Assembly: GCF_003573695.1 (NCBI RefSeq)
Contig: NC_039360.1
Span: 125,760,336 to 125,824,335 of the forward strand
Direction of reading: 5' to 3'
DNA from: Papaver somniferum
Lineage: Eukaryota > Streptophyta > Magnoliopsida > Ranunculales > Papaveraceae
DNA: 64,000 nt
The position numbers were made by a program, and so were the translations under genes. Positions 1 through 64,000 of the stretch are shown here, piece by piece. Numbering within the stretch: the stretch's first letter is position 1; every line of letters begins with the position of its first letter. Below the pieces are notes generated by a model. It did not search any database. It worked only from the letters and a program-made list of their open reading frames with translations, and was not told the DNA's origin.

Positions 1-1015
1 TTTTATGCAAGTTTTTAACTTGATAAATAATTTATTTAAGAGTTTTATTTATGGAAAAAATTCTTTTTTTTGTTTTTAATTGTTTTACAAGGAACAAAAC
101 TCGTTTCATAAGAAAAATACATGTTTCGACCCATGCACATGCGCGTGTACTAAGCACCAAGTCCGTGTCTACTTGAAATTATTTTTTGCAATTTTTAACT
201 TGATAAATAATTTATTTAAGAGTTTTATTTATGGAAAAAAAATTCTTTTTTTTTTGTGTTTAATTGTTTTACAAGGAACAAAACTGATTTTATAAGAAAA
301 ATACATGTTTCGACCCATGCCCATGCGCGTGTACCAAGCATCAAGTCCGTGTCTACTTGAAATTATTTTTTGCAAGTTTTTAACTTGATAAATAATTTAT
401 TTATGGAAAAAAATTCTTTTTTTGTGTTTAATTGTTTTACAAGGAACAAAACTCGTTTTATAAGAAAAATACATGTTTCGACCCATGCCCATGCGCGTGT
501 ACCAAGCACCAAGTCCGTGTCTACTTGAAATTATTTTTTGCAAGTTTTTAAATTGATAAATAATTTATTTAAGAGTTTTATTTATGGAAAAAATTCTTTT
601 TTTGTGGTTAATTGTTTTACAAGGAATAAAACTCGTTTTATAAGAAAAATACATGTTTCGACCCATGCCCATGCGCGTGTACCAAGCACCAAGTTCGTGT
701 CTACTTGAAATTATTTTTTGCAAGTTTTTAACTTGATAAATAATTTATTTAAGAGTTTTATTTATGGAAAAAATTCTTTTTTTTTTGTGTTTAATTGTTT
801 TACAAGGAACAAAACTCGTTTTATAAGAAAAATACATGTTTCGACCCATGCCCATGCGCGTGTACAAAACACCAAGTCCGTGTCTACTTGAAATTGTTTT
901 TTGCAAGTTTTTAACTTGATAAATAATTTATTTTAGAGTTTATTTATGGAAAAAAAATAAATTTGTGTTTAATTGTTTTACAAGGAACAAAGCTCGTTTT
1001 ATAAGAAAAAAAACC
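1..1015. repeat. Tandem array of ~180-bp AT-rich units, about 5.6 copies
   Basis: The block AAGTTTTTAACTTGATAA recurs near 8, 190, 373, 541, 721 and 904, giving periods of about 182, 182, 169, 180 and 183 bp. Each unit also holds a GC-richer core (CATGCGCGTGTACCAAGCA) and a run TTTACAAGGAACAAAACT. Units differ by a few substitutions and T-run or A-run length changes. The array starts before the window and ends about 35 bp before a TATA motif. A satellite is possible, but tandem enhancer repeats in the U3 part of an LTR fit the position better. Short ORFs inside it are chance reading frames. Confidence 0.9.
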
Positions 1016-1534
1016 TAAACCTAACTTGATTTGCAAGTTAATTTTCCTATAAATACAACTCGAAAATGTCTTTTCAAAACACACAAGCAGCGACCATCTC
1101 TAGGTCTAATTTTCTTTATCTTCTTGCTTTTATTTTCGTGCGGTGTTTTACTTCCATCCCCGTTGCTGAGTTTAAGAGTGGGTAACTTGTATTGTGCTAA
1201 TACAAGTTATATCGGGCAGTCTTATCCTGGACACATCTTCGCACGTTGGGGTTTAGCATTACTTTAGAGTATACCCGCGAACTAATATGTTAAGGACAGC
1301 TTGTTGAACATGTGATTCTGCCCTCATCAATTGTTCGTGGTAGAGTTGTTTGATACGGTTCTTTATATTTATTGTTTGATACATCTGACGTTTCTTCTAT
1401 TGTTGCAAGACTCCAACACAAGTGTCAACTGTAGGTACCAAAGTCGGGTGCCGAGCAAAACAAAAAATGACAAAACATTTTACACTTTTAGAACAATTTT
1501 CTATTATCTACTGATAATTAAGTTTAACGAGCAC
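1016..1534 (+). other. LTR-like stretch with TATA box and hairpin; no gene seen
   Basis: TATAAATA lies at 1048-1055, directly after the 180-bp array. A perfect 10-bp inverted repeat with a 5-nt loop (AACTTGTATT, 1184-1193, and AATACAAGTT, 1199-1208) follows. Array, TATA box and transcribed structured leader resemble the U3-R-U5 order of an LTR. I could not find a clean LTR end or a primer-binding site, so this is inference. The reading frame at 1031-1267 has no recognisable domain. Confidence 0.4.
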
Positions 1535-1661
1535 CTGCTCTAAGAGGAACTCGATGCCATTTTCCTTCACCATACTTTTGGATACATTTCCTAAGAAGAA
1601 GATCTTCTTCTGCGGACCAAGCTCCTTTCCTCAAACCTCTTGAGGATGAAGAACCCTCCAT
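1535..1661 (-). CDS. R2R3-MYB transcription factor, first exon only
   Basis: ATG is at 1661 on the minus strand and the exon ends at 1535 before a GT donor (1534-1533), leaving phase 1, which is the conserved position of the first intron in plant R2R3-MYB genes. The 42 codons read [20 protein letters not shown] and on to the [11 protein letters not shown] motif: the first two tryptophans of repeat R2. The [11 protein letters not shown] style is typical of the anthocyanin-regulating (subgroup 6) MYBs, so a nuclear activator of pigment genes is the family expectation. No second exon (the KSCRLRW part of R2) is seen down to position 1; that space is filled by the LTR-like stretch and the 180-bp array. 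The gene is either truncated or has a very long intron running out of the window. Confidence 0.7.
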
Positions 1662-2290
1662 ATAGCTAAGAGATTTCGTATTAGTATTGGTTGTTTCGAT
1701 TATATGATCAGAGAGAGAGAGAGGATTACTGGAGGCTAAAGTGCAGTTGTAACTGAATGCATATACAGACATGCATTGCGAATAGTATGAAATAAGAAGT
1801 AGAGAATGAAAGTGATCTGTGTATATATAATTAATGATGGCTACAATAGTGCAGTTGTTCTCGTGACAATATAGATAGGTAGTAGGTACATGCGTTGCCA
1901 CAGCTTACGTGCAAATGTTGAAACCTTTGTGCTAGTATTACGTATTTATAACAACTTACGTGCAACTGTTGAAACATCCCCACTTAGTACTTTTGGGATC
2001 AAATTCTTCTTGCTTATGGTTTAAGCAAGTGAAGTTTATTAGTAGATCTAGCAAGTCATGAATTCTGGATATGAGATAGACTAGACTTCTTAGCAAAAGA
2101 AAAAAAATGAGACAGACTACATGTACTTCTGGTGTCAATATTGCATCCAACTTGATACGTTTAGATTTAAGATTCCACACCGTGGAATCCAAGCTATATA
2201 AAACATGGAAGAAGGGTGAAAGATTTAGTCGAAGCTCCAAATAGAAATTTTTCAAGCTACATTACAATGCTCAAAATGAAAGATACATAG
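1662..2290. other. MYB upstream region, no gene
   Basis: No coding sequence is supported. A short imperfect direct repeat, CTTACGTGCAA(A/C)TGTTGAAAC, occurs near 1907 and 1955; each copy contains an ACGTG core of the kind bound by bZIP or bHLH factors. The reading frame at 1956-2255 (-) looks like chance. Confidence 0.4.
1821..1830 (-). promoter_or_regulatory. Candidate TATA box of the MYB exon
   Basis: TTATATATAC reads on the minus strand about 160 bp upstream of the MYB ATG. That distance leaves a 5' leader of roughly 130 nt, reasonable for a plant gene. No other TATA-like motif is as close. Confidence 0.45.
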
Positions 2291-2613
2291 TGTTGAAACC
2301 GTCTCGTGACGCTCTATCTGACCGTTGATCTTGACAATGGTGGAGCACTAACTTGAGATCTTGGCAATGCTCATCAAACTTACTATTCCAAACTAATGGA
2401 CTTGACGACTTGTAACTCAGAAAATGTTCCACCACAAGGCACACAAACTTTGGTTCTCAAATATATAGATTTTTATTGATTAACCGATAACAATTACAAC
2501 TCTATGTTGAGCTATTTATAGTTACGCATACCTGGCCTACAAGTATTCTAAGGTCACACGTATACCTTTCCTACACTATACAAACTTGAATTACAAGAAA
2601 TAATAACTCAACA
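2291..2613 (-). repeat. 3' LTR of a Ty1/copia element, 323 bp
   Basis: On the minus strand the LTR begins TGTTGAGTTATTA at 2613 and ends TTTCAACA at 2291, so both ends carry the inverted TGTTGA/TCAACA. It is preceded by a polypurine tract (GAAGGGGAG, about 2614-2624). The pol remnant at 2614-3956 ends just before it. No matching 5' LTR is in the window; that side of the element is lost. Confidence 0.8.
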
Positions 2614-3956
2614 CTCCCCTTCAAGGTGGCCCATAGATATCATACATGTCCAGCGTGACAATTAATAGAATCACAAAATGATGTGTTTGATACTGTCTTA
2701 GTTAACACATCGGCCAATTGCTCAGAAGAACGACAAAATGGTACTAATTTTACATTAATTTCTAACTTCTTATAGATGAAATTTCAATCAATCTCAGCAT
2801 GCTTGGTTTTATTATGTTGAACGGAATTTTGTGCAATTTTAATTGCTGACTGATTATCACAAAATAACTTCATAGTAATAATTCAATAAGTACCAAGCTC
2901 CCCCGTGAGCTGTTTAAGCCATACTAATTCACAGATTCCTTTAACCATTGCCCTATATTTGGCCTCATCACTAGACAAGAAACATTTTTTTTTTTGTTTT
3001 TTACTTCTCCAAGTAACAAGGTCACTTCCAACAATTGTGAAATAACATGTAATATAATTGATCTTCTTTTATCTCCTTTTCCACCCCAATCTGAGTCAAT
3101 ATACCCAAAAATATCCAGATTTCCATGATTTGAAAACATCAAACCTCTTCCAGGTGTAGACTTTAAATATCTAAATATTCTTATGACAACATCCATATGT
3201 TGTTTGCTAGGATTATGCATAAACCAACTAACAACACTCACTGCATAAGCAATATCAGGTTTAGTACTTTAACAAACATCCTACTAAACTTTGATATCGT
3301 TCTTTGTCTGTTGGTAATTGATCAGAAACTTCATCTAGTTTATGATTTTGCCTAATAGGAAAACTAATAGGTTGACAACCTACCACACATGTTTCCTTGA
3401 GTAAATCAAGTACATACTTCTGTTGAGATAAGAAAATACCTTGATCGAATTCGTACGACTTAAATTCCCAAAATATATTTGAGAGCCCCGGGATCTTTCA
3501 TCTTAAACTCTGAAGATAAATATGTCTTTAAGTTTCGCATCTCATCTGCATCATAACCAGTTACCACCATATCATCAACATAAATAATTCTTTAACAACA
3601 AATTATGACTTGCATTACTTTGTTTACACCCAAACTTAGTCATTGCATTATGAAGTCTCCAAAACCAAGCATGTGGTGATTGCTTCAAGCCATGCAAAAC
3701 TTTACTCAATATACGTACAATATTAGGATCTGAATCACCAAACCCTGGTGGAAATGATATGTAAACTTATTCCTCTAAGCCTCCATGTAAAAAATGCTTT
3801 TTTCACATCATATTGTTGTAGTGGCCAACCTAAATTTTCTATAAACAACAATACACGAATGATATTCATTTCCTTATATCTGTCAATAGCACCATCATGA
3901 TTAATCTTCACAGAGAATTCCCATCTGTAACCAACTGGTTTCTTTCCTTTTGGTTG
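2614..3956 (-). pseudogene. Ty1/copia pol remnant (reverse transcriptase, RNase H)
   Basis: Read on the minus strand from 3956 down, the pieces match copia pol in order. They are GKKPVGYRWEFSVKINHDG (start of the RT domain), EFKMKDPGALKYILG and KYVLDLLKETCVVGCQPISF (RT C-terminal part), RYLKSTPGRGLMF with YIDSDWGGKGDKRRS (RNase H start), then KLFCDNQSAIKIAQN and KHAEIDWNFI (RNase H end). Several frameshifts and stops separate the blocks, including a damaged region around the RT YVDD motif near 3560-3580. Integrase, protease and gag are missing. The upstream end is cut at 3957 by a different LTR sequence. Confidence 0.85.
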
Positions 3957-5105
3957 TGTGAGGGCATTGCTCGATCGACTCGCAAGTTTTTCTATCTCAA
4001 GCTTGTTGTCAAATTTAGTAGCACAAAATTATATCTTGCTTTCTAGTCTAAATTTAGTCAAATCTCGGACTAGGATTAAAAGTGTGTAGTTGACTACCAG
4101 ACTGAAAAGACGAAGGTACCCAAATACACCACAATCTTTTATTTATCAACCTATAAGTCCTCTACCGAATGTGATCGTCTATGGACAGAGTCGAGATAAT
4201 ACGACAATTCGGTTCATATTTCGTGATCGTCTATGGATACGAGATCTATACAATAAAGCAACAAGATAACTTGTGTGATTGACTATGGTACAAGATCGAG
4301 ACAATGCAACAACAAAGTGGGCACTTGATAATAGGTTCGGTAAACTTTATAGGATCACTATCAAGTATTGCGGAGTTAACGTAAAGTGCAATTTATTTTA
4401 ACTATAATAAAACAATTATAATGCGGAAAAGTAAAGTAAATGGCACAACAAAATTTTGTTACCGAGAAAACCGCAAATGCAGAAAAAACCCGAGATCTAG
4501 TCCAGTTTTGAATACTCTCAGAATTAAGCCGTTATACAAAATCTAATACCAACTTCGTATAGTTGAGACCAAGTAGACTACCCCTAGTTGTTTAGTTCCC
4601 TCAGTATCCATGTACCTTCGACTTCTAGAGTCACACACGTGAATAGCAAGTCCTTTGGATCGCATTCCAAACTGCAAAGGAAGAATTTGTTTGGTAACCA
4701 CTCTAATCAATCTTGCTACAAGATTTAGATGAGTCGTTGACAAAGGCTCTTCCGTTTAATATAATAAACTCTTTTGTCTGGTTAGATATCAATCTAACTA
4801 TAACTACCGAAATAGTCAAGTATAGATTCGCACTCAATCAGCATAGATCTCAAAGAGAAATATAGAGAATTTCGATCTCATGCAACTAATCAATCAGATC
4901 TATCAAAGATAAATCGATTCTAGTTGGATCCCAGACGATCAAGGTTTCTGCACTAAATCCACAAGATATGAAAACTAATGAGAATTCTTCTTCGTCTTGA
5001 AATCTTCTATTGCCTTCAAATACCTGCACAACACCACTTGAATCTCTTGTGATCAATCACACGTAGAACGGAGTCTGTTAACAATGGCTTATCACAAGAT
5101 GTATT
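3957..5105. repeat. Decayed long-LTR copia-type LTR fragments, mixed orientation
   Basis: 3957 to about 4160 resembles the start of the long LTR family seen at 10430 and 60443 (GCATTGCTCG with ATCTCAAGCTTGTTGTCAA). From about 4340 to 4760 the sequence resembles the late part of the same family on the minus strand: CTAGTCCAG, the AAACCGCAAATGCAG block and an ATAATGCGGAAAAG tail. The two pieces face each other, so this is a rearranged remnant. After the insertion at 5106-9822 the host sequence resumes at 9828. Confidence 0.5.
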
Positions 5106-5609
5106 TGTAGGATCCAAATATCGCACAATAATAAGGTCTCGCGAGAATGTAGGGAAGCTTGCGAGAGAACGTAGCATGTGTGCAAATTAAGATCCAACGT
5201 GAGCCTGCGAGAACATCGCATGGTGATTCCGAAATTAAGGGAAATGTTAGCCGTATCCCACCATATATGAGCTGTCATCCACTATGTAAATATCTATATA
5301 AAGAGAAAGGTAGGAGAGAGAAAAGGAACTGGTATTATTATTATCTTCTTATTTTTTCCCAAAAGCCAGAGAGAGAGAGAGCTCCAAATACTCATTAATG
5401 GAGTCTCAATGTAATTCATATGTAATTCAATGATCATAGTGAAACCTAACCCCGTGGATGTAAATCAAATTGATCGAACCACGTAAATCTTGTGTCTTAT
5501 TTTCTATTTTCATTATCTTTATATTTATTTTCATATCAAATAAGTTTAGATCTAAAAATTATAGTCATGATAATACAAGGGGTGTGTTATGGGATTTCCT
5601 GCAACTACA
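5106..5609 (+). repeat. 5' LTR of the 5106-9822 element
   Basis: It starts TGTAG and ends CTACA and matches 9317-9822 almost base for base. It contains a TATA-like ATCTATATAAAG at about 5292-5303, a likely promoter for the element transcript. The two small reading frames inside it occur identically in the 3' LTR and are not genes. Confidence 0.92.
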
Positions 5610-5612
5610 TAA

Positions 5613-5629
5613 TGGCGCTAGAAACAGGG
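5613..5629 (+). other. Primer-binding site of the LARD element
   Basis: TGGCGCTAGAAACAGGG begins three bases after the LTR end. Its TGGCGC start and GC content fit a tRNA 3'-end complement as used to prime reverse transcription. Which tRNA it pairs with cannot be decided here. Confidence 0.6.
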
Positions 5630-5975
5630 AGAATCGAGTAAAGGATTTATCCTTCCTGTAACTTGTTGATTCAAGAAATTTTCATGAAGATTAGCTACTA
5701 TTCATATTTTTCTAGATCTACAAAATTTAGGTTCAAAAATGGAAATTTTATGGAAGAAATCACACTTTCAGGGAGTAAACATCATCAACAATTCAAAGAC
5801 ATGAAAAGAGTGAGAGAAAAAAAATTAGTTGTTGTGGTGAAATTTGAGGAGAAAATGGAAGTTTAAGTGGAAGATTTTCATGTTTAGGAGAAGAAGGCAA
5901 ATGTGAAAGAAGTTAAGGAAGGACGAAGAAAAGATAAGAGGCAGATGCTGCAATTTTTATAACAAACAGAAATTC

Positions 5976-6520
5976 GCACAAGTGGTAGCACAGTTGGTCA
6001 AGCTTCGCTAGAGTGAGTTGTAAGACTCGAGTTCGAATCCCTCATCAAGCTTAATTTTTCGCATATTTTTGAAATCCTAAAGGCGAAGAAATGGAATAAA
6101 GTACAACATTGTGTGTTTCTTTCGCAAGCAACAAGTAGCACAGATGGTCAGAGAAGGAGTATGCAAACTAGAGGACATGTGTTCGATTCTCCCTGCGACC
6201 AAATAATTTTTGCTTCGCAAATATTCATTTCGCAGAGTTGATATTTGATTACTTCGCACAGTCTTGATTATTTCGCAAGAGAGGGTTAGCACAGTTGGTC
6301 AGGAGGCATGAATGCAAGCAGCAGGTCGTGGGATCAATTCTTGCTTCTCGCATGTTTGTTTTTATTATGCGAAATTTATACAGAGTTGCCTCTTACACAG
6401 TTGGAATTTGATTATTTCGCAGGAACTTTGATTATTTCGCAAAAGAGGCTTAGCACAGTTGGTATGGTGCGAGAAAATCCAAGAAGCAGATTAAGGGTTC
6501 AAATCTCACTTCTCACACTT
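5976..6520 (+). repeat. Four tandem tRNA-like units inside the LARD element
   Basis: A polymerase III A-box-like TAGCACAGTTGGTC starts at 5986, 6136, 6287 and 6451. A B-box-like GTTCGAATCC (or GTTCGATTC, GATCAATTC, GTTCAAATC) follows at 6031, 6181, 6332 and 6497. A-to-B start distances are 45, 45, 45 and 46 bases, as in a real tRNA, and unit spacing is 150-164 bp. Acceptor and anticodon stems are not convincing, so these are tRNA-derived or SINE-like units, not working tRNA genes. Only the tRNA-like boxes are conserved between units; spacer DNA differs. Confidence 0.7.
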
Positions 6521-6639
6521 CTTTTTTGCTGCGCGAAATTCATACATTTCAAGGCATTTATTCACTTCTCTGATAACAACAGCGACTCACATGAAAGATA
6601 AGTACCACTTCCTTGAACATTTTACTTTATACTAAGAAC

Positions 6640-7180
6640 GAATAAAAAGATTTTTGATTTGATTTACAAAAACGATTCAATCACACGATAACAAAAATTT
6701 CAAGATTACAAAAATTACTAAGATTTCAAGATTTAAAAAAAAAATAAAAATAAAAAAAATTCCATTTATATATATTTCTTTTACAGAAAATAAAAGATTT
6801 TTTATTTGATTTACAAAGATTTCAAGATTTCAAAGACTATAAAGATTACAAAGATTTCAAAATTACAAAGATTGCGAGATTTCAAAATTACAGAAAACTG
6901 AGAAAATTCAATTTACATATTTCTCTAGAATATTTCTTTTGCAGAGAATAAAAAGATTTTTGATTTGATTTACAAAACGCGATAGAATCGCAGAATTACA
7001 AAGATTTCACAACTACAAAGATTTCAGAGTTACCATGTATTAGAATTTCTCTTGAATACTTATTTTGATTCAAATGATATGATATTATGAGAATGAAAGA
7101 AGGAATGAAAGAGATGACATAAATGAAAGAATGAATGAAAGAGATGACAGAAATGAAAAGATGAATGAGAGAATAAAGAA
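6640..7180 (+). repeat. Low-complexity A-rich and GA-rich stretches
   Basis: TTACAAAGATTTC and AGATTTCAAGATT variants recur between about 6640 and 7030. Then GAATGAAAGAGATGACA repeats occur around 7090-7170. This is part of the LARD interior. The two long frames on the minus strand here are compositional artefacts. Confidence 0.6.
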
Positions 7181-7299
7181 ATGCGAACATTTTGCAGAAA
7201 CAAAGAGACGCGAAAATTTCGCAGAAACGCGAATAAAATTTCGCAGATAGGGGCGAACCTTTATGGCGTACACCCTAGTTCGCGAATAAAATTTCGCAA

Positions 7300-7800
7300 G
7301 AGGCAAATGTAAGACCTAAAGTACGTCATAGAAGGGGGTACCTGTAGCATGACTCAGGGAAAACGTTACACCGCCCCTGGAACCTGAGTCATGGAGATTT
7401 GGGGTCAATAAAGCCCATCCGGGAGAGGCACCTTGGATTCTCAGCCTAAGCATATGACTTAGGTTGGGCGACTAAGGTAATAAGGACTCTCCCAAGGAGT
7501 GCAGAATCTGATCAAGGCGCCGAGGTACACGGTTGAGTCAAGAGTGCCAGGGGCGTTTGAAGCGTCCTTGCCATTCTTGACAAGTATTGGCTTATACTGC
7601 ACTCGACCCGAAGAAAACCCCACTTAGGGTGCAGTATCGTAACCATAAGCCCTATAGGTAAAAGGGATAAGAGGATGCGAAAAAAACTGGTTGTTGTTAA
7701 GACCGGATGGGAGGAGCTAACCTTGTATGATAGAAGTACGCCTCCTTGAAGGGGCAACCAGGGGGGAGATAAGGGCGGCACCCTCCATTAGGGAGCTGAT
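7300..7800 (+). other. GC-richer island with strong hairpins in the LARD interior
   Basis: Base composition shifts sharply from AT-rich to mixed. CATGACTCAGG (7348-7358) pairs perfectly with CCTGAGTCATG (7383-7393). ATACTGCAC (7594-7602) pairs perfectly with GTGCAGTAT (7629-7637). CCTAAG and CTTAGG flank a 7-nt loop near 7445-7463. No coding frame is convincing. A folded RNA region, for packaging or translation of helper RNA, is a reasonable guess. Confidence 0.55.
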
Positions 7801-8620
7801 AAGTGTCTTAAGACGCAAATGTCATGAGGCTTTTTACTCGCAAGGGTATTAAGGCTTGTCATATCTGTGCAACAATCCTGAAGAGGCAATAATACTAGAT
7901 AAAAAGATAAGACGAGATCAATGGGTCATTACATGAAAGTGTGAAGACGTCTTGCGATTTCGTCGCAAGACGGCAATGTCATGGGGCTTTATTTTCGCAA
8001 GAATATTTAGGCCTGTCATATTGTCGCAACAATCCTGAAGAGGCAATAATACAAAAGAGAAAGTTAAGGCAAGATCAATGGGTTTTTGCATGAAAGTGCA
8101 AAGACGTCCTGCGATTTTGTCGCAATGACAAGAGGTGGCAAAATAAGACCTTTAACTAGGAAGGAAAAATAAGACCACATAAGAAAATGAGCAAGCAAGT
8201 AAGCTTGCGAGAATGATTATATGTAAGCAAACAAGCTTGCGAATATGTACATGGAAATGAAACTGAGGCAGTGAAAATGCCGCAGACTTGATATTATGAT
8301 CATACTGTTATGAGATACTAATAGTGCAGGAAAAAGGAAAGATGAAACACAAGTAAGAACTTGTGTGGAACAATAACTACACGAAGAGGAATGCATACAC
8401 TAAAGAAAAATCCAGAGAAATGGAGAATGGAGGCAATTTAAAGCTACATCAATTTTAGCGTGCAAAATGAGCTAAGTAACGCAAACATTAACTATACATT
8501 GTAATAGATAAGCATTCTCATCATACAAGCATCATACTCGCATCATAAAAGCATTGCACAAGCATTTCATGGCATAAGCATCGCATACACATTTCATAAC
8601 ATAATCATCACATAAGCATT

Positions 8621-8790
8621 AGATTCGCAGAATTGTTCAGAATTTCGCAGAATTGTCAGAATTTCGCCGAATTATTCAGAATTTCGCAGGATTATTCAGA
8701 ATTTCACAGAATAGTTAAGAATTTCGCAGGATTGTTCAGAATTTCGCAGAATGATTCAAAATTTCGTCAAATGTGTCAGAATTTTGGAGA
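8621..8790 (+). repeat. ~21-bp tandem repeat with TTTCGCA cores
   Basis: About eight degenerate copies of TCAGAATTTCGCAGAATTG follow one another. Because the period is near 21 bp the frame stays open and translates to seven-residue repeats such as FRISQNC. TTCGCA motifs are scattered through the whole LARD interior; this is their densest cluster. Confidence 0.75.
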
Positions 8791-9316
8791 ATGTGGTTAT
8801 TCCAAACGATATGATTATTTCGCTCAATTATTTCGCACAATTATAAGCAACTTGAAGAGATTATACTATCGCATGAGCACAACACATGAGACAGAGGCAA
8901 GATAAGAATGAGGAAACAATTCACACATTCAACATTTTCTCAAGGATTCTACCTTCATAGATAAAGAACAGAGGCAACTATGGATTACCAAGAAAACATT
9001 TTATGTTCTTTATCTCCTCGGAAAGAATCATTTCCAAAGTGGACGTACAACAACAAGAATCCTCACCAAAAATGAAGTAATAATTTCGCACGAATAGAGG
9101 CAATACTTATTATTCAAGGATAGATACTTCTTATTTACTTCGCAACATTCCGGAACTTCACAAAAGAATAGAGGCAAGTACGTACTTTTCAAATACAGTA
9201 TTCTTTCGCTCGTTCCTTCATCAACAAAGATTAAAGACTACTCCAACAACTTCAACAAGACGGATTTTTCCTTAAAGATTTCTATTCAAGCAATATTCAA
9301 GAAAAAAGAGGCAAGA

Positions 9317-9822
9317 TGTAGGATCCAAATATTGCACAATAATAAGATCTCGCGAGAATGTAGGGAAGCTTGTGAGAGAACGTAGCATGTGTGCAAACTA
9401 AGATCCAACGTGAGCCTGCGAGAACATCGCACGGTGATTCTGAAATTAGGGGAAATGTTAGCCGTATCCCACCACATATGAGCTATCAGCCACTATGTAA
9501 ATATCTATATAAAGAGAAAGGTAGGAGAGAGAAAAGGAACGGGTATTATTATTATCTTCTTATTTTTTCCCAAAAACCAGAGAGAGGGAGAGAGCTCCAA
9601 ATACTCATTAATGGAGTCTCAATGTAATTCATATGTAATTCAATGATCATAGTGAAACCTAACCCCGTGGATGTAGATCAAATTGATCGAACCACGTAAA
9701 TCTTGTGTCTTATTTTCTATTTTCATTATATTTATCTTTATTTTCATATCAAATAAGTTTAGATCTAAAAATTATAGTCATGATAATACAAGGGGTGTGT
9801 TGTGGGATTTCCTGCAACTACA
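9317..9822 (+). repeat. 3' LTR of the 5106-9822 element
   Basis: It is a near-identical copy of 5106-5609 with the same TGTAG start and CTACA end. It is followed directly by the GTATT duplication, after which the interrupted host sequence (TAGATCTAAAAAC) resumes. Confidence 0.92.
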
Positions 9823-9827
9823 GTATT

Positions 9828-10429
9828 TAGATCTAAAAACAGTTCAAAGATCCCGTTGATACTTCGATCTAGTTTGAGTGAATGTTACTTTCTCAATTGC
9901 GTCATTTCTTCGGTTTCAGCAATTTCAGTGATTTCTTCTTCATCAACTGTTTTTGTATCCCGTTTGTGTTTAATTACTTTTATAAATCCAGGGTCTTCAG
10001 TACTGGGTATTCTATGCGTGTTTTTCATATGCTTCGGATTATGCATTTTTGAAGATTAATCGACGATGGAATTTTCGAATCGACGAGTTTTCAACCGATT
10101 TTTGATAAAGGGGGGACCAATTTCATCCAGTATGGTAGAAGAGAAGAGGGAAGTGGAGAAGATGAAATGAAAATGAAATGAGAAGATGAATTAGGTTTAC
10201 GTTTAATTATAATGGGAAAGGGTAGTTTTTTAACTTCACCCGTTAGGACTCCCCCCTTATCCCTTAAAAAGAGTCCACTTAAAATCGGGTCTACCCCAAT
10301 TAATCTGGGTCTACTCCAATTTGGCAAGGTTTTTATACTCAATGAATTCTTCTCAAATTTTTTTATTAATGAAAAATATCTTTGAAATAATGTTCAACAA
10401 CCTAGTTTTACATTTCATTAAGTTCCAAA
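9828..10429. other. Host sequence after the LARD insertion; no gene seen
   Basis: It continues the remnant that stops at 5105. The minus frame at 10091-10342 is rich in Pro, Ser and Leu without a recognisable domain. The stretch around 10240-10330 contains GTCTAC-rich repeats of unknown nature. Confidence 0.35.
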
Positions 10430-11593
10430 TGTTAGAGCACTGCTCGGTCGAACTCGCAAGCGTTGCTATCTCACGCTTGTTTGTCAAGTTTAGTTGCCAA
10501 AACTATAAGTCTTGATTTCTAGTCTACTTATAGCTAAGTCTCGGATTAGGATACTAAGTGTAGTTGAGCATTAAAATTCACGGCGTTCATCGATTGAAGA
10601 AGAAAAACTACTAAGGGGAGCTTGTTAAACTCATATATTACTCAATAGTCTATCTACTCTATCTCCTATTTGATAAAAAAGTCGTTTAGCTATATAGACT
10701 TCGATTATGCACATTTGATATTTTGAGCTGAGTTTAACTCGCTTATATATGTTGGTAAGATTTCGCTTTAACCAAGTTCATCTTATATTCTTGACGAAAA
10801 TCAAAAGATGATCATGTGAAAATCACCTGGTAACATCTTACACGATTTGTGTGAAACGATCATTTGATGTAGACTCGGAATGTTTCGTATTGATCACTCG
10901 TTCACTTGAAAATTGCTTTGAAGCTAATAGTTTGTGTGATACAACTATTGTGGTCTTCTAAGAATGTTTCAATGATTGAAATGGGAGTTTAGAATATACC
11001 ATGATTGGATATAGCACATTATGCGTACTTGTATGCTAAACTGTTGCATGTTATTCAAAGTCCGGGAACCATAGTATGCATACCCGTATGCGTACTGGTT
11101 GGTTAATGAAAGTCCGAGAACTTAGTATGATACCCGTAGGTGTATTGGAGTAAAGTTCATGTCCGGAAATTCAACTGAGTTTGGAGGTATGCATACCCGT
11201 TCGCATACTGGCGAACCCAAACTTAGTCCGTCCACTTAGGTATGCGTACCCGTTTGCATACTTGAGTAGGTTATGTTCTAAAATCGGTTTGTTCATGAAC
11301 TAATACAATTATATATTAAGGAATGCAATCTTTTTCAAACCGTGGCTATAATGTTCATGAATTGATTCAAGTGAATCAAAATTGAATCTTCTTCAATTGT
11401 GTCTTGTATACTTCTATGAGAATATAAACAATTGAACAACTCTAGACCTAGTTTCATTTGAGTCATTTGAACTAGTTATGGTTTATATGAATAAGGTTGA
11501 TATGAAAGTGTTCATATGGCTAACTTCGGTTAAATATTGTTGAGCCAACAAGGTGCACACATTTAGGTACGGTTACTCATATCTAAATGAAGT
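10430..11593 (+). repeat. 5' LTR of element A, first part
   Basis: It starts with the family signature TGTTAGAGCACTGCTCGG and runs to the GAAGT target site at 11589-11593. Positions 11030-11270 hold a cluster of GTATGCATACCC/GTATGCGTACTGG motifs typical of one LTR subfamily. Confidence 0.8.
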
Positions 11594-13946
11594 TGAAAAA
11601 GCAGGGGTACAACAACCACACCCAACAATTCGATTAGGAATCTGTATGGACAAACTCCAATATACTTTTTAGAGAATCAACTACACAGTCAGACTCAATT
11701 TAGAGAAAAGTATATCAAAGAGTTTATATCTCAATCTCTCGATTTGATCTTTACTCAAGCAAATGGAAATCTGCGAGTCTTTATCAAAGAGAGATAACTT
11801 GGATGGTACCAAAGACCAATATCCAAGTGTCAATCAATTTAAATCAACAACCAAAAGGTCATATATTCTAATTGATTGAACAACACACAACATGTGATAT
11901 TTCAATTATATAAACAAATATAATGCGGAATAGAAATAACACAAACACCAGAATTTTGTTAACGAGGAAACCGCAAATGCAGAAAAACCCCGAGACCTAG
12001 TCCAGATTGAACACACACTGTATTAATCCGCTACACACACTAGACTACTCCAAACTAACTTCGGTCTGGACTGTAGTTGAACCCCAATAAATCTCATACT
12101 GATCCAAGGTACAGTTATACTCCTACGCCTCTGATCCCAGCAGGATGCTACATACTTGATTCCCTTAGATGATCTCACCCACAACTAAGAGTTGCTACGA
12201 CCAAAAGTCGAAGACTTTAATAAACAAATATGTATCACACAGAAAAGTCTACGGTAATAGATAAATCTGTCTCCCACGAATATACCTATGAGTTTTTGTT
12301 CCGTCTTTTGATAAATCAAGGTGAACAGGAACCAATCAATAACCCGGACTTATATTCCCGAAGAACAACCTAGTATTATTGATCACCTCACAATAATCTT
12401 AATCGACGCAGCGAAAAAAGATATTGCGGAATCACAAACGATGCGACGAATATGTTTGTGACTTCTTTTCTATCTTGCCTATCGGATATATAAATCTCGA
12501 GCCAATTATTTCAATTGTACTCGTAACGATAGAAATAGCAAGATCAGATCACACAACTACGATAAAAGTAGTATCAGTCTGGTTTCACAATCCCAATGAA
12601 GTCTTTAAGTCGTTAAAATGGTTTAGAAGAAGAAACCAAACGTTAAAGGAGAATCGACTCTAGCTTAGCACAACTAGTATCACACAAAATGTGTGGGGAT
12701 TAGGTTTCCTAGTTTCTTGAGTTCTCCCTTATATAATCTTTCAAATCAGGGTTTGCAATCAATGTTAGCTTGGTAACAAATCATTCAATATTCACCGTTA
12801 GATGAAAACCTGATTAGATTCAAGCTAATATTTCTCAACTGTTGGATCGAAAACTTAGCTTGTTACACACAAATGAAATGTCCAATTTTGGGTTTATGAA
12901 CCGTACCCAAACATTAACATTTGTTGGTTCAACAATAGTTAACCAAAGGTTAGCCATATGATCACTTTCATATCAACCATCTTCTTCTTCACCATAAATA
13001 GTCCAAATGACTCAAATGAACTAGTTAGAGAGTTGTTCAATTGCAAGGAAATCTTATGTAACTACACAAGACACAATCGAAGCAAAATCGGTTTGATTCA
13101 CTCGAATCGGTTGATGAACTTTATAGCCACGGTTTGCAAAAGCATTCCTTAGTTTATTTAAACATTAGTTCAAGAACAACCGGTTTTAGATTAATCTGCT
13201 CAAGCTCGCGGACTGGGTTCGCGGACTTAAGTTCATGAAAGGAGTACACAAACTCCAGCAGAAATTCTCGGGTTTGAGAACTTCGCCAGTTCGCGGATTG
13301 AGTTCGCGGACTTGGCTCACGCCACTTCCATTTCTCTTGATCAACAAAGTTCGCACACTTTGGTTCAAGGAATAAGGACTTATACATATATGTGTTTCCA
13401 CAACAATGGTTATGTAATCTAAACTCTCATTTCAATCATTTGAAACATTCTCAGAGAACATTATATAGCCGTTATTCATAGACCGTTTTTCGTCAGAGCA
13501 ATTTCCAAAGTGATTGAAACATTACATGACTTTCGTCACTAGGCAAAGATGAATTTGGCTAAATCGAAAGCTTACCAACACATATTTCGAGAAATAGATA
13601 GACGAGATAAACTCATCTCAAAATAGCAAATGTGTATAATGAAAGTCTATACCAAAACAACTTTTTGTCTCAAGAGTAGGAGATAGAGTAAATAGACTTT
13701 TGAGTGATAGATAAGTTCAAGTCTCCATATACCTTTTAGTCGATGAAGATCCACCAGTTCCTTGAGTAGTCCTTCGTCTTGTATGATGATTTCCATGGAG
13801 TCTTGAGATCAACTACACTTTCTATCCTAGTCCGAGACCTTTAGCTAAATAGGCTAGAAATCAAGACTTATAGTTTTGATCACTAACATTGACAAACATG
13901 CTTGAGATAGCAACGCATGCGAGTTCGACCGAGTAATGCTCTAACA
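11594..13946 (-). mobile_element. Solo LTR of the long-LTR copia family, 2353 bp
   Basis: On the minus strand it starts TGTTAGAGCATTACTCGG at 13946 and ends CTGCTTTTTCA at 11594. It is flanked by GAAGT at 11589-11593 and 13947-13951. There is no primer site, gag or second LTR, so it is the product of LTR-LTR recombination after insertion. The equivalent LTR region at 26140-26160 shows the unoccupied site with a single GAAGT. It carries the AGTCCGCGAAC-type motif cluster at 13195-13320. Frames inside it are not genes. Confidence 0.92.
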
Positions 13947-13951
13947 GAAGT

Positions 13952-15307
13952 CACTTTTTATTTGTGTGTAACAATCTAAGTTCGATCTAACGGTTGAAAG
14001 ATATTAGCTTGAGTCTAATCAGTTTTTCATCTAACGTTGAATATTGAATGCTTTTTTTACCAAGGTAGCATTGATTTGAAACCCTGATTTGAAGACTATA
14101 TAAGGGAGAACTCTAGGAACTGGGAAACCTAATCCTCACACCTCCTGTGTGCTACTAGTTGCGACTAGAGTCGATTATCCATTAACCTTAGGTTTTTTCC
14201 AAAACCCTGTAGGATAACGACTTGAAGACTTCATTCAGATTGTGAAGCCAGACCCAAATATTTTCTTTGTAGTTGCGTGTTCTGATCTTGTTGTTTTCTA
14301 TCGTATTGAGTACTATATTCTCTAAGATTTGCTCTAGATTTAATCTCTGATAGGCAAGATAAAAAGTAATCACAAACATCTTCGTCTCATTGTTTGTGAT
14401 TCCACGCTGTTTTTCGGGAATATAAGACCGGTGTATGAATTGGTTCCTGTTCACCTTGGTTTATTAGTCCCCACACGTCTGTGTGATACTAGTGCGCTCG
14501 CTAGAGTCGATTCTCCTTTAACCTTTGGTTTTCTTCTCTAAAACCAGGTTAACGACTTAAAGACTTCATTGGGATTGTGAAGCCAGGCCGATACTACTTT
14601 TATCGTAGTTGTGTGATCTGATCTTGCATCTTCTATCGTACAAGTACAATCGATTGATTGGCTTGAGATCGTAAGAGTTCTCTGATAGGCAAGATAAATA
14701 AGTCACAAACATCTTCGTGTCACTGTTTGTGATTCCTCGACAAACCGCCTGTGTAGTCAGGAAGGATTGTAGAGAGGTGATTGATTAATCTAGGTTGTTC
14801 TTCGGGAATATAAGACCGGATTATCAATTGGTTCCTTTTCACCTTGATTTCATATCTTAAGACGGAACAAAACCTAGGGTTTATCTTTCGGAGATAGATT
14901 TATCCTTTGATAGACTTTTCTGTGTGAGACAGATTTGTTTATTATCAAGACTGCGATTTTGGGTTGCAACAACTCTTGGTTGTGGGTGAGATCAGCTAAG
15001 GGAATCAAGTGCGCAGTATCTTGCTGGGATCCGAGGCATAGAAGTACAACTGTACCTTGGATCAATGGGAGACTGATTGGGGTTCAACTATAGTCAAGTC
15101 CGAAGTTAGCTTGGAGTAGGCTAATGTCTATAGCGGCTTAATACAGTGTGTATTCAATCGAGAGGTTGAGATATAAACTCTTTGATATATCTTTTTATTG
15201 ATTGAGTCTGACTGTCTAGTTGATTCTCATAAAAAGTATATTGGAGTTTGTCCATAAAGATTGCTAAGTGAAATATTGGGTGGTGTTGTTAGACCCCTGC
15301 TTTTTCA
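13952..15307 (+). repeat. 5' LTR of element A, second part, with internal duplication
   Basis: It continues the LTR cut at 11593. 14130-14463 and 14466-14850 are two related but diverged versions of the same LTR segment; both run from ACTAGAGTCG or GCTAGAGTCG to GAATATAAGACCGG. Near 15150 the family's CTGGACTAGGTC-to-ATTATATT segment, present at 27005-27110, is deleted. The LTR is therefore a mosaic with one gain and one loss. Confidence 0.75.
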
Positions 15308-15309
15308 AT

Positions 15310-15321
15310 TGGTATCACAGC
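15310..15321 (+). other. Primer-binding site of element A, one base changed
   Basis: TGGTATCACAGC differs by one base from the initiator-methionine tRNA complement TGGTATCAGAGC found intact at 62831 and 22930. It lies two bases after the LTR end. Confidence 0.8.
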
Positions 15322-15374
15322 AGGAAAACACGTTTCAAGACCTCATCAGTTTGTGTTTGTAGAGATCTGACTCT

Positions 15375-15963
15375 ATGGACAAGAGTATTATCTCTGACAA
15401 TGCAACATCAGTACAAGACTACTCAGATAAGTTTCAAAAATCTGAAACCACTAAGGAAAACTCCTTCTCATCTCCTTCAACCGAATCTAAATCCAACTGA
15501 ATCTCTTGATGAACGGTTGGATGATCTCTCGGATGATAGTGATTCTGAAGAAGGACAAAGTCTTGATGAGGAAGTTTCCCAATACATCAAGTTGTTTAAT
15601 TGTGATTTGAAGGAAACAAGGACAACTGCTTGCTTGAGAAAGTATATGAGTCCTCTCTGTCAAGAAAACAGAAAGTTAAGAAAACTCTTCAAAGGTTATG
15701 ATGGTGGATACAAACTGTTACAATCTACCGTTGAAGATCATGAAGAAGAGGTTCGCTCAAAAAAATCTGAATGTGATAATCTTCTTCGTAACCTCTGTAT
15801 ATTAAAAGAGAGGCTTGCCGAAAGTGAAGCAAGATGTGAATCTCAACAGAAGTGTTTCAATGACAAAGAACACAGTCTTCTTATCAGAGAGAAACCCTTG
15901 GAAACCAAACTCACTGCTGCTCTTAATAAGGTAAAATCACTGGAAGAGAATTTAAATCACTAG
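15375..15963 (+). pseudogene. Gag-like coiled-coil protein of element A, frameshifted and truncated
   Basis: The likely start ATG at 15375 reads MDKSIISDNATSV for about 40 codons and stops. One frame over, from about 15490, an open frame continues through an acidic segment (ERLDDLSDDSDSEEG) and a long charged, heptad-like region (residues such as KERLAESEARCESQQK and LNKVKSLEENL). This suggests a coiled coil in a structural protein of the element. No retroviral-type pol follows; the frame ends at the junction with element B near 15957. Similar coiled-coil stretches occur at 21719-22849 and 53077-53433. Function in particle assembly is inferred. Confidence 0.6.
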
Positions 15964-18283
15964 ACAGTCAGACTCAATATAGATAAAAGTATCTCAAGTA
16001 GTTAATATCTCTCTCTTGATTTGATTTTTACTTAAGCTAAAAACAATAACGAGTCTTTATCAAATACAAGGAATAACTTGGACGGTACCAAGGACCAATG
16101 TCCAAGGATCAATCAATATCAATCAACAACCAAAGGTTGGATTTCCAATTGATGATCACGAACGCACAACCTGTATCATTTCAATTATATAAAATATAAT
16201 GCGGAAAAGAAATAACACAGACACCAGAAGTTTTGTTAACGAGGAAACCGCAAATGCATAAAAACCCCGGGACCTAGTCCAGATTGAATGCACACTGTAT
16301 TAAGCCGCTACAGACACTATCCTACTCCAAGCTAACTTCGGACTGGACTATAGTTGAACCCCAATCAGTATCCTACCGATCCAAGGTACAGTTGTACTCC
16401 TACGCCTCTGATCCCAACAGGATACTGCACACTTGACTACCTTAGATGATCTCACCCACAACAAAGAGTTGCTGCAACCCAAAATCGCAGACTTGATAAT
16501 AAACAAATCTGTCTCACACAGAAAAGTGTATAAAAGGATAAATATGTCTCCCAAAGATAAACCCTAGGTTTTATTCCGTCTTAAGATATGAAATCAAGGT
16601 GAACATGAACCAATTGATAATCCGGTCTTATATTCCCGAAGAACAACCTAGATTAATCAATCACCTCTCTACAATCCTTCCCGAATACACATGAGGTTTG
16701 TCGAGGAATCACAAACAGTGAGACGAAGATGTTTGTGACTTCTTTATCTTTCCTATCGGAGAACTCTCACGATCTCAAGCCAATAAATAGATTGTGCTCG
16801 TACGATAGAAGATCCAAAATCAGATCACTCAACTATGATAAAAGTAGTATCGATCTGGCTTCACAATCCCAATGAAGTCTTTAAGTCGTTAACCTGGTTT
16901 TAGAAAAGAAAACCAAAGGTTAAAGGAGAATCGACTCTAGCGAGCGCACTAGTATCACACAGACGTGTGGGGATTAGTTTTGCACAATGCTAGATGTCTC
17001 CTTTATATAGCCTTGAAATCAGGGTTTTGCCTTAGTTACAAAGCAATCCATATTCACCATTAGATGAAAACCTAATTTAGACTCAAGCTAATATTTCTCA
17101 ACCGTTAGATCAAAAACTTAGCTTGTCACACACACTTGGGTAGACGTTTACTGGGTTTGCAAAAACCATGCCCAAACGTGTACGTGTATGTTGGTTCAAC
17201 ATAGTAACCCAAAAGGTTAACCATATGAGCATTTCATATTAACCTTGTTCTTCTTCACCATAACTAGTTCAATTGACTCAAATGAACTAGTTGAAGAGTT
17301 GTTCAATTGCTATGAGATCTTATGTAACTACACAAGACACAATTAAAACAAAGATGACTCGATTCGATTGAATCGGCTCATGAACTTTAGCCACGTTTTG
17401 CATAAAGAATTCCTTAGTAATTTAAGTTTCATGTTCAGAGCACATCTTTAGATCATAACCACTTAAGCTCACAAATAAGTTCGCGGACTTAAGACAACCG
17501 GTGGAGTTTTCCAAACTCAGCAGAAAATCTCGGCAAAGAGATTTTCTCCAGTTCGCGGACTAACACGCAAACGAGTTTTTGGAAAATCCCAGCAGAAATT
17601 CTCGGTACGAGAACTTCCGTCAGTTTGCGGACTGAATTCGCGGACTAGGCTCGCGGACTGGGTTCGTGGACTTGGCAAACCCAATTCCTATCGTTTCTCT
17701 CAATCAACAAAGTTCGAAAGCTTCGGATTAAGGAATACATGGTTATGTAATCTAAACTCTTATTCCAATCATTGAGACATTCTCAGAGGACGTTATATAG
17801 CCGTTATTCACAGACCGTTTCACGTCAGAGCAATTCTCAAAGTAATTGAAACTTTTCATGACTTTCGTCACTAGGTGAAGATAAACTTGATCAAAGCGAA
17901 ACGGTTTATTAACACATGATTTCGAGATATAGATAGGCGAGATATACTCGGCTCGAAATATCAAATGTGTATGATCCAGTCTATATAGCATACGACTTTT
18001 GTCTCAGAAGAAGTAGGAGATAGAAGAGATAGACTTTTGAGTGATACATAAGTTCAAGTCTCCACATACCTTTTGTTGATGAAGTTCCACGGTTCCTTGA
18101 GTATATCTTCGTCATTGTATGATGAATCGCCATGAAGTCCTTGAGCTCAACTACACTTTTCTATCCTAGTCCGAGACTTAGTTATGTAGGCTAGAAATCA
18201 AGACTCATAGTTTTGATCAATAACATTGACAAACATGCTTGAGATAGCAACGCATGCGAGGTCGACCGAGCTATGTTCTAAAA
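15957..18283 (-). repeat. Distal LTR of element B
   Basis: It starts TGTTCTAAAA-complement at 18283 and is nearly identical to 19914-21210 over their shared ~1.3 kb. The end corresponding to TGAAAAAGCGGGGGTC is absent; the sequence breaks into element A at CACTAGACAGTC. The AGTCCGCGAAC motif cluster is at 17470-17680. Confidence 0.8.
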
Positions 18284-18790
18284 ATCTCCCCCTTTGTCAA
18301 TTTTAGTGACAAAACTATTAATATATATGGAATACAAAAAAGATAAACTTTAGTGGATCCTATTTCATAGTCTAATATTCAACGTTCCCTGAAATCTTCG
18401 TCCTTCCAAGTACTTCAATGATCCCAAAGGTTGTAAGTTTAGCATCACCGTTGTTGAAAATCCTTAGCTATAACAATGAGAGAAATCGAGATTCTCGATC
18501 ATCATTATACAGTGACATAGTATTATTATGTAACATCAAAGTCCAATTGCATCACTAATTTAACAATAATACTACGGTGATATGTATCACTCCCCCTTAG
18601 TCAATACTCCATCTAGATTATGGAAACCACTCCCCCTTACATAATGATCCGAAAACCATATGTATTTGTAGTGTGAACTACATTATTTCTCCCCCTTTTT
18701 GTCAATAAAATTTTCAAAGGTACAAGAACGGGATCATAATGAAATTTCCACAAGAGACATTTCATAGACTAAAAGAACATACCAACTTAA
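18284..18790 (-). repeat. Duplicated 3' interior segment of element B
   Basis: This ~507-bp segment, with polypurine tract AAAGGGGGAGAT next to the LTR, repeats at 21211-21717 with few differences. Past 18790 the two copies part: here into captured host DNA, there into the gag-like ORF. Confidence 0.8.
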
Positions 18791-19913
18791 TTTAGATGCA
18801 ATCATAAAGCCGAAGCTAAATCCATATCGCAAGACTCCCAGCCGATCCCTTTATGTTCAATGGAAAAATCTGCAAGAAAAAAGAGGTAGATTCATCATAA
18901 CCTGCGCTTTACGGCTTTACCTATAAAAGGCATGGCGGACAGTTTTAAGAGTGCTGAATTTACCTCGGACCTTACAACCCATGGTATTGCACCCAATCCT
19001 ATAGAGAAAAATCCTATGTACACCTTACATAAGTGAACAATCATGAATATTCTAGCACCTCGATAATGACAGGAGTTAGTATACAACTTTACTGTTTTAA
19101 AAGTCTTACCAGGATTCCTGTCAGAATGAATGCTGGTACTGCATCGAGCAGCAATTCATGCTCCTGATTTACTTAAACTGGTCAGGATTCAGGCATAGAA
19201 GAAAAGAAGGCAGAAAAATGGAGAGTTCTTTGTTGGAAAAATCGTTCAATTACCTTCAGAAAGAATGCAGCAGCACACAGGATGCAACCTAGAACCAGTC
19301 CTGCTATTGAGACCTATATAGAGAGCAAAAAAAAAAAGAGGCAGCGCTAAGATTGATGACAAACGACATTGCGTATAACTTTTTTGTAAGTATGATAAAA
19401 ACAAGTTTGAAACTTTACCAGTAGAAGTATTCTTCTTCCAGCTCTGTCTATTAAGACTGCACTCAGAGCGGTTAACACGATCTACAAAATACGAAAATCT
19501 ATCACCATATTGCAGAGGCAGGGAAATGTTCAGATATGCAGAAGGAAGAGTGCAAACCTGAAGAGCAGCACCAGCATTTGTTCCAATGTCTGGTGGAAAT
19601 CCTGAAAAATGAGGATAGACAGACAAAAATCACCAACCAGAACCAAAAGAGGATAAGATAATGAGATTGATTGGAGCAAGAGGGTCTATTAGCTATAGCG
19701 GTGTTACCTACGGACACAAAAATCTGGCTTTGATAAAAAAGAATGCCAGGCAATCCTCCAAACTTTTGACACACCATCAGTCCTACTCCAATCTAATTTC
19801 ACAGAGGCAAAATGAGTTGGATAAAAATCCAAGTGTTTCAAAATTGATAAACTGAAAATAAAAGACTTCCACCATGAAGTTTCAAAATCCAAGTGTTTCA
19901 AAACTAAAAGACA
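18791..19913 (-). pseudogene. Captured genomic fragment of the ERD6-like sugar transporter (exons 11 to 17, with introns)
   Basis: The minus strand here reproduces about 30421-31483 of the transporter gene 10 kb away, introns included, at roughly 97 percent identity by eye. Exon blocks for [35 protein letters not shown], the [13 protein letters not shown] block and [14 protein letters not shown] are all present. It begins in intron 10 and stops inside exon 17. At the intron-10 end a ~20-bp filler repeats TTTTGAAACACTTGGATT from just inside the fragment. Near 18791-18825 a short stretch matches neither element nor gene well. Introns show the copy was made from DNA or unspliced RNA. It cannot encode a transporter. 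Confidence 0.9.
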
Positions 19914-21210
19914 TTAGTTTTGCACAATGCTAGATGTCTCCTTTATATAGCCTTGAAATCAGGGTTTTTCCTTAGTTACAAAGCAATCCATATTCACCAT
20001 TAGATGAAAACCTGATTTAGATTCAAGCTAATATTTTTCAACCGTTAGATCAAAAACTTAGCTTGTCACACACATTTGGGTAGACGTTTACTAGGTTTGC
20101 GAAAACCATGCCCAAACGTGTACGTGTATGTTGGTTCAACATAGTAACCCAAAAGGTTAACCATATGAGCATTTCATATTAACCTTGTTCTTCTTCACCA
20201 TAACTAGTTCAATTGACTCAAATGAACTAGTTGAAGAGTTGTTCAATTGCTATGAGATCTTATGTAACTACACAAGACACAATTAAAACAAAGATGATTC
20301 GATTCGATTGAATCGGCTCATGAACTTTAGACACGGTTTTCATAAAGCACTCCTTAGTAATTTAAGTTTCATGTTCAGAGCACATCTTTAGATCATAACC
20401 ACTTAAGCTCACAAATAAGTTCGCGGACTTAAGACAACCGGTGGAGTTTTCCAAACTCAGCAGAAAATCTCGGCAAAGAGATTTTCGCGAGTTCGCGGAC
20501 TGACACGCAAACGAGTTTTTGGAAAATCCCAGCAGAAATTCTCGGTACGAGAACTTCCTTCAGTTTGCGGACTGAATTCGCGGACTGGGCTCGCGGACTT
20601 AGCAAAGCCAATTCCTCCGGTTTCTCTCAATCAACAAAGTTCGAAAACTTCGGATTAAGGAATACATGATTATGTAATCTAAACTCTCATTCCAATCATT
20701 GAGACATTCTCAGAGGACGTTATATAGCCGTTATTCACAGACCGTTTCACGTCAAAGAAATTCTCAAAGTAATTGAAACTTTTCATGACTTTCGTCACTA
20801 GGTGAAGATAAACTTGATCAAAGCGAAACGGTTTACTAACACATGATTTCGAGATATAGATAGGCGAGATATACTCGGCTCGAAATATCAAATGTGTATG
20901 ATCCAGTCTATATAGCATACGACTTTTGTCTCAGAAGAAGTAGGAGATAGAAGAGATAGACTTTTGAGTGATAGATAAGTTCAAGTCTCCACATACCTTT
21001 TGTTGATGAAGTTCCACGGTTCCTTGAGTAGATCTTCGTCGTTGTATGATGAATCTCCATGAAGTCCTTGAGCTCAACTACACTTTTCTATCCTAGTCCG
21101 AGACTTAACTATGTAGGCTAGAAATCAAGACTCATAGTTTTGATCAATAACATTGACAAACATGCCTGAGATAGCAACGCATGCGAGGTCGACCGAGCTA
21201 TGTTCTAACA
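19914..21210 (-). repeat. Partial LTR of element B (first ~1.3 kb)
   Basis: It starts at 21210 with the complement of TGTTCTAACA and matches 16971-18283 closely, then breaks at 19914 where the captured gene fragment begins. The motif cluster with AGTCCGCGAAC is at 20415-20600. Confidence 0.8.
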
Positions 21211-21221
21211 ATCTCCCCCTT
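21211..21221 (-). other. Polypurine tract of element B
   Basis: AAGGGGGAGAT on the minus strand directly abuts the LTR start TGTTAGAACA. This is the plus-strand priming signal of LTR retrotransposons. The same sequence sits next to the LTR at 18284. Confidence 0.8.
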
Positions 21222-21718
21222 TGTCAATTTTAGTGACAAAACTATTATTACATATGGAATACAAAAAAAATAAACTTTAGTGGATCCTATTTCATAGTCT
21301 AATCTTCAACGTTCCCTGAAATCTTCGTCCTTCCAAGTACTCCAATGATCCCAAAGGTTATAAGTTTAGCATCACCGTTGTTGAAGATCCTTAGCTATAA
21401 CAATGAGAGAAATCTATATTCTCGATCATCATTATACAGTGACATAGTATTATTATGTAACATCAAAGTCCAATTGCATCACGAATTTAACAATAATACT
21501 ACGGTGATATGTATCACCCCCCCTTAATCAATACTCCATCTCGATTATGGAAACCACTCCCCCTTACATAATGATCCGAAAACCATATGTATTTGTAGTG
21601 TGAACTATATTATTTCTCCCCCTTTTTGTCAATAAAATTTTCAAAGGTACAAGAACGGGATCATAATGAAATTTCCACAAGTGACATTTCGTAGACTAAA
21701 AGAAAAATACATACCAAC

Positions 21719-22849
21719 TTAATTTACACAAATATGAGCATTCAGCTCATTAAATGAACATTGCTTTTGTTTGGCCTTCCTTCTTTGATTATCACTCAGT
21801 TTAGAAAAATAAGACATAGCTTGTTCTGCATATTCTTCTGAAGGCTTTCTCTGAGGACTAAATCTAGGACCTCTTGTAATTGGTTCAAGGGGATCAGAAA
21901 AGATGGGAATCCATTTTCTAGGTTTAGATTTACCAAAAACATTCTTATAAACACTGGGAATACATTCATCAGTAATATGAGAGTTAGAATGTACCTTTGT
22001 CTTGTGATGACTTTTAGGAAGAATTCCATGTTTATAAGGTTCTTGGTTTTCTGTGGATATACGATTCACTGTGGTAGTCGTCTGACTATTTTTTCTATCG
22101 ATAGTGGATAAAAACAAATTACGAAGCTTATAAATTTGTTTCTTTCTGGAAAAAACATGGAGAGCATAGTGATTTCCTTTTCCACAGAAGGTACAAGTTC
22201 GTGGTGGAGAAGTAACAACATGCACTTGTTTGAACTTCATAGCCACCGGAGAAAATTGTAAGTTATGAAAAAATTTCTTGACACAATCTTCATCTGGAGA
22301 AAGTTTCATTCTATACAGTAATTCATGAGAATTAGTTTGTGCAGAAGAACTTTTCATTAAGACAGAGTTTTCCTTTTCCAGGGATTTGCACTGTCTATGG
22401 GCTAGAGCAAGTGAGGTTTCAAGTTTCTCAACATGAAGTCTGTCTAGATCGGATGAATGCGTCTTGATCAAACATTTTTCTCTAATTGAGCCTTCTCTGA
22501 CCAGCTTTTCAAGATCACAAATCTTTTCACGCTGTATATTGTTTTCTTGAAGAAGTTTCTCAATTTCCTTAGAGAAAGACCCTAGAATGTTGTAGAGTAC
22601 CTGTTCACGATCAATAGACTTCTCGAATTCATCAATGAGCTTGAGATCAACAAACTCTGTAGAATTTTTTGTAATTCTGGTGAGCTCCATTTCAGCTTTA
22701 TCTATTATGTCCAATGTCTCATTGGAGGAAGAGTGGCTGACACAAGATGAGACAGTCTTCCTACCTCGGGATTCGGAAGAATCAGCTAAGGAGTGATCCT
22801 TTGAGATATTTCCGAGACACTTGAAAAAGTTGATAGCTTTAAGAGGCAT
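21719..22849 (-). CDS. Gag-like coiled-coil protein with damaged zinc knuckle, element B
   Basis: ATG at 22849 opens 376 codons on the minus strand, starting MPLKAINFFKCLGN. The N-terminal half is charged and heptad-rich (EFEKSIDREQVLYN, KLETSLALAHRQCKSLEKEN), consistent with a coiled coil. At about residue 220 there is CTFCGKGNHYALHV, a CCHC-type knuckle in which the last cysteine is replaced by valine. The C-terminal part is basic (SRKKQIYKLRNLF, RRKAKQKQ). The usual copia gag UBN2-type domain, present at 62895, is absent. It lies between primer site and polypurine tract, so it is the only protein of this non-autonomous element. Nucleic-acid binding is likely; particle function is inferred. 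Confidence 0.65.
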   Translation of the reverse strand: MPLKAINFFKCLGNISKDHSLADSSESRGRKTVSSCVSHSSSNETLDIIDKAEMELTRITKNSTEFVDLKLIDEFEKSIDREQVLYNILGSFSKEIEKLLQENNIQREKICDLEKLVREGSIREKCLIKTHSSDLDRLHVEKLETSLALAHRQCKSLEKENSVLMKSSSAQTNSHELLYRMKLSPDEDCVKKFFHNLQFSPVAMKFKQVHVVTSPPRTCTFCGKGNHYALHVFSRKKQIYKLRNLFLSTIDRKNSQTTTTVNRISTENQEPYKHGILPKSHHKTKVHSNSHITDECIPSVYKNVFGKSKPRKWIPIFSDPLEPITRGPRFSPQRKPSEEYAEQAMSYFSKLSDNQRRKAKQKQCSFNELNAHICVN

Positions 22850-22929
22850 TTTGGTATGCGTATGAGATTCTGTCCACAAACCCAGATAGCCACAAACACA
22901 GACTTATAAGGTCTTTGACGTGTTTGCCT

Positions 22930-22941
22930 GCTCTGATACCA
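22930..22941 (-). other. Primer-binding site of element B (initiator Met tRNA)
   Basis: TGGTATCAGAGC on the minus strand, two bases after the LTR end CTTTTTCA, is a perfect match to the plant copia primer site. Confidence 0.9.
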
Positions 22942-22943
22942 AT

Positions 22944-25342
22944 TGAAAAAGCGGGGGTCTAACAACACCACCCAATATTTCGCTTAGCAATCTGTATGGA
23001 CTAACTCCGAAATACTTTGCTAGAGAATCAACTAGACAGTCAGATTCAATCTAGATAAAAGTATCTCAAGGAGTTAATATCTCTCTCTTGATTTGATTTT
23101 TACTCAAGCTAAAAACAATAGCGAGTCTTTATCAAATACAAGGAATAACTTGGACGGCACCAAAGACCAATGTCCAAGGATCAATCAATATCAATCAACA
23201 ACTAAAGGTTGGATTTCCAATTGATGATCACGAACGCACAACATGTATTATTTCAATTATATAAAATATAATGCGGAAAAGAAATAACACAGACACCAGA
23301 AGTTTTGTTAACGAGGAAACCGCAAATGCATAAAAACCCCGAGACCTAGTCCAGATTGAATACACACTGTATTAAGCCGCTATAGACATTAGCCTACTCC
23401 AAGCTAACTTCATACTGGACTATAGTTGAACCCCAATCAGTCTCCCACTGATCCAAGGTACAGTCGTACTCCTATGCCTCGGATCCCAGCAAGATACTGC
23501 GCACTTGATTCCCTTAGCTGATCTCACCCACAACCAAGAGTTGTTGCAACCCAAAATCGCAGTCTTGATAATAAACAAATCTGTCTCACACAGAAAAGTC
23601 TATCAAAGGATAAATCTGTCTCCCAAAGATAAACCCTAGGTTTTGTTCCGTCTTAAGATATGAAATCAAGGTGAACAGGAACCAATTGATAATCCGGTCT
23701 TATATTCTCGAAGAACAACCTAGATTAATCAATCACCTCTCTACAATCCTTCCTGACTACACAGGCGGTTTGTCGAGGAATCACAAACAGTGACACGGAG
23801 ATGTTTGTGACTTCTTTATCTTGCCTATCAGAGAAATCTTACGATCTCAAGCCAATCAATCGATTGTACTTGTACGATAGAAGATGCAAGATCAGATCAC
23901 ACAACTACGATAAAAGTAGTATCGGCCTGGCTTCACAATCCCAATGAAGTCTTTAAGTCATTAACCTGGTTTTAGAGAAGAAAACCAAAGGTTAAAGGAG
24001 AATCGACTCTAGCGAGCGCACTAGTATCACACAGACGTGTGGGGATTAGTTTTTCACAATACTAGATGTCTCCTTTATATAGCCTTCAAATCAGGGTTTT
24101 GCCTTAGTTACAAAGCAATCCATATTCACCGTTGGATGAAAACCTTATTTAGATTCAAGCTAATATTTCTCAACCGTTAGATCGAAAACTTAGCTTGTCA
24201 CACACACTTGGGTAGATGTTTACTGGGTTTGCGAAAACCATACCCAAACGTGTACGTGTATGTTGGTTCAACATAGTAACCCAAAAGGTTAACTATATGA
24301 GCATTTCATATTAACCTTGTTCGTCTTCACCATAACTAGTTCAATTGACTCAAATGAACTAGTTAAAGAGTTGTTCAATTGCTATGAAATCTTATGTAAC
24401 TACACAAGACACAGTTGAAACAAAGATGATTCGATTCGATTGAATCGGCTCATGAACTTTAGCCACAGTTTGCATAAAACACTCCTTAGTAATTTAAGTT
24501 TCATGTTCAGAGCACATCTTTAGATCATAACCACTTAAGCTCACAAACAAGTTCGCGGACTTAAGACAACCGGTGGAGTTTTCCAAACTCAGCAGAAAAT
24601 ATCGGCAAAGAGACTTTCGCCAGTTTGCGGACTAACACACAAACGAGTTTTTGAAAAGTCCCAGCAGAAATTCTCGGTACAAGAACTTCCGTCAGTTCGC
24701 GGACAGAGTTAGCGGACTGGGTTCGCGGACTTGGCAAATCCAATTCCTCCGGTTTCTCTCAATCAACAAAGTTCGAAAACTTCGGATTAAGGAATACATG
24801 GTTATGTAATCTAAACTCTTATTCCAATCATTGATACATTATCAGAGGACGTTATATAGCCGTTATTCGCAGACCGCTTCACGTCAGAGCAATTCTCAAA
24901 GTAATTGAAACTTTTCATGACTTTCGTCACTAGGTGAAGATAAACTTGATCAAAGCGAAACGCTTTACCAACACATGATTTCGAGATATAGATAGGCGAG
25001 ATATATTCGGCTCGAAATATCAAATATGTATGATCTATTCTATATAGCATACGACTTTTGTCTCATAATAAGTAGGAGATAGAAGAGATAGACTTTTGAG
25101 TGATAGATAAGTTCAAGTCTCCACATACCTTTTTGTTGATGAAGTTCCACGGTTCCTTGAGTAGATCTTCGTCGTTGTATGATGAATCTCCATGAAGTCC
25201 TTGAGCTCAACTACACTTTTCTATCCTAGTCCCAGACTTAGCTATGTAGGCTAGAAATCAAGACTCATAATTTTGATCACTAACATTGACAAACATGCTT
25301 GAGATAGCAGCGCATGCGAGGTCGACCGAGCTATGTTCTAAC
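22944..25342 (-). repeat. 5' LTR of element B, full length 2399 bp
   Basis: It runs from TGTTAGAACATAGCTC (25342) to CGCTTTTTCA (22944). The AGTCCGCGAAC-type motif cluster is at 24545-24740. A conserved transcript-end region reads CTGGACTAGGTCTCGGGG and an ATTATATTTTATATA block. Confidence 0.88.
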
Positions 25343-27413
25343 ACCAAGTTCATCTTATATTTTGGTCGAAAGTCAAAAGATGATCATGTGAAAATCGCCT
25401 GGTAACATCTTACATGATTTGTGTGAAACAGTCATTTTATGTAGACTCGGAATGTTTCGTATTGATCATTCGATCACTTGAAAATTGATTTGAAGCTAAT
25501 AGTTTGTGTGAGACAGCTATTGTCCTCTTCTAAGAATGTTTCAATGATTTAAATGGGAGTTTAAAACAATTAAACATGATTAAATATAGCACAGTATGCG
25601 TACTTGTATGCTAAACAGTTGCATGTTATTCCAAATCCGGGAACCATAGTATGCATACCCGTATGCGTACTAGTTGGTTAATGAAAGTTAGGGAACTTAG
25701 TATGCATACCCGTATGCGTACTGGAGTAAAGTTCATGTTCGGAAATTCAACTGAGTTTAAAGGTATGCGTACCCGTTCGCATACTGGCGAACCCATACTT
25801 AGTCCGGCCACTTAGGTATGCCTACTTGAGTAGGTTATGTTCTAAAATCGGTTTGTTCATGAACTAATACATTTATATATTAAGGAATACTTTTGCAAAC
25901 CCTGACTATAATGTTCATGAATTGATTTAGTGAATCAAAATCGATTTTGCTTCAATTGTGCATTGTATACTTCAATGAGAATATAAACAATTGAACAATT
26001 CTGGAACTAGTTTCATTTGAGTCATTTGAACTAGTTATGGTTAAGATGAATAAGGATGATATGAAAGTGTTTATATGGCTAACTTCTGTCAACTATTGTT
26101 GAGCCAACAAGGTGCACACGTTTAGGTACGGTTACTCATATCTAAATGAAGTCACTTTTCATTTGTGTGTAACAAGCTAAGTTCGATCAAACAGTTGAGT
26201 CTAATCAGGTTTTCATCTAACGGTGAATATTGAATGCTTTGTTACCAAGGTAGCATTGATTCCAAACCCTTATTTGAAGACTATATAAGGGAGAACTCTA
26301 GCAACTGTGAAACCTAATCCCCACACCTCCTGTGTGATATTAGTTGCGAGTAGAGTCGATTATCCTTTAACCTTAGGTTTTTTCCAAAACCCTGTAGGTT
26401 AACGACTTGAAGACCTTATTGGGATTGTGAATCCAGACCCAACTATTTTCTCTGTAGTTGTGTGTTCTGATCTTGCTGTTTTCTATCGTATTGAGTACTA
26501 TCTTCTCTAAGATTTGTTCGAGATTTAATCTCTGATAGGCAAGATAAAAAGTAATCACAAACATCTTCGTATCATCGTTTGTAATTCCACAATATCTTGT
26601 TTCGCTACCATATAATTAAGATTATTGTGAGGTGATTGATATTACTAGGATGTTTTTCGGGAATATAAGGCCGGTGTATCAATTGGTTCCTGTTCACCTT
26701 GATTTATCAAAAGACAGAACAAAACTCATAGGTATTTCTGTGGGAGACAGATTTATCTATTCAATAGACTTTTCTGTGTGAGAGAGATTGGGTTATCAAG
26801 TCTTCGACTTTGGGTTGTAGCAACTCTTAGTTGTGGGTTAGATAATCTAAGGGAATGAAGTGCGCAGAGTCTTGCTGGGAATTCAGAGGCGTAAGGAATG
26901 TGATTGTACCTTGATTAGTGTGAGATTGGTTAGGGCTCAACTACATTCCATTCCGAAGTTAACTTGGAGTAGGCTAGTGTCTGTAGCGGCTTAATACAGT
27001 GTGGTGTTCAAATCTGGACTAGGTCCCAGGGTTTTTCTGCATTTGCGGTTTCCTCGTTAACAAAATTTCTAGTATATGTGCTATTTCTTTTCCGCATTAT
27101 ATTTGTTTATATAATTGAAATATCACAGATTGTGTGTAGTTCAATCAATTAGATAATCCAACATTTGGTTGTTGATATAAATTGATTGACACTTGAACAT
27201 TGGTCTTTGGTTCCGTTTCTTATAATAATCAAGCTCATGGATTTCTATCTGTTTGATTTGCTGATTACATTAAGAAACAAAGATATAACTCTTTGATATA
27301 TTTCTTGATTGAGCTCGCTTTATTAGTTGGTGCTCTCAGAATTATATTAGGGGTTAGTCCATACAAATTGCCTAAACGAAATATTGAGTGAGATTGTTAG
27401 ACCCCCGCTTTTT
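25343..27413 (+). repeat. 3' LTR portion of element A
   Basis: It begins CCAAGTTCATCTTATATT, equivalent to about 10780 of the 5' LTR, and ends CCGCTTTTTCA at 27413. It keeps the GTATGCGTACCC motif cluster (25640-25820) and shows the unoccupied form of the nested insertion site (26148-26152). Confidence 0.8.
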
Positions 27414-27659
27414 CACCAACATTTTAATAATAAGCAAACGCTATCGCATTACATAACTCTTAATCAAAATTAAATCCGTGCACATGAATCTTGTAGAGTT
27501 GATAGCGTCCATCATGCTTAAACTTTCTTCTGTAGTCTTCAATATATTTGATATGAGCTCTAATTTTCTAAAAAACAAATAAATAATAATAAGTTAATAT
27601 TTTTAAAATTAAGTAAAAGTGATTTGTTAAAAAAACAAATAATATACTCATTAATTAGT

Positions 27660-28046
27660 TGATGGACAACCGAGGATGATCCCCTTTATTTGTGTACAAT
27701 CAATCCGAGTTCTTCTTTTCCTAAATTTAATTTTATCATGGAAATATTTCGTACTTAGATCATCAAACCTAAGTACATTTTCTTTAGCCCTTTGCATGTA
27801 AAAATCGTACTGCACATTATACCAGTGGTTAAGTTTCTCTTCTAACTCAAGTTACTCAACTATAGGCTGGCTCCCTATTTGCACTTCTATTCGGATTGAC
27901 ATTAGCAAGTTGATCCTAGTTTTCCTTAATCTGTTGTTGGATATTTCCAAAGGGTTGCCAGTTCGAGGTCTAAGCATTGCTTTAACATTATGTAAAGACT
28001 TAACAAGCCTAAAAGCATTTGAGCCACTAATACTAGCATTGCTCAT
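27660..28046 (-). pseudogene. LINE ORF2 fragment (linker between endonuclease and reverse transcriptase)
   Basis: Minus-strand reading gives LEEKLNHWYNVQYDF, QRAKENVLRFDDLSTKYFHD and KIKFRKRRTRID, which resembles the W-G-D-N-T-FFH and RRR-NRI part of plant L1 ORF2. No endonuclease or RT core is visible nearby. It is too short and isolated to be a gene. Confidence 0.45.
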
Positions 28047-28581
28047 GTATTTCTAGTTTTATTGTGTTTGTTCATATATTTCAATTTTGATATTCTTGAT
28101 GGACGTAAGCACTCTTTTATATGTGAAATTGGAAGACCTCTTCTTGTTCCTTCTTCTTAAATCATTTTTGACCATGACACTCATGTCCCTATACATTTTT
28201 CTAAAAGGATACTCAGATTTTCTTTATTATTTGACTTGGCATTCCCAATATATACATTACACATGTAGTTATACACTTGACGCATAGGAGAGTACTAGAG
28301 TAGGACTTTAAGAGAACCAATCGTTGGTCGTTGGGCATGGTCCAGCAAAGAACCAGGTCATTAGCCAACAGAAACGCAGATATTGTTCACCCATGTGATA
28401 TTAGATGAACAACAAGGCCCACCTAACAAATGCTGTCCATAGGCTGCACGCAGCCTCGCTGGCATTGCAATCTTCTTCTTCTTCGACTACTTCTTAATTA
28501 ATTCTCCGACACAAATTAAAACTTCTTAAAAGAAAAGATATAGAATGTAGGGAAAACATTGAATTCAGAAGCAAGTACACC
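28047..28581 (+). promoter_or_regulatory. Upstream region of the sugar transporter gene
   Basis: No coding sequence is convincing. CTTCTTCTTCTTCGAC near 28470-28485 is a CT microsatellite common in plant 5' leaders. I do not see one clear TATA box in the last 150 bp. Confidence 0.35.
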
Positions 28582-31500
28582 ATGAAAGGGGAAGTAAGAA
28601 AACCACTCATAACAAACAGTAACCCACACCAACATCATCATCATCAAGAAGAAGAAAATGGGGTACAAAGAGGAAACAAAGAAAGCTTATGGATGGTTTA
28701 CTTGAGTACTTTTGTTGCTGTTTGGGGTTCTTTTGAATTTGGTACTTGTGTAAGTACTTCCATGTCTTCACCATTTTTGTATATGTTCACCAGTGTTTTG
28801 TTTATCTAACCGGACTTATTTTTTTGTATGGGTCTGTGTTTTTAGATAGGGTACTCATCGCCTACTCAAGCTGCGATTACGGAGGAGCTCAATCTATCTT
28901 TAGCAGAGGTTTGAGTTTGGATTATGTTTTAGTACAGTCTGAATTACTCCAATACTTATACTCATTGGAAAAATTGGTGGGGACTTGTAAAGAACTCGCT
29001 TTACTTTACGAGTAGGCCACATACCGAAATCAGGACTTATGATGCTGATAGATATGCACTTTAAATGTGAAATAGGTGGTGATGTTTTTGTGCATAATTT
29101 GGTATGGTTTCAATTATTACTTTTGAACTTTTGATTTTCTTTCAATTTTCAGTACTCGGTTTTCGGCTCCATTTTGACAATTGGTGCTATGGTTGGCGCA
29201 GTCACAAGTGGGTTGATTGCTGATTTCATCGGGCGGAAGGGGGTAAGAAATACAAGACCCTCCCATACCAAAAAGTTACCGTCTATAGTTTGGCCTTTTC
29301 ACCAGTAACTGGGTTATTTCATTCCGCGGACACTTGCAGGCATTGAGAACATCTGCTGCTTTTTGCGTTGCAGGATGGCTTTCCATATACTTTGCAAAGG
29401 TTTGTTAAATGATTATCTAGCCTTGATTCTTGAAAATTGAATCTTAGTAGCTATAAGTAAATGATCAGTTTGCATGATTTATGTTACTACCCAGGGGGCC
29501 CTGGCGCTCGACTTTGGAAGACTAGCTACAGGATATGGCATGGGAGTTTTTTCCTATGTGGTAAATTTTCATTTTTCTAGGAGCAAACCTTGGTAATAAA
29601 CTAAAATTGTGTAAATTTGAAGTTGTAACATATAAATGGATGGAACAGGTACCTGTTTTCGTTGCTGAAATATCTCCCAAGAATCTTCGAGGTGCCTTGA
29701 CAGCATTGAATCAGGTTCAGATCCTGGCACATACAATTCTAATGAAAAATAGTTAATATAACGGCAGAAAGACTAAATTTCTACATTTACAGGTTATGAT
29801 TGCCTCTGGAGTTTTTGCTTCATATTTGATGGGGACGATTCTAACATGGCGCGTCCTAGCGATATTTTGTACCGTCAAAAACCTTTAGTTTGCATTGTAT
29901 ATGGAGCCTTTAAACCATAGACAACAGCATCAAAAGTACTGATTCATAAACTTTGATTTGCAGCACTGCTTCCTTGCGCTGTCATGCTTATTGGCCTTTT
30001 TCTCATTCCAGAATCTCCTAGATGGCTGGTAAGGGACTACTGTCAATAACTTCAGTTTTTGTATATTGTGCAAGAAGTGTAAAAATGAAATTACAGAATC
30101 ATAGTACTCCGGCGATATTTATGTGTAGGCCAAAATCGGAAAACAAAAAGAGTTTGAAGTGGCACTGCGGAAGTTAAGGGGCAAGGAAGCTGATATTTCT
30201 GGTGAAGCAGACGAAATTCAAGTTGGTCACAATCCTGAACCCCCCAGCATTGCTAGATTTTAAGAATTAAAATTGATGTAATGAAGTGATGATTTTTTGT
30301 TGTTGTTTTTCAGGATTATCTGGAAACGCTTCAAAAGTTGCCGCAGGCCAAAATGTTGGATTTGTTTCAGAAAAGATATTTGCGCTCAGTCACCGTTAGT
30401 ACCTCTCTTGCATAATGTGTATTGAAACTTCATGGTGGAAGTCTTTTATTTTCAGTTTATCAATTTTGAAACACTTGGATTTTTATCCAACTCATTTTGC
30501 CTCTGTGAAATTAGATTGGAGTAGGACTGATGGTGTGTCAAAAGTTTGGAGGATTGCCTGGCATTCTTTTTTATCAAAGCCAGATTTTTGTGTCCGTAGG
30601 TAACACCGCTATAGCTTATAGACCCTCTTCCTCCAATCAATCTCATTATCTTATCCTCTTTTGGTTCTGGTTGGTGATTTTTGTCTGTCTATCCTCATTT
30701 TTCAGGATTTCCACCAGACATTGGAACAAATGCTGGTGCTGCTCTCCAGGTTTGCACTCTTCCTCCTGCATATCTGAACATTTCCCTGCCTCTGCAATAT
30801 GGTGATAGATTTTCGTATTTTGCAGATCGTGTTAACCGCTCTGAGTGCAGTCTTAATAGACAGAGCTGGAAGAAGAATACTTCTACTGGTAAAGTTTCAA
30901 ACTTGTTTTTATCATACTTACAAAAAAGTTATACGCAATGTCGTTTGTCATCAATCTTAGCGCTGCCTCTTTTTTTTTTGCTCTCTATATAGGTCTCAAC
31001 AGCAGGACTGGTTCTAGGTTGCATCCTGTGTGCTGCTGCATTCTTTCTGAAGGTAATTGAACAATTTGTCCAACAAAGAACTCTCCATTTTTCTGCCTTC
31101 TTTTCTTCTATGCCTGAATCCTGACCAGTTTAAGTAAATCAGGAGCATGAATTGCTGCTCGATGCAGTACCAGCATTCATTCTGACAGGAATCCTGGTAA
31201 GACTTTTAAAACAGTAAAGTTGTATACTAACTCCTGTCATAATCGAGGTGCTAGAATATTCATGATTGTTCACTTATGTCAGGTGTACATTGGATTTTTC
31301 TCTATAGGATTGGGTGCAATACCATGGGTTGTAATGTCCGAGGTAAATTCAGCACTCTTAAAACTGTCCGCCACGCCTTTTATAGGTAAAGCCGTAAAGC
31401 GCAGGTTATGATGAATCTACCTCTTTTTTCTTGCAGATTTTTCCATTGAACATAAAGGGATCGGCTGGGAGTCTTGCAATATGGATGAACTGGTTCGGCT

Positions 31501-31783
31501 CATGGGTGACTTCCTATACATTCAATTATCTTATGAGCTGGAGCTCTTACGGTAACCAACTAGTCTCCATTTCATCTACCGAATTCAAACATTTACGTAT
31601 AGTTACTCAAAAAGTAAAGGAAAATCACTCGAAAAACATACTGAAAGAGCTTTGAATCCGTTTTCAGGCACATTTATCTTGTATGCTGTGATAAATGGAC
31701 TAGCAATAGTATTTATCGCCATTTTAGTACCCGAAACAAAGGGAAGAACTTTGGAAGAAATTCAAGCAGCCATCAACAAGTGA
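28582..31783 (+). CDS. ERD6-like monosaccharide transporter (major facilitator superfamily), 18 exons
   Basis: Exons: 28582-28749, 28846-28908, 29153-29242, 29340-29399, 29495-29560, 29649-29714, 29793-29868, 29964-30028, 30129-30221, 30314-30394, 30515-30599, 30706-30749, 30826-30888, 30993-31052, 31143-31196, 31283-31342, 31437-31551, 31668-31783. All have GT-AG borders and consistent phases, giving 1425 bp or 474 codons, the usual family length. Family marks: [21 protein letters not shown] (first helix), [13 protein letters not shown] loop, PESPRWL after helix 6, DRAGRR loop, [15 protein letters not shown] at the C-terminus. The N-terminus has a His run and a dileucine-free polar tail. Relatives move hexoses, often out of the vacuole with protons. 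Helix 7 reads [10 protein letters not shown] where relatives usually have QQ and often GIN or similar. A ~1.06-kb part is copied in element B. The gene looks intact. Confidence 0.92.
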
Positions 31784-32016
31784 TCTTGGAAGAAATTCAA
31801 ATGCAAAAGGCAGTTGATGTTGGATTCAAGTTACCAATAGCCTATATTTTTGTCCGAAACAAAGAGATTAATTATGTAATTATCAAAATTTCGAAAAAAC
31901 GAAAACACATTGTTGATCGTCACGCAATTTGTTTCATATATATGTACAACAGTATACCTTATTTTCTAGTAGAACGGAATCATATTACTGAAACTTGATT
32001 ACAAGTTTCATACATA

Positions 32017-32022
32017 AATAAA
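32017..32022 (+). terminator. Poly(A) signal of the transporter gene
   Basis: AATAAA lies 234 bp after the TGA stop. It is the first canonical signal downstream, so the transcript probably ends shortly after it. Confidence 0.55.
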
Positions 32023-32542
32023 AGTCTCATTACAATTTCCATTTGCCACCAGAAGACCCTGCCCTCTTACACAAGAACATTACTTTAGAAGAAATTACTT
32101 GGCTAAAGCCAGAAATGGATCAATTTCCATTTCAAGAGTAGGTTAGTCATTTCAACATTTTAGGACACCCCTTATCAAATATTAGTCCCCTTCAAAATGG
32201 AGTAGTGCCAAAAAAAAAAAAAAAAAAAAGACACGGTTCAACTTTAATACATAGACCAAGACCCCAAAAAATTAAAGTAATCTCATGAAATGCTTCTTTT
32301 AAAACACTGTGGTACATACAGTTCATCATAGAGTCCCATACTCTTTATGTACTGTCTTGTCAAACCAGCTTTCGTGATCAATAAAAATCATTACAGAAAT
32401 GGAGCCCCGTATGAAAGCCCACAAGGTTTACAATCATGGGTGACTGCTCATCTGACAGATGAGATCAATCACGTTGACAAGTTGTGATTACATGTGCATA
32501 CATACACAGTCCTTTCTTGTACGATTCACATGGTAGAAAAAA
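32023..32542. other. Intergenic stretch with poly(A) run and half of an inverted repeat
   Basis: A run of about 19 A lies near 32211-32229. GTAGGTTAGTCATTTCAACA with its neighbours (about 32144-32182) recurs inverted at about 32608-32646, inside the next element. No gene is seen. Confidence 0.5.
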
Positions 32543-32704
32543 CAACGATTTTTTAGGGACCACGATTTTTTTAGGAGACCATGATTTTATTATGCCACAT
32601 TCCCTATAGTTATAAGGAGTGTCTTAAAATGTTGAAATGACTAACCTACACTTAACTTAATTTAATTTAAAATCAACTTAATAACCACCTATATATATAC
32701 ATAT

Positions 32705-32915
32705 ATAACCACCACCTCCTCCCACCACCACCGCCCACCATCGCCGATTACCACCACCACCACCTCCTCCGATTATCACCACCACCAACCACCGATTACA
32801 ATCACCACCCACCACCGCCGATTACCACCACTACCACCTCCGATTATCACCACCACCAACCATCGATTACCACCACCACCTCCGATTACCACCACCACCA
32901 ACCACCACCACCTTT
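32705..32915 (+). repeat. CCACCA / CCACCTCCGATTA low-complexity repeat
   Basis: ACC-type trinucleotides alternate with CGATTACCACCACCACC blocks about 30-60 bp long. The pattern is a compound microsatellite with a degenerate longer unit. Confidence 0.8.
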
Positions 32916-33067
32916 ATATATATAACTTAATTTAAATCATTAACAAAGATATTCTCACAAACCCATTACTTGTCATTTCTTTTTGGTTGAAAAAATGAGA
33001 AGTAATCATCAAAATGAGTTGAAAATGGAAGTTGCAGAGAGGTTTAATGGAGGTTTTTTTCCAGAGA

Positions 33068-34050
33068 AAGGTTCGGTTACGTCGCAAAAAACAAATCTCA
33101 GCCGAACTTTTAGTTCGGTTACGTCGCAAAACGTTCGGTTTCGTCGCAAAAAGTTCGGTTATCACGCATTAATTTTTTCTTAACCGAATTCCTTCTATTA
33201 GAACAACACAAATCCATAAGTTCGATTCCTTTGCAAAATAAGGATATCACCGAACTTTAGTTTACGAAAATAATGAGAAGTCCAAAAGTTCAGTTCATTC
33301 GCAAAAATGTTAAGTTTTCTTTGTAACCGAACTCTACCTTTGATATAATTTTTTTTTAGAAACTCGGTAACCGAATTCTACCTATTACGGCAACAAATAA
33401 ATTCCAAAGTAACCGAACTATAGGTTAGTTCTATATATGCATTTGCAAGTTCAGCTTGGTTGGATCGCAAAAATTGTTAAGTTTTTACTTTAACCGAAAT
33501 TCACTCTAATATTAAGTTCAGTTAGATATGTTGTTGGGTAAAAACTTGCGAACCAACCGAATTTTTTACACTTGGTATAAATTTTTTTTACGTAAAGTTC
33601 GGTTAGATAGTTGGTTGGTATGAAGTTTGCGAACAAACCGAACTATGTACACTTGGTAAAATCTTATGTTCACGTAAAGTTCGGTTAGAGATTGTTTGCG
33701 AACCAACCGAACTTCTAGACCCTAAAGTTCGGTAACATTACGGGCAAACCGAACATTACTCTGTAAATCCTATAAACGAAGATCGATAACATGTCTGTTA
33801 AGCGAACGACTAAAAACCTCCATTAACGAGCGAGTTCGGTAACCTACGTGTTTGGAAAAAGCAACCGAACTACACTTTCAGATGTGTTCGGTTACATGTT
33901 CTTTATATAAGGTAATCGAACAAGGCCAAATCTACTTCAAAATTTTACATTTTTTTGAAAATTTGGAGCAATTCAACCAACATTATCTAAGTTTGAAGCA
34001 TACTTGGGTACCCAAATACTCTTCCTCCGATTTTGTTCGGTTACATGATT
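33068..34050. repeat. Dispersed inverted motif GTTCGGTT / AACCGAAC, more than 15 copies
   Basis: Forward GTTCGGTT occurs at about 33071, 33113, 33133, 33153, 33599, 33679, 33885 and 34036. The reverse form AACCGAAC occurs at about 33325, 33417, 33637, 33706, 33748 and 33863, with many one-base variants in between. Forward and reverse copies alternate 30-90 bp apart, so a transcript could fold into many short stems. A secondary motif, TCGCAAAA, often lies next to the forward copies. I do not recognise the family. Confidence 0.7.
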
Positions 34051-34410
34051 CAGATGAGCTATCATCGATTGAATCATCACTTGAATACTCAAGCTTAGTG
34101 AACTCAATTTTTTTTTCATGTTTTTCTTCTTCATCTTCTCTAACTTTACTCAATAATTCTACTTCTTTTTAAGAAAACCCATCTGATTTTTTAATCTAAC
34201 TAATTATCTTTAACTTAATCATTTCACTAATCATTACAATAACTAATGTTAACACTCGCTAATCATTACCCAAAATTAATCAGGAGGATAGTTTAAGTAT
34301 TAATATAAATATCTAGATAAGGTTGGCTTAGATTTACTTCTAAATGTCTTACTAAAAATATAACCATGATCCCAAAAAATCATGGTCCCAAAAAATCGTT
34401 CTAGGAAAAT

Positions 34411-35521
34411 GATAGATGATGTCCAACCCCAAGGACTAATCACCCAGCTGTAGTGGCCACCCAAGTTGGACAATTCAGGTGTCATCTTGTTCTACAATTA
34501 CAGTACATAATTTGGTGGACAAAATATTCCCTGGTATAATAACATCCACTAGGAGCAAGTCTCGAGTCTCTTCAGTCTTGACTGCGGTGGTGAGTCTGGT
34601 GACTATAAATCCCAGGTTCACCCAAGAAAACTATACAAGATGCAAGTAATAAGGTTCCTTGTAGGCTTCCAAATATATGCTCATATTAAAGCATCTTCCA
34701 CGGTTTTATGTAGAAAACGCCTTGGAATCCAAAAACAAAAAAAGGCGTCGTGTCATTAATTACGAGGAACATTTTTTCTTTGTTAATCCAAAATGTATTG
34801 ATAGACTCGGGAAATACCATTAGGTCCTACAAATAATATATCAGAGAAAGTCTAGTCTAGTTGACCTAGTCAACTATCTGTTTGATCCTATTTGGAAATA
34901 TAAATCATAGTTTGGTCCTAAAAGTTACGATTTGGTTCTAGGGTGATGTCATGGATGATGTAAATGTCATTGTGTGGGGCAGAAATACCCTTTTGGGACC
35001 ACATATATAGACAAAAACTCTAGAAAATATCTTACTTTCAGATTTACTTTCTCTCTCCATATATTTTCAGATTTATTTTCTTTCTCTACTGTTTTCATAT
35101 CTAGTTTCTTCTCTCCATTTCTTTTTTTCTTTTTCTTTCTGCTACTGTTTTTTTTATTTTGCCGACGAAGAAGATGATGCTTTATGATGATGATGATGAA
35201 GAAGAAGAAACCGATGACGACGATGTTCTGCTGCTGTTTTTGATGTTGCCGTTGACGACCGTGATGATGAAGAAGAAGAAAACGGTGGCGGCCATTTTCT
35301 GCTGCTGCTGTTTTTTATTTTGTTGTTGATGATGAAGACGATGTTATTTGTTTGATGATGAACGAGGTTTAATACAGTCCCTGAAAACGATAACGACGAT
35401 GATGAAGAAGAAAACGATGACGACGATGTTCTGTTGCTGTTGTTTTTGATGTTGTTGTTGAAGACGATGATGTTTGCTTGCTGCTGTTGTTGAAGACGTC
35501 CAAGAAGATGAAGAAGATGAT
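34411..35521. repeat. CT-rich stretch then GAT/GAA trinucleotide microsatellites; no gene
   Basis: 34990-35160 is a T- and C-rich tract with TTTCTCTCTCC repeats. 35160-35520 is dominated by GATGATGAAGAAGAAG and CTGCTGTT units. The frames here are compositional. 34411-34980 shows nothing I can name. Confidence 0.6.
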
Positions 35522-35995
35522 GTTGTTCATTTCTAGAATGAAGTCTATTTTTTTTAGGTTTCTATATGGAGTTCATTTCTGAAATGAAGTCTGTTTTTTT
35601 TAGGTTTCTATATGGAGTTCATTTCTGGAATGAACTCTGTTTTTTTAGGTTTTTATATGGACTTCATTTCTGGAATGAACTATGTTTCTATATGGACTTC
35701 ATTTCTGGAATGAAGTCTGTTTTTTTAGGTTTTTATATGGACTTCATTTCTGGAATGAAGTCTGTCTTTTTTAGATTTTTATATGGACTTCATTTCTGGA
35801 ATGAAGTCTGTCTTTTTTAGATTTTTATATGGACTTCATTTCTGGAATGAAGTCTGTTCTTTTAGGTTTTTATATGGACTTCATTTCTGGAATGAAGTCT
35901 GTTTTTTTAGGTTTTTATATGGACTTCATTTCTGGAATGAAGTCTTTTTTTTAGGTTTTTATATGGACTTCATTTCCGGAATGAACTACTTCAAA
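35522..35995 (+). repeat. 45-bp minisatellite, about 11 copies, palindromic core
   Basis: The core TTCATTTCTGGAATGAAG starts near 35526, 35572, 35618, 35663, 35698, 35743, 35789, 35835, 35880, 35925 and 35969, with spacings of 44-46 bp and one short 35-bp unit. Each unit contains ACTTCATT and AATGAAGT around a 5-nt loop. As 45 is a multiple of three, frames stay open and read YGLHFWNEVCFFRFL over and over. That may be chance, since no start context or flanking exon is convincing. Confidence 0.9.
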
Positions 35996-36660
35996 AAAAA
36001 TAAATACAAATTATCACGAAAGGGTACTTCAATTTAATATTTTTAAATAATTAAAGACCAAACAGTAAAGACATTTTTCTAAAGGACCAAACCGACATGG
36101 ACCCACCTAAAAAAGTACCAAAAAAATATTTTTCCCTTGATAGATAGGAAAATTACAAACAAGAACGTAAGAAAAGAGGACAAATCCTTAAAGCTTACAA
36201 ATTATAAGGTATATTTTGGATATTCAATAGAATTTATTTATAGAATGTGGACCATCGTCACAACTTAATCTTTCTCCATTATCTAATAGGCAGCCTCTGT
36301 TAGTCATGCCCCCGCAGTAAAATTTGCTTCGCGGTAACTATATTTCATATGATGAACTGTACCACAATGATTAAACTTAACCATCTCATAACGAAAAAAG
36401 AAAAGACTTCACTAGGAAAAATATAATAAGGACCTTCCCTTCTTCTACTTTGTCCTTTTCCATCCATCAAATATGGGATATTCGAAGGTAAATAGGTAAT
36501 CGCAAACAAACCTATCCCTTTTTCCATGATTTTTAATTTATGACATAACTCAGAATCGGAATAAATGTTGTTGTTTTTGGGTTACAAAGTTGGCTCCGGC
36601 TAGGGTTTTTTTCAGACCAAGCGGACATGGTTCAAATAGGAAAAATAATAACAACTTAAC
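35996..36660. other. Intergenic DNA left of the LINE; nothing recognised
   Basis: AT-rich sequence without a supported gene. The last 17 bp before 36678 are the left target duplication of the LINE; host DNA resumes at 44840. Confidence 0.5.
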
Positions 36661-36779
36661 AAAATCTCAATGATGTTAGAACACCAAGTACCATCATCCT
36701 AAAAAAGAGACTCTGGCCGTCTTATTTTGACTAAGGCGGTTAGGATTTGACAATTTTTTTTAGAGTCTCGTCGGTTTTT

Positions 36780-38553
36780 ATGGCACCACCGTCAAGTGGT
36801 GTTGCTGGTTCTTCTAATGGAGGGTCTCACTCTCTTTCATCTTCTCCCAAGGTGGTAGAGGGGTCTGTTCAGGGAGTGATTTCAATTTCTTCGGCAAAAG
36901 ATAGTGTTACGGGGGAATTTCCACCACTGTTGGGTGGAAAGGAAGGTCAATCTAGGGTTTCTTCGATTCGATCTAACACCGGATCGACTTCAAATTCATG
37001 GGATGAGATGGCTTCTAAATCTAGGAATGGTCATTCGTTGAGGAAGGAGGAGCCTATTGCATATCGTGCTCCACAAATCTTTAACGGTAAGAAGGCTTTT
37101 TCTCTTTCTGATTTTTCAGAGGATACTAAACAATTTGAGAATTTGGTTATGGGTGCTTTTGTTGGTCGTCGATTACCGTTCTTTTTTGTGAAGAATTCAT
37201 TGATGAGGATATAGATTGAAGGGTGAGGTCCATATGACCTTACACGGTGATTCTACATTTGTATTTGAGTTTAGCTCTGATGAGGATAGACAAGCAGTTC
37301 TTGAGCAAGGACATGTTTACATTGCTAGTAGACTGTTTACGATCCGGCCTTGGTATCCTATGGTGGAGAAAATGGTGGAGGATTTGAAAACTATTCCAGT
37401 ATGGTTTACCCTCAAGAAAATTCTTACGTTCATGTGGAACCAGAATGGTATCGGCATCATTGCTAGTTATTTAGGCATTCCTCTAATGACTGATAAGAAG
37501 ACTCTTGAACGGTCTAGAATGAATTTTGCTAGAGTGTGTATGGAGATAGATACTTCCTGTGATTTTCCTAGTGAGATTCATGTGGTTATAGATGGAGTTG
37601 AGACTTTCACTGTTACAGTGGAGTGCTCTTGGAAACCACCCAAGTGCAATGGGTGTAAGACTTTTGACAATCAGATTCTAAGTGTCCTTTTGTTCAACAT
37701 GTTGAGGTTGAAAAGAAGAAGGTGCAGCCTGGTCCAAAAGTTCATAGAAGTGAATGGGTTGTGAAAACAAATAAGAAGGACAAAGGGGTTATTATTGGTT
37801 CAGGGCAAGACCAAGATCTTATTGAGGAGGTTATGGATGAAGAAGTAGAGGAGCAGAGAGTTATTACTGAGGTTGATATGACTAACCCACTCAAGGAGAT
37901 GATGTCAGAGTCTAGGAAGAGACTATTTGATGAGAGTGAGACTGATCCTGGAATCAGTAAGCTCAATAGTGACCAAGGAAGTTTAATTGTGATTCCTACA
38001 AGCAATTCTTTTGATGTTCTCATGGAGTTACTAAGGTTACTGATGATGTAGTAAAGGGGAATGAGAAATCTGGGGGTCCTTCTTCCTTAACTGAGAATTT
38101 GAACGGTGCAGCTACGATGTGGTCAGGCCACATACTTTAAGTATGTGCCCCATCTTAAAATAGTGACACGTAGATTTTGTTTTCTCCAATACAGTTTTAT
38201 TACCTAACTTTTTGTTTTTTTGTTTTAACTTCCTATTTTTCTTTCTCATAAAGGTAAATCCATTACGGAAATTTAGAGGGGGAAGATTTTTAATTTGAGT
38301 ATGTGTCAAAATACTAAGAGGGGCCACATACAAAATGTATGTGGCCTAACCACATCTTAGTCCGAGCGGAATTTGATTCCTAATTTGGAGGTTAAAGGCA
38401 AAAATTCTTTCTCTGTAATAGGGGGAAGTAGTGATAGAGCACATTACACAAAGAAGAATCATACTATCGTTAAGAGTATTCATCATATGGGTGCAGATTT
38501 GAAGAAGTCTGCTAGAGGTAGAAAACCAAAACCTCTAGCAATTCTTGATGTTT
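36780..38553 (+). pseudogene. LINE ORF1 protein remnant (nucleic-acid binding)
   Basis: ATG at 36780 starts MAPPSSGVAGSSNGG. A Ser/Gly-rich N-terminus leads into a DUF4283-like region (LSDFSEDTKQFENLVMGAF, then HLHGDSTFVFEFSSDEDRQA-like text in the next frame, WYPMVEKM). A zinc-knuckle start follows (CSWKPPKCNGCKTF near 37625-37665). A lysine-rich tail resumes after the MITE (38360-38553). At least three frameshifts or stops lie near 37212, 37720 and 38050. The family coats LINE RNA for target-primed integration. It is not functional here. Confidence 0.75.
38115..38357. mobile_element. 243-bp MITE inside LINE ORF1
   Basis: The ends CGATGTGGTCAGGCCACATA and AGATGTGGTTAGGCCACATA (reverse complement) pair over about 33 bp with a few mismatches. 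Flanking TA dinucleotides (38113-38114 and 38358-38359) suit a mariner-type duplication. The inside is AT-rich with no reading frame. Confidence 0.75.
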
Positions 38554-41080
38554 AATTTAGGTTGCTAGAACATAAGAGGGCTAAATGACCCTTTTAAACA
38601 AGTAGAAGTTAGGCCTTTAGTTAGTTTAAATAAGTTGTTTATTTTTGGCATTGTTGAGACTCATGTGCAATGTCAGAATAAAGAGAGAATAAGTAGGACC
38701 ATTAGGCCTGATTGGAAGTTTGTAGATAATTATCAATAATAACTTTGGGAGGATTTGGGTTGGGTGGAATGGAACCCAGTGGAGGTTAATATTTCCGTTC
38801 TTTTTTCTTCTGATCAAGTTTTATTTGTAGAAGTTCTTACTAATAGGAATTTGAAGTTTGTAGTAGGCTTTGTCTATGGTAGTAATGATGCAGCTATTAG
38901 GCAACAGTTGTGGGCTGATGTGCAGAGGTTTACTTCTTCTATTCGATTACCTTTTATGCTGCTGGGGGATTTAAACTCTATCATGTTTCCTCATGAGAAG
39001 GTTTGTGGTACTGTTTCTCCTCAAAACTACTTGGATTTTTGGAATTGTACTCAGGACTACCAGGTATTTGATCTTGCTTATTCTGGTTGTTTTTATACTT
39101 GGGCGAATGGTCATACTGATGATACTAGGATTTTGTCAAGATTGGATAGAGTTCTTGTTAACTTGGATTGGGTGAAGAGCTTCTCTGACTCTCTATTTGT
39201 CTTTCTTGAGGCTGGTGTTTCAGATCATTCATCCATGATAGTATCTATTTATGAAAATCGTCACCATGGTCCTCCTCCATTTAAATTCTTTAATTTCATG
39301 ATTGAGGAAGCTGATTTTTTGGAGATGGTTAGGAGTGTTTGGGATGTTCCTGTTAGGGGAAATCCCATGTTTGTTTTTGTCACTAAATTGAAGAAGGTAA
39401 AATCTAGAATTATTTTATGGAAGAAGGAAAGATTTAAAAACATTCTTACTCAAGTGGAGTGTGCTAAGCTTGAGTTGAAGGCTATACAACATCACATTCA
39501 GAAAGACACTCTTTGTGTGGAGTCTGCTCAAAAGGAGAAGGTTGCTATTAAGCATTATGCTAAAGTCACTCGTTATGAAGAATCGGTGGCCAAGCAGAAA
39601 TCCAGAGTCAAATGAATGGACTTTGGGGATTCAAATTCGCATTTTTTTCACAATTTTTTAAAGGAAAGATATTTTAGGAACAATATCCTCACCCTTCGAT
39701 CTAGAGATAATGTTTTACTTCAATAGGATGATGATATTGTCTTGGAATGTATTGATTTCTACTCAACTTTGTTTGATGATTCTTCTAGCTCTTTTGTTGA
39801 TGATCCTGCTGTCTTTTATTCTATTCAGTTCGATATTACTCTTAGTGAGGAGGACATGCTTAATCTATCAAGACCAGTTACAAGGGATGAAGTAGTGATT
39901 TCTTTGTCTTCTATTGGCTCTAATAAGGCACCGGGTCCGGATGGCTTTTCCAGCTGGTTCTTCAAGTTCTGTCGGAGTATCTTGGGTGATGATTTCACTG
40001 CGGCAGTTCAGAACTTCTTTAAACATGCTAAGATGCTCAAGGAGGTAAATAAGACCTTTCCCACCCTAGTTCCTAAAAAAGATAACCCTAACTCTGTGTT
40101 GGATTATAGACCCATTGCTTGTTGCAATATCCTATATAAATGTATTACAAATATTATTTCTCTGCGCATGAAGCATGTTATGGGTAGACTGATCAGTGCC
40201 AATCAATCGGCTTTTGTGTCATGTAGGTCTATTCATGATAATGTGTTGGTTTTTCATGAACTGTTAAGAAACTATCATAGGAAAACAGGGACCCATAGAT
40301 GTGCTCTTAAAATTGATCTCAAAAAAGCATATGATACTGTTAGTTGGAGAGATGTGCTTATTGCTTTACAAAAATTTGGGTTTCCTGATATTTTTATTGA
40401 GTGGATTAGGTGTTGCATTACTTCTCATACATTCTCCATTATGATTAATGGGGCCCCTTATGGTTTTTTTGGTGCCAAGAGAGGGTTGAGACAGGGGTTC
40501 CCGTTATCCCCTTATCTCTTTGTGATGGTGATGGAGATTCTTAGTGTCTGTTTAAAGAAGCAAGTGCAGAGTGGAGAGTATGAGTTCCATCCTAAATGTC
40601 AGAAGACTTACATTACACACTTATACTTTGCAGATGATGTGCTTGTTTTTTTTCGGGGTGATCTTCAGTCAGCTTCCTCTCTTAATACTGTTATTCAACA
40701 ATTAAGTGCTTCTACTAGACTTGATGTGAGTAAGGAGAAGACTTCTTTGTTCCACTCAGTTGTTAATGAGGTGAATCTTCGCAATATTATCTCTTGTCTT
40801 GATTGAGGGGTGGGTGAGATTCCTGTTAAATACTTGGGTTTGTCCTTGCTTTTTTCTAGACTTTCCTTAAAGATTGCCAGCCTCTCATTGACAAAGTTAC
40901 TAGCCGTATAAGATCCTGGAAGTCTAAGCATTTATCTTACGCTGGGAGGCTTTTACTTATAATTTTTTTTGTAAATGGCATGGTTTTTTTTACTGGTTGT
41001 CTTGCTTTATTTTACCTAAAAATGTTATCAAGTGCTTAAATTCGATTTTTAAACGCTTTGTTTGGGATGGGGCTGACCTG

Positions 41081-41692
41081 GATAAAAAAGCTAACTGCCC
41101 TATAAGCTGGAGTCAAATTTGTGCTTTTTATAATGAAGGGGTTTGGAAGTTAGGGATATTCAGATTACCAACAAAGCAGCAGGTATGAGGCATGTCTGGG
41201 ATTTGGTGGCTGATATTAATTCTGTTTGGACTGACTGGATCAAAGCCAATATAATAAAAGATATGAATTTTTGGAGTATGAAGTGCCCTCAATATGCTTC
41301 TTGGAGTTGAGGATCCATATTGGTAAAGTTAAATCTACTTCGTTCTTGACTGGCAATTGGCACCCAAATGGCAGGTTGGTGGATTGGGTTCCCGGGGAGA
41401 TTATTCATTCTAAATTCATAGATAAAAGGGCTAACTGCCCTATAATCTGGAGTCAAATTTGTTATTTTTATAATGAATTGGGTTTGGCTATTATGGATAT
41501 TCAGATTACCAACAAAGCAACAGGTATGAAGCATGTCTGGGATTTGGTGGATGATATTAATTCTGTTTGGACTGACTGGATCAAAGCCAATATAATAAAA
41601 GATATGAAGTTTTGGAGTATGAAGTGCCCTCAAGATGCTTCTTGGAGTTGGGGATCTATATTGGTAATGGTAAATCTACTTCGTTCTTGACT
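41081..41692 (+). repeat. 340-bp tandem duplication within the LINE
   Basis: GATAAAAAAGCTAACTGCCC at 41081 and GATAAAAGGGCTAACTGCCC at 41421 start two copies. The second is complete for about 272 bp, through CTTCGTTCTTGACTGCC. Copies differ by roughly one base in 12, so the duplication is old. Confidence 0.88.
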
Positions 41693-41909
41693 GCCACATA
41701 CTTCTGATATTTTTGTTAAGGCCTATTCCTATGCACATGCCAAAAAAAATGGTGTTTGGCATACCAGGTGGCATGGCAAACCATTTGCGCCACTATGGGA
41801 AACCAATAAGCGATTGAGTTTCTATCGAGCGATATAGTCAATATCACTCGATAGTAACTATGTCGCTGGCGTTGTAATCAATATCTCCAGCATGTGACAT
41901 TCTAACGCC

Positions 41910-41917
41910 TATAAATA
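41910..41917 (+). promoter_or_regulatory. TATA box of the plant-mobile-domain gene
   Basis: TATAAATA lies 117 bp before the ATG at 42027. The leader between them is pyrimidine-rich with duplicated blocks (CAATCACTTCTTAAACA twice, CCCTTCTCAACTCTT twice), typical of an expressed plant 5' leader. Confidence 0.65.
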
Positions 41918-42026
41918 CCTCACCTTCAATCACTTCTTAAACAGTTCCACCCTTCACAATTCCCTTCTCAACTCTTCTGTTTCCCTTCTCAACTCTTATT
42001 CTCTCACAATCACTTCTTAAACAAAT

Positions 42027-42994
42027 ATGGAGAGAAGAAAAAGAAATAGAAAAGCCAAAGGATGTACTAGTACCTCAGCCAGTGGAATAAGTTTTGTGGA
42101 GGATACAAATTATGAGTTTAATAATGTTAGACAAGTAGCAGGTGATGGTATGTTCTTTAATCACCTATCTGACCATGGGGAGCGAGTTAATTCGGTAACT
42201 CTAAGAGGTGGATGGACTGAGTTACAAGTGATTTTTCAATTACTTCCCCCTGTTGTTCAAGAGAGAGTTAGAAGATATCCTTGGCGACATCTATATCTTA
42301 TTCAACGTAGAAACCACATGACTCAAGGAGTTCAAGTTATATTAGAAAGATGGTGGAAGACTACAAACACGTTCTTTTTCAAGGACTTTGAATGCGGTAA
42401 GTTAGTTTTTTTCTAGTAATTTCATTTTTAAATTATGTATTTTGTTTTATAAAAAGCAACAAACTCTAATTATGAAAAATTGTTGTTAATAGGAGTTTCA
42501 CCGCTAGATTTGTACATGTTAACAGGAATTCCATGTGAGCGAATCTTACTTCCATTTAACAGACTAAATTGGATGTCAGAATATAGATGGAAACAAAGAC
42601 GTCCTTTATACTCAAGTGAATTAGAAGGAAATCCAGTACATAGACAAATAAAAGCGTATGGGTTAAAAGTGGCTGGGTTGAAAAGTTTTTTACAACTTTT
42701 ATACTAGGAATATGGAGGAGAACATGGAATTTGGTAATCAATATTTGTTCCTAACCTTATGAGGAGCTCGAAAGGGTACTAGACCAATGTCTATTTCCAA
42801 ATGCTATCTCAGTGGTCTTAATTGGTTTTCTCGAAGCATTAGAAGATTTAGAGCAAGCACCAACATATGATTGGGGGTCTGCGATTTTATTAGAGATTTA
42901 CATGGCCCTTGGTGATAATTCGACGTGTGTCAAAGATAGTTTTAATGCTTTTGGGGGAGTTCTGGAGGTAAGAACCAATATTTTTCCAAATTGA
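42027..42994 (+). pseudogene. Plant mobile domain (aminotransferase-like, MAIN/MAIL1 family) protein, decayed
   Basis: Exon 1 runs 42027-42396 (GT donor after AATGCG) and exon 2 starts at 42491 after TTAATAG. The phase is consistent and the junction reads FFKDFECGVSPLDLYMLTGI. This is the domain signature, as is LLPPVVQERVRRYPW before it. Exon 2 continues LNWMSEYRWKQRRP and reaches an in-frame TAG near 42705. Further matching text in another frame at 42790-42990 (AISVVLIGFLEALEDLEQA, YDWGSAILLEIYMALGD, GGVLEVRTNIFPN) shows the domain was once longer. Cellular members act in gene silencing and genome stability with a PP7-type phosphatase; copies in transposons are known. The role inside a Harbinger-like element is unknown. 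Confidence 0.75.
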
Positions 42995-44839
42995 ACAGTA
43001 CCCTTGATCTAGAAAACATAGGTAATTAGGTCTTTGGTCAAGAAGGAAACGACCAAAGAAATCAGTAGGAATGAGTAGTTTATTTGCATAATTTAGTTTA
43101 AATATTTCAAATGTAATCTTTTTATTTTAATTAATGAAAACTATCTTTTTACGTTAATATTCAACTAAAAACTAGTTTTACATTTCAACATAATATTTCA
43201 AATCTATATCCCTTGCAACTGAAACCCAACATCGAATTACAAAAATATCTTCTTAAATTGTGAGTTGAATTCGGGTGCTTATAATCGTGAAAAATTACAG
43301 CCGTTGGATGATGAACTACTTAGTGATAATCAAACAAGCGAGCGACAGCTTGACTAACGCTAGCGATGGAATGACCAACGAGCGTTGGAATGACCATCGA
43401 GCAATGGAATCTCTATCGCTCACTGGAAACTTTGTCGTGTATGCCTATATTCCAGGACTGATATATAGGCATATGAGTTTGGCAGTTTGGCATACCCATG
43501 GTGGGTGCATATATGACAAATATCAGGTTTTGGCATGTCCATAGGAATAGGCCTAAGTCTATCTTTAATCAGATTGGGTCTGTTTGTGTGGATTCCTGTG
43601 AGAAGGATAGGGTGGTGTGGGCTCCAAGTTCTTCTGGTAAATTCAATGTTAAGGACACTTACAAAGCTCTGAGGACTAGCTCTGCGTCCCCTGTTTGGTC
43701 TAAATTAGTTTAGTTTCAATTTAATATACCCAAACATTCGTTTATTACTTGGATAGATTTAAACCACAGGTTGAAGACTAAAAGCAGGCTCCGAAATTGG
43801 GGGATGGATGTATCTCTTACTAATCAAAGAATTGAAGATGATGACCACTTATTTACACAATGTCATTTTTCCTCACAGATTTGGCAGGATTGCTTATTAA
43901 AATGGGCTATGTGACAGGCCAGAGAGATAATTGGATTGAAGAGATTAAATGGTGCGCTGACTCTTTTGTGGGTTCTTCCATCATTACCACCATCTGGAAG
44001 CTTACTTTTAATATCTATGTCTATCACATATGGAAGGAGAGGAAAGCCAGACTCTTCAAGCAAACCAATCTATCCACTGATAAGGTCTGTTGGCTTATTA
44101 TTCGAGACATCCAACTGAAACTTGCTTCCCATGATATAGTAGTTGATGTTATTCCTTTCTCTAGAAGTTTCTTTCATATGTGGAATGTCACTTGTATTTT
44201 CCAACTGAAAGTGGAACTTAGATGCACTTGGGTAAGGCCTGAAGGGGACACTGTGATGATCAATACTGATGGATCTCTAAGACTTACAATGGGATGTTTT
44301 GGTGTTATTATTAGATATGGTCTTGGGGTTTGTCTTATTGCTTTTGCTGGGTCTAGCATGGTCATATCTGTTCTAGGACATGAGTTACAAGGGATTGAAG
44401 CAGGGATGTTGGCTGCTATACATAGGGGTTTTAAGAGAAGTCACTTTGGATTGGACTCGATGGCTGCTGTCACTTTAATGAATAATACAGATCCTGATCC
44501 TCCTAGGAATGTGAGGTATATTTGGAGACATATTGTTAGATTGCGAAAGCAACTCGACTGGATAAGGATTGATCACATTTATCGTGAGACTAACAGAGCT
44601 ACAGACTGGCTAGATGGAATTTATCCTCCATCAGCTTTTGAGATCATTGACTGGGAGCGATTAGGGGAAGAGTTTGCTGGTATTCTTACTGATGATAGTA
44701 GTCAGATAGTTTACTTTCAATTGTAATTTGTTTCTACCTAGTCTGTTCTACGTTGTTGTTTTTTTTTTCTTTGTTGGGTTAGGGGCCCTTAATCCCTGCT
44801 GAATGTGTCAAAATTAAAAAATAAAATCTCAATGATGTT

Positions 44840-45334
44840 CTTCATATGTGAAGATCAGACTAGGATTCAGTTGGGAAAAATATTTACAACCACGTAAAAG
44901 GACGCTTTTAGCTTCTCTATTAGATTCATAAAAGGAATACTTTGCCTCGCTTTGATCTGTCTGACGCCCTGCTTATTTATCAATTTGAATGAAAGACATG
45001 TCTTCTAGGCTATTACTTGAAAAGGGAAAACAAATTTCTCTAGCAGTGCTAGGGCAAATATGATCTAGGGCACCATATTAGACCACGTGGAAATTTGTGA
45101 TGTCATCCAACCCAACCTTTAATCCTATTTATATCCAAACCGTATTTTTACCTAACAAAAATACTCATACTTATTCTGAAGAAAAACCACGGGAAATTTG
45201 AAACTATCGACATATATACTATAAACTCTTTTTGCCTATATCTAAAATAACTGTTCATGGAGGTCAAAGTTCAGAACATATTCAATACATAATATCCGTC
45301 TTCTTATCAACTGGATTTCCTCATGGGGAGTGAG
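44840..45334. other. Host DNA between the LINE and the next copia element; no gene
   Basis: AT-rich with no supported coding sequence. It continues the sequence interrupted at 36677 by the LINE. Confidence 0.5.
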
Positions 45335-45384
45335 TATAGTGGCGTAGGTGCAGAAATTCGAACTCCCATATCACAAAGAATCCA

Positions 45385-47002
45385 TCATAACCAAATGAGT
45401 TCATATGTGGTGTGAGCAAGAGATCGACACTCTGCTTCTGCACTTGAACTTTGCTTCTTACTTCTCCATGAAATCAAAGAGTCTCTCAAGAACACACAAT
45501 AGCCTGTAATAGATTTTCTGTCTGTAACATCCCCAGCCCAATCAGAATCAGAGTAAGCTCGAAGAGTGAGATCAGACTTGGATGAGAAACACATACCTTG
45601 ATACAGAGACCCCTTGATATATCTTATAATTCTGAGAACAACCGCATAATGAGTAGACCTTGGAGCAGACATAAACTGACTGACTATGTGAACTGCATGA
45701 CTTATGTCTGGTCTCGTAATAGTCAAGTAATTTAGACTCCCTACTAGTTGACGATACAATGTTGGATTAGACAATAGAGTCTCATCTGTAGGACTGTATT
45801 TTACATTCAATTTAAGAGGTGCGTCAGTTACCTTATTGTCAGAAAGCCCCGCATGTTGTAGAAACTGAGATGCATATTTGACTTGTGATATGAAATAACC
45901 AGTGGATGACGTGCAAACTTCAATGTCAAGAAAATAAGTTAAAGGTCCAAGATCTTTCATCTTAAAACAATCACTGAGATATGACTTGAGTTCAGTAATA
46001 CCTTGTAGGTCACTGCCAGTAATAACCATGTCGTCAACATATAAGAGAAAAATGAGAATTCCTTTTTCTAGACGAACATAACTGAATTGTTGAAGCTTTG
46101 TGTAAATCAATCCTGGAAAATTGCATTGATAAACTTCTCAAACCAAGCACGAGGTGCTTGTTTGAGTCCATATAATGCTCGTCGAAGCCTACATACTTGA
46201 TTAGGTCCATGAGGCAAACCAGGAGGAGGTTGCATGTAAACCTCTTCTTGTAACTCACCATGAAGAAAAGCGTTTTTCACGTCCATTTGATGAAGCCCCC
46301 ATTTTCGTGTTGCAACAACAACAAGTAATGTACGAACCGTAACCATTTTGGCCACTTGTGCAAATGTTTCTTCATAGTCAACACCATACTCTTGTGTATA
46401 ACCTTTTGCAACAACTAGTGATTACATCGTTCAGACTCACCATCTGACTTGGTCTTAACTTTATAGACCCATCTGCTTCCAACAACTTATTTTCCAGGAG
46501 GAAGATCCACCATTTCCCATGTCCCTGCCTCTACATGTGCTTCCAATTCATCATCCGTTGAATCTTTCCATTCTGGAATGGTTGCAGCTTATCTGTATGT
46601 TTTTGGTTCATAAAATGAAAAAATAGAAGACAAGGAACAATGATAGTATGCATACTTAGCTGGTGGTCTTCGATTGCGAGGTGGCAAAGAATTTTCTTTA
46701 GAATCAGGATCTCGTTCCTGAATTGCACTGTCAGGTTGAATTATAGAGTGGTCGGGTTCTTCTGGAGTGAGTGTAACGTTCTCAGGGTTTACTAATGACT
46801 TTGGGAAAAAGCTAGTGATATCTAATGAAAAATGATCCAAATATGTAAAACTTTCAAAGGTTGATGACTTACTACTTGGGAGGGTCCAAAAGGGAATCTT
46901 TTCCCAGAAAGTAACATGACTAGATACACGTAGTTTGCGATTAACTGGATCATAGCAACAATATCCCTTATGTTCTACTCTGTATCCAAGAAAAACACAC
47001 AT
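45385..47002 (-). pseudogene. Copia integrase end, reverse transcriptase and RNase H, frameshifted
   Basis: 47002-46589 holds MCVFLGYRVEHKGYCCYDP, the post-integrase segment, then a linker. RT starts near 46490 (VGSRWVYKVKTKSDG) and continues [36 protein letters not shown] and [15 protein letters not shown], then shifts frame near 46107. LLYVDDMVITGSD carries the catalytic YVDD, and SQFMSAPRSTHY, YSDSDWAGDVTDRKS and SSSAEAECRSLAHTTYE are the RNase H marks. Frame changes near 46590, 46400 and 46107 inactivate it. Confidence 0.9.
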
Positions 47003-47059
47003 GACATTTTTGTGACTAAGTTTGTTTCGTTCACGTTCAGGTAAAAGAACAAAACATGT

Positions 47060-47557
47060 TTAACCAAAAGTTTTAAGCTCAGAATAGTTAGGTTTGTTTC
47101 CATACAAACACTCATAAGGAGATATTTCACCTATAACAGCTGTTGGCACACGATTGATTGTATGCACTGCTGTGAGAACAGATTCACCCCAAAAGTTAGA
47201 AGGAACTGAAGCTGAAATTAACTGAGTTCTGGCTGTTTCAATGATGTGACGGTGTTTGCGTTCTGCAACACCGTTTTGTTCTGGTGTTTCAGTACAATAA
47301 AGTTGAAGAATAGTGCCTTGAGTTTTGAGAAATTCTCGAAAATGATCGGATATGTACTCCCATTCTTCTTTTGGATCCTTTGTTTGTACTTTTTTTCCTT
47401 TGCCATTAGAACTGCTTGATGTAGGGGCTTTTTCTATACCATCAACATACTTCCACATACTCTTTCCTTTAAGAAAGCTCCTCATGAGGAATGACCAATG
47501 ATTGTAGTTTGTTCCATCAAACCAAACAGTGATAGGTTGAAAATCTTCTCTTGACAT
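47060..47557 (-). pseudogene. In-frame gag-integrase fusion of the copia element
   Basis: ATG at 47557 starts MSREDFQPITVWFDGTNYNH, a normal copia gag N-terminus with WSFLMRSFLKGKSMW. After about 65 residues, near KEEWEYISDHF, it turns without a frame break into the integrase C-terminal part: LYCTETPEQNGVAERKHRHI (with the last acidic residue of the DDE triad), NFWGESVLTAVHTINRVP and SPYECLYGNKPNYSELKTFG. Most of gag, the zinc knuckle, protease and the first two integrase catalytic residues are gone. A stop follows at 47060. Confidence 0.85.
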
Positions 47558-47680
47558 GATTACTATATATGTTTCTGAATGTAGGGTTTATACTTTGAAC
47601 TAGGTTATGATCAGGAGGCAAATACGAATGTTTTCTCTGGATTGTATTGCAGCGCAAAACTGATTTTTAGATCTTTTTTA

Positions 47681-47692
47681 GCTCTGATGCCA
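47681..47692 (-). other. Primer-binding site of the copia element
   Basis: TGGCATCAGAGC on the minus strand follows the LTR end TTTAACA directly; it matches the initiator tRNA complement except for one base. Confidence 0.85.
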
Positions 47693-47920
47693 TGTTAAAC
47701 ATGAGCATAGAGATTCTACAGTTGTTATGAGATTAACTCAATGTATTGATTGATAGGCAAAAGTGCCTGCTTTATACAAACTTACATAACTTGATAAGAC
47801 AAGAATAAGATACACCTAACAATATCTAGAATAAATACAGAAGGAAATATATATGTAGTTACAACCGTATAACAACACAATAATGCTAAGATCGTATAAT
47901 ATCTTGACCATATCTTAACA
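47693..47920 (-). repeat. 5' LTR of the copia element, 228 bp
   Basis: It starts TGTTAAGATATGG (47920) and ends CATGTTTAACA (47693), so the ends are inverted TGTTAA/TTAACA. Without a partner LTR its age cannot be judged. Confidence 0.85.
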
Positions 47921-48307
47921 AGCAAAACCCAAGTCCCGGAATCGAAAGCAAAAATGAAATCTAAAGGAAATGTACGTTTTTGTTCACACTCTTGTCATTT
48001 CTACCTAATCAGTTTTTCCCCAAAACAGCTTTTCATAAATTTCATATCTCCACAAACACGTACTACAAGATAAGACTTTGAATTGGCATGAAATTCAACT
48101 CGAGTGTAAAAGTTTGCCTGATGCAACTTGCTTATTGTCTTGGTCCACTCTATCCCCACTAGTGAATAGGTGTTGTATGACAAACTAACCAAATCTTTGT
48201 GGAATTTCAAGACTTGGTCAGTGCAAAATTTTGTAAAGAATGGCTAATGCAGTTTAGAACAACTCATAAGTTTCTGAAATGTGATGCATACCTGTCTACA
48301 GACATAC

Positions 48308-48523
48308 GATACTAAACCCAACGCCTCTGGCATAATGATTATAGTAATCATATGCTTTTTCTTCTGAATCAAATTGCATTCCAATTTTCTGCACTTCTAC
48401 ATTAATGCCCTTTAGGCCTTCACTCATTGGAACATCTTCTTCCATAAGCAAGTCAGTATTGTCTTCTGACAGAGAATGATTTTCAAGGATCACCATGACC
48501 TGCTTGATTCCAACAATTGGCAT
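48308..48523 (-). CDS. FAR1/FHY3-related protein, N-terminal exon
   Basis: The minus strand from ATG 48523 reads MPIVGIKQVMVILENHSLSE and on to KIGMQFDSEEKAYDYYNHYA and RGVGFSI. It then meets a strong GTATGT donor (48307). GM-FDSEE-AY-FYN-YA---GFS is the start of the FAR1 DNA-binding domain, a zinc-finger type derived from Mutator-like transposases. Exact phase 0 and 72 codons support a real exon. Following exons are not found between 48300 and 47921, where a copia element begins. The gene is truncated, or its remainder has been displaced. A start at the inner ATG (48499, MVILENHS) is also possible. Confidence 0.6.
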
Positions 48524-48732
48524 GAGTACTAGTTAATAGATTGTAAACACTTTAGACGGTGTATCTCTAATTCTTATTAATGAACGGCATTGTGCTCCGA
48601 CTTGTGAATCAATTACAGTTGTTCCAAGTATTAGACATATCCTATTAGAACTATCTTATATCGTATGCACTGACCAAAAACTTGAATCTTAGCGATTAAC
48701 ATATAATTCATAATTATTATTACAAAACTAGT

Positions 48733-49005
48733 CATAAAAACCCAAGGTGACCAAACTTGTGGTACGAAAACCCCACTCAAATGTTGGGATCCATTAAAAC
48801 TCCATCGTAAACAAAATTGATACAAAAATCCCAAATTTTTAAAAATTGATACAAATACTCCAAATTTAAATGTTGGTTTAATCATAAAATTTGATGAAAC
48901 CAAAATAAAATTTGGGGTTTTTGTGTTAATTTTGTTTTGATGGGGTTTTTGTGTTACTTTTGTTTTGATGGATTTTTTGTGGAAGGATGGTGACACCTCT
49001 GGGGT
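48733..49005. mobile_element. Possible MITE with weak inverted ends
   Basis: The left end (AACCCAAGGTGACCA) resembles the reverse complement of the right end (AACCCCAGAGGTGTCACCA), and the interior has repeated GGGGTTTTTGTGTTA blocks. No duplication was confirmed. The minus frame across it is not a gene. Confidence 0.35.
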
Positions 49006-50097
49006 TATAACTCGCGGACCGCTATTATTAAGTGAAAAACTCTATGTCTGGTTGCATACTAAAAACATAGCAAGGGTAGATTATTGTTCTGATAACAACA
49101 CTTCAAATGTTTTAACAAATACAGTAACTGGTTTATGCTCGTAGTTGAAGATTACTTTTTTCCTTGCATACGTTGCCTTACTCTAGCTTTCAATTTTGAC
49201 AAATAAAAAGAAAGACTTGAGTTGTGAATCGAAGAGGGTTTATTTCCTGGGGTTTTTGTTTGGAATACGTATAAGTATTTTTGTTAGGTAAAATTAGGGT
49301 ACACGTACGTATCCGCTCCGAACTACTCTCCTAACAACGAACCATTAATCGGATTTTTGACTGAATCTGATCTACCCGAATCCGGATAATTCCCGTACGT
49401 ATGTCATCCCGAACTTCCCTCCGTACCCTGAATTGCTAACTAGGATTGACGCCAATTTTATTAACTAGAAAGTCCAAGAGATAAACATTAAGAAAAAAAA
49501 TATACTCACAAATCTAGATTACCTGAGTCTTGACTACTTGGACGATGTTGTAAATAAAGGAAATTTTGTTCATAAAAGGCAAAAAGAAAACAAAAATAGA
49601 GGGGCACATAAGCCAGAAACATCAAAGAAAGGAAAGAAGCAGAATAGAAAATAAAAAACAAAAGAACCGAAAAAGCGAGAAATACTCTCTGCAACATCTT
49701 GTGTTGATGCAATACTTGGACCGGTAGAAATTGCGTCAACTTCCACAGAGTGGAATATTTTATTCGCTATATTTGAACATTGAACAACATCCGTGGTAGA
49801 TTTATTTTTACCAGTGACCTTCGATATTATTGCATGTTTATGTTACCACCAGGATTACACTTTGCTACTCTCCCTTATCAACAACATTATTTTTCATTAA
49901 ATGTATTCTCCTACATTCTGCCAATGCATGTCCAATAGTTTTGTAATGGTCATAATACGAAGGAACTTTTTCGTATGCTTCAGAGCCAAAGAAAGCAAAG
50001 CCCTCACCCTCTACCAAAATCTATGTTCTTACTGGCTTTGATAAATCTACTTCCACCAATACTTTAGCATATAACCCAAATCTTCATGAAATAACAT
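49006..50097. other. Intergenic; nothing recognised
   Basis: The minus frame at 49506-49739 is hydrophobic with no domain match I know. It could be part of the 5' leader of the FAR1-related gene. No other structure is clear. Confidence 0.4.
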
Positions 50098-52381
50098 TGT
50101 TCATTATTTCACTACTCGGACGAACTCGTAAGTTTTGTTATCTCAAGCTCGTTGTCAATGTGAGTTGCAGAAAACTATATCTTGATTTCTAATCTACTAA
50201 AATCAAGTCTCTCAATGGGTTAGAGTATTGTAGTTGAGTATCAGACATCACTGAATAACCCTTGAAGATTGAAGATTAAACGAAGACATATGGAGAACTT
50301 CATCAACAAAGAGGTATGTGAAAACTGAACCATCCTATTTACTCACGACATTTACCAATATATCGGTATAAGACTATGTCGTATGATTTTGGTAGCTTTC
50401 ATATTGCAATGAAGAAATTTAGAGTCAAACTTGTCTTGATAAATCTCTCTAAATATGATTCAAGCAATGGATGTTCATAGATCTTTAACAAGCTAAGTTA
50501 AGAAAAAAATTATTGTTCTAGAGCTATTTTTGTTTCAAGTTGATCATTTGGAAATTTTCCAAGCAATGATATTTCATGTCTATGGCCATTTGGAATGTTT
50601 CAAATTGTTTAAAGAGAGTTTTTCAGAACTACTGAAATTCTAGATGGAGGCTAGGTACGCGTGCCCTATACACATGAGTTTCAGAACAGGGTAGGTACGC
50701 ATACCCAGTATGGGTACCTACAGGGCCCGAGTTTGTGAATGTATAAGGGTACGAATACCTAGTACGCGTACCCAACAACCTGAGTTCACGAACTGGTCTA
50801 TAGCTTATAGGTATGCGTACCCCTACATTTACATGCCCAGTATATCTAAACAGGTGCTCATAAACTATTGTCACAAATACGTTTGTCATCGCTACAACTC
50901 TCGTAAACACTTCTAAGATTACCATGTTCACCGTTTTGTCTTTTTGAATCATGGTATAAGTCTTGAGTGTTAATGAACAAGAATATGCTTATAATTTCAT
51001 AAAACATATTTTGCCAATAACTATTATTGTACACAGTTCTGTAACCCTGGACCATAGTGTGTATTGTTCTGCGTAATTTCTATGCGAACTTCTCACATGC
51101 TTACATGAATTCCTAACAAGAATTTCATCTAAACTGGGGAAGTATTTTCTTAAATCGAAATATTCCTAGAGCCTTGAAAATCTATAAATAAAGAGACTCA
51201 AACAACTTGGAAGTTCAATCTATGATATTTTAATTTCCTAGTTGCTTGCTAGATTCGTTCCCTATTAACCTAGGTTTCCTTTGAGAAACATATATAGTTT
51301 TGTTTACGACTTAAAGACTTCAGTAAGGAATTCGTAAACTTAGGTCTAACTATCTTATACTTGATATTTCATGTATCCTGATGTTATTCTTATTGAACAT
51401 TGAGTTTTTCGTCAATCTTCGATCAAGAACGAGATAGATGGAAATAGCAAAGTTCTCTTCGTCTCAGACTTGTGATTTCCCATGATAGATATCTAAAACT
51501 CTTCTTTGTTGATCGGTTTATTTAGATTATTCTTGAGAGGTGGTTAGTGATCCATGCCTTCTTAGTTAACTGAGTGTAACTGTTCCGGATTCGTGAGTTT
51601 TGCTTTCCGAGCCTTGATCTAAACAATCTCAAAAAAAGATCAAATATGCTTATCTGTTAGAGGCAGATTGGTATCAAAAGTTTTCACTTAGGTTGAAGCA
51701 ATTCTTAGGCTGTAAGACGTCAACTAAATTAATTGTATAAAACCTTTCAAGGTTAAAGAGACTTAAGGAGAACGATTGCATCTGAATTACTTAAAGGTTT
51801 GATTCGGTCTCAACTGTATTTTAATCCAAAGTCTGATAGTAGGCTAGTGTCTGTAGCGACTTAATACTGTTTGGTGTTCTAAGCTGGAAGAAGTCTCGGG
51901 GTTTTTCTGCAGTTGCAGTTTTCCTTGTTAACAAAGATTATGGTGTCTTGTGTTTTCCTTTTCCGAATTATATTGTTTTATCTTTATCATATAGAAATAG
52001 CACAAGTAGTACGCATTAAATTCATATAGGTTAAGTTCTTATTAATTGTGATCCATAACGAGACTTTTTCTTGTTGAATTCGTATCTTAAAAGATAAATA
52101 ACATGTTTTACACTTGGCAGAATTTAGATCCACTTGATTTGGATACGACTAGATTGATCTTGTATATTAATTTTTTATATCATCTAAGAACTCTTCTACC
52201 ACAATCAGGTTCACGACTTTATCAGTCTAGACATATTGATTATGGAAAAGAATGAGAAAAAATGTATATACCTATTATTCAGGGATCTTCAATTTAAATC
52301 TACTTGCAATTGTATTAGGTTTTGTCCATACAGGTTTCCGAACGAAAAAGATGGAAGTGTACTTGTTACCCTCTCTATTCA
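50098..52381 (+). repeat. Old long LTR (copia-like), 5' LTR
   Basis: The start is worn (TGTTCATTATTTCACTACTC) but ACGAACTCGTAAGTTTTGTT and ATCTCAAGCTCGTTGTCAA match the family. It ends CTCTCTATTCA at 52381, followed by TGGTATCTGAGT (52384-52395), a mutated primer site. The motif cluster GGTACGCGT/GGTATGCGTACCCC is at 50650-50830. Confidence 0.75.
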
Positions 52382-52439
52382 ATTGGTATCTGAGTAGGAA
52401 AACACTATTAGACCTAATAAGTTTGTGTTTATGGCTGAT

Positions 52440-53942
52440 ATGAATCAATTGACAAGAGTTCAATCTCTATTAACATACCACCAGCCTTAGATGGCACAAA
52501 CTACTTATGGTGAAAAATATTAATGCGCTGCTTCCTTCAAGCTCATGAGTTTCAAACATGGGTTCTTGGTGTAAAGGGGTACAATCCTCCAACAGTTCGA
52601 GAAGGCGAAAGAACTGTTGTTAAGGACAAAACCATCTATAGCGAAGCTGAAACAGTGTTGCAAAGAAAAATTGTGATGGATTGAATGCTATCACCCATTC
52701 CATAAGTCAAGATCTTCAACATAATGTGTCTACTTGCACTATGTCGAAGCAATCTTGAGATATCTTAAAGACCGTGTTTGAAGGGAATACCTCGGAAAAG
52801 GAAGCAAGGTTTCAAAACTTAACTTCTGATTGGGAAAACCTTTCTATGGTTGATGAAGATTCACTCAAAGAATATAATCATAAATTATCTGATATAATGA
52901 ATGCCTATCATGTGTTTGGTACGACTATTTCCTAAAGGAATGTTGTGATGTAAATACTGAGATCAAGAAAACTTTAAGACAGATAAAAAGAAAATCTCTT
53001 TAAAAGTGTTCTTTATCAAATATTTAAAAGAAGAATATGGTTCAGAATCGGAACACTTCTCTAGGTTCCAAGTGTCTTGGTTTTAGACATCATATTTATA
53101 TGTCCAAACAATGAGTTTTGTATGAAAGCTAAAATCTTTATGGACACTTTAGACTACTATTCAGAAGATTATCATACTTGTAAGAATGGGTATCTTACTT
53201 ATTTTTATGATGTTCATGATTCTATCAGCATTGATAGTTTCCCACAGTGCAACCTTCTTACTTTAGAAGAGCGAATCAATTTTTTGTTAGAAGAAATTCA
53301 CTTAATGAAGGTTAATTTCCAACTAGAGAAAGAGTGTCTCTCTAAAAAGACTGAAAATGTGGAATGTCAGTTGAATCTCATCAAAAAGGAACAAATAAAT
53401 ACTAATAAGCTTATCCATGATCTTAAGGTTTAAAATGAGAAGAATCGATTCACCAAATCGAGAAAAACTCAGAAAAACAACAAGACTCCTCAAAGCACGT
53501 TTATTGGGCTAATTTCTTTATTTTCAGTTTGAAATAATACCAATCTATATGCAAGGGAACAAAACATATATCTCAGTGCTCTTTGTGTAAAGAATGGGAT
53601 TATCCAGATAATCAATATGTCTTGAGAATCAAGCCTCAGAGAAAACCTCGTTCACGTACTCCTCACCCTTGGAAGAGAAAGAAAGCTTGGAAATCAAAAG
53701 AGACATGCCTTTCAAAAGAAATAGGTAAAATCGTACTTGATCTTCAGGGATCTATCAAAGTAATAAGGAACAAGCTACGAAACATGAAAAGACGTACAAA
53801 GTCCTCAGGTAACTCTTCTGACTTTATTCTTGATACCTTGGTTTATGAGGAAAAACATCAAATGAATACGAGTTTTCTAAAGAACTTTGCTATTCTTGAA
53901 AAACAACAAAACCCCCATTTAGTGGGAGGCATTGGTTTATGA
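52440..53942 (+). pseudogene. Decayed gag of the 50098 element
   Basis: The text parallels the intact gag at 62895 with several frameshifts. It reads SISINIPPALDGTNYLW, GYNPPTVREGERTVV, KDRV/EGNTSEKEARFQNLTSDWENLS, then a coiled-coil-like open piece at 53077-53433 (LLTLEERINFLLEEIHLMK) and a basic piece at 53583-53942 (RIKPQRKPRSRTPHPWKRKK). No pol follows. Not functional. Confidence 0.7.
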
Positions 53943-55388
53943 AATGATCCTCTAGTTGGTTATAATCTTCCCTTGGGGTGGGAACTACAACTTGAAGAGA
54001 ATAAATTTTTCTGATTAACTTCTCCTAAAGACACTGATAGAAAACAAAATTGTTGGATTATATCAACAATGGCTGAAAAAAGCATCTCGCAAACTGTTGA
54101 GCTATGCTCCGGTGAGATATATATATACTTGTTCAATAAGTTTTTATGACAAATCGTTAAAAGTTTCCCATGACGAAAACATGTTTTAGTAACTTAGTAG
54201 CCTTATCTGCACATCAAATAAGTCAGTTTGAATTGGTGCCACCACACCATAATAGTGAGTCCTAAATGTAATGAATGGATATGGGTATTAACTATTTTTA
54301 TGCTCTATATAGTGAATTCTCCCCGCCTATCTGACTCCTAAGAAAGAGACGAAAACAGAAATCATGGAAATTCTTACATAATAAGCTAAGAAAATTATGC
54401 ATTAAGATTATTCATTTTATCACAACGTACGTTGATATATAAACTTAAAATTATAACTCCTTTAGAATACTTTGTTTACCAGTAGAATGTCTCCAGGAAG
54501 AGTTTAAACCAAGGAAAATTTGAAGATTTTGAAGAAAATCCCTAGGGCAATATCTAACATTCTTATTCATCTTGGTAGCATCAAGATTTGAAGATTTCGT
54601 AGAAGAAGATTCGGTCGTGAAAACATAACCCAAAATCACCAAAATAATTCTCGTGAAAATTCGGAGTTAACATGTTTTGACTCTCTTTCATGTGAAATAT
54701 GCGTTAGCTAAGGCTTAGCTTGCGAAAAATGAGTATTTCTCCACGTCAAAAATCCGGTTTCAGAATTTGTCATAAAATCCAGGTGGCCTAAAACAATCGA
54801 ATGGCCTATGTGTTAAATTTTTATGGGGATATAAAAAAATTCCAAAGAACCCATGATTTTTTTTATATTTGGATAAATTTTAAAAAATTTGGGTGCCTAG
54901 AATACTCTAATGTCACCCCAGTTTCCTTACTGTTTTGGGCCCTACTTTGAAGTCTTAATCTTCAAACTTTTGATTTTAGGGTGGTATACCAAGGATTCGA
55001 TCACAGATAACAAGTTTGACCTTTCAAGAATAACCACGTCATTAGTCAATCAAATCAATTATCGAAAACTATAATAACAATACGATTCAGTTTTCTACTA
55101 CCAGTACTACTAAGCTTCTTAATCCCAATGAATTTTTTAAACGAAGGCGACAAAAAAAATATCACCTGATTAGATTACTCTCCACTATCAACGAGTTGGC
55201 TTCCAACACAATCACATAAGGTCATGTGTCACCCGATGAATCTGTAATAGTACAAGCTTCACTATTTATAGTGTTATGACCAAGGCTTATTTTGAAAGAC
55301 AATGAATTTACCAAATCCGAGAACCCTTAATATAAAATGGGAATATATTTTCGTTTTTGAAAAATTCCAACCGTAATCCAACTATTAT
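53943..55388. other. Unassigned AT-rich stretch between two long LTRs
   Basis: No convincing gene or element end is visible. It may be the worn interior of the 50098 element or host DNA between two separate insertions. No polypurine tract is seen before 55389. Confidence 0.4.
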
Positions 55389-57362
55389 TGTTAGAGCACT
55401 TCTCTGTCGAACTCGTAAGTTTTGTTATCTCAAGCACGTTTTCAATGTTAGATGCACAAAATGATATCTTGATTTCTAGTCTACTAAAGTCAAGTGTCGG
55501 ACTAGGAATAGAGTATGACAGTTGAGTATTAAATATTACTGAATAACACTCGAAGATAGATGACTGGAGATCAAACGAAGGCATTTGGAGAACTTCATTG
55601 ACAAAGAGGTATGTGAAGACTAAACCATCGTATTGACTCATGGTATTGCCATTATATCTTATAAGATTATTTCGTATGATTTTTAGTAGATTTAATGGTG
55701 CAAACAAGAAATTTCGAGTTAAGCTTGTCTTGTTGAATACCTCGAAATATGATGCAAGCAATGGATGTCCATAGATCCTAAACAATCTTAGACAAGAAAA
55801 ATTTATTATTTCAATTTGTCACTTGGAAATTTCCCAAGCAATGATATGGCATATCTATAGTGATTGGGAATATTCTAGGGAGTTTTTAGAACTACTGAGG
55901 TTCTGGACACATGGTAGGTATGCATACTATTGTACCCCATCAACTGAGTTCGGGATCAAGGTAGGTACGTATACTTAGTAAGCGTACCCCAAAGTTCTGA
56001 GTTCGTGTAAAGGGGGAAGGTATGCATACCCAGTACGCGTACCCCAAGGGCCTTAATTTTTAAACGGCTAGAGGAATGCATATCCAATACTCATACCCTA
56101 GCAGCCTGAGTTCACAGACTGGTTTATAAGTATGTATACCCTAGTAACATACCTGCCCATTACGAATTAACCAGATGTTCATAAACTATTCTTGGCATTG
56201 CTACGACTCTCACAAATACTATTAAGAAATCCATGATCATTAAATCACTATGTGCTTGTGAGTCATGATTTAAGTCTTGAGTGTTAAACAAACACGGTTA
56301 CAAGTGTTCATATGGCATACTAGCTATGGACTATCATTGTACACGGTTCCAGTACCCTGGACTATAGTGTATATTCTTTAGTGTAATTTCAAAAGAAACT
56401 TCTCACATGCTTATGTGAACTCCTTACAAGAGTTCCATCTAAACTGAGAAAGTGTTTGATTGAATCTCTAGTTATCTTAGATTGAATTTCAATATTGTTC
56501 TTGAGAGGTGGCTAGTAATCCAGGCTTCTTAGATAACTAAGTGCAAGTGTTCCGGATGGTTAGGTCTGCTATATTTGTCTATTTCAAACATATTTCCAAG
56601 CCTTGATCTAAAGGGAAATCAAATGGGCTTATATTTTAGAGGAATATTGGTATCGAAAGTCTACACTTAGGTTGAAGCAACTCTTAGGCTGCAAAGGACG
56701 TCAACTAAGGGAATCAATTGCGTAGAGCCTTGCGAGGTTCAAGGGACGTAAGGAGCATGATTGCAGTTGAATTTCTTAGAGGGTTAATTCATTCTCAACT
56801 ACATTTCAGTCCAAAGTCTAATAGTAGGCTAGTTTCTGTAGCAGCTTAAAACAGTTTGGTGGTCAAAGCTGGACGAGGTCCTGGAATTTTTCTGCAGGTG
56901 CAATTTTCCTCGTTAACAAAACTTCTGGTTTCTTGTGTTTTTCCTTTTCTGCATTATGTTTTTTTATCTTTACAATAGGAATAACACAAGTAGCATGTTT
57001 TTAATTTAGGTAGTTTAATACCTTATTAATTGTGGTCAATTACGAGACTTGCTCTTGTAGAATCCATATCTTAAAATATAGATAAGTTTCACACTTGACA
57101 GAATTCAGATTCTCTTGATTTAGATACGACTAGATTTAACTTGGTTATTGATTTGTGAGATCGTCCAAGAACCCTTTTACACAATCAGGTTCACAGACTT
57201 TGTTGTCTAGATGTATTGATTGTGGAAGATATAAGAGAAAACTTTATATACATATTGTTAAAGGATCTTTAATTAGATTTAATTGCAATTGTATTATGTT
57301 TTGTCCATACATGGTAGCCGAACGAAAAAGTTGGTGGTGTACTTGGTACCTTCTCCTTTTCA
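55389..57362 (+). repeat. Long LTR (copia-like), solo LTR or 3' LTR of the 50098 element, 1974 bp
   Basis: It starts TGTTAGAGCACTTC and ends TCTCCTTTTCA. It belongs to the same subfamily as 50098-52381 (shared ACTCGTAAGTTTTG, GATACGACTAGAT). No primer site follows. Flanks are ATTAT (55384-55388) and ATCAT (57363-57367), one change apart, which favours a solo LTR. AACAT before 50098 is an equally near match to ATCAT, so the alternative cannot be excluded. Motif cluster at 55910-56140. Confidence 0.7.
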
Positions 57363-57863
57363 ATCATACTGAAATCACTCTTAATTGACAATGAATATTA
57401 GCTAGCATATATATACTTTACTAATATAATAACCAGAGATATTCAAATATCTGGGATATGGAAATCCAAATATTTAAAAGATATATGAATATTTCGGTTT
57501 CGGGATCTCGCCTTCAAAATCATGGAAAATACTTGAATATTAGGTAATAAGAGTTAAACATATGCTAAACCACTATGTCGACATTATGCGAACATTCCAA
57601 GTTGAATCTGAATACATCCCGATGTTTTTCCAAACCTTAAGTAACTACATTCGCCATACGAGAACTTTAACCAACGACTTTATTTTTTGAATTTAGGCTG
57701 CAATAGGTATTGGTTTTTTGGCGGCTTTTGGCTTAGCTATACTATAGCCAAAGCCAAGCGAAATGGCACATCATAATGCTTGGCTTAATAGTTGCAATCT
57801 TTTGTAACTTAGATTATCATAGTGCTCACTTTAACCTCAATCTATTTTGATTTTGTTCAAAGA
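57363..57863. other. Intergenic with one strong hairpin
   Basis: TTTTGGCTTAGCTATACTATAGCCAAAGCC near 57726-57755, in two arms around TATAC, can fold into a stem. Nothing else is recognised. Confidence 0.4.
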
Positions 57864-57872
57864 GATCTAACC

Positions 57873-58026
57873 CGGGGGCGGAGCCAACCCATAGCAAGGG
57901 TAGGCGCCCAAGTTTTTTTTTTTCCTATTCTAAGCATCTTTTCGAATTCCAAGCTTATTTTTTTGCCTTTTTTCTATTCTAAAAATGTTTTGCCTCCCCA
58001 TGGTAGATTTTCTGGCTCCGCCACTG
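57873..58026. mobile_element. 154-bp MITE with 9-bp target duplication
   Basis: GATCTAACC occurs at 57864-57872 and 58027-58035. The ends CGGGGGCGGAGCCAA and, reverse complemented, CAGTGGCGGAGCCAG are inverted repeats of about 14 bp. An 8-9 bp duplication with such ends suggests a hAT-like or Mutator-like origin. The interior is T-rich, and the frame across it is not a gene. Confidence 0.85.
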
Positions 58027-58294
58027 GATCTAACCGCATGATTTAAAAAAATTGATATCAAAATTAGCATGAATACCATTTGAGTGATCGAACGTCAAAA
58101 CCTATTAGAATTTGAACCAACTTCTCGTCTCTATGAAGATTTTCTCTCTCATCGTTTTAGGATGATTATCTCTCGTCTATAAGACGATCCTAATCCTTTT
58201 CTAATATGCTTTTAAGTTTGTTTGTGTTTTGCAGGTTAATTAGTTTAATTGCGGCTCACTTTTCATCTCTCTTTGCTTGGTTAGATCTACAACT

Positions 58295-58990
58295 ATGGCA
58301 TCTTCCTCATCTCACCAGAATACATCAGAGTGTGAAGAGATTACTGCAAGAATGACATCTCTATTCAAAAATGATGAAGAATCGTATGAGACCTCAGAAG
58401 ATTTGGTTGAAACGAGTTCTGAAAATAAGTTTTCCTTGGTACAAAGATCATGGAGACCTTCAGGAAATATGGATATATCTAGTTATGGCAAAGCAATATA
58501 CTTAGTGCACTTTGAATTAAGATGTGACTACAACACAGTTCTCACAAGATCTCCATGGGCTCTTACTGAAGATTTGATGCTGATAGAAGTTTGCGATCCA
58601 GATAAACTCCCACATGAGTATGAATTCAAATATGTTGACTTCACAATCCAAATTCATGGCCTTTCTCTGAGCAACCAGAAGATCAAAATGGTGGAGTTCA
58701 TAGCCTCAAAGATTGGAGTCCCTTATCCTATTTAAGCAGCAGAACAAGCCAAATGAGAGAGTTTTGCAAAAGTAAGAGTGAAGATTGATGTCACAAAATC
58801 TTTAAGACATGATCTAACCTTCATATTACCATAAAAAAAGGAGTACAGAGTCTCTTTAAGGTACTAAAGACTACCAAAAGTGTGTTTTTTCTGCGGAAGA
58901 TTTGCACATATCATGAAACAGTTTCCAGAATTATCAAAGGAATGCGAGAAGATGGGTTTTTTCTCCCCAGAAACGTTCATGGAGAAATAA
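58295..58990 (+). pseudogene. Second LINE, ORF1 remnant
   Basis: ATG at 58295 starts MASSSSHQNTSECEEITARM. It has a DUF4283-like region (YLVHFELRCDYNTVLTRSPW, LMLIEVCDPDKLPHEYEF, YVDFTIQIHGLSL). A TAA stop falls at about 58733, then the same protein continues in broken frames to CVFFCGRFAHIMKQF, a damaged zinc knuckle near 58890. Pro/Asn/Thr-rich text follows up to 59260. This is the RNA-binding protein of a plant L1 LINE, no longer functional. Confidence 0.7.
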
Positions 58991-59822
58991 TATGAAGCTT
59001 GCTAGATTTACTGAAGAAATTAATGTTGGTTTTAAACCAAAAGAAAATCCAACTTCCACCATTACCAGGAATAACCAGGAAAATACAAAAACCATTCATG
59101 GCGGGAACCCTAATTTCCAATCGACAAGTCAAGCTAGTCAATCAAAACCATCTATCAATCCCTACAATCACTCAACCACAATATCTCCACAGCTGGAAAA
59201 ATCTCCTCCCAATATTCTGACGAAAACGAATCCGCAGCTAACAAGCAAACTTCCATACCCTTAGCAGTCAACTTTCAATTCAAAATCCATAAAAAACTCG
59301 ATTTCCATCTATCCCAAACTCTAATACTAGAAACAAAGGAGGGAAATTTTCAAAACATAAAACCACCTCATCAATTATTGCTATAAAACCTCCCTGAGTG
59401 GATACCCATAATTCCCACCAGATCCTCACTCATCCATCTAAGCCCATATCAGAATCATACCAATTCAACCCACTACCCAATACCACCAACTCCATCATTA
59501 CTCCGAAAAATAATTCCACCTAAAATATCACCACCCCACCTGAAATTTCAGCAAACAAACCCTATCAAATGCTAAATAATAAGAAATCCCAGCACCTCAA
59601 GACAGCAAAAACCGGGATAGCATTCAAGAAAATACAAATAGTTTGAAAACAGTGGAGAAGATAAATCAGATCTCACCACACAAAAAAAGGAAGCAAAACC
59701 CACCACCTTACCTGGCAGCAAAAGATCACCAGAACCAATAGATTGTGACCCACCAGTAAAGCAACATTGCAACAACTCTAAAAAGGCTTTGGCGACTTTC
59801 CTATAAAATTCGTAGGATAAAT

Positions 59823-60442
59823 GTTAATACAATTCTGGAACTGTCATGGATTAGGGAATGAGACGATAGTTCTGTCCTTAAACTTATTCCTGCAAGCTGC
59901 AAACCTTCTATCTTTTTTATCTCGGAAACAAGATTGAATTAATCCAATAACATAAGAGTTTGCAGCTCACTCAATTTCAGGCATTATGATTTTGTAGCTG
60001 CAAATGGAAGAAGTGAAGGTCTTGCTTTACCTTGGCAAGATAATGTTGATATGGAAGTGATTTCTAAAACTCAAAATCTAATACAATATAATATTGGTCC
60101 ACAGTTAAGTATTTCAGAGTGGAGACTGATGTGTGTATATGGAGTAAAAACATAAATTATACCATTGAACAAATGATGGAGAATTGATTTCAGATCATGA
60201 ACAGATTAAAGAACACCTTATTTCTTATTTTCAAAATATGTTTTCTAAGGATTCTAATGTTTCACCTAATTCTGTTTCTTTTGAGAATTTTTCTAATATT
60301 AGTGAAGAACATTATAGGACTGTTGGAAAAATCCCTGATGGTGAGGAGATTTTCAATGTTGTAAAAAACATGGCTTACTGAATACTACAGAACCGGATGG
60401 ATATCCTGCACTAACCTACAAGAAGTATTGGGATGTAGTTGG
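59823..60442 (+). pseudogene. Second LINE, ORF2 fragments
   Basis: FWNCHGLGNE near 59840 is the endonuclease start. Most of the endonuclease is then missing, and 60184-60381 gives LISDHEQIKEHLISYFQNMF and onward, the pre-RT linker. EPDGYPALTYKKYWDVVG at about 60385-60440 is the start of the RT domain. It is cut exactly where the long LTR begins at 60443. Confidence 0.7.
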
Positions 60443-62828
60443 TGTTTGAGCATTGCTCGGTCAACCTTGCATGCGTTGTTATCTCAAGCATGTTTGTCAA
60501 TGTTAGTGATCAAAACTATAAGTCTTGATTTCTAGTCTACTATAGCTAAGATCTCGGACTAGGATAGAAAGTGTAGTTGAGCTCAAGAACTCCATGGCGA
60601 TCATCATACATGACAAAGGACTGCTCAAGGAACTGGTAGATCTTCATCGACTAAAAGGTATGTGGAGACTTGAAATTATCAATCACTCAAAAGTCTATCT
60701 ACTCTATCTCCTATCTTGAGACAAAAGTTGTTGTGCTATATAGACTTTGATTATACACATTTGCTATTTGGAGCCGAGTTTATCTCGCCTATTTATTTCT
60801 CGAAATATGTGTTGGTAAGCTTTCGCTTTGGCCAAACTTATCTATACCTAGTGACGAAAGTCATGTTATGTTTCAATCACTTTGAAAATGGCTTTGATGA
60901 CAATAGTCGATTCTTTATGTCTAATGAATATCATAACATTATAGAAGAATGTTTCAATGATTGAAATGAGAGTTTAGATTATATAACCATTGTTGGATAT
61001 AAGCATTGTTGTGGAAACACATATATGAATAAGTCCTTATTCCTTGAACCGAAGTTTGCGAACTTTGTTTATCAAGAGAACCGGAAAAAGAGCCGTGAAC
61101 TCAGTCCGTGAACCCAGTCTGAACTGGCGGAAGTTCTCGACCCGAAAAAATCTGCTGGAGTTTGAGAACTCCTTCCGGGAACTTAAGTCCGCGAACCCAG
61201 TCCGCGAACTTGAGTTAGGTTATATTTAAAGACGATTGTTTGTAAACTCATTTTTTTATATAAATTAAGGGATGCAAGTTTGCAAACCATGGCTATAAAG
61301 TTCATGAACCGATTCAAGTGAATCAAATCGTTTTTGCTTCAATTGTGTCTTGTATAGTTACATAAGATTTCCTTGCAATTGAACAACTCTCTAACTAGTT
61401 CATTTTAGTCAATGAACTAGTTATGGTGAAGAAGATATTGGTTGATATGAAAGTACTCATATAGCTAACCATTTGGTTAACTACTATTGAACCATCAAAT
61501 GTACATGTTTGGGTACGGTTACACAAACCTAAAATCGTACATTTCATTTGTGTGAAACAAGCTTGGTTTTTCGATCTAACGGTTGAAAGATATTAGCTTG
61601 AATCTAAATCAGGTTTTCATATAACGGTGAATATTGAATGCTTTGTTACCAAGCTAACATTGATTACTAACCCCGATTTGAAAGACTATATAAGGGAGAA
61701 CTCCAGCAACTGGTAAACCTAATCCCCACACCTTCTGTGTGATACTAGTTGCATATCTAGAGTCGATTCTCCTTTAACCTTTGGTTTCCTCTTCTAAACA
61801 AGGTTAACGACTTAAAGACTTCATTGGAATTGTGAATCCAGACCAATACTACTTTCTCGTAGTTGTGTGATATGATCTTGCACATTCTATCGTACGAGTA
61901 CAATCGCAAAGATTGTCTTGAGATTAATATCTCTGATAGGCAAGATATAAACTTAATCACAAACATCTTCGTCTCATCGTTTGTGATCCCACTACATCTT
62001 CTTTCGCGGCGTCGATTAAGATTGATGTAAGGTGATTGATAATACTAGGCTGTTCTTCAGGAATATAAGTCCGGTTTATCAATTGGTTCCTGTTCACCTT
62101 GATTTATCAAAAGACGGAACAAATCTCATAGGTATTTCTGTAGGAGACAGATTTACCTATTATTATAGACTTTTCTGTGTGATACATATTTGTTTATTTA
62201 AGTCTTCGACTTTCGGTCGTAGCAACTCTTAGTTGTGGGTGAGATCAGCTAAGGGAATCAAGTGCGTAGTATCCTGCTTGGATCAGAGACGTAGGAGCAT
62301 AAATGTACCTTGGATCAGTGTGAGATTGATCGGGGTTCAACCAAAGTCTAGACCGAAGTTAGTTTGAAGTAGGCTAGTGTCTGTAGCGGCTTAATACGGT
62401 GTGTGTTCAATCTGGACTAGGTCCTGGGGTTTTTCTGCATTTGTGGTTTCCTTGTTAACAAAATTCTGGTGTCTGTGTTATTTCTATTCCGCATTATATT
62501 TTGTTATATAATTGAAATATCACAGGTTATACGTTGTTCAATCAATAGAATATCCGACCTTTTGGTTGTTGATTTAAATTGATTGACACTTGGATATTGG
62601 TCTTTGGTACCATCCAAGTTATCTCTCTAGTATTTGATAAAGACTCGCAGATTTCTATTTGATTGAGTATATATGTAATCCAGAGATTGAGATATAAACT
62701 CTTTGATATACTTTTTATCTAGATTGAGCCTGACTGTCTAGTTGATTCTCTAGAAAGTATATTGGAGTTTTTTCATACAGATTTCTAAGCGAAATATTGG
62801 GTGTGGTTGTTAGACCCACGCTTTTTTG
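60443..62828 (+). repeat. 5' LTR of element E, 2386 bp
   Basis: It starts TGTTTGAGCATTGCTCGG and ends CGCTTTTTTG, one base off the usual TTTTTCA end. It carries the AGTCCGCGAAC motif cluster (61085-61220) and the conserved CTGGACTAGGTCCTGGGG transcript-end region. Frames inside it recur in other LTR copies and are not genes. Confidence 0.85.
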
Positions 62829-62830
62829 AT

Positions 62831-62842
62831 TGGTATCAGAGC
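62831..62842 (+). other. Primer-binding site of element E (initiator Met tRNA)
   Basis: TGGTATCAGAGC, perfect, two bases past the LTR end. Confidence 0.92.
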
Positions 62843-62894
62843 AGGCAAACACGTTAAAGACCTTACAAGTCTGTGTTTGTAGCGATCTGACTCT

Positions 62895-63404
62895 ATGGAC
62901 AGAGGTGCTATCTCAATAAACATACCACCAGTCTTCGATGGCTCTATTTATTTATGGTGGATGCGAGCTTTTCTTCAAGCAAGTGATTTTAAATCATGGA
63001 TATATGTAGTTAATGGATATAATGCTCCCGTTGTGGCAGTTGGAGATGTAAACGTTCCCAAGGACATTGGTGAATACACCCCTGCCGAGATAAATGCTGC
63101 AAAGCGAAATTCCGACGGTTTGAATGCCATTATACATGCCATCACCCCAAATCTTCAACACCATGTGTCAAATTGCACTAAGTCTAAAGAATCTTGGGAT
63201 ATCTTGGAAACCGTATTTGAAGGAAATACCAGTGAAAAGGAAGCTAGGCTTCAAAACCTTAATTCCGATTGGGAAAACCTTCGTATGGCAGATGAAGAAA
63301 CATTTGATGAGTTGAATCAAAAAGTGTCTGAAGTTCTTAATGCATCTTTTGCATTGAGTAAGACTATTCCTGAAAAGGACATTGTGATGATCGATGCCAT
63401 CTAG
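62895..63404 (+). CDS. Copia gag (UBN2-type) of element E, frameshifted near its end
   Basis: ATG 62895 opens 169 codons: MDRGAISINIPPVFDGSIYL, WWMRAFLQASDFKSWIYV, a linker, then HHVSNCTKSKESWDILETVF and EGNTSEKEARLQNLNSDWEN. These are the W-M-FL, SA-E-WD-L and L-SL marks of the copia gag domain, which forms the particle shell. It ends at TAG 63402, but from ATG 63394 the +1 frame stays open to the window end. That frame reads SRYDFKKHAIVEENNLDTLS, RNTLVGKIKIFDLELKQRDK, a lysine-rich stretch, and FKCYKSVNDTPNYPDTEVCEL, a worn zinc-knuckle region. A single frameshift near 63390 therefore breaks a longer gag. Confidence 0.85.
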   Translation: MDRGAISINIPPVFDGSIYLWWMRAFLQASDFKSWIYVVNGYNAPVVAVGDVNVPKDIGEYTPAEINAAKRNSDGLNAIIHAITPNLQHHVSNCTKSKESWDILETVFEGNTSEKEARLQNLNSDWENLRMADEETFDELNQKVSEVLNASFALSKTIPEKDIVMIDAI

Positions 63405-64000
63405 ATACGACTTTAAGAAGCATGCCATCGTTGAAGAAAATAACCTTGATACTCTTTCCAGAAATACTCTTGTTGGAAAAATTAAAATTTTCGATCTCGA
63501 ACTTAAACAAAGAGATAAAAGTCAATTGTTTAGCAACCATGTTGCTACATCTGATAAAAGGTCTCATCGTCCCAAATTGATTGATGAATGGGATGAGAAT
63601 TGCTTTATTTCTACTCTGTCACTGTTTATACGACGACTTAAGAAAGTTCTTAGACAAAGTAAAAGAAAGTCTCAAAAGAGAACCCAATCAATCAATAAAA
63701 AGGATAAGAAAGTTCAAAGAAACTATGCTAGCAAAAATAGTTTCAAGTGCTATAAAAGTGTCAATGATACTCCTAATTATCCTGACACAGAGGTTTGTGA
63801 GTTAGCTAAAGCATGGATGGCTACTCTTGAATATTGTCCCGAGGATGAAATATATGAATTTTCTCTTAACCTCTTTGTTGACAATCACATTTTCCCTCCT
63901 AATAGTCCGGACTATTCCGTGATAAATAATCATTCCTCTCCTGAAGTGTTTCAATTAGAAAAGAAAACTCTGTTTAAAAGGATTGAAGATCTGGAATGTC
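63394..64000 (+). pseudogene. Gag C-terminal region of element E, shifted frame, partial
   Basis: Open without stops from 63394 to the end. It continues gag after the frameshift, through a basic region (KKVLRQSKRKSQKRTQSINK) and on to an acidic, coiled-coil-like part (EYCPEDEIYEFSLNLF, EVFQLEKKTLFKRIEDLEC). The last part resembles the coiled-coil proteins of elements A, B and 50098, so that domain seems to be the normal C-terminal extension of this family's gag. Confidence 0.7.

What the first reader, a model, noticed from the sequence alone, without database searches (positions are those of the whole stretch)
18791..19913. LTR element holds a 1-kb genomic copy of the sugar transporter gene located 10 kb away
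The sequence shows exons 11-17 with introns, in the same orientation as the element, at about 97 percent identity, replacing mid-LTR-to-gag sequence in one of two tandem units. A ~20-bp filler copied from the fragment itself sits at one junction. Introns rule out capture of spliced mRNA. Filler and local donor suggest template switching or break repair using the neighbouring gene. If transcribed from the LTR, it could make RNA homologous to the working gene.
Basis: partly seen in the sequence, partly recalled or inferred. Interest (0 to 1): 0.78.

Follow-up and report, generated by a model that had tools for sequence, protein, structure and literature searches.

The report
Break-repair patch copied from neighbouring gene
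A plant retrotransposon was probably broken and patched with a one-kilobase copy of the sugar-transporter gene next door, an unusually readable case of a known, error-prone kind of DNA repair rather than a new kind of gene capture.

Summary
Window 18820-19885 is an inverted, intron-containing copy of donor 30422-31486 (exons 11-16 and part of 17 of an apparently intact 18-exon sugar transporter), 98.6% identical over 1066 bp. One junction has a 6-bp microhomology, the other a 27-nt filler of two donor scraps. In a genome search that scores best candidates, only donor, homeolog and paralogs match it; no other element copy carries it. Of 14 substitutions, 13 are on the fragment.

The 'tandem unit' beside it (19913-21726) is itself a private-ended local copy of 16973-18794. 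A third local copy, 14465-15159, is inverted from LTR 23354-24048. All three have about the same apparent age.

Best explanation: DNA break repair with template switching inside a resident LTR element, copying DNA within about 13 kb. Capture during reverse transcription is unlikely. The kind is known (complex plant filler DNA); the length, three dated local templates and a shared switch point near a predicted LTR transcription start make it a good example. RNA effects on the gene are untested.

The parts
18820..19885 (-). F: copy of donor 30422-31486, sense on minus strand; exons 11-16 at 19708-19792, 19558-19601, 19419-19481, 19254-19313, 19110-19163, 18964-19023 and part of exon 17 at 18820-18869 (coordinates computed by hand)
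   Evidence: blastn 98.59%; alignment and polarised changes; splice sites kept
18820..18825 (.). 6-bp microhomology ATCCAT shared by element and donor at the left junction
   Evidence: 14 of 14 fetched copies, which had been picked because they match 18791-18825 wholly or nearly, go on as ATCCATT; donor reads TTCATCCATATT; window reads ATCCATATCG
19886..19912 (-). filler: 8 nt as donor 30441-30448, one G, then 20 nt as donor 30464-30483 (the last 2 overlap the F edge)
   Evidence: exact-match scan of the junction against the donor
19913..21726 (-). B: copy of 16973-18794 (3' internal end, polypurine tract and U3 of the LTR), private junctions at both ends
   Evidence: best non-self match of 40 scored is 16973-18794 (2978 bits against 2797 next); U3 2.75% against at least 4.23% for 37 genomic loci
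18284..18819 (-). intA: 3' internal end of the element, next to F
   Evidence: matches 13 of 14 fetched copies over most of its length, L022 not
15955..18283 (-). LTR_A, lacking about 82 bp at its U5 end; its U3 is the likely template of B
   Evidence: blastn to LTR5, divergences
22944..25343 (-). LTR5, 2400-bp LTR followed by a tRNA-type primer binding site (by reading) at 22943
21719..22903 (-). open frame of 394 aa (first ATG at 22849) with a CTFCGKGNH zinc-knuckle-like motif (by eye; no Pfam match)
14465..15159 (+). G1: inverted 695-bp copy of LTR5 R-U5 (23354-24048), starting at the LTR position where B ends
   Evidence: 2.16%, 2.03% for 691 bp of it; best non-self match of 40 scored, none of the 39 crosses its ends
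28582..31783 (+). donor gene: 18-exon sugar porter, 474 aa, no internal stop, all introns GT-AG
   Evidence: splice model; PF00083 E=1e-87; TIGR00879 above cut-off
30422..31486 (+). donor segment
10430..27415 (.). retrotransposon cluster absent from the matching point of the homeologous locus; flanks CCAAA / CCAAC look like a target-site duplication with one change
   Evidence: homeolog 5257903-5258510 matches 9823-10434 and 5258500-5258767 matches 27416-27690; flanks read

Best explanation
The fragment is filler from DNA double-strand-break repair in place. An LTR element already resident upstream of the transporter gene was broken in its internal region. A broken end was extended by copying nearby DNA: most likely the element's own 3' end and U3 (giving B) and, with short stuttering switches that left the 27-nt filler, 1066 bp of the unspliced transporter gene on the opposite strand about 11 kb away (giving F). 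The patch was joined on one side through a 6-bp microhomology, ATCCAT. The gene kept its sequence, so this was copying, not excision. Shown: local donor, introns, filler, microhomology, donor intact, fragment in no other copy found, B a local duplicate adjacent to F and of the same apparent age. Inferred: that B and F belong to one event, the direction of synthesis, and the enzymes (synthesis-dependent strand annealing or polymerase-theta end joining).
For: Donor 10.5 kb away at 98.6%. Homeolog only 94%, paralogs 68-71% over long matches. 13 of 14 substitutions, and the one indel, on the fragment branch. Microhomology and scrambled donor filler. All six introns kept. No other element copy with F: 31 of 41 rows match only the element end of the query. 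B's best non-self match among 40 scored of 17230 candidates is 16973-18794, and 9 of 9 places whose match reaches that point (A and 8 elsewhere) stop at B's right edge. Per-lineage divergence F 1.23%, A 1.39%, B 1.23%, G1 1.15%, LTR5 1.01%: F differs from none of these (Fisher P 0.82-1.0); LTR5-A is 2.86% per lineage, F lower with P=3e-4. Cluster absent from the homeologous locus. In print, plant end joining leaves fillers copied from nearby sites, also from two sites (PMC2686159, passages), and theta-mediated joining leaves microhomology and templated insertions, also from other molecules nearby (PMC10923293, passages).
Against: A 1.07-kb (or 2.9-kb) patch is far longer than the fillers in the passages I saw (1-131 bp in maize loci; 1-123 bp at rice excisions). 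The right edge of B could not be compared with an intact close copy: L015 is too distant, L054 is itself rearranged, and the genome search for it did not complete. Equal age is also what separate events close in time would give, and the intervals are wide. LTR5 is no closer to A than to unrelated copies, so that LTR5 and A flank one element is not shown. The slow donor (1 change) is only explained by assuming a slower rate in the gene.
Confidence: 0.72

Rival explanations
1. Two steps: unequal exchange between LTR_A and LTR5 made a tandem element with a hybrid middle LTR (U3 like A, R-U5 like LTR5). A later break at that middle LTR was repaired with F, and the R-U5 half (G1) ended up inverted at 14465-15159.
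For: B is mostly A-like up to LTR position 1290 and G1 mostly LTR5-like from 1367. B ends at 1299 and G1 starts at 1296-1299. Both pairs are reciprocal nearest relatives of about equal age.
Against: Needs further rearrangements to move and invert G1, and a separate change in B at 21727. The stretch after G1 (15160-15954) is not the internal region that follows LTR5.
Confidence: 0.22
2. Capture during reverse transcription: the enzyme switched from element RNA to unspliced transporter RNA, and the chimaera was inserted.
For: Fragment and element have the same sense; the switch point lies near the predicted RNA start.
Against: The donor is 10.5 kb away in a 2.7-Gb genome. Six introns are kept. 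No other copy with F was found. B and A are local duplicates. Of 55 matches to the U3/R region in 54 fetched loci, 51 span it and the 4 others end at 1241, 1245, 1324 or start at 1409, none within 10 nt of 1297.
Confidence: 0.03
3. Assembly artefact: donor sequence wrongly joined into the repeat cluster.
For: Single assembly, 34283 contigs, repeat-rich region, no reads available.
Against: The copy differs from the donor at 14 sites and one indel, 13 of the 14 private to the copy; junctions carry microhomology and scrambled donor filler. A misjoin would be expected to give identity or gaps.
Confidence: 0.03

Closest known systems
Complex filler DNA at plant end-joining junctions (maize p2/p1: 50 bp from two nearby sites; PMC2686159, passages seen)
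   Same: Filler copied from nearby sites, in scrambled pieces.
   Different: Here 1066 bp (perhaps 2.9 kb), with introns, in a retrotransposon, from the opposite strand 11 kb away.
Gap patching that moves gene pieces (Wicker et al. 2010: title seen only in the reference list, paper not held; the idea is described in PMC3445842 passages, where I did not check which reference is cited)
   Same: Gene sequence used as filler DNA by synthesis-dependent strand annealing, linked to transposable elements.
   Different: The passage ties it to element insertion; here the break is inside an element and the donor is a close neighbour.
Polymerase-theta templated insertions in Arabidopsis (PMC10923293, passages seen)
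   Same: Microhomology plus short templated fillers from molecules nearby.
   Different: F is long; the enzyme was not tested.
Gene capture by Pack-MULEs, Helitrons, CACTA, Harbinger or LTR retrotransposons (named in PMC3445842 passages)
   Same: A gene fragment inside a mobile element.
   Different: By reading, no terminal repeats or target duplication at F's ends; no spread of F with the element found.

Membership tests
Templated filler / patchwork break repair | Insert copied from an identifiable donor that is retained | tested here: met
   Donor intact; 1 of 14 substitutions on the donor branch
Templated filler / patchwork break repair | Microhomology or scrambled short fillers at junctions | tested here: met
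   ATCCAT; two donor scraps
Templated filler / patchwork break repair | Loss of target sequence at the break | tested here: inconclusive
   14 of 14 fetched copies continue past 18825 with other element sequence, and a distant copy has about 1.9 kb between the two flanking parts (L015), but no allele without the patch was available
Retrotransposon (RNA-level) gene capture | Spliced or polyadenylated copy, or spread of the captured piece with the element | tested here: not met
   Introns kept; F in no other copy found (best candidates only)
Pack-MULE / Helitron / CACTA capture | Element-specific termini bounding the captured piece | tested here: not met
   By reading only: LTR-element sequence on both sides, no inverted repeat or target duplication at 18820 / 19912
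Plain segmental duplication | Copied host flanks beyond the element | tested here: not met
   Homology to the donor locus ends at 18820 and 19885; flanks are element or filler sequence
Copia-type LTR retrotransposon (the host element) | LTRs, tRNA-type primer site, polypurine tract, Copia gag and pol order | tested here: inconclusive
   LTRs by blastn, primer site and tract by reading; Copia gag PF14223 E=2.6e-16 only in relative L020; the window's own 376-aa frame has no Pfam match; pol order not tested

The most novel reading that the evidence does not exclude
One local event of replication-type template switching rebuilt 14465-21726 (about 7 kb) with at least three templates: the element's own 3' end (B), a sister LTR (G1, inverted) and the neighbouring gene (F, inverted). 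Two of the copies share a switch point at the LTR's predicted transcription start. That would be a kilobase-scale, dated plant counterpart of multi-template rearrangement, with the transcription start as the fragile or pausing site.
Probability: 0.25. Interest if true: 0.55.

Novelty: new member of a known kind. Interest (0 to 1): 0.36.

Why it matters
It shows one way in which pieces of neighbouring genes, introns included, can get into retrotransposons without transposition, and so a possible source of gene fragments credited to capture. Because donor, copy and homeolog are all present, the event can be dated relative to its surroundings, and it gives a paired comparison of change in gene and transposon surroundings: 1 against 13 in the same 1060 sites (P=0.0018).

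Tried and rejected
RT-mediated capture: rejected for the local donor, the introns, no spread of F found, and no recurrent break at U3/R. Plain segmental duplication: rejected. The homeolog as donor: rejected, 94% against 98.6%. A first alignment with the homeolog in the wrong orientation was discarded and redone. A first nearest-neighbour table gave 0.00 for L020 in R-U5, an artefact of a stub of sequence, and was redone with a 90% coverage rule. My first splice model was wrong at four exon borders and was redone. Not answered: genome-wide pattern counts at the predicted start, genome search with LTR_A and with LTR5, copies of the B/gag junction. Plasmid search: no match.

Full report
1. Setting. 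The window is C3:125760336-125824335 of a 2.715-Gb genome in 34283 contigs. I take it for opium poppy from size and a recent genome doubling (recalled; no call names it). Stretch 10430-27415 is a cluster of LTR-element pieces.

2. The observation. Window 18820-19885 matches 31486-30422 at 98.59% over 1066 bp. The donor lies in an 18-exon gene, 28582-31783, with all introns GT-AG and an uninterrupted 474-aa product of the sugar porter family (solved relatives include SLC2 and STP10 transporters). F starts in intron 10 and ends within exon 17; its six complete introns keep GT and AG.

3. Uniqueness. A genome search with 18791-19913 gave 41 rows: F itself, the donor, a homeolog on C5977 (94%; collinear neighbourhood), paralogs at 68-71% in their long matches plus shorter remnants, and 31 rows that match only the element end at query 1-43. 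No other element copy carries F in that search, which scores only the best candidates.

4. Polarity. With the homeolog as outgroup, 1060 comparable sites show 14 differences between F and donor: 13 on the F branch, 1 on the donor branch; a 1-nt insertion is also F's. Exonic changes are 4 of 416, intronic 9 of 649. The homeolog differs from both at 35 further sites.

5. Junctions. Left: 14 of 14 fetched element copies read GCTAAATCCATT...; the donor reads TTCATCCATATT; the window switches inside the shared ATCCAT. The copies had been picked for matching up to that point, so only what follows it is informative. Right: after the U3 end ...AAAACTAAT come GTCTTTTA (as donor 30441-30448), one G, and TTTTGAAACACTTGGATTTT (as donor 30464-30483), and then donor sequence from 30422 onward. 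The pieces are out of order, as expected of stuttering template use. By eye there is no microhomology at the U3 side. My inference is that synthesis started at the microhomology and ended at the filler, but the reverse is possible.

6. The element. On the minus strand there are LTR5 (25343-22944, 2400 bp), a tRNA-type primer site, an open frame of 394 aa, and, left of F, a 3' internal end with polypurine tract and LTR_A (18283-15955). A relative (L020) has a Copia gag match, PF14223; the window's own frame has no Pfam match. At the homeologous locus 10434 and 27416 are adjacent, so the cluster is missing there.

7. The second unit is a copy too. B (19913-21726) is closest to A (16973-18794): 2978 bits against 2797 for the next of 40 scored out of 17230 candidates. 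In U3 they differ by 2.75%, against at least 4.23% for 37 other loci. B's right edge is private: A and the 8 other places whose match reaches that point (two of them as a second piece) all stop there. Its left edge is the filler. So B and F lie side by side between two other parts of element sequence, which is why I read them as one composite patch of 2.9 kb. What an intact close relative has at B's right edge I could not establish (search unanswered).

8. A third local copy. G1 (14465-15159) is an inverted copy of LTR5 23354-24048: 2.03% over the 691 bp compared, against at least 4.05% for 45 loci, best non-self of 40 scored out of 12243 candidates; none of the 39 other scored places crosses either end in one match. 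G1 begins at the LTR position where B ends (1296-1299), near the start predicted from a TATATAAA box 37 nt before the B edge (no transcript data). In fetched copies this point is normally intact: 51 of 55 matches span it, and none of the four others ends within 10 nt of it. The copies were picked by similarity, so this is no random sample.

9. Dating. Per-lineage changes: F 13/1060, A 18/1296, B 16/1296, G1 8/695, LTR5 7/695, all 1.0-1.4% and F statistically like each of the others; LTR5-A is 2.86% per lineage, more than F (P=3e-4); the donor has 1/1060 and is lower than each of them. Equal age of A/B, G1/LTR5 and F fits one event or a short series. The slow donor is explained most simply by a slower rate in the gene than in the transposon (inference).

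10. Mechanism. In-place break repair with copying from nearby DNA accounts for what was seen at F. Unequal LTR exchange followed by a break is the main rival for B and G1: B matches A at 45 of 65 informative substitution sites (5-type at 18, neither at 2), with A-type sites up to 1290; G1 matches LTR5 at 42 of 49, from 1367. Those are the halves such an exchange would join. It needs extra steps to invert G1 and does not explain the stretch beyond 15159, where 15156-15395 resembles other copies and the rest found no match among the loci held.

11. Known background. In the passages I saw, plant end joining inserts filler from nearby sites (PMC2686159), theta-mediated joining leaves microhomology and templated insertions, also from neighbouring molecules (PMC10923293), gene sequence can be used as filler DNA by synthesis-dependent strand annealing (PMC3445842), and rice excision fillers are 1-123 bp (PMC4423477). 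I make no claim that such long local patches are unreported.

12. RNA effect. F sits a few nucleotides after the predicted start of the B promoter, in transporter sense. A transcript would be sense RNA. Nothing here tests whether it exists.

Noticed in passing
18820-19885 against 30422-31486: 13 changes in the transposon-embedded copy against 1 in the gene since the split (P=0.0018): a paired test of mutation rate or constraint in gene and transposon surroundings.
   Followed up: partly
11594-13946: Solo LTR of a related family inserted in an older LTR, with target-site duplication GAAGT on both sides (read).
   Followed up: partly
10430-14464 and 25344-27415: Two partial copies of an older LTR, plus strand, about 89-90% alike in the overlapping pieces, bounding the whole cluster; outer flanks CCAAA / CCAAC.
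   Followed up: partly
5106-9822: Direct repeats 5106-5609 / 9317-9822 (96.4%) around a stretch absent from the homeologous locus: another likely young insertion.
   Followed up: no
15160-15954: Plus-strand U5 end, primer site and start of a different gag, joined to G1 with about 260 bp of LTR missing; in fetched copies the two parts match only as separate pieces.
   Followed up: partly
1-1010, 35525-35988, 32708-32916: Tandem repeat arrays seen as off-diagonal matches.
   Followed up: no
18791-18825: A 35-bp element stretch is identical or nearly so in 31 listed places, though the sequence around it differs more, perhaps a conserved end of the coding region.
   Followed up: no
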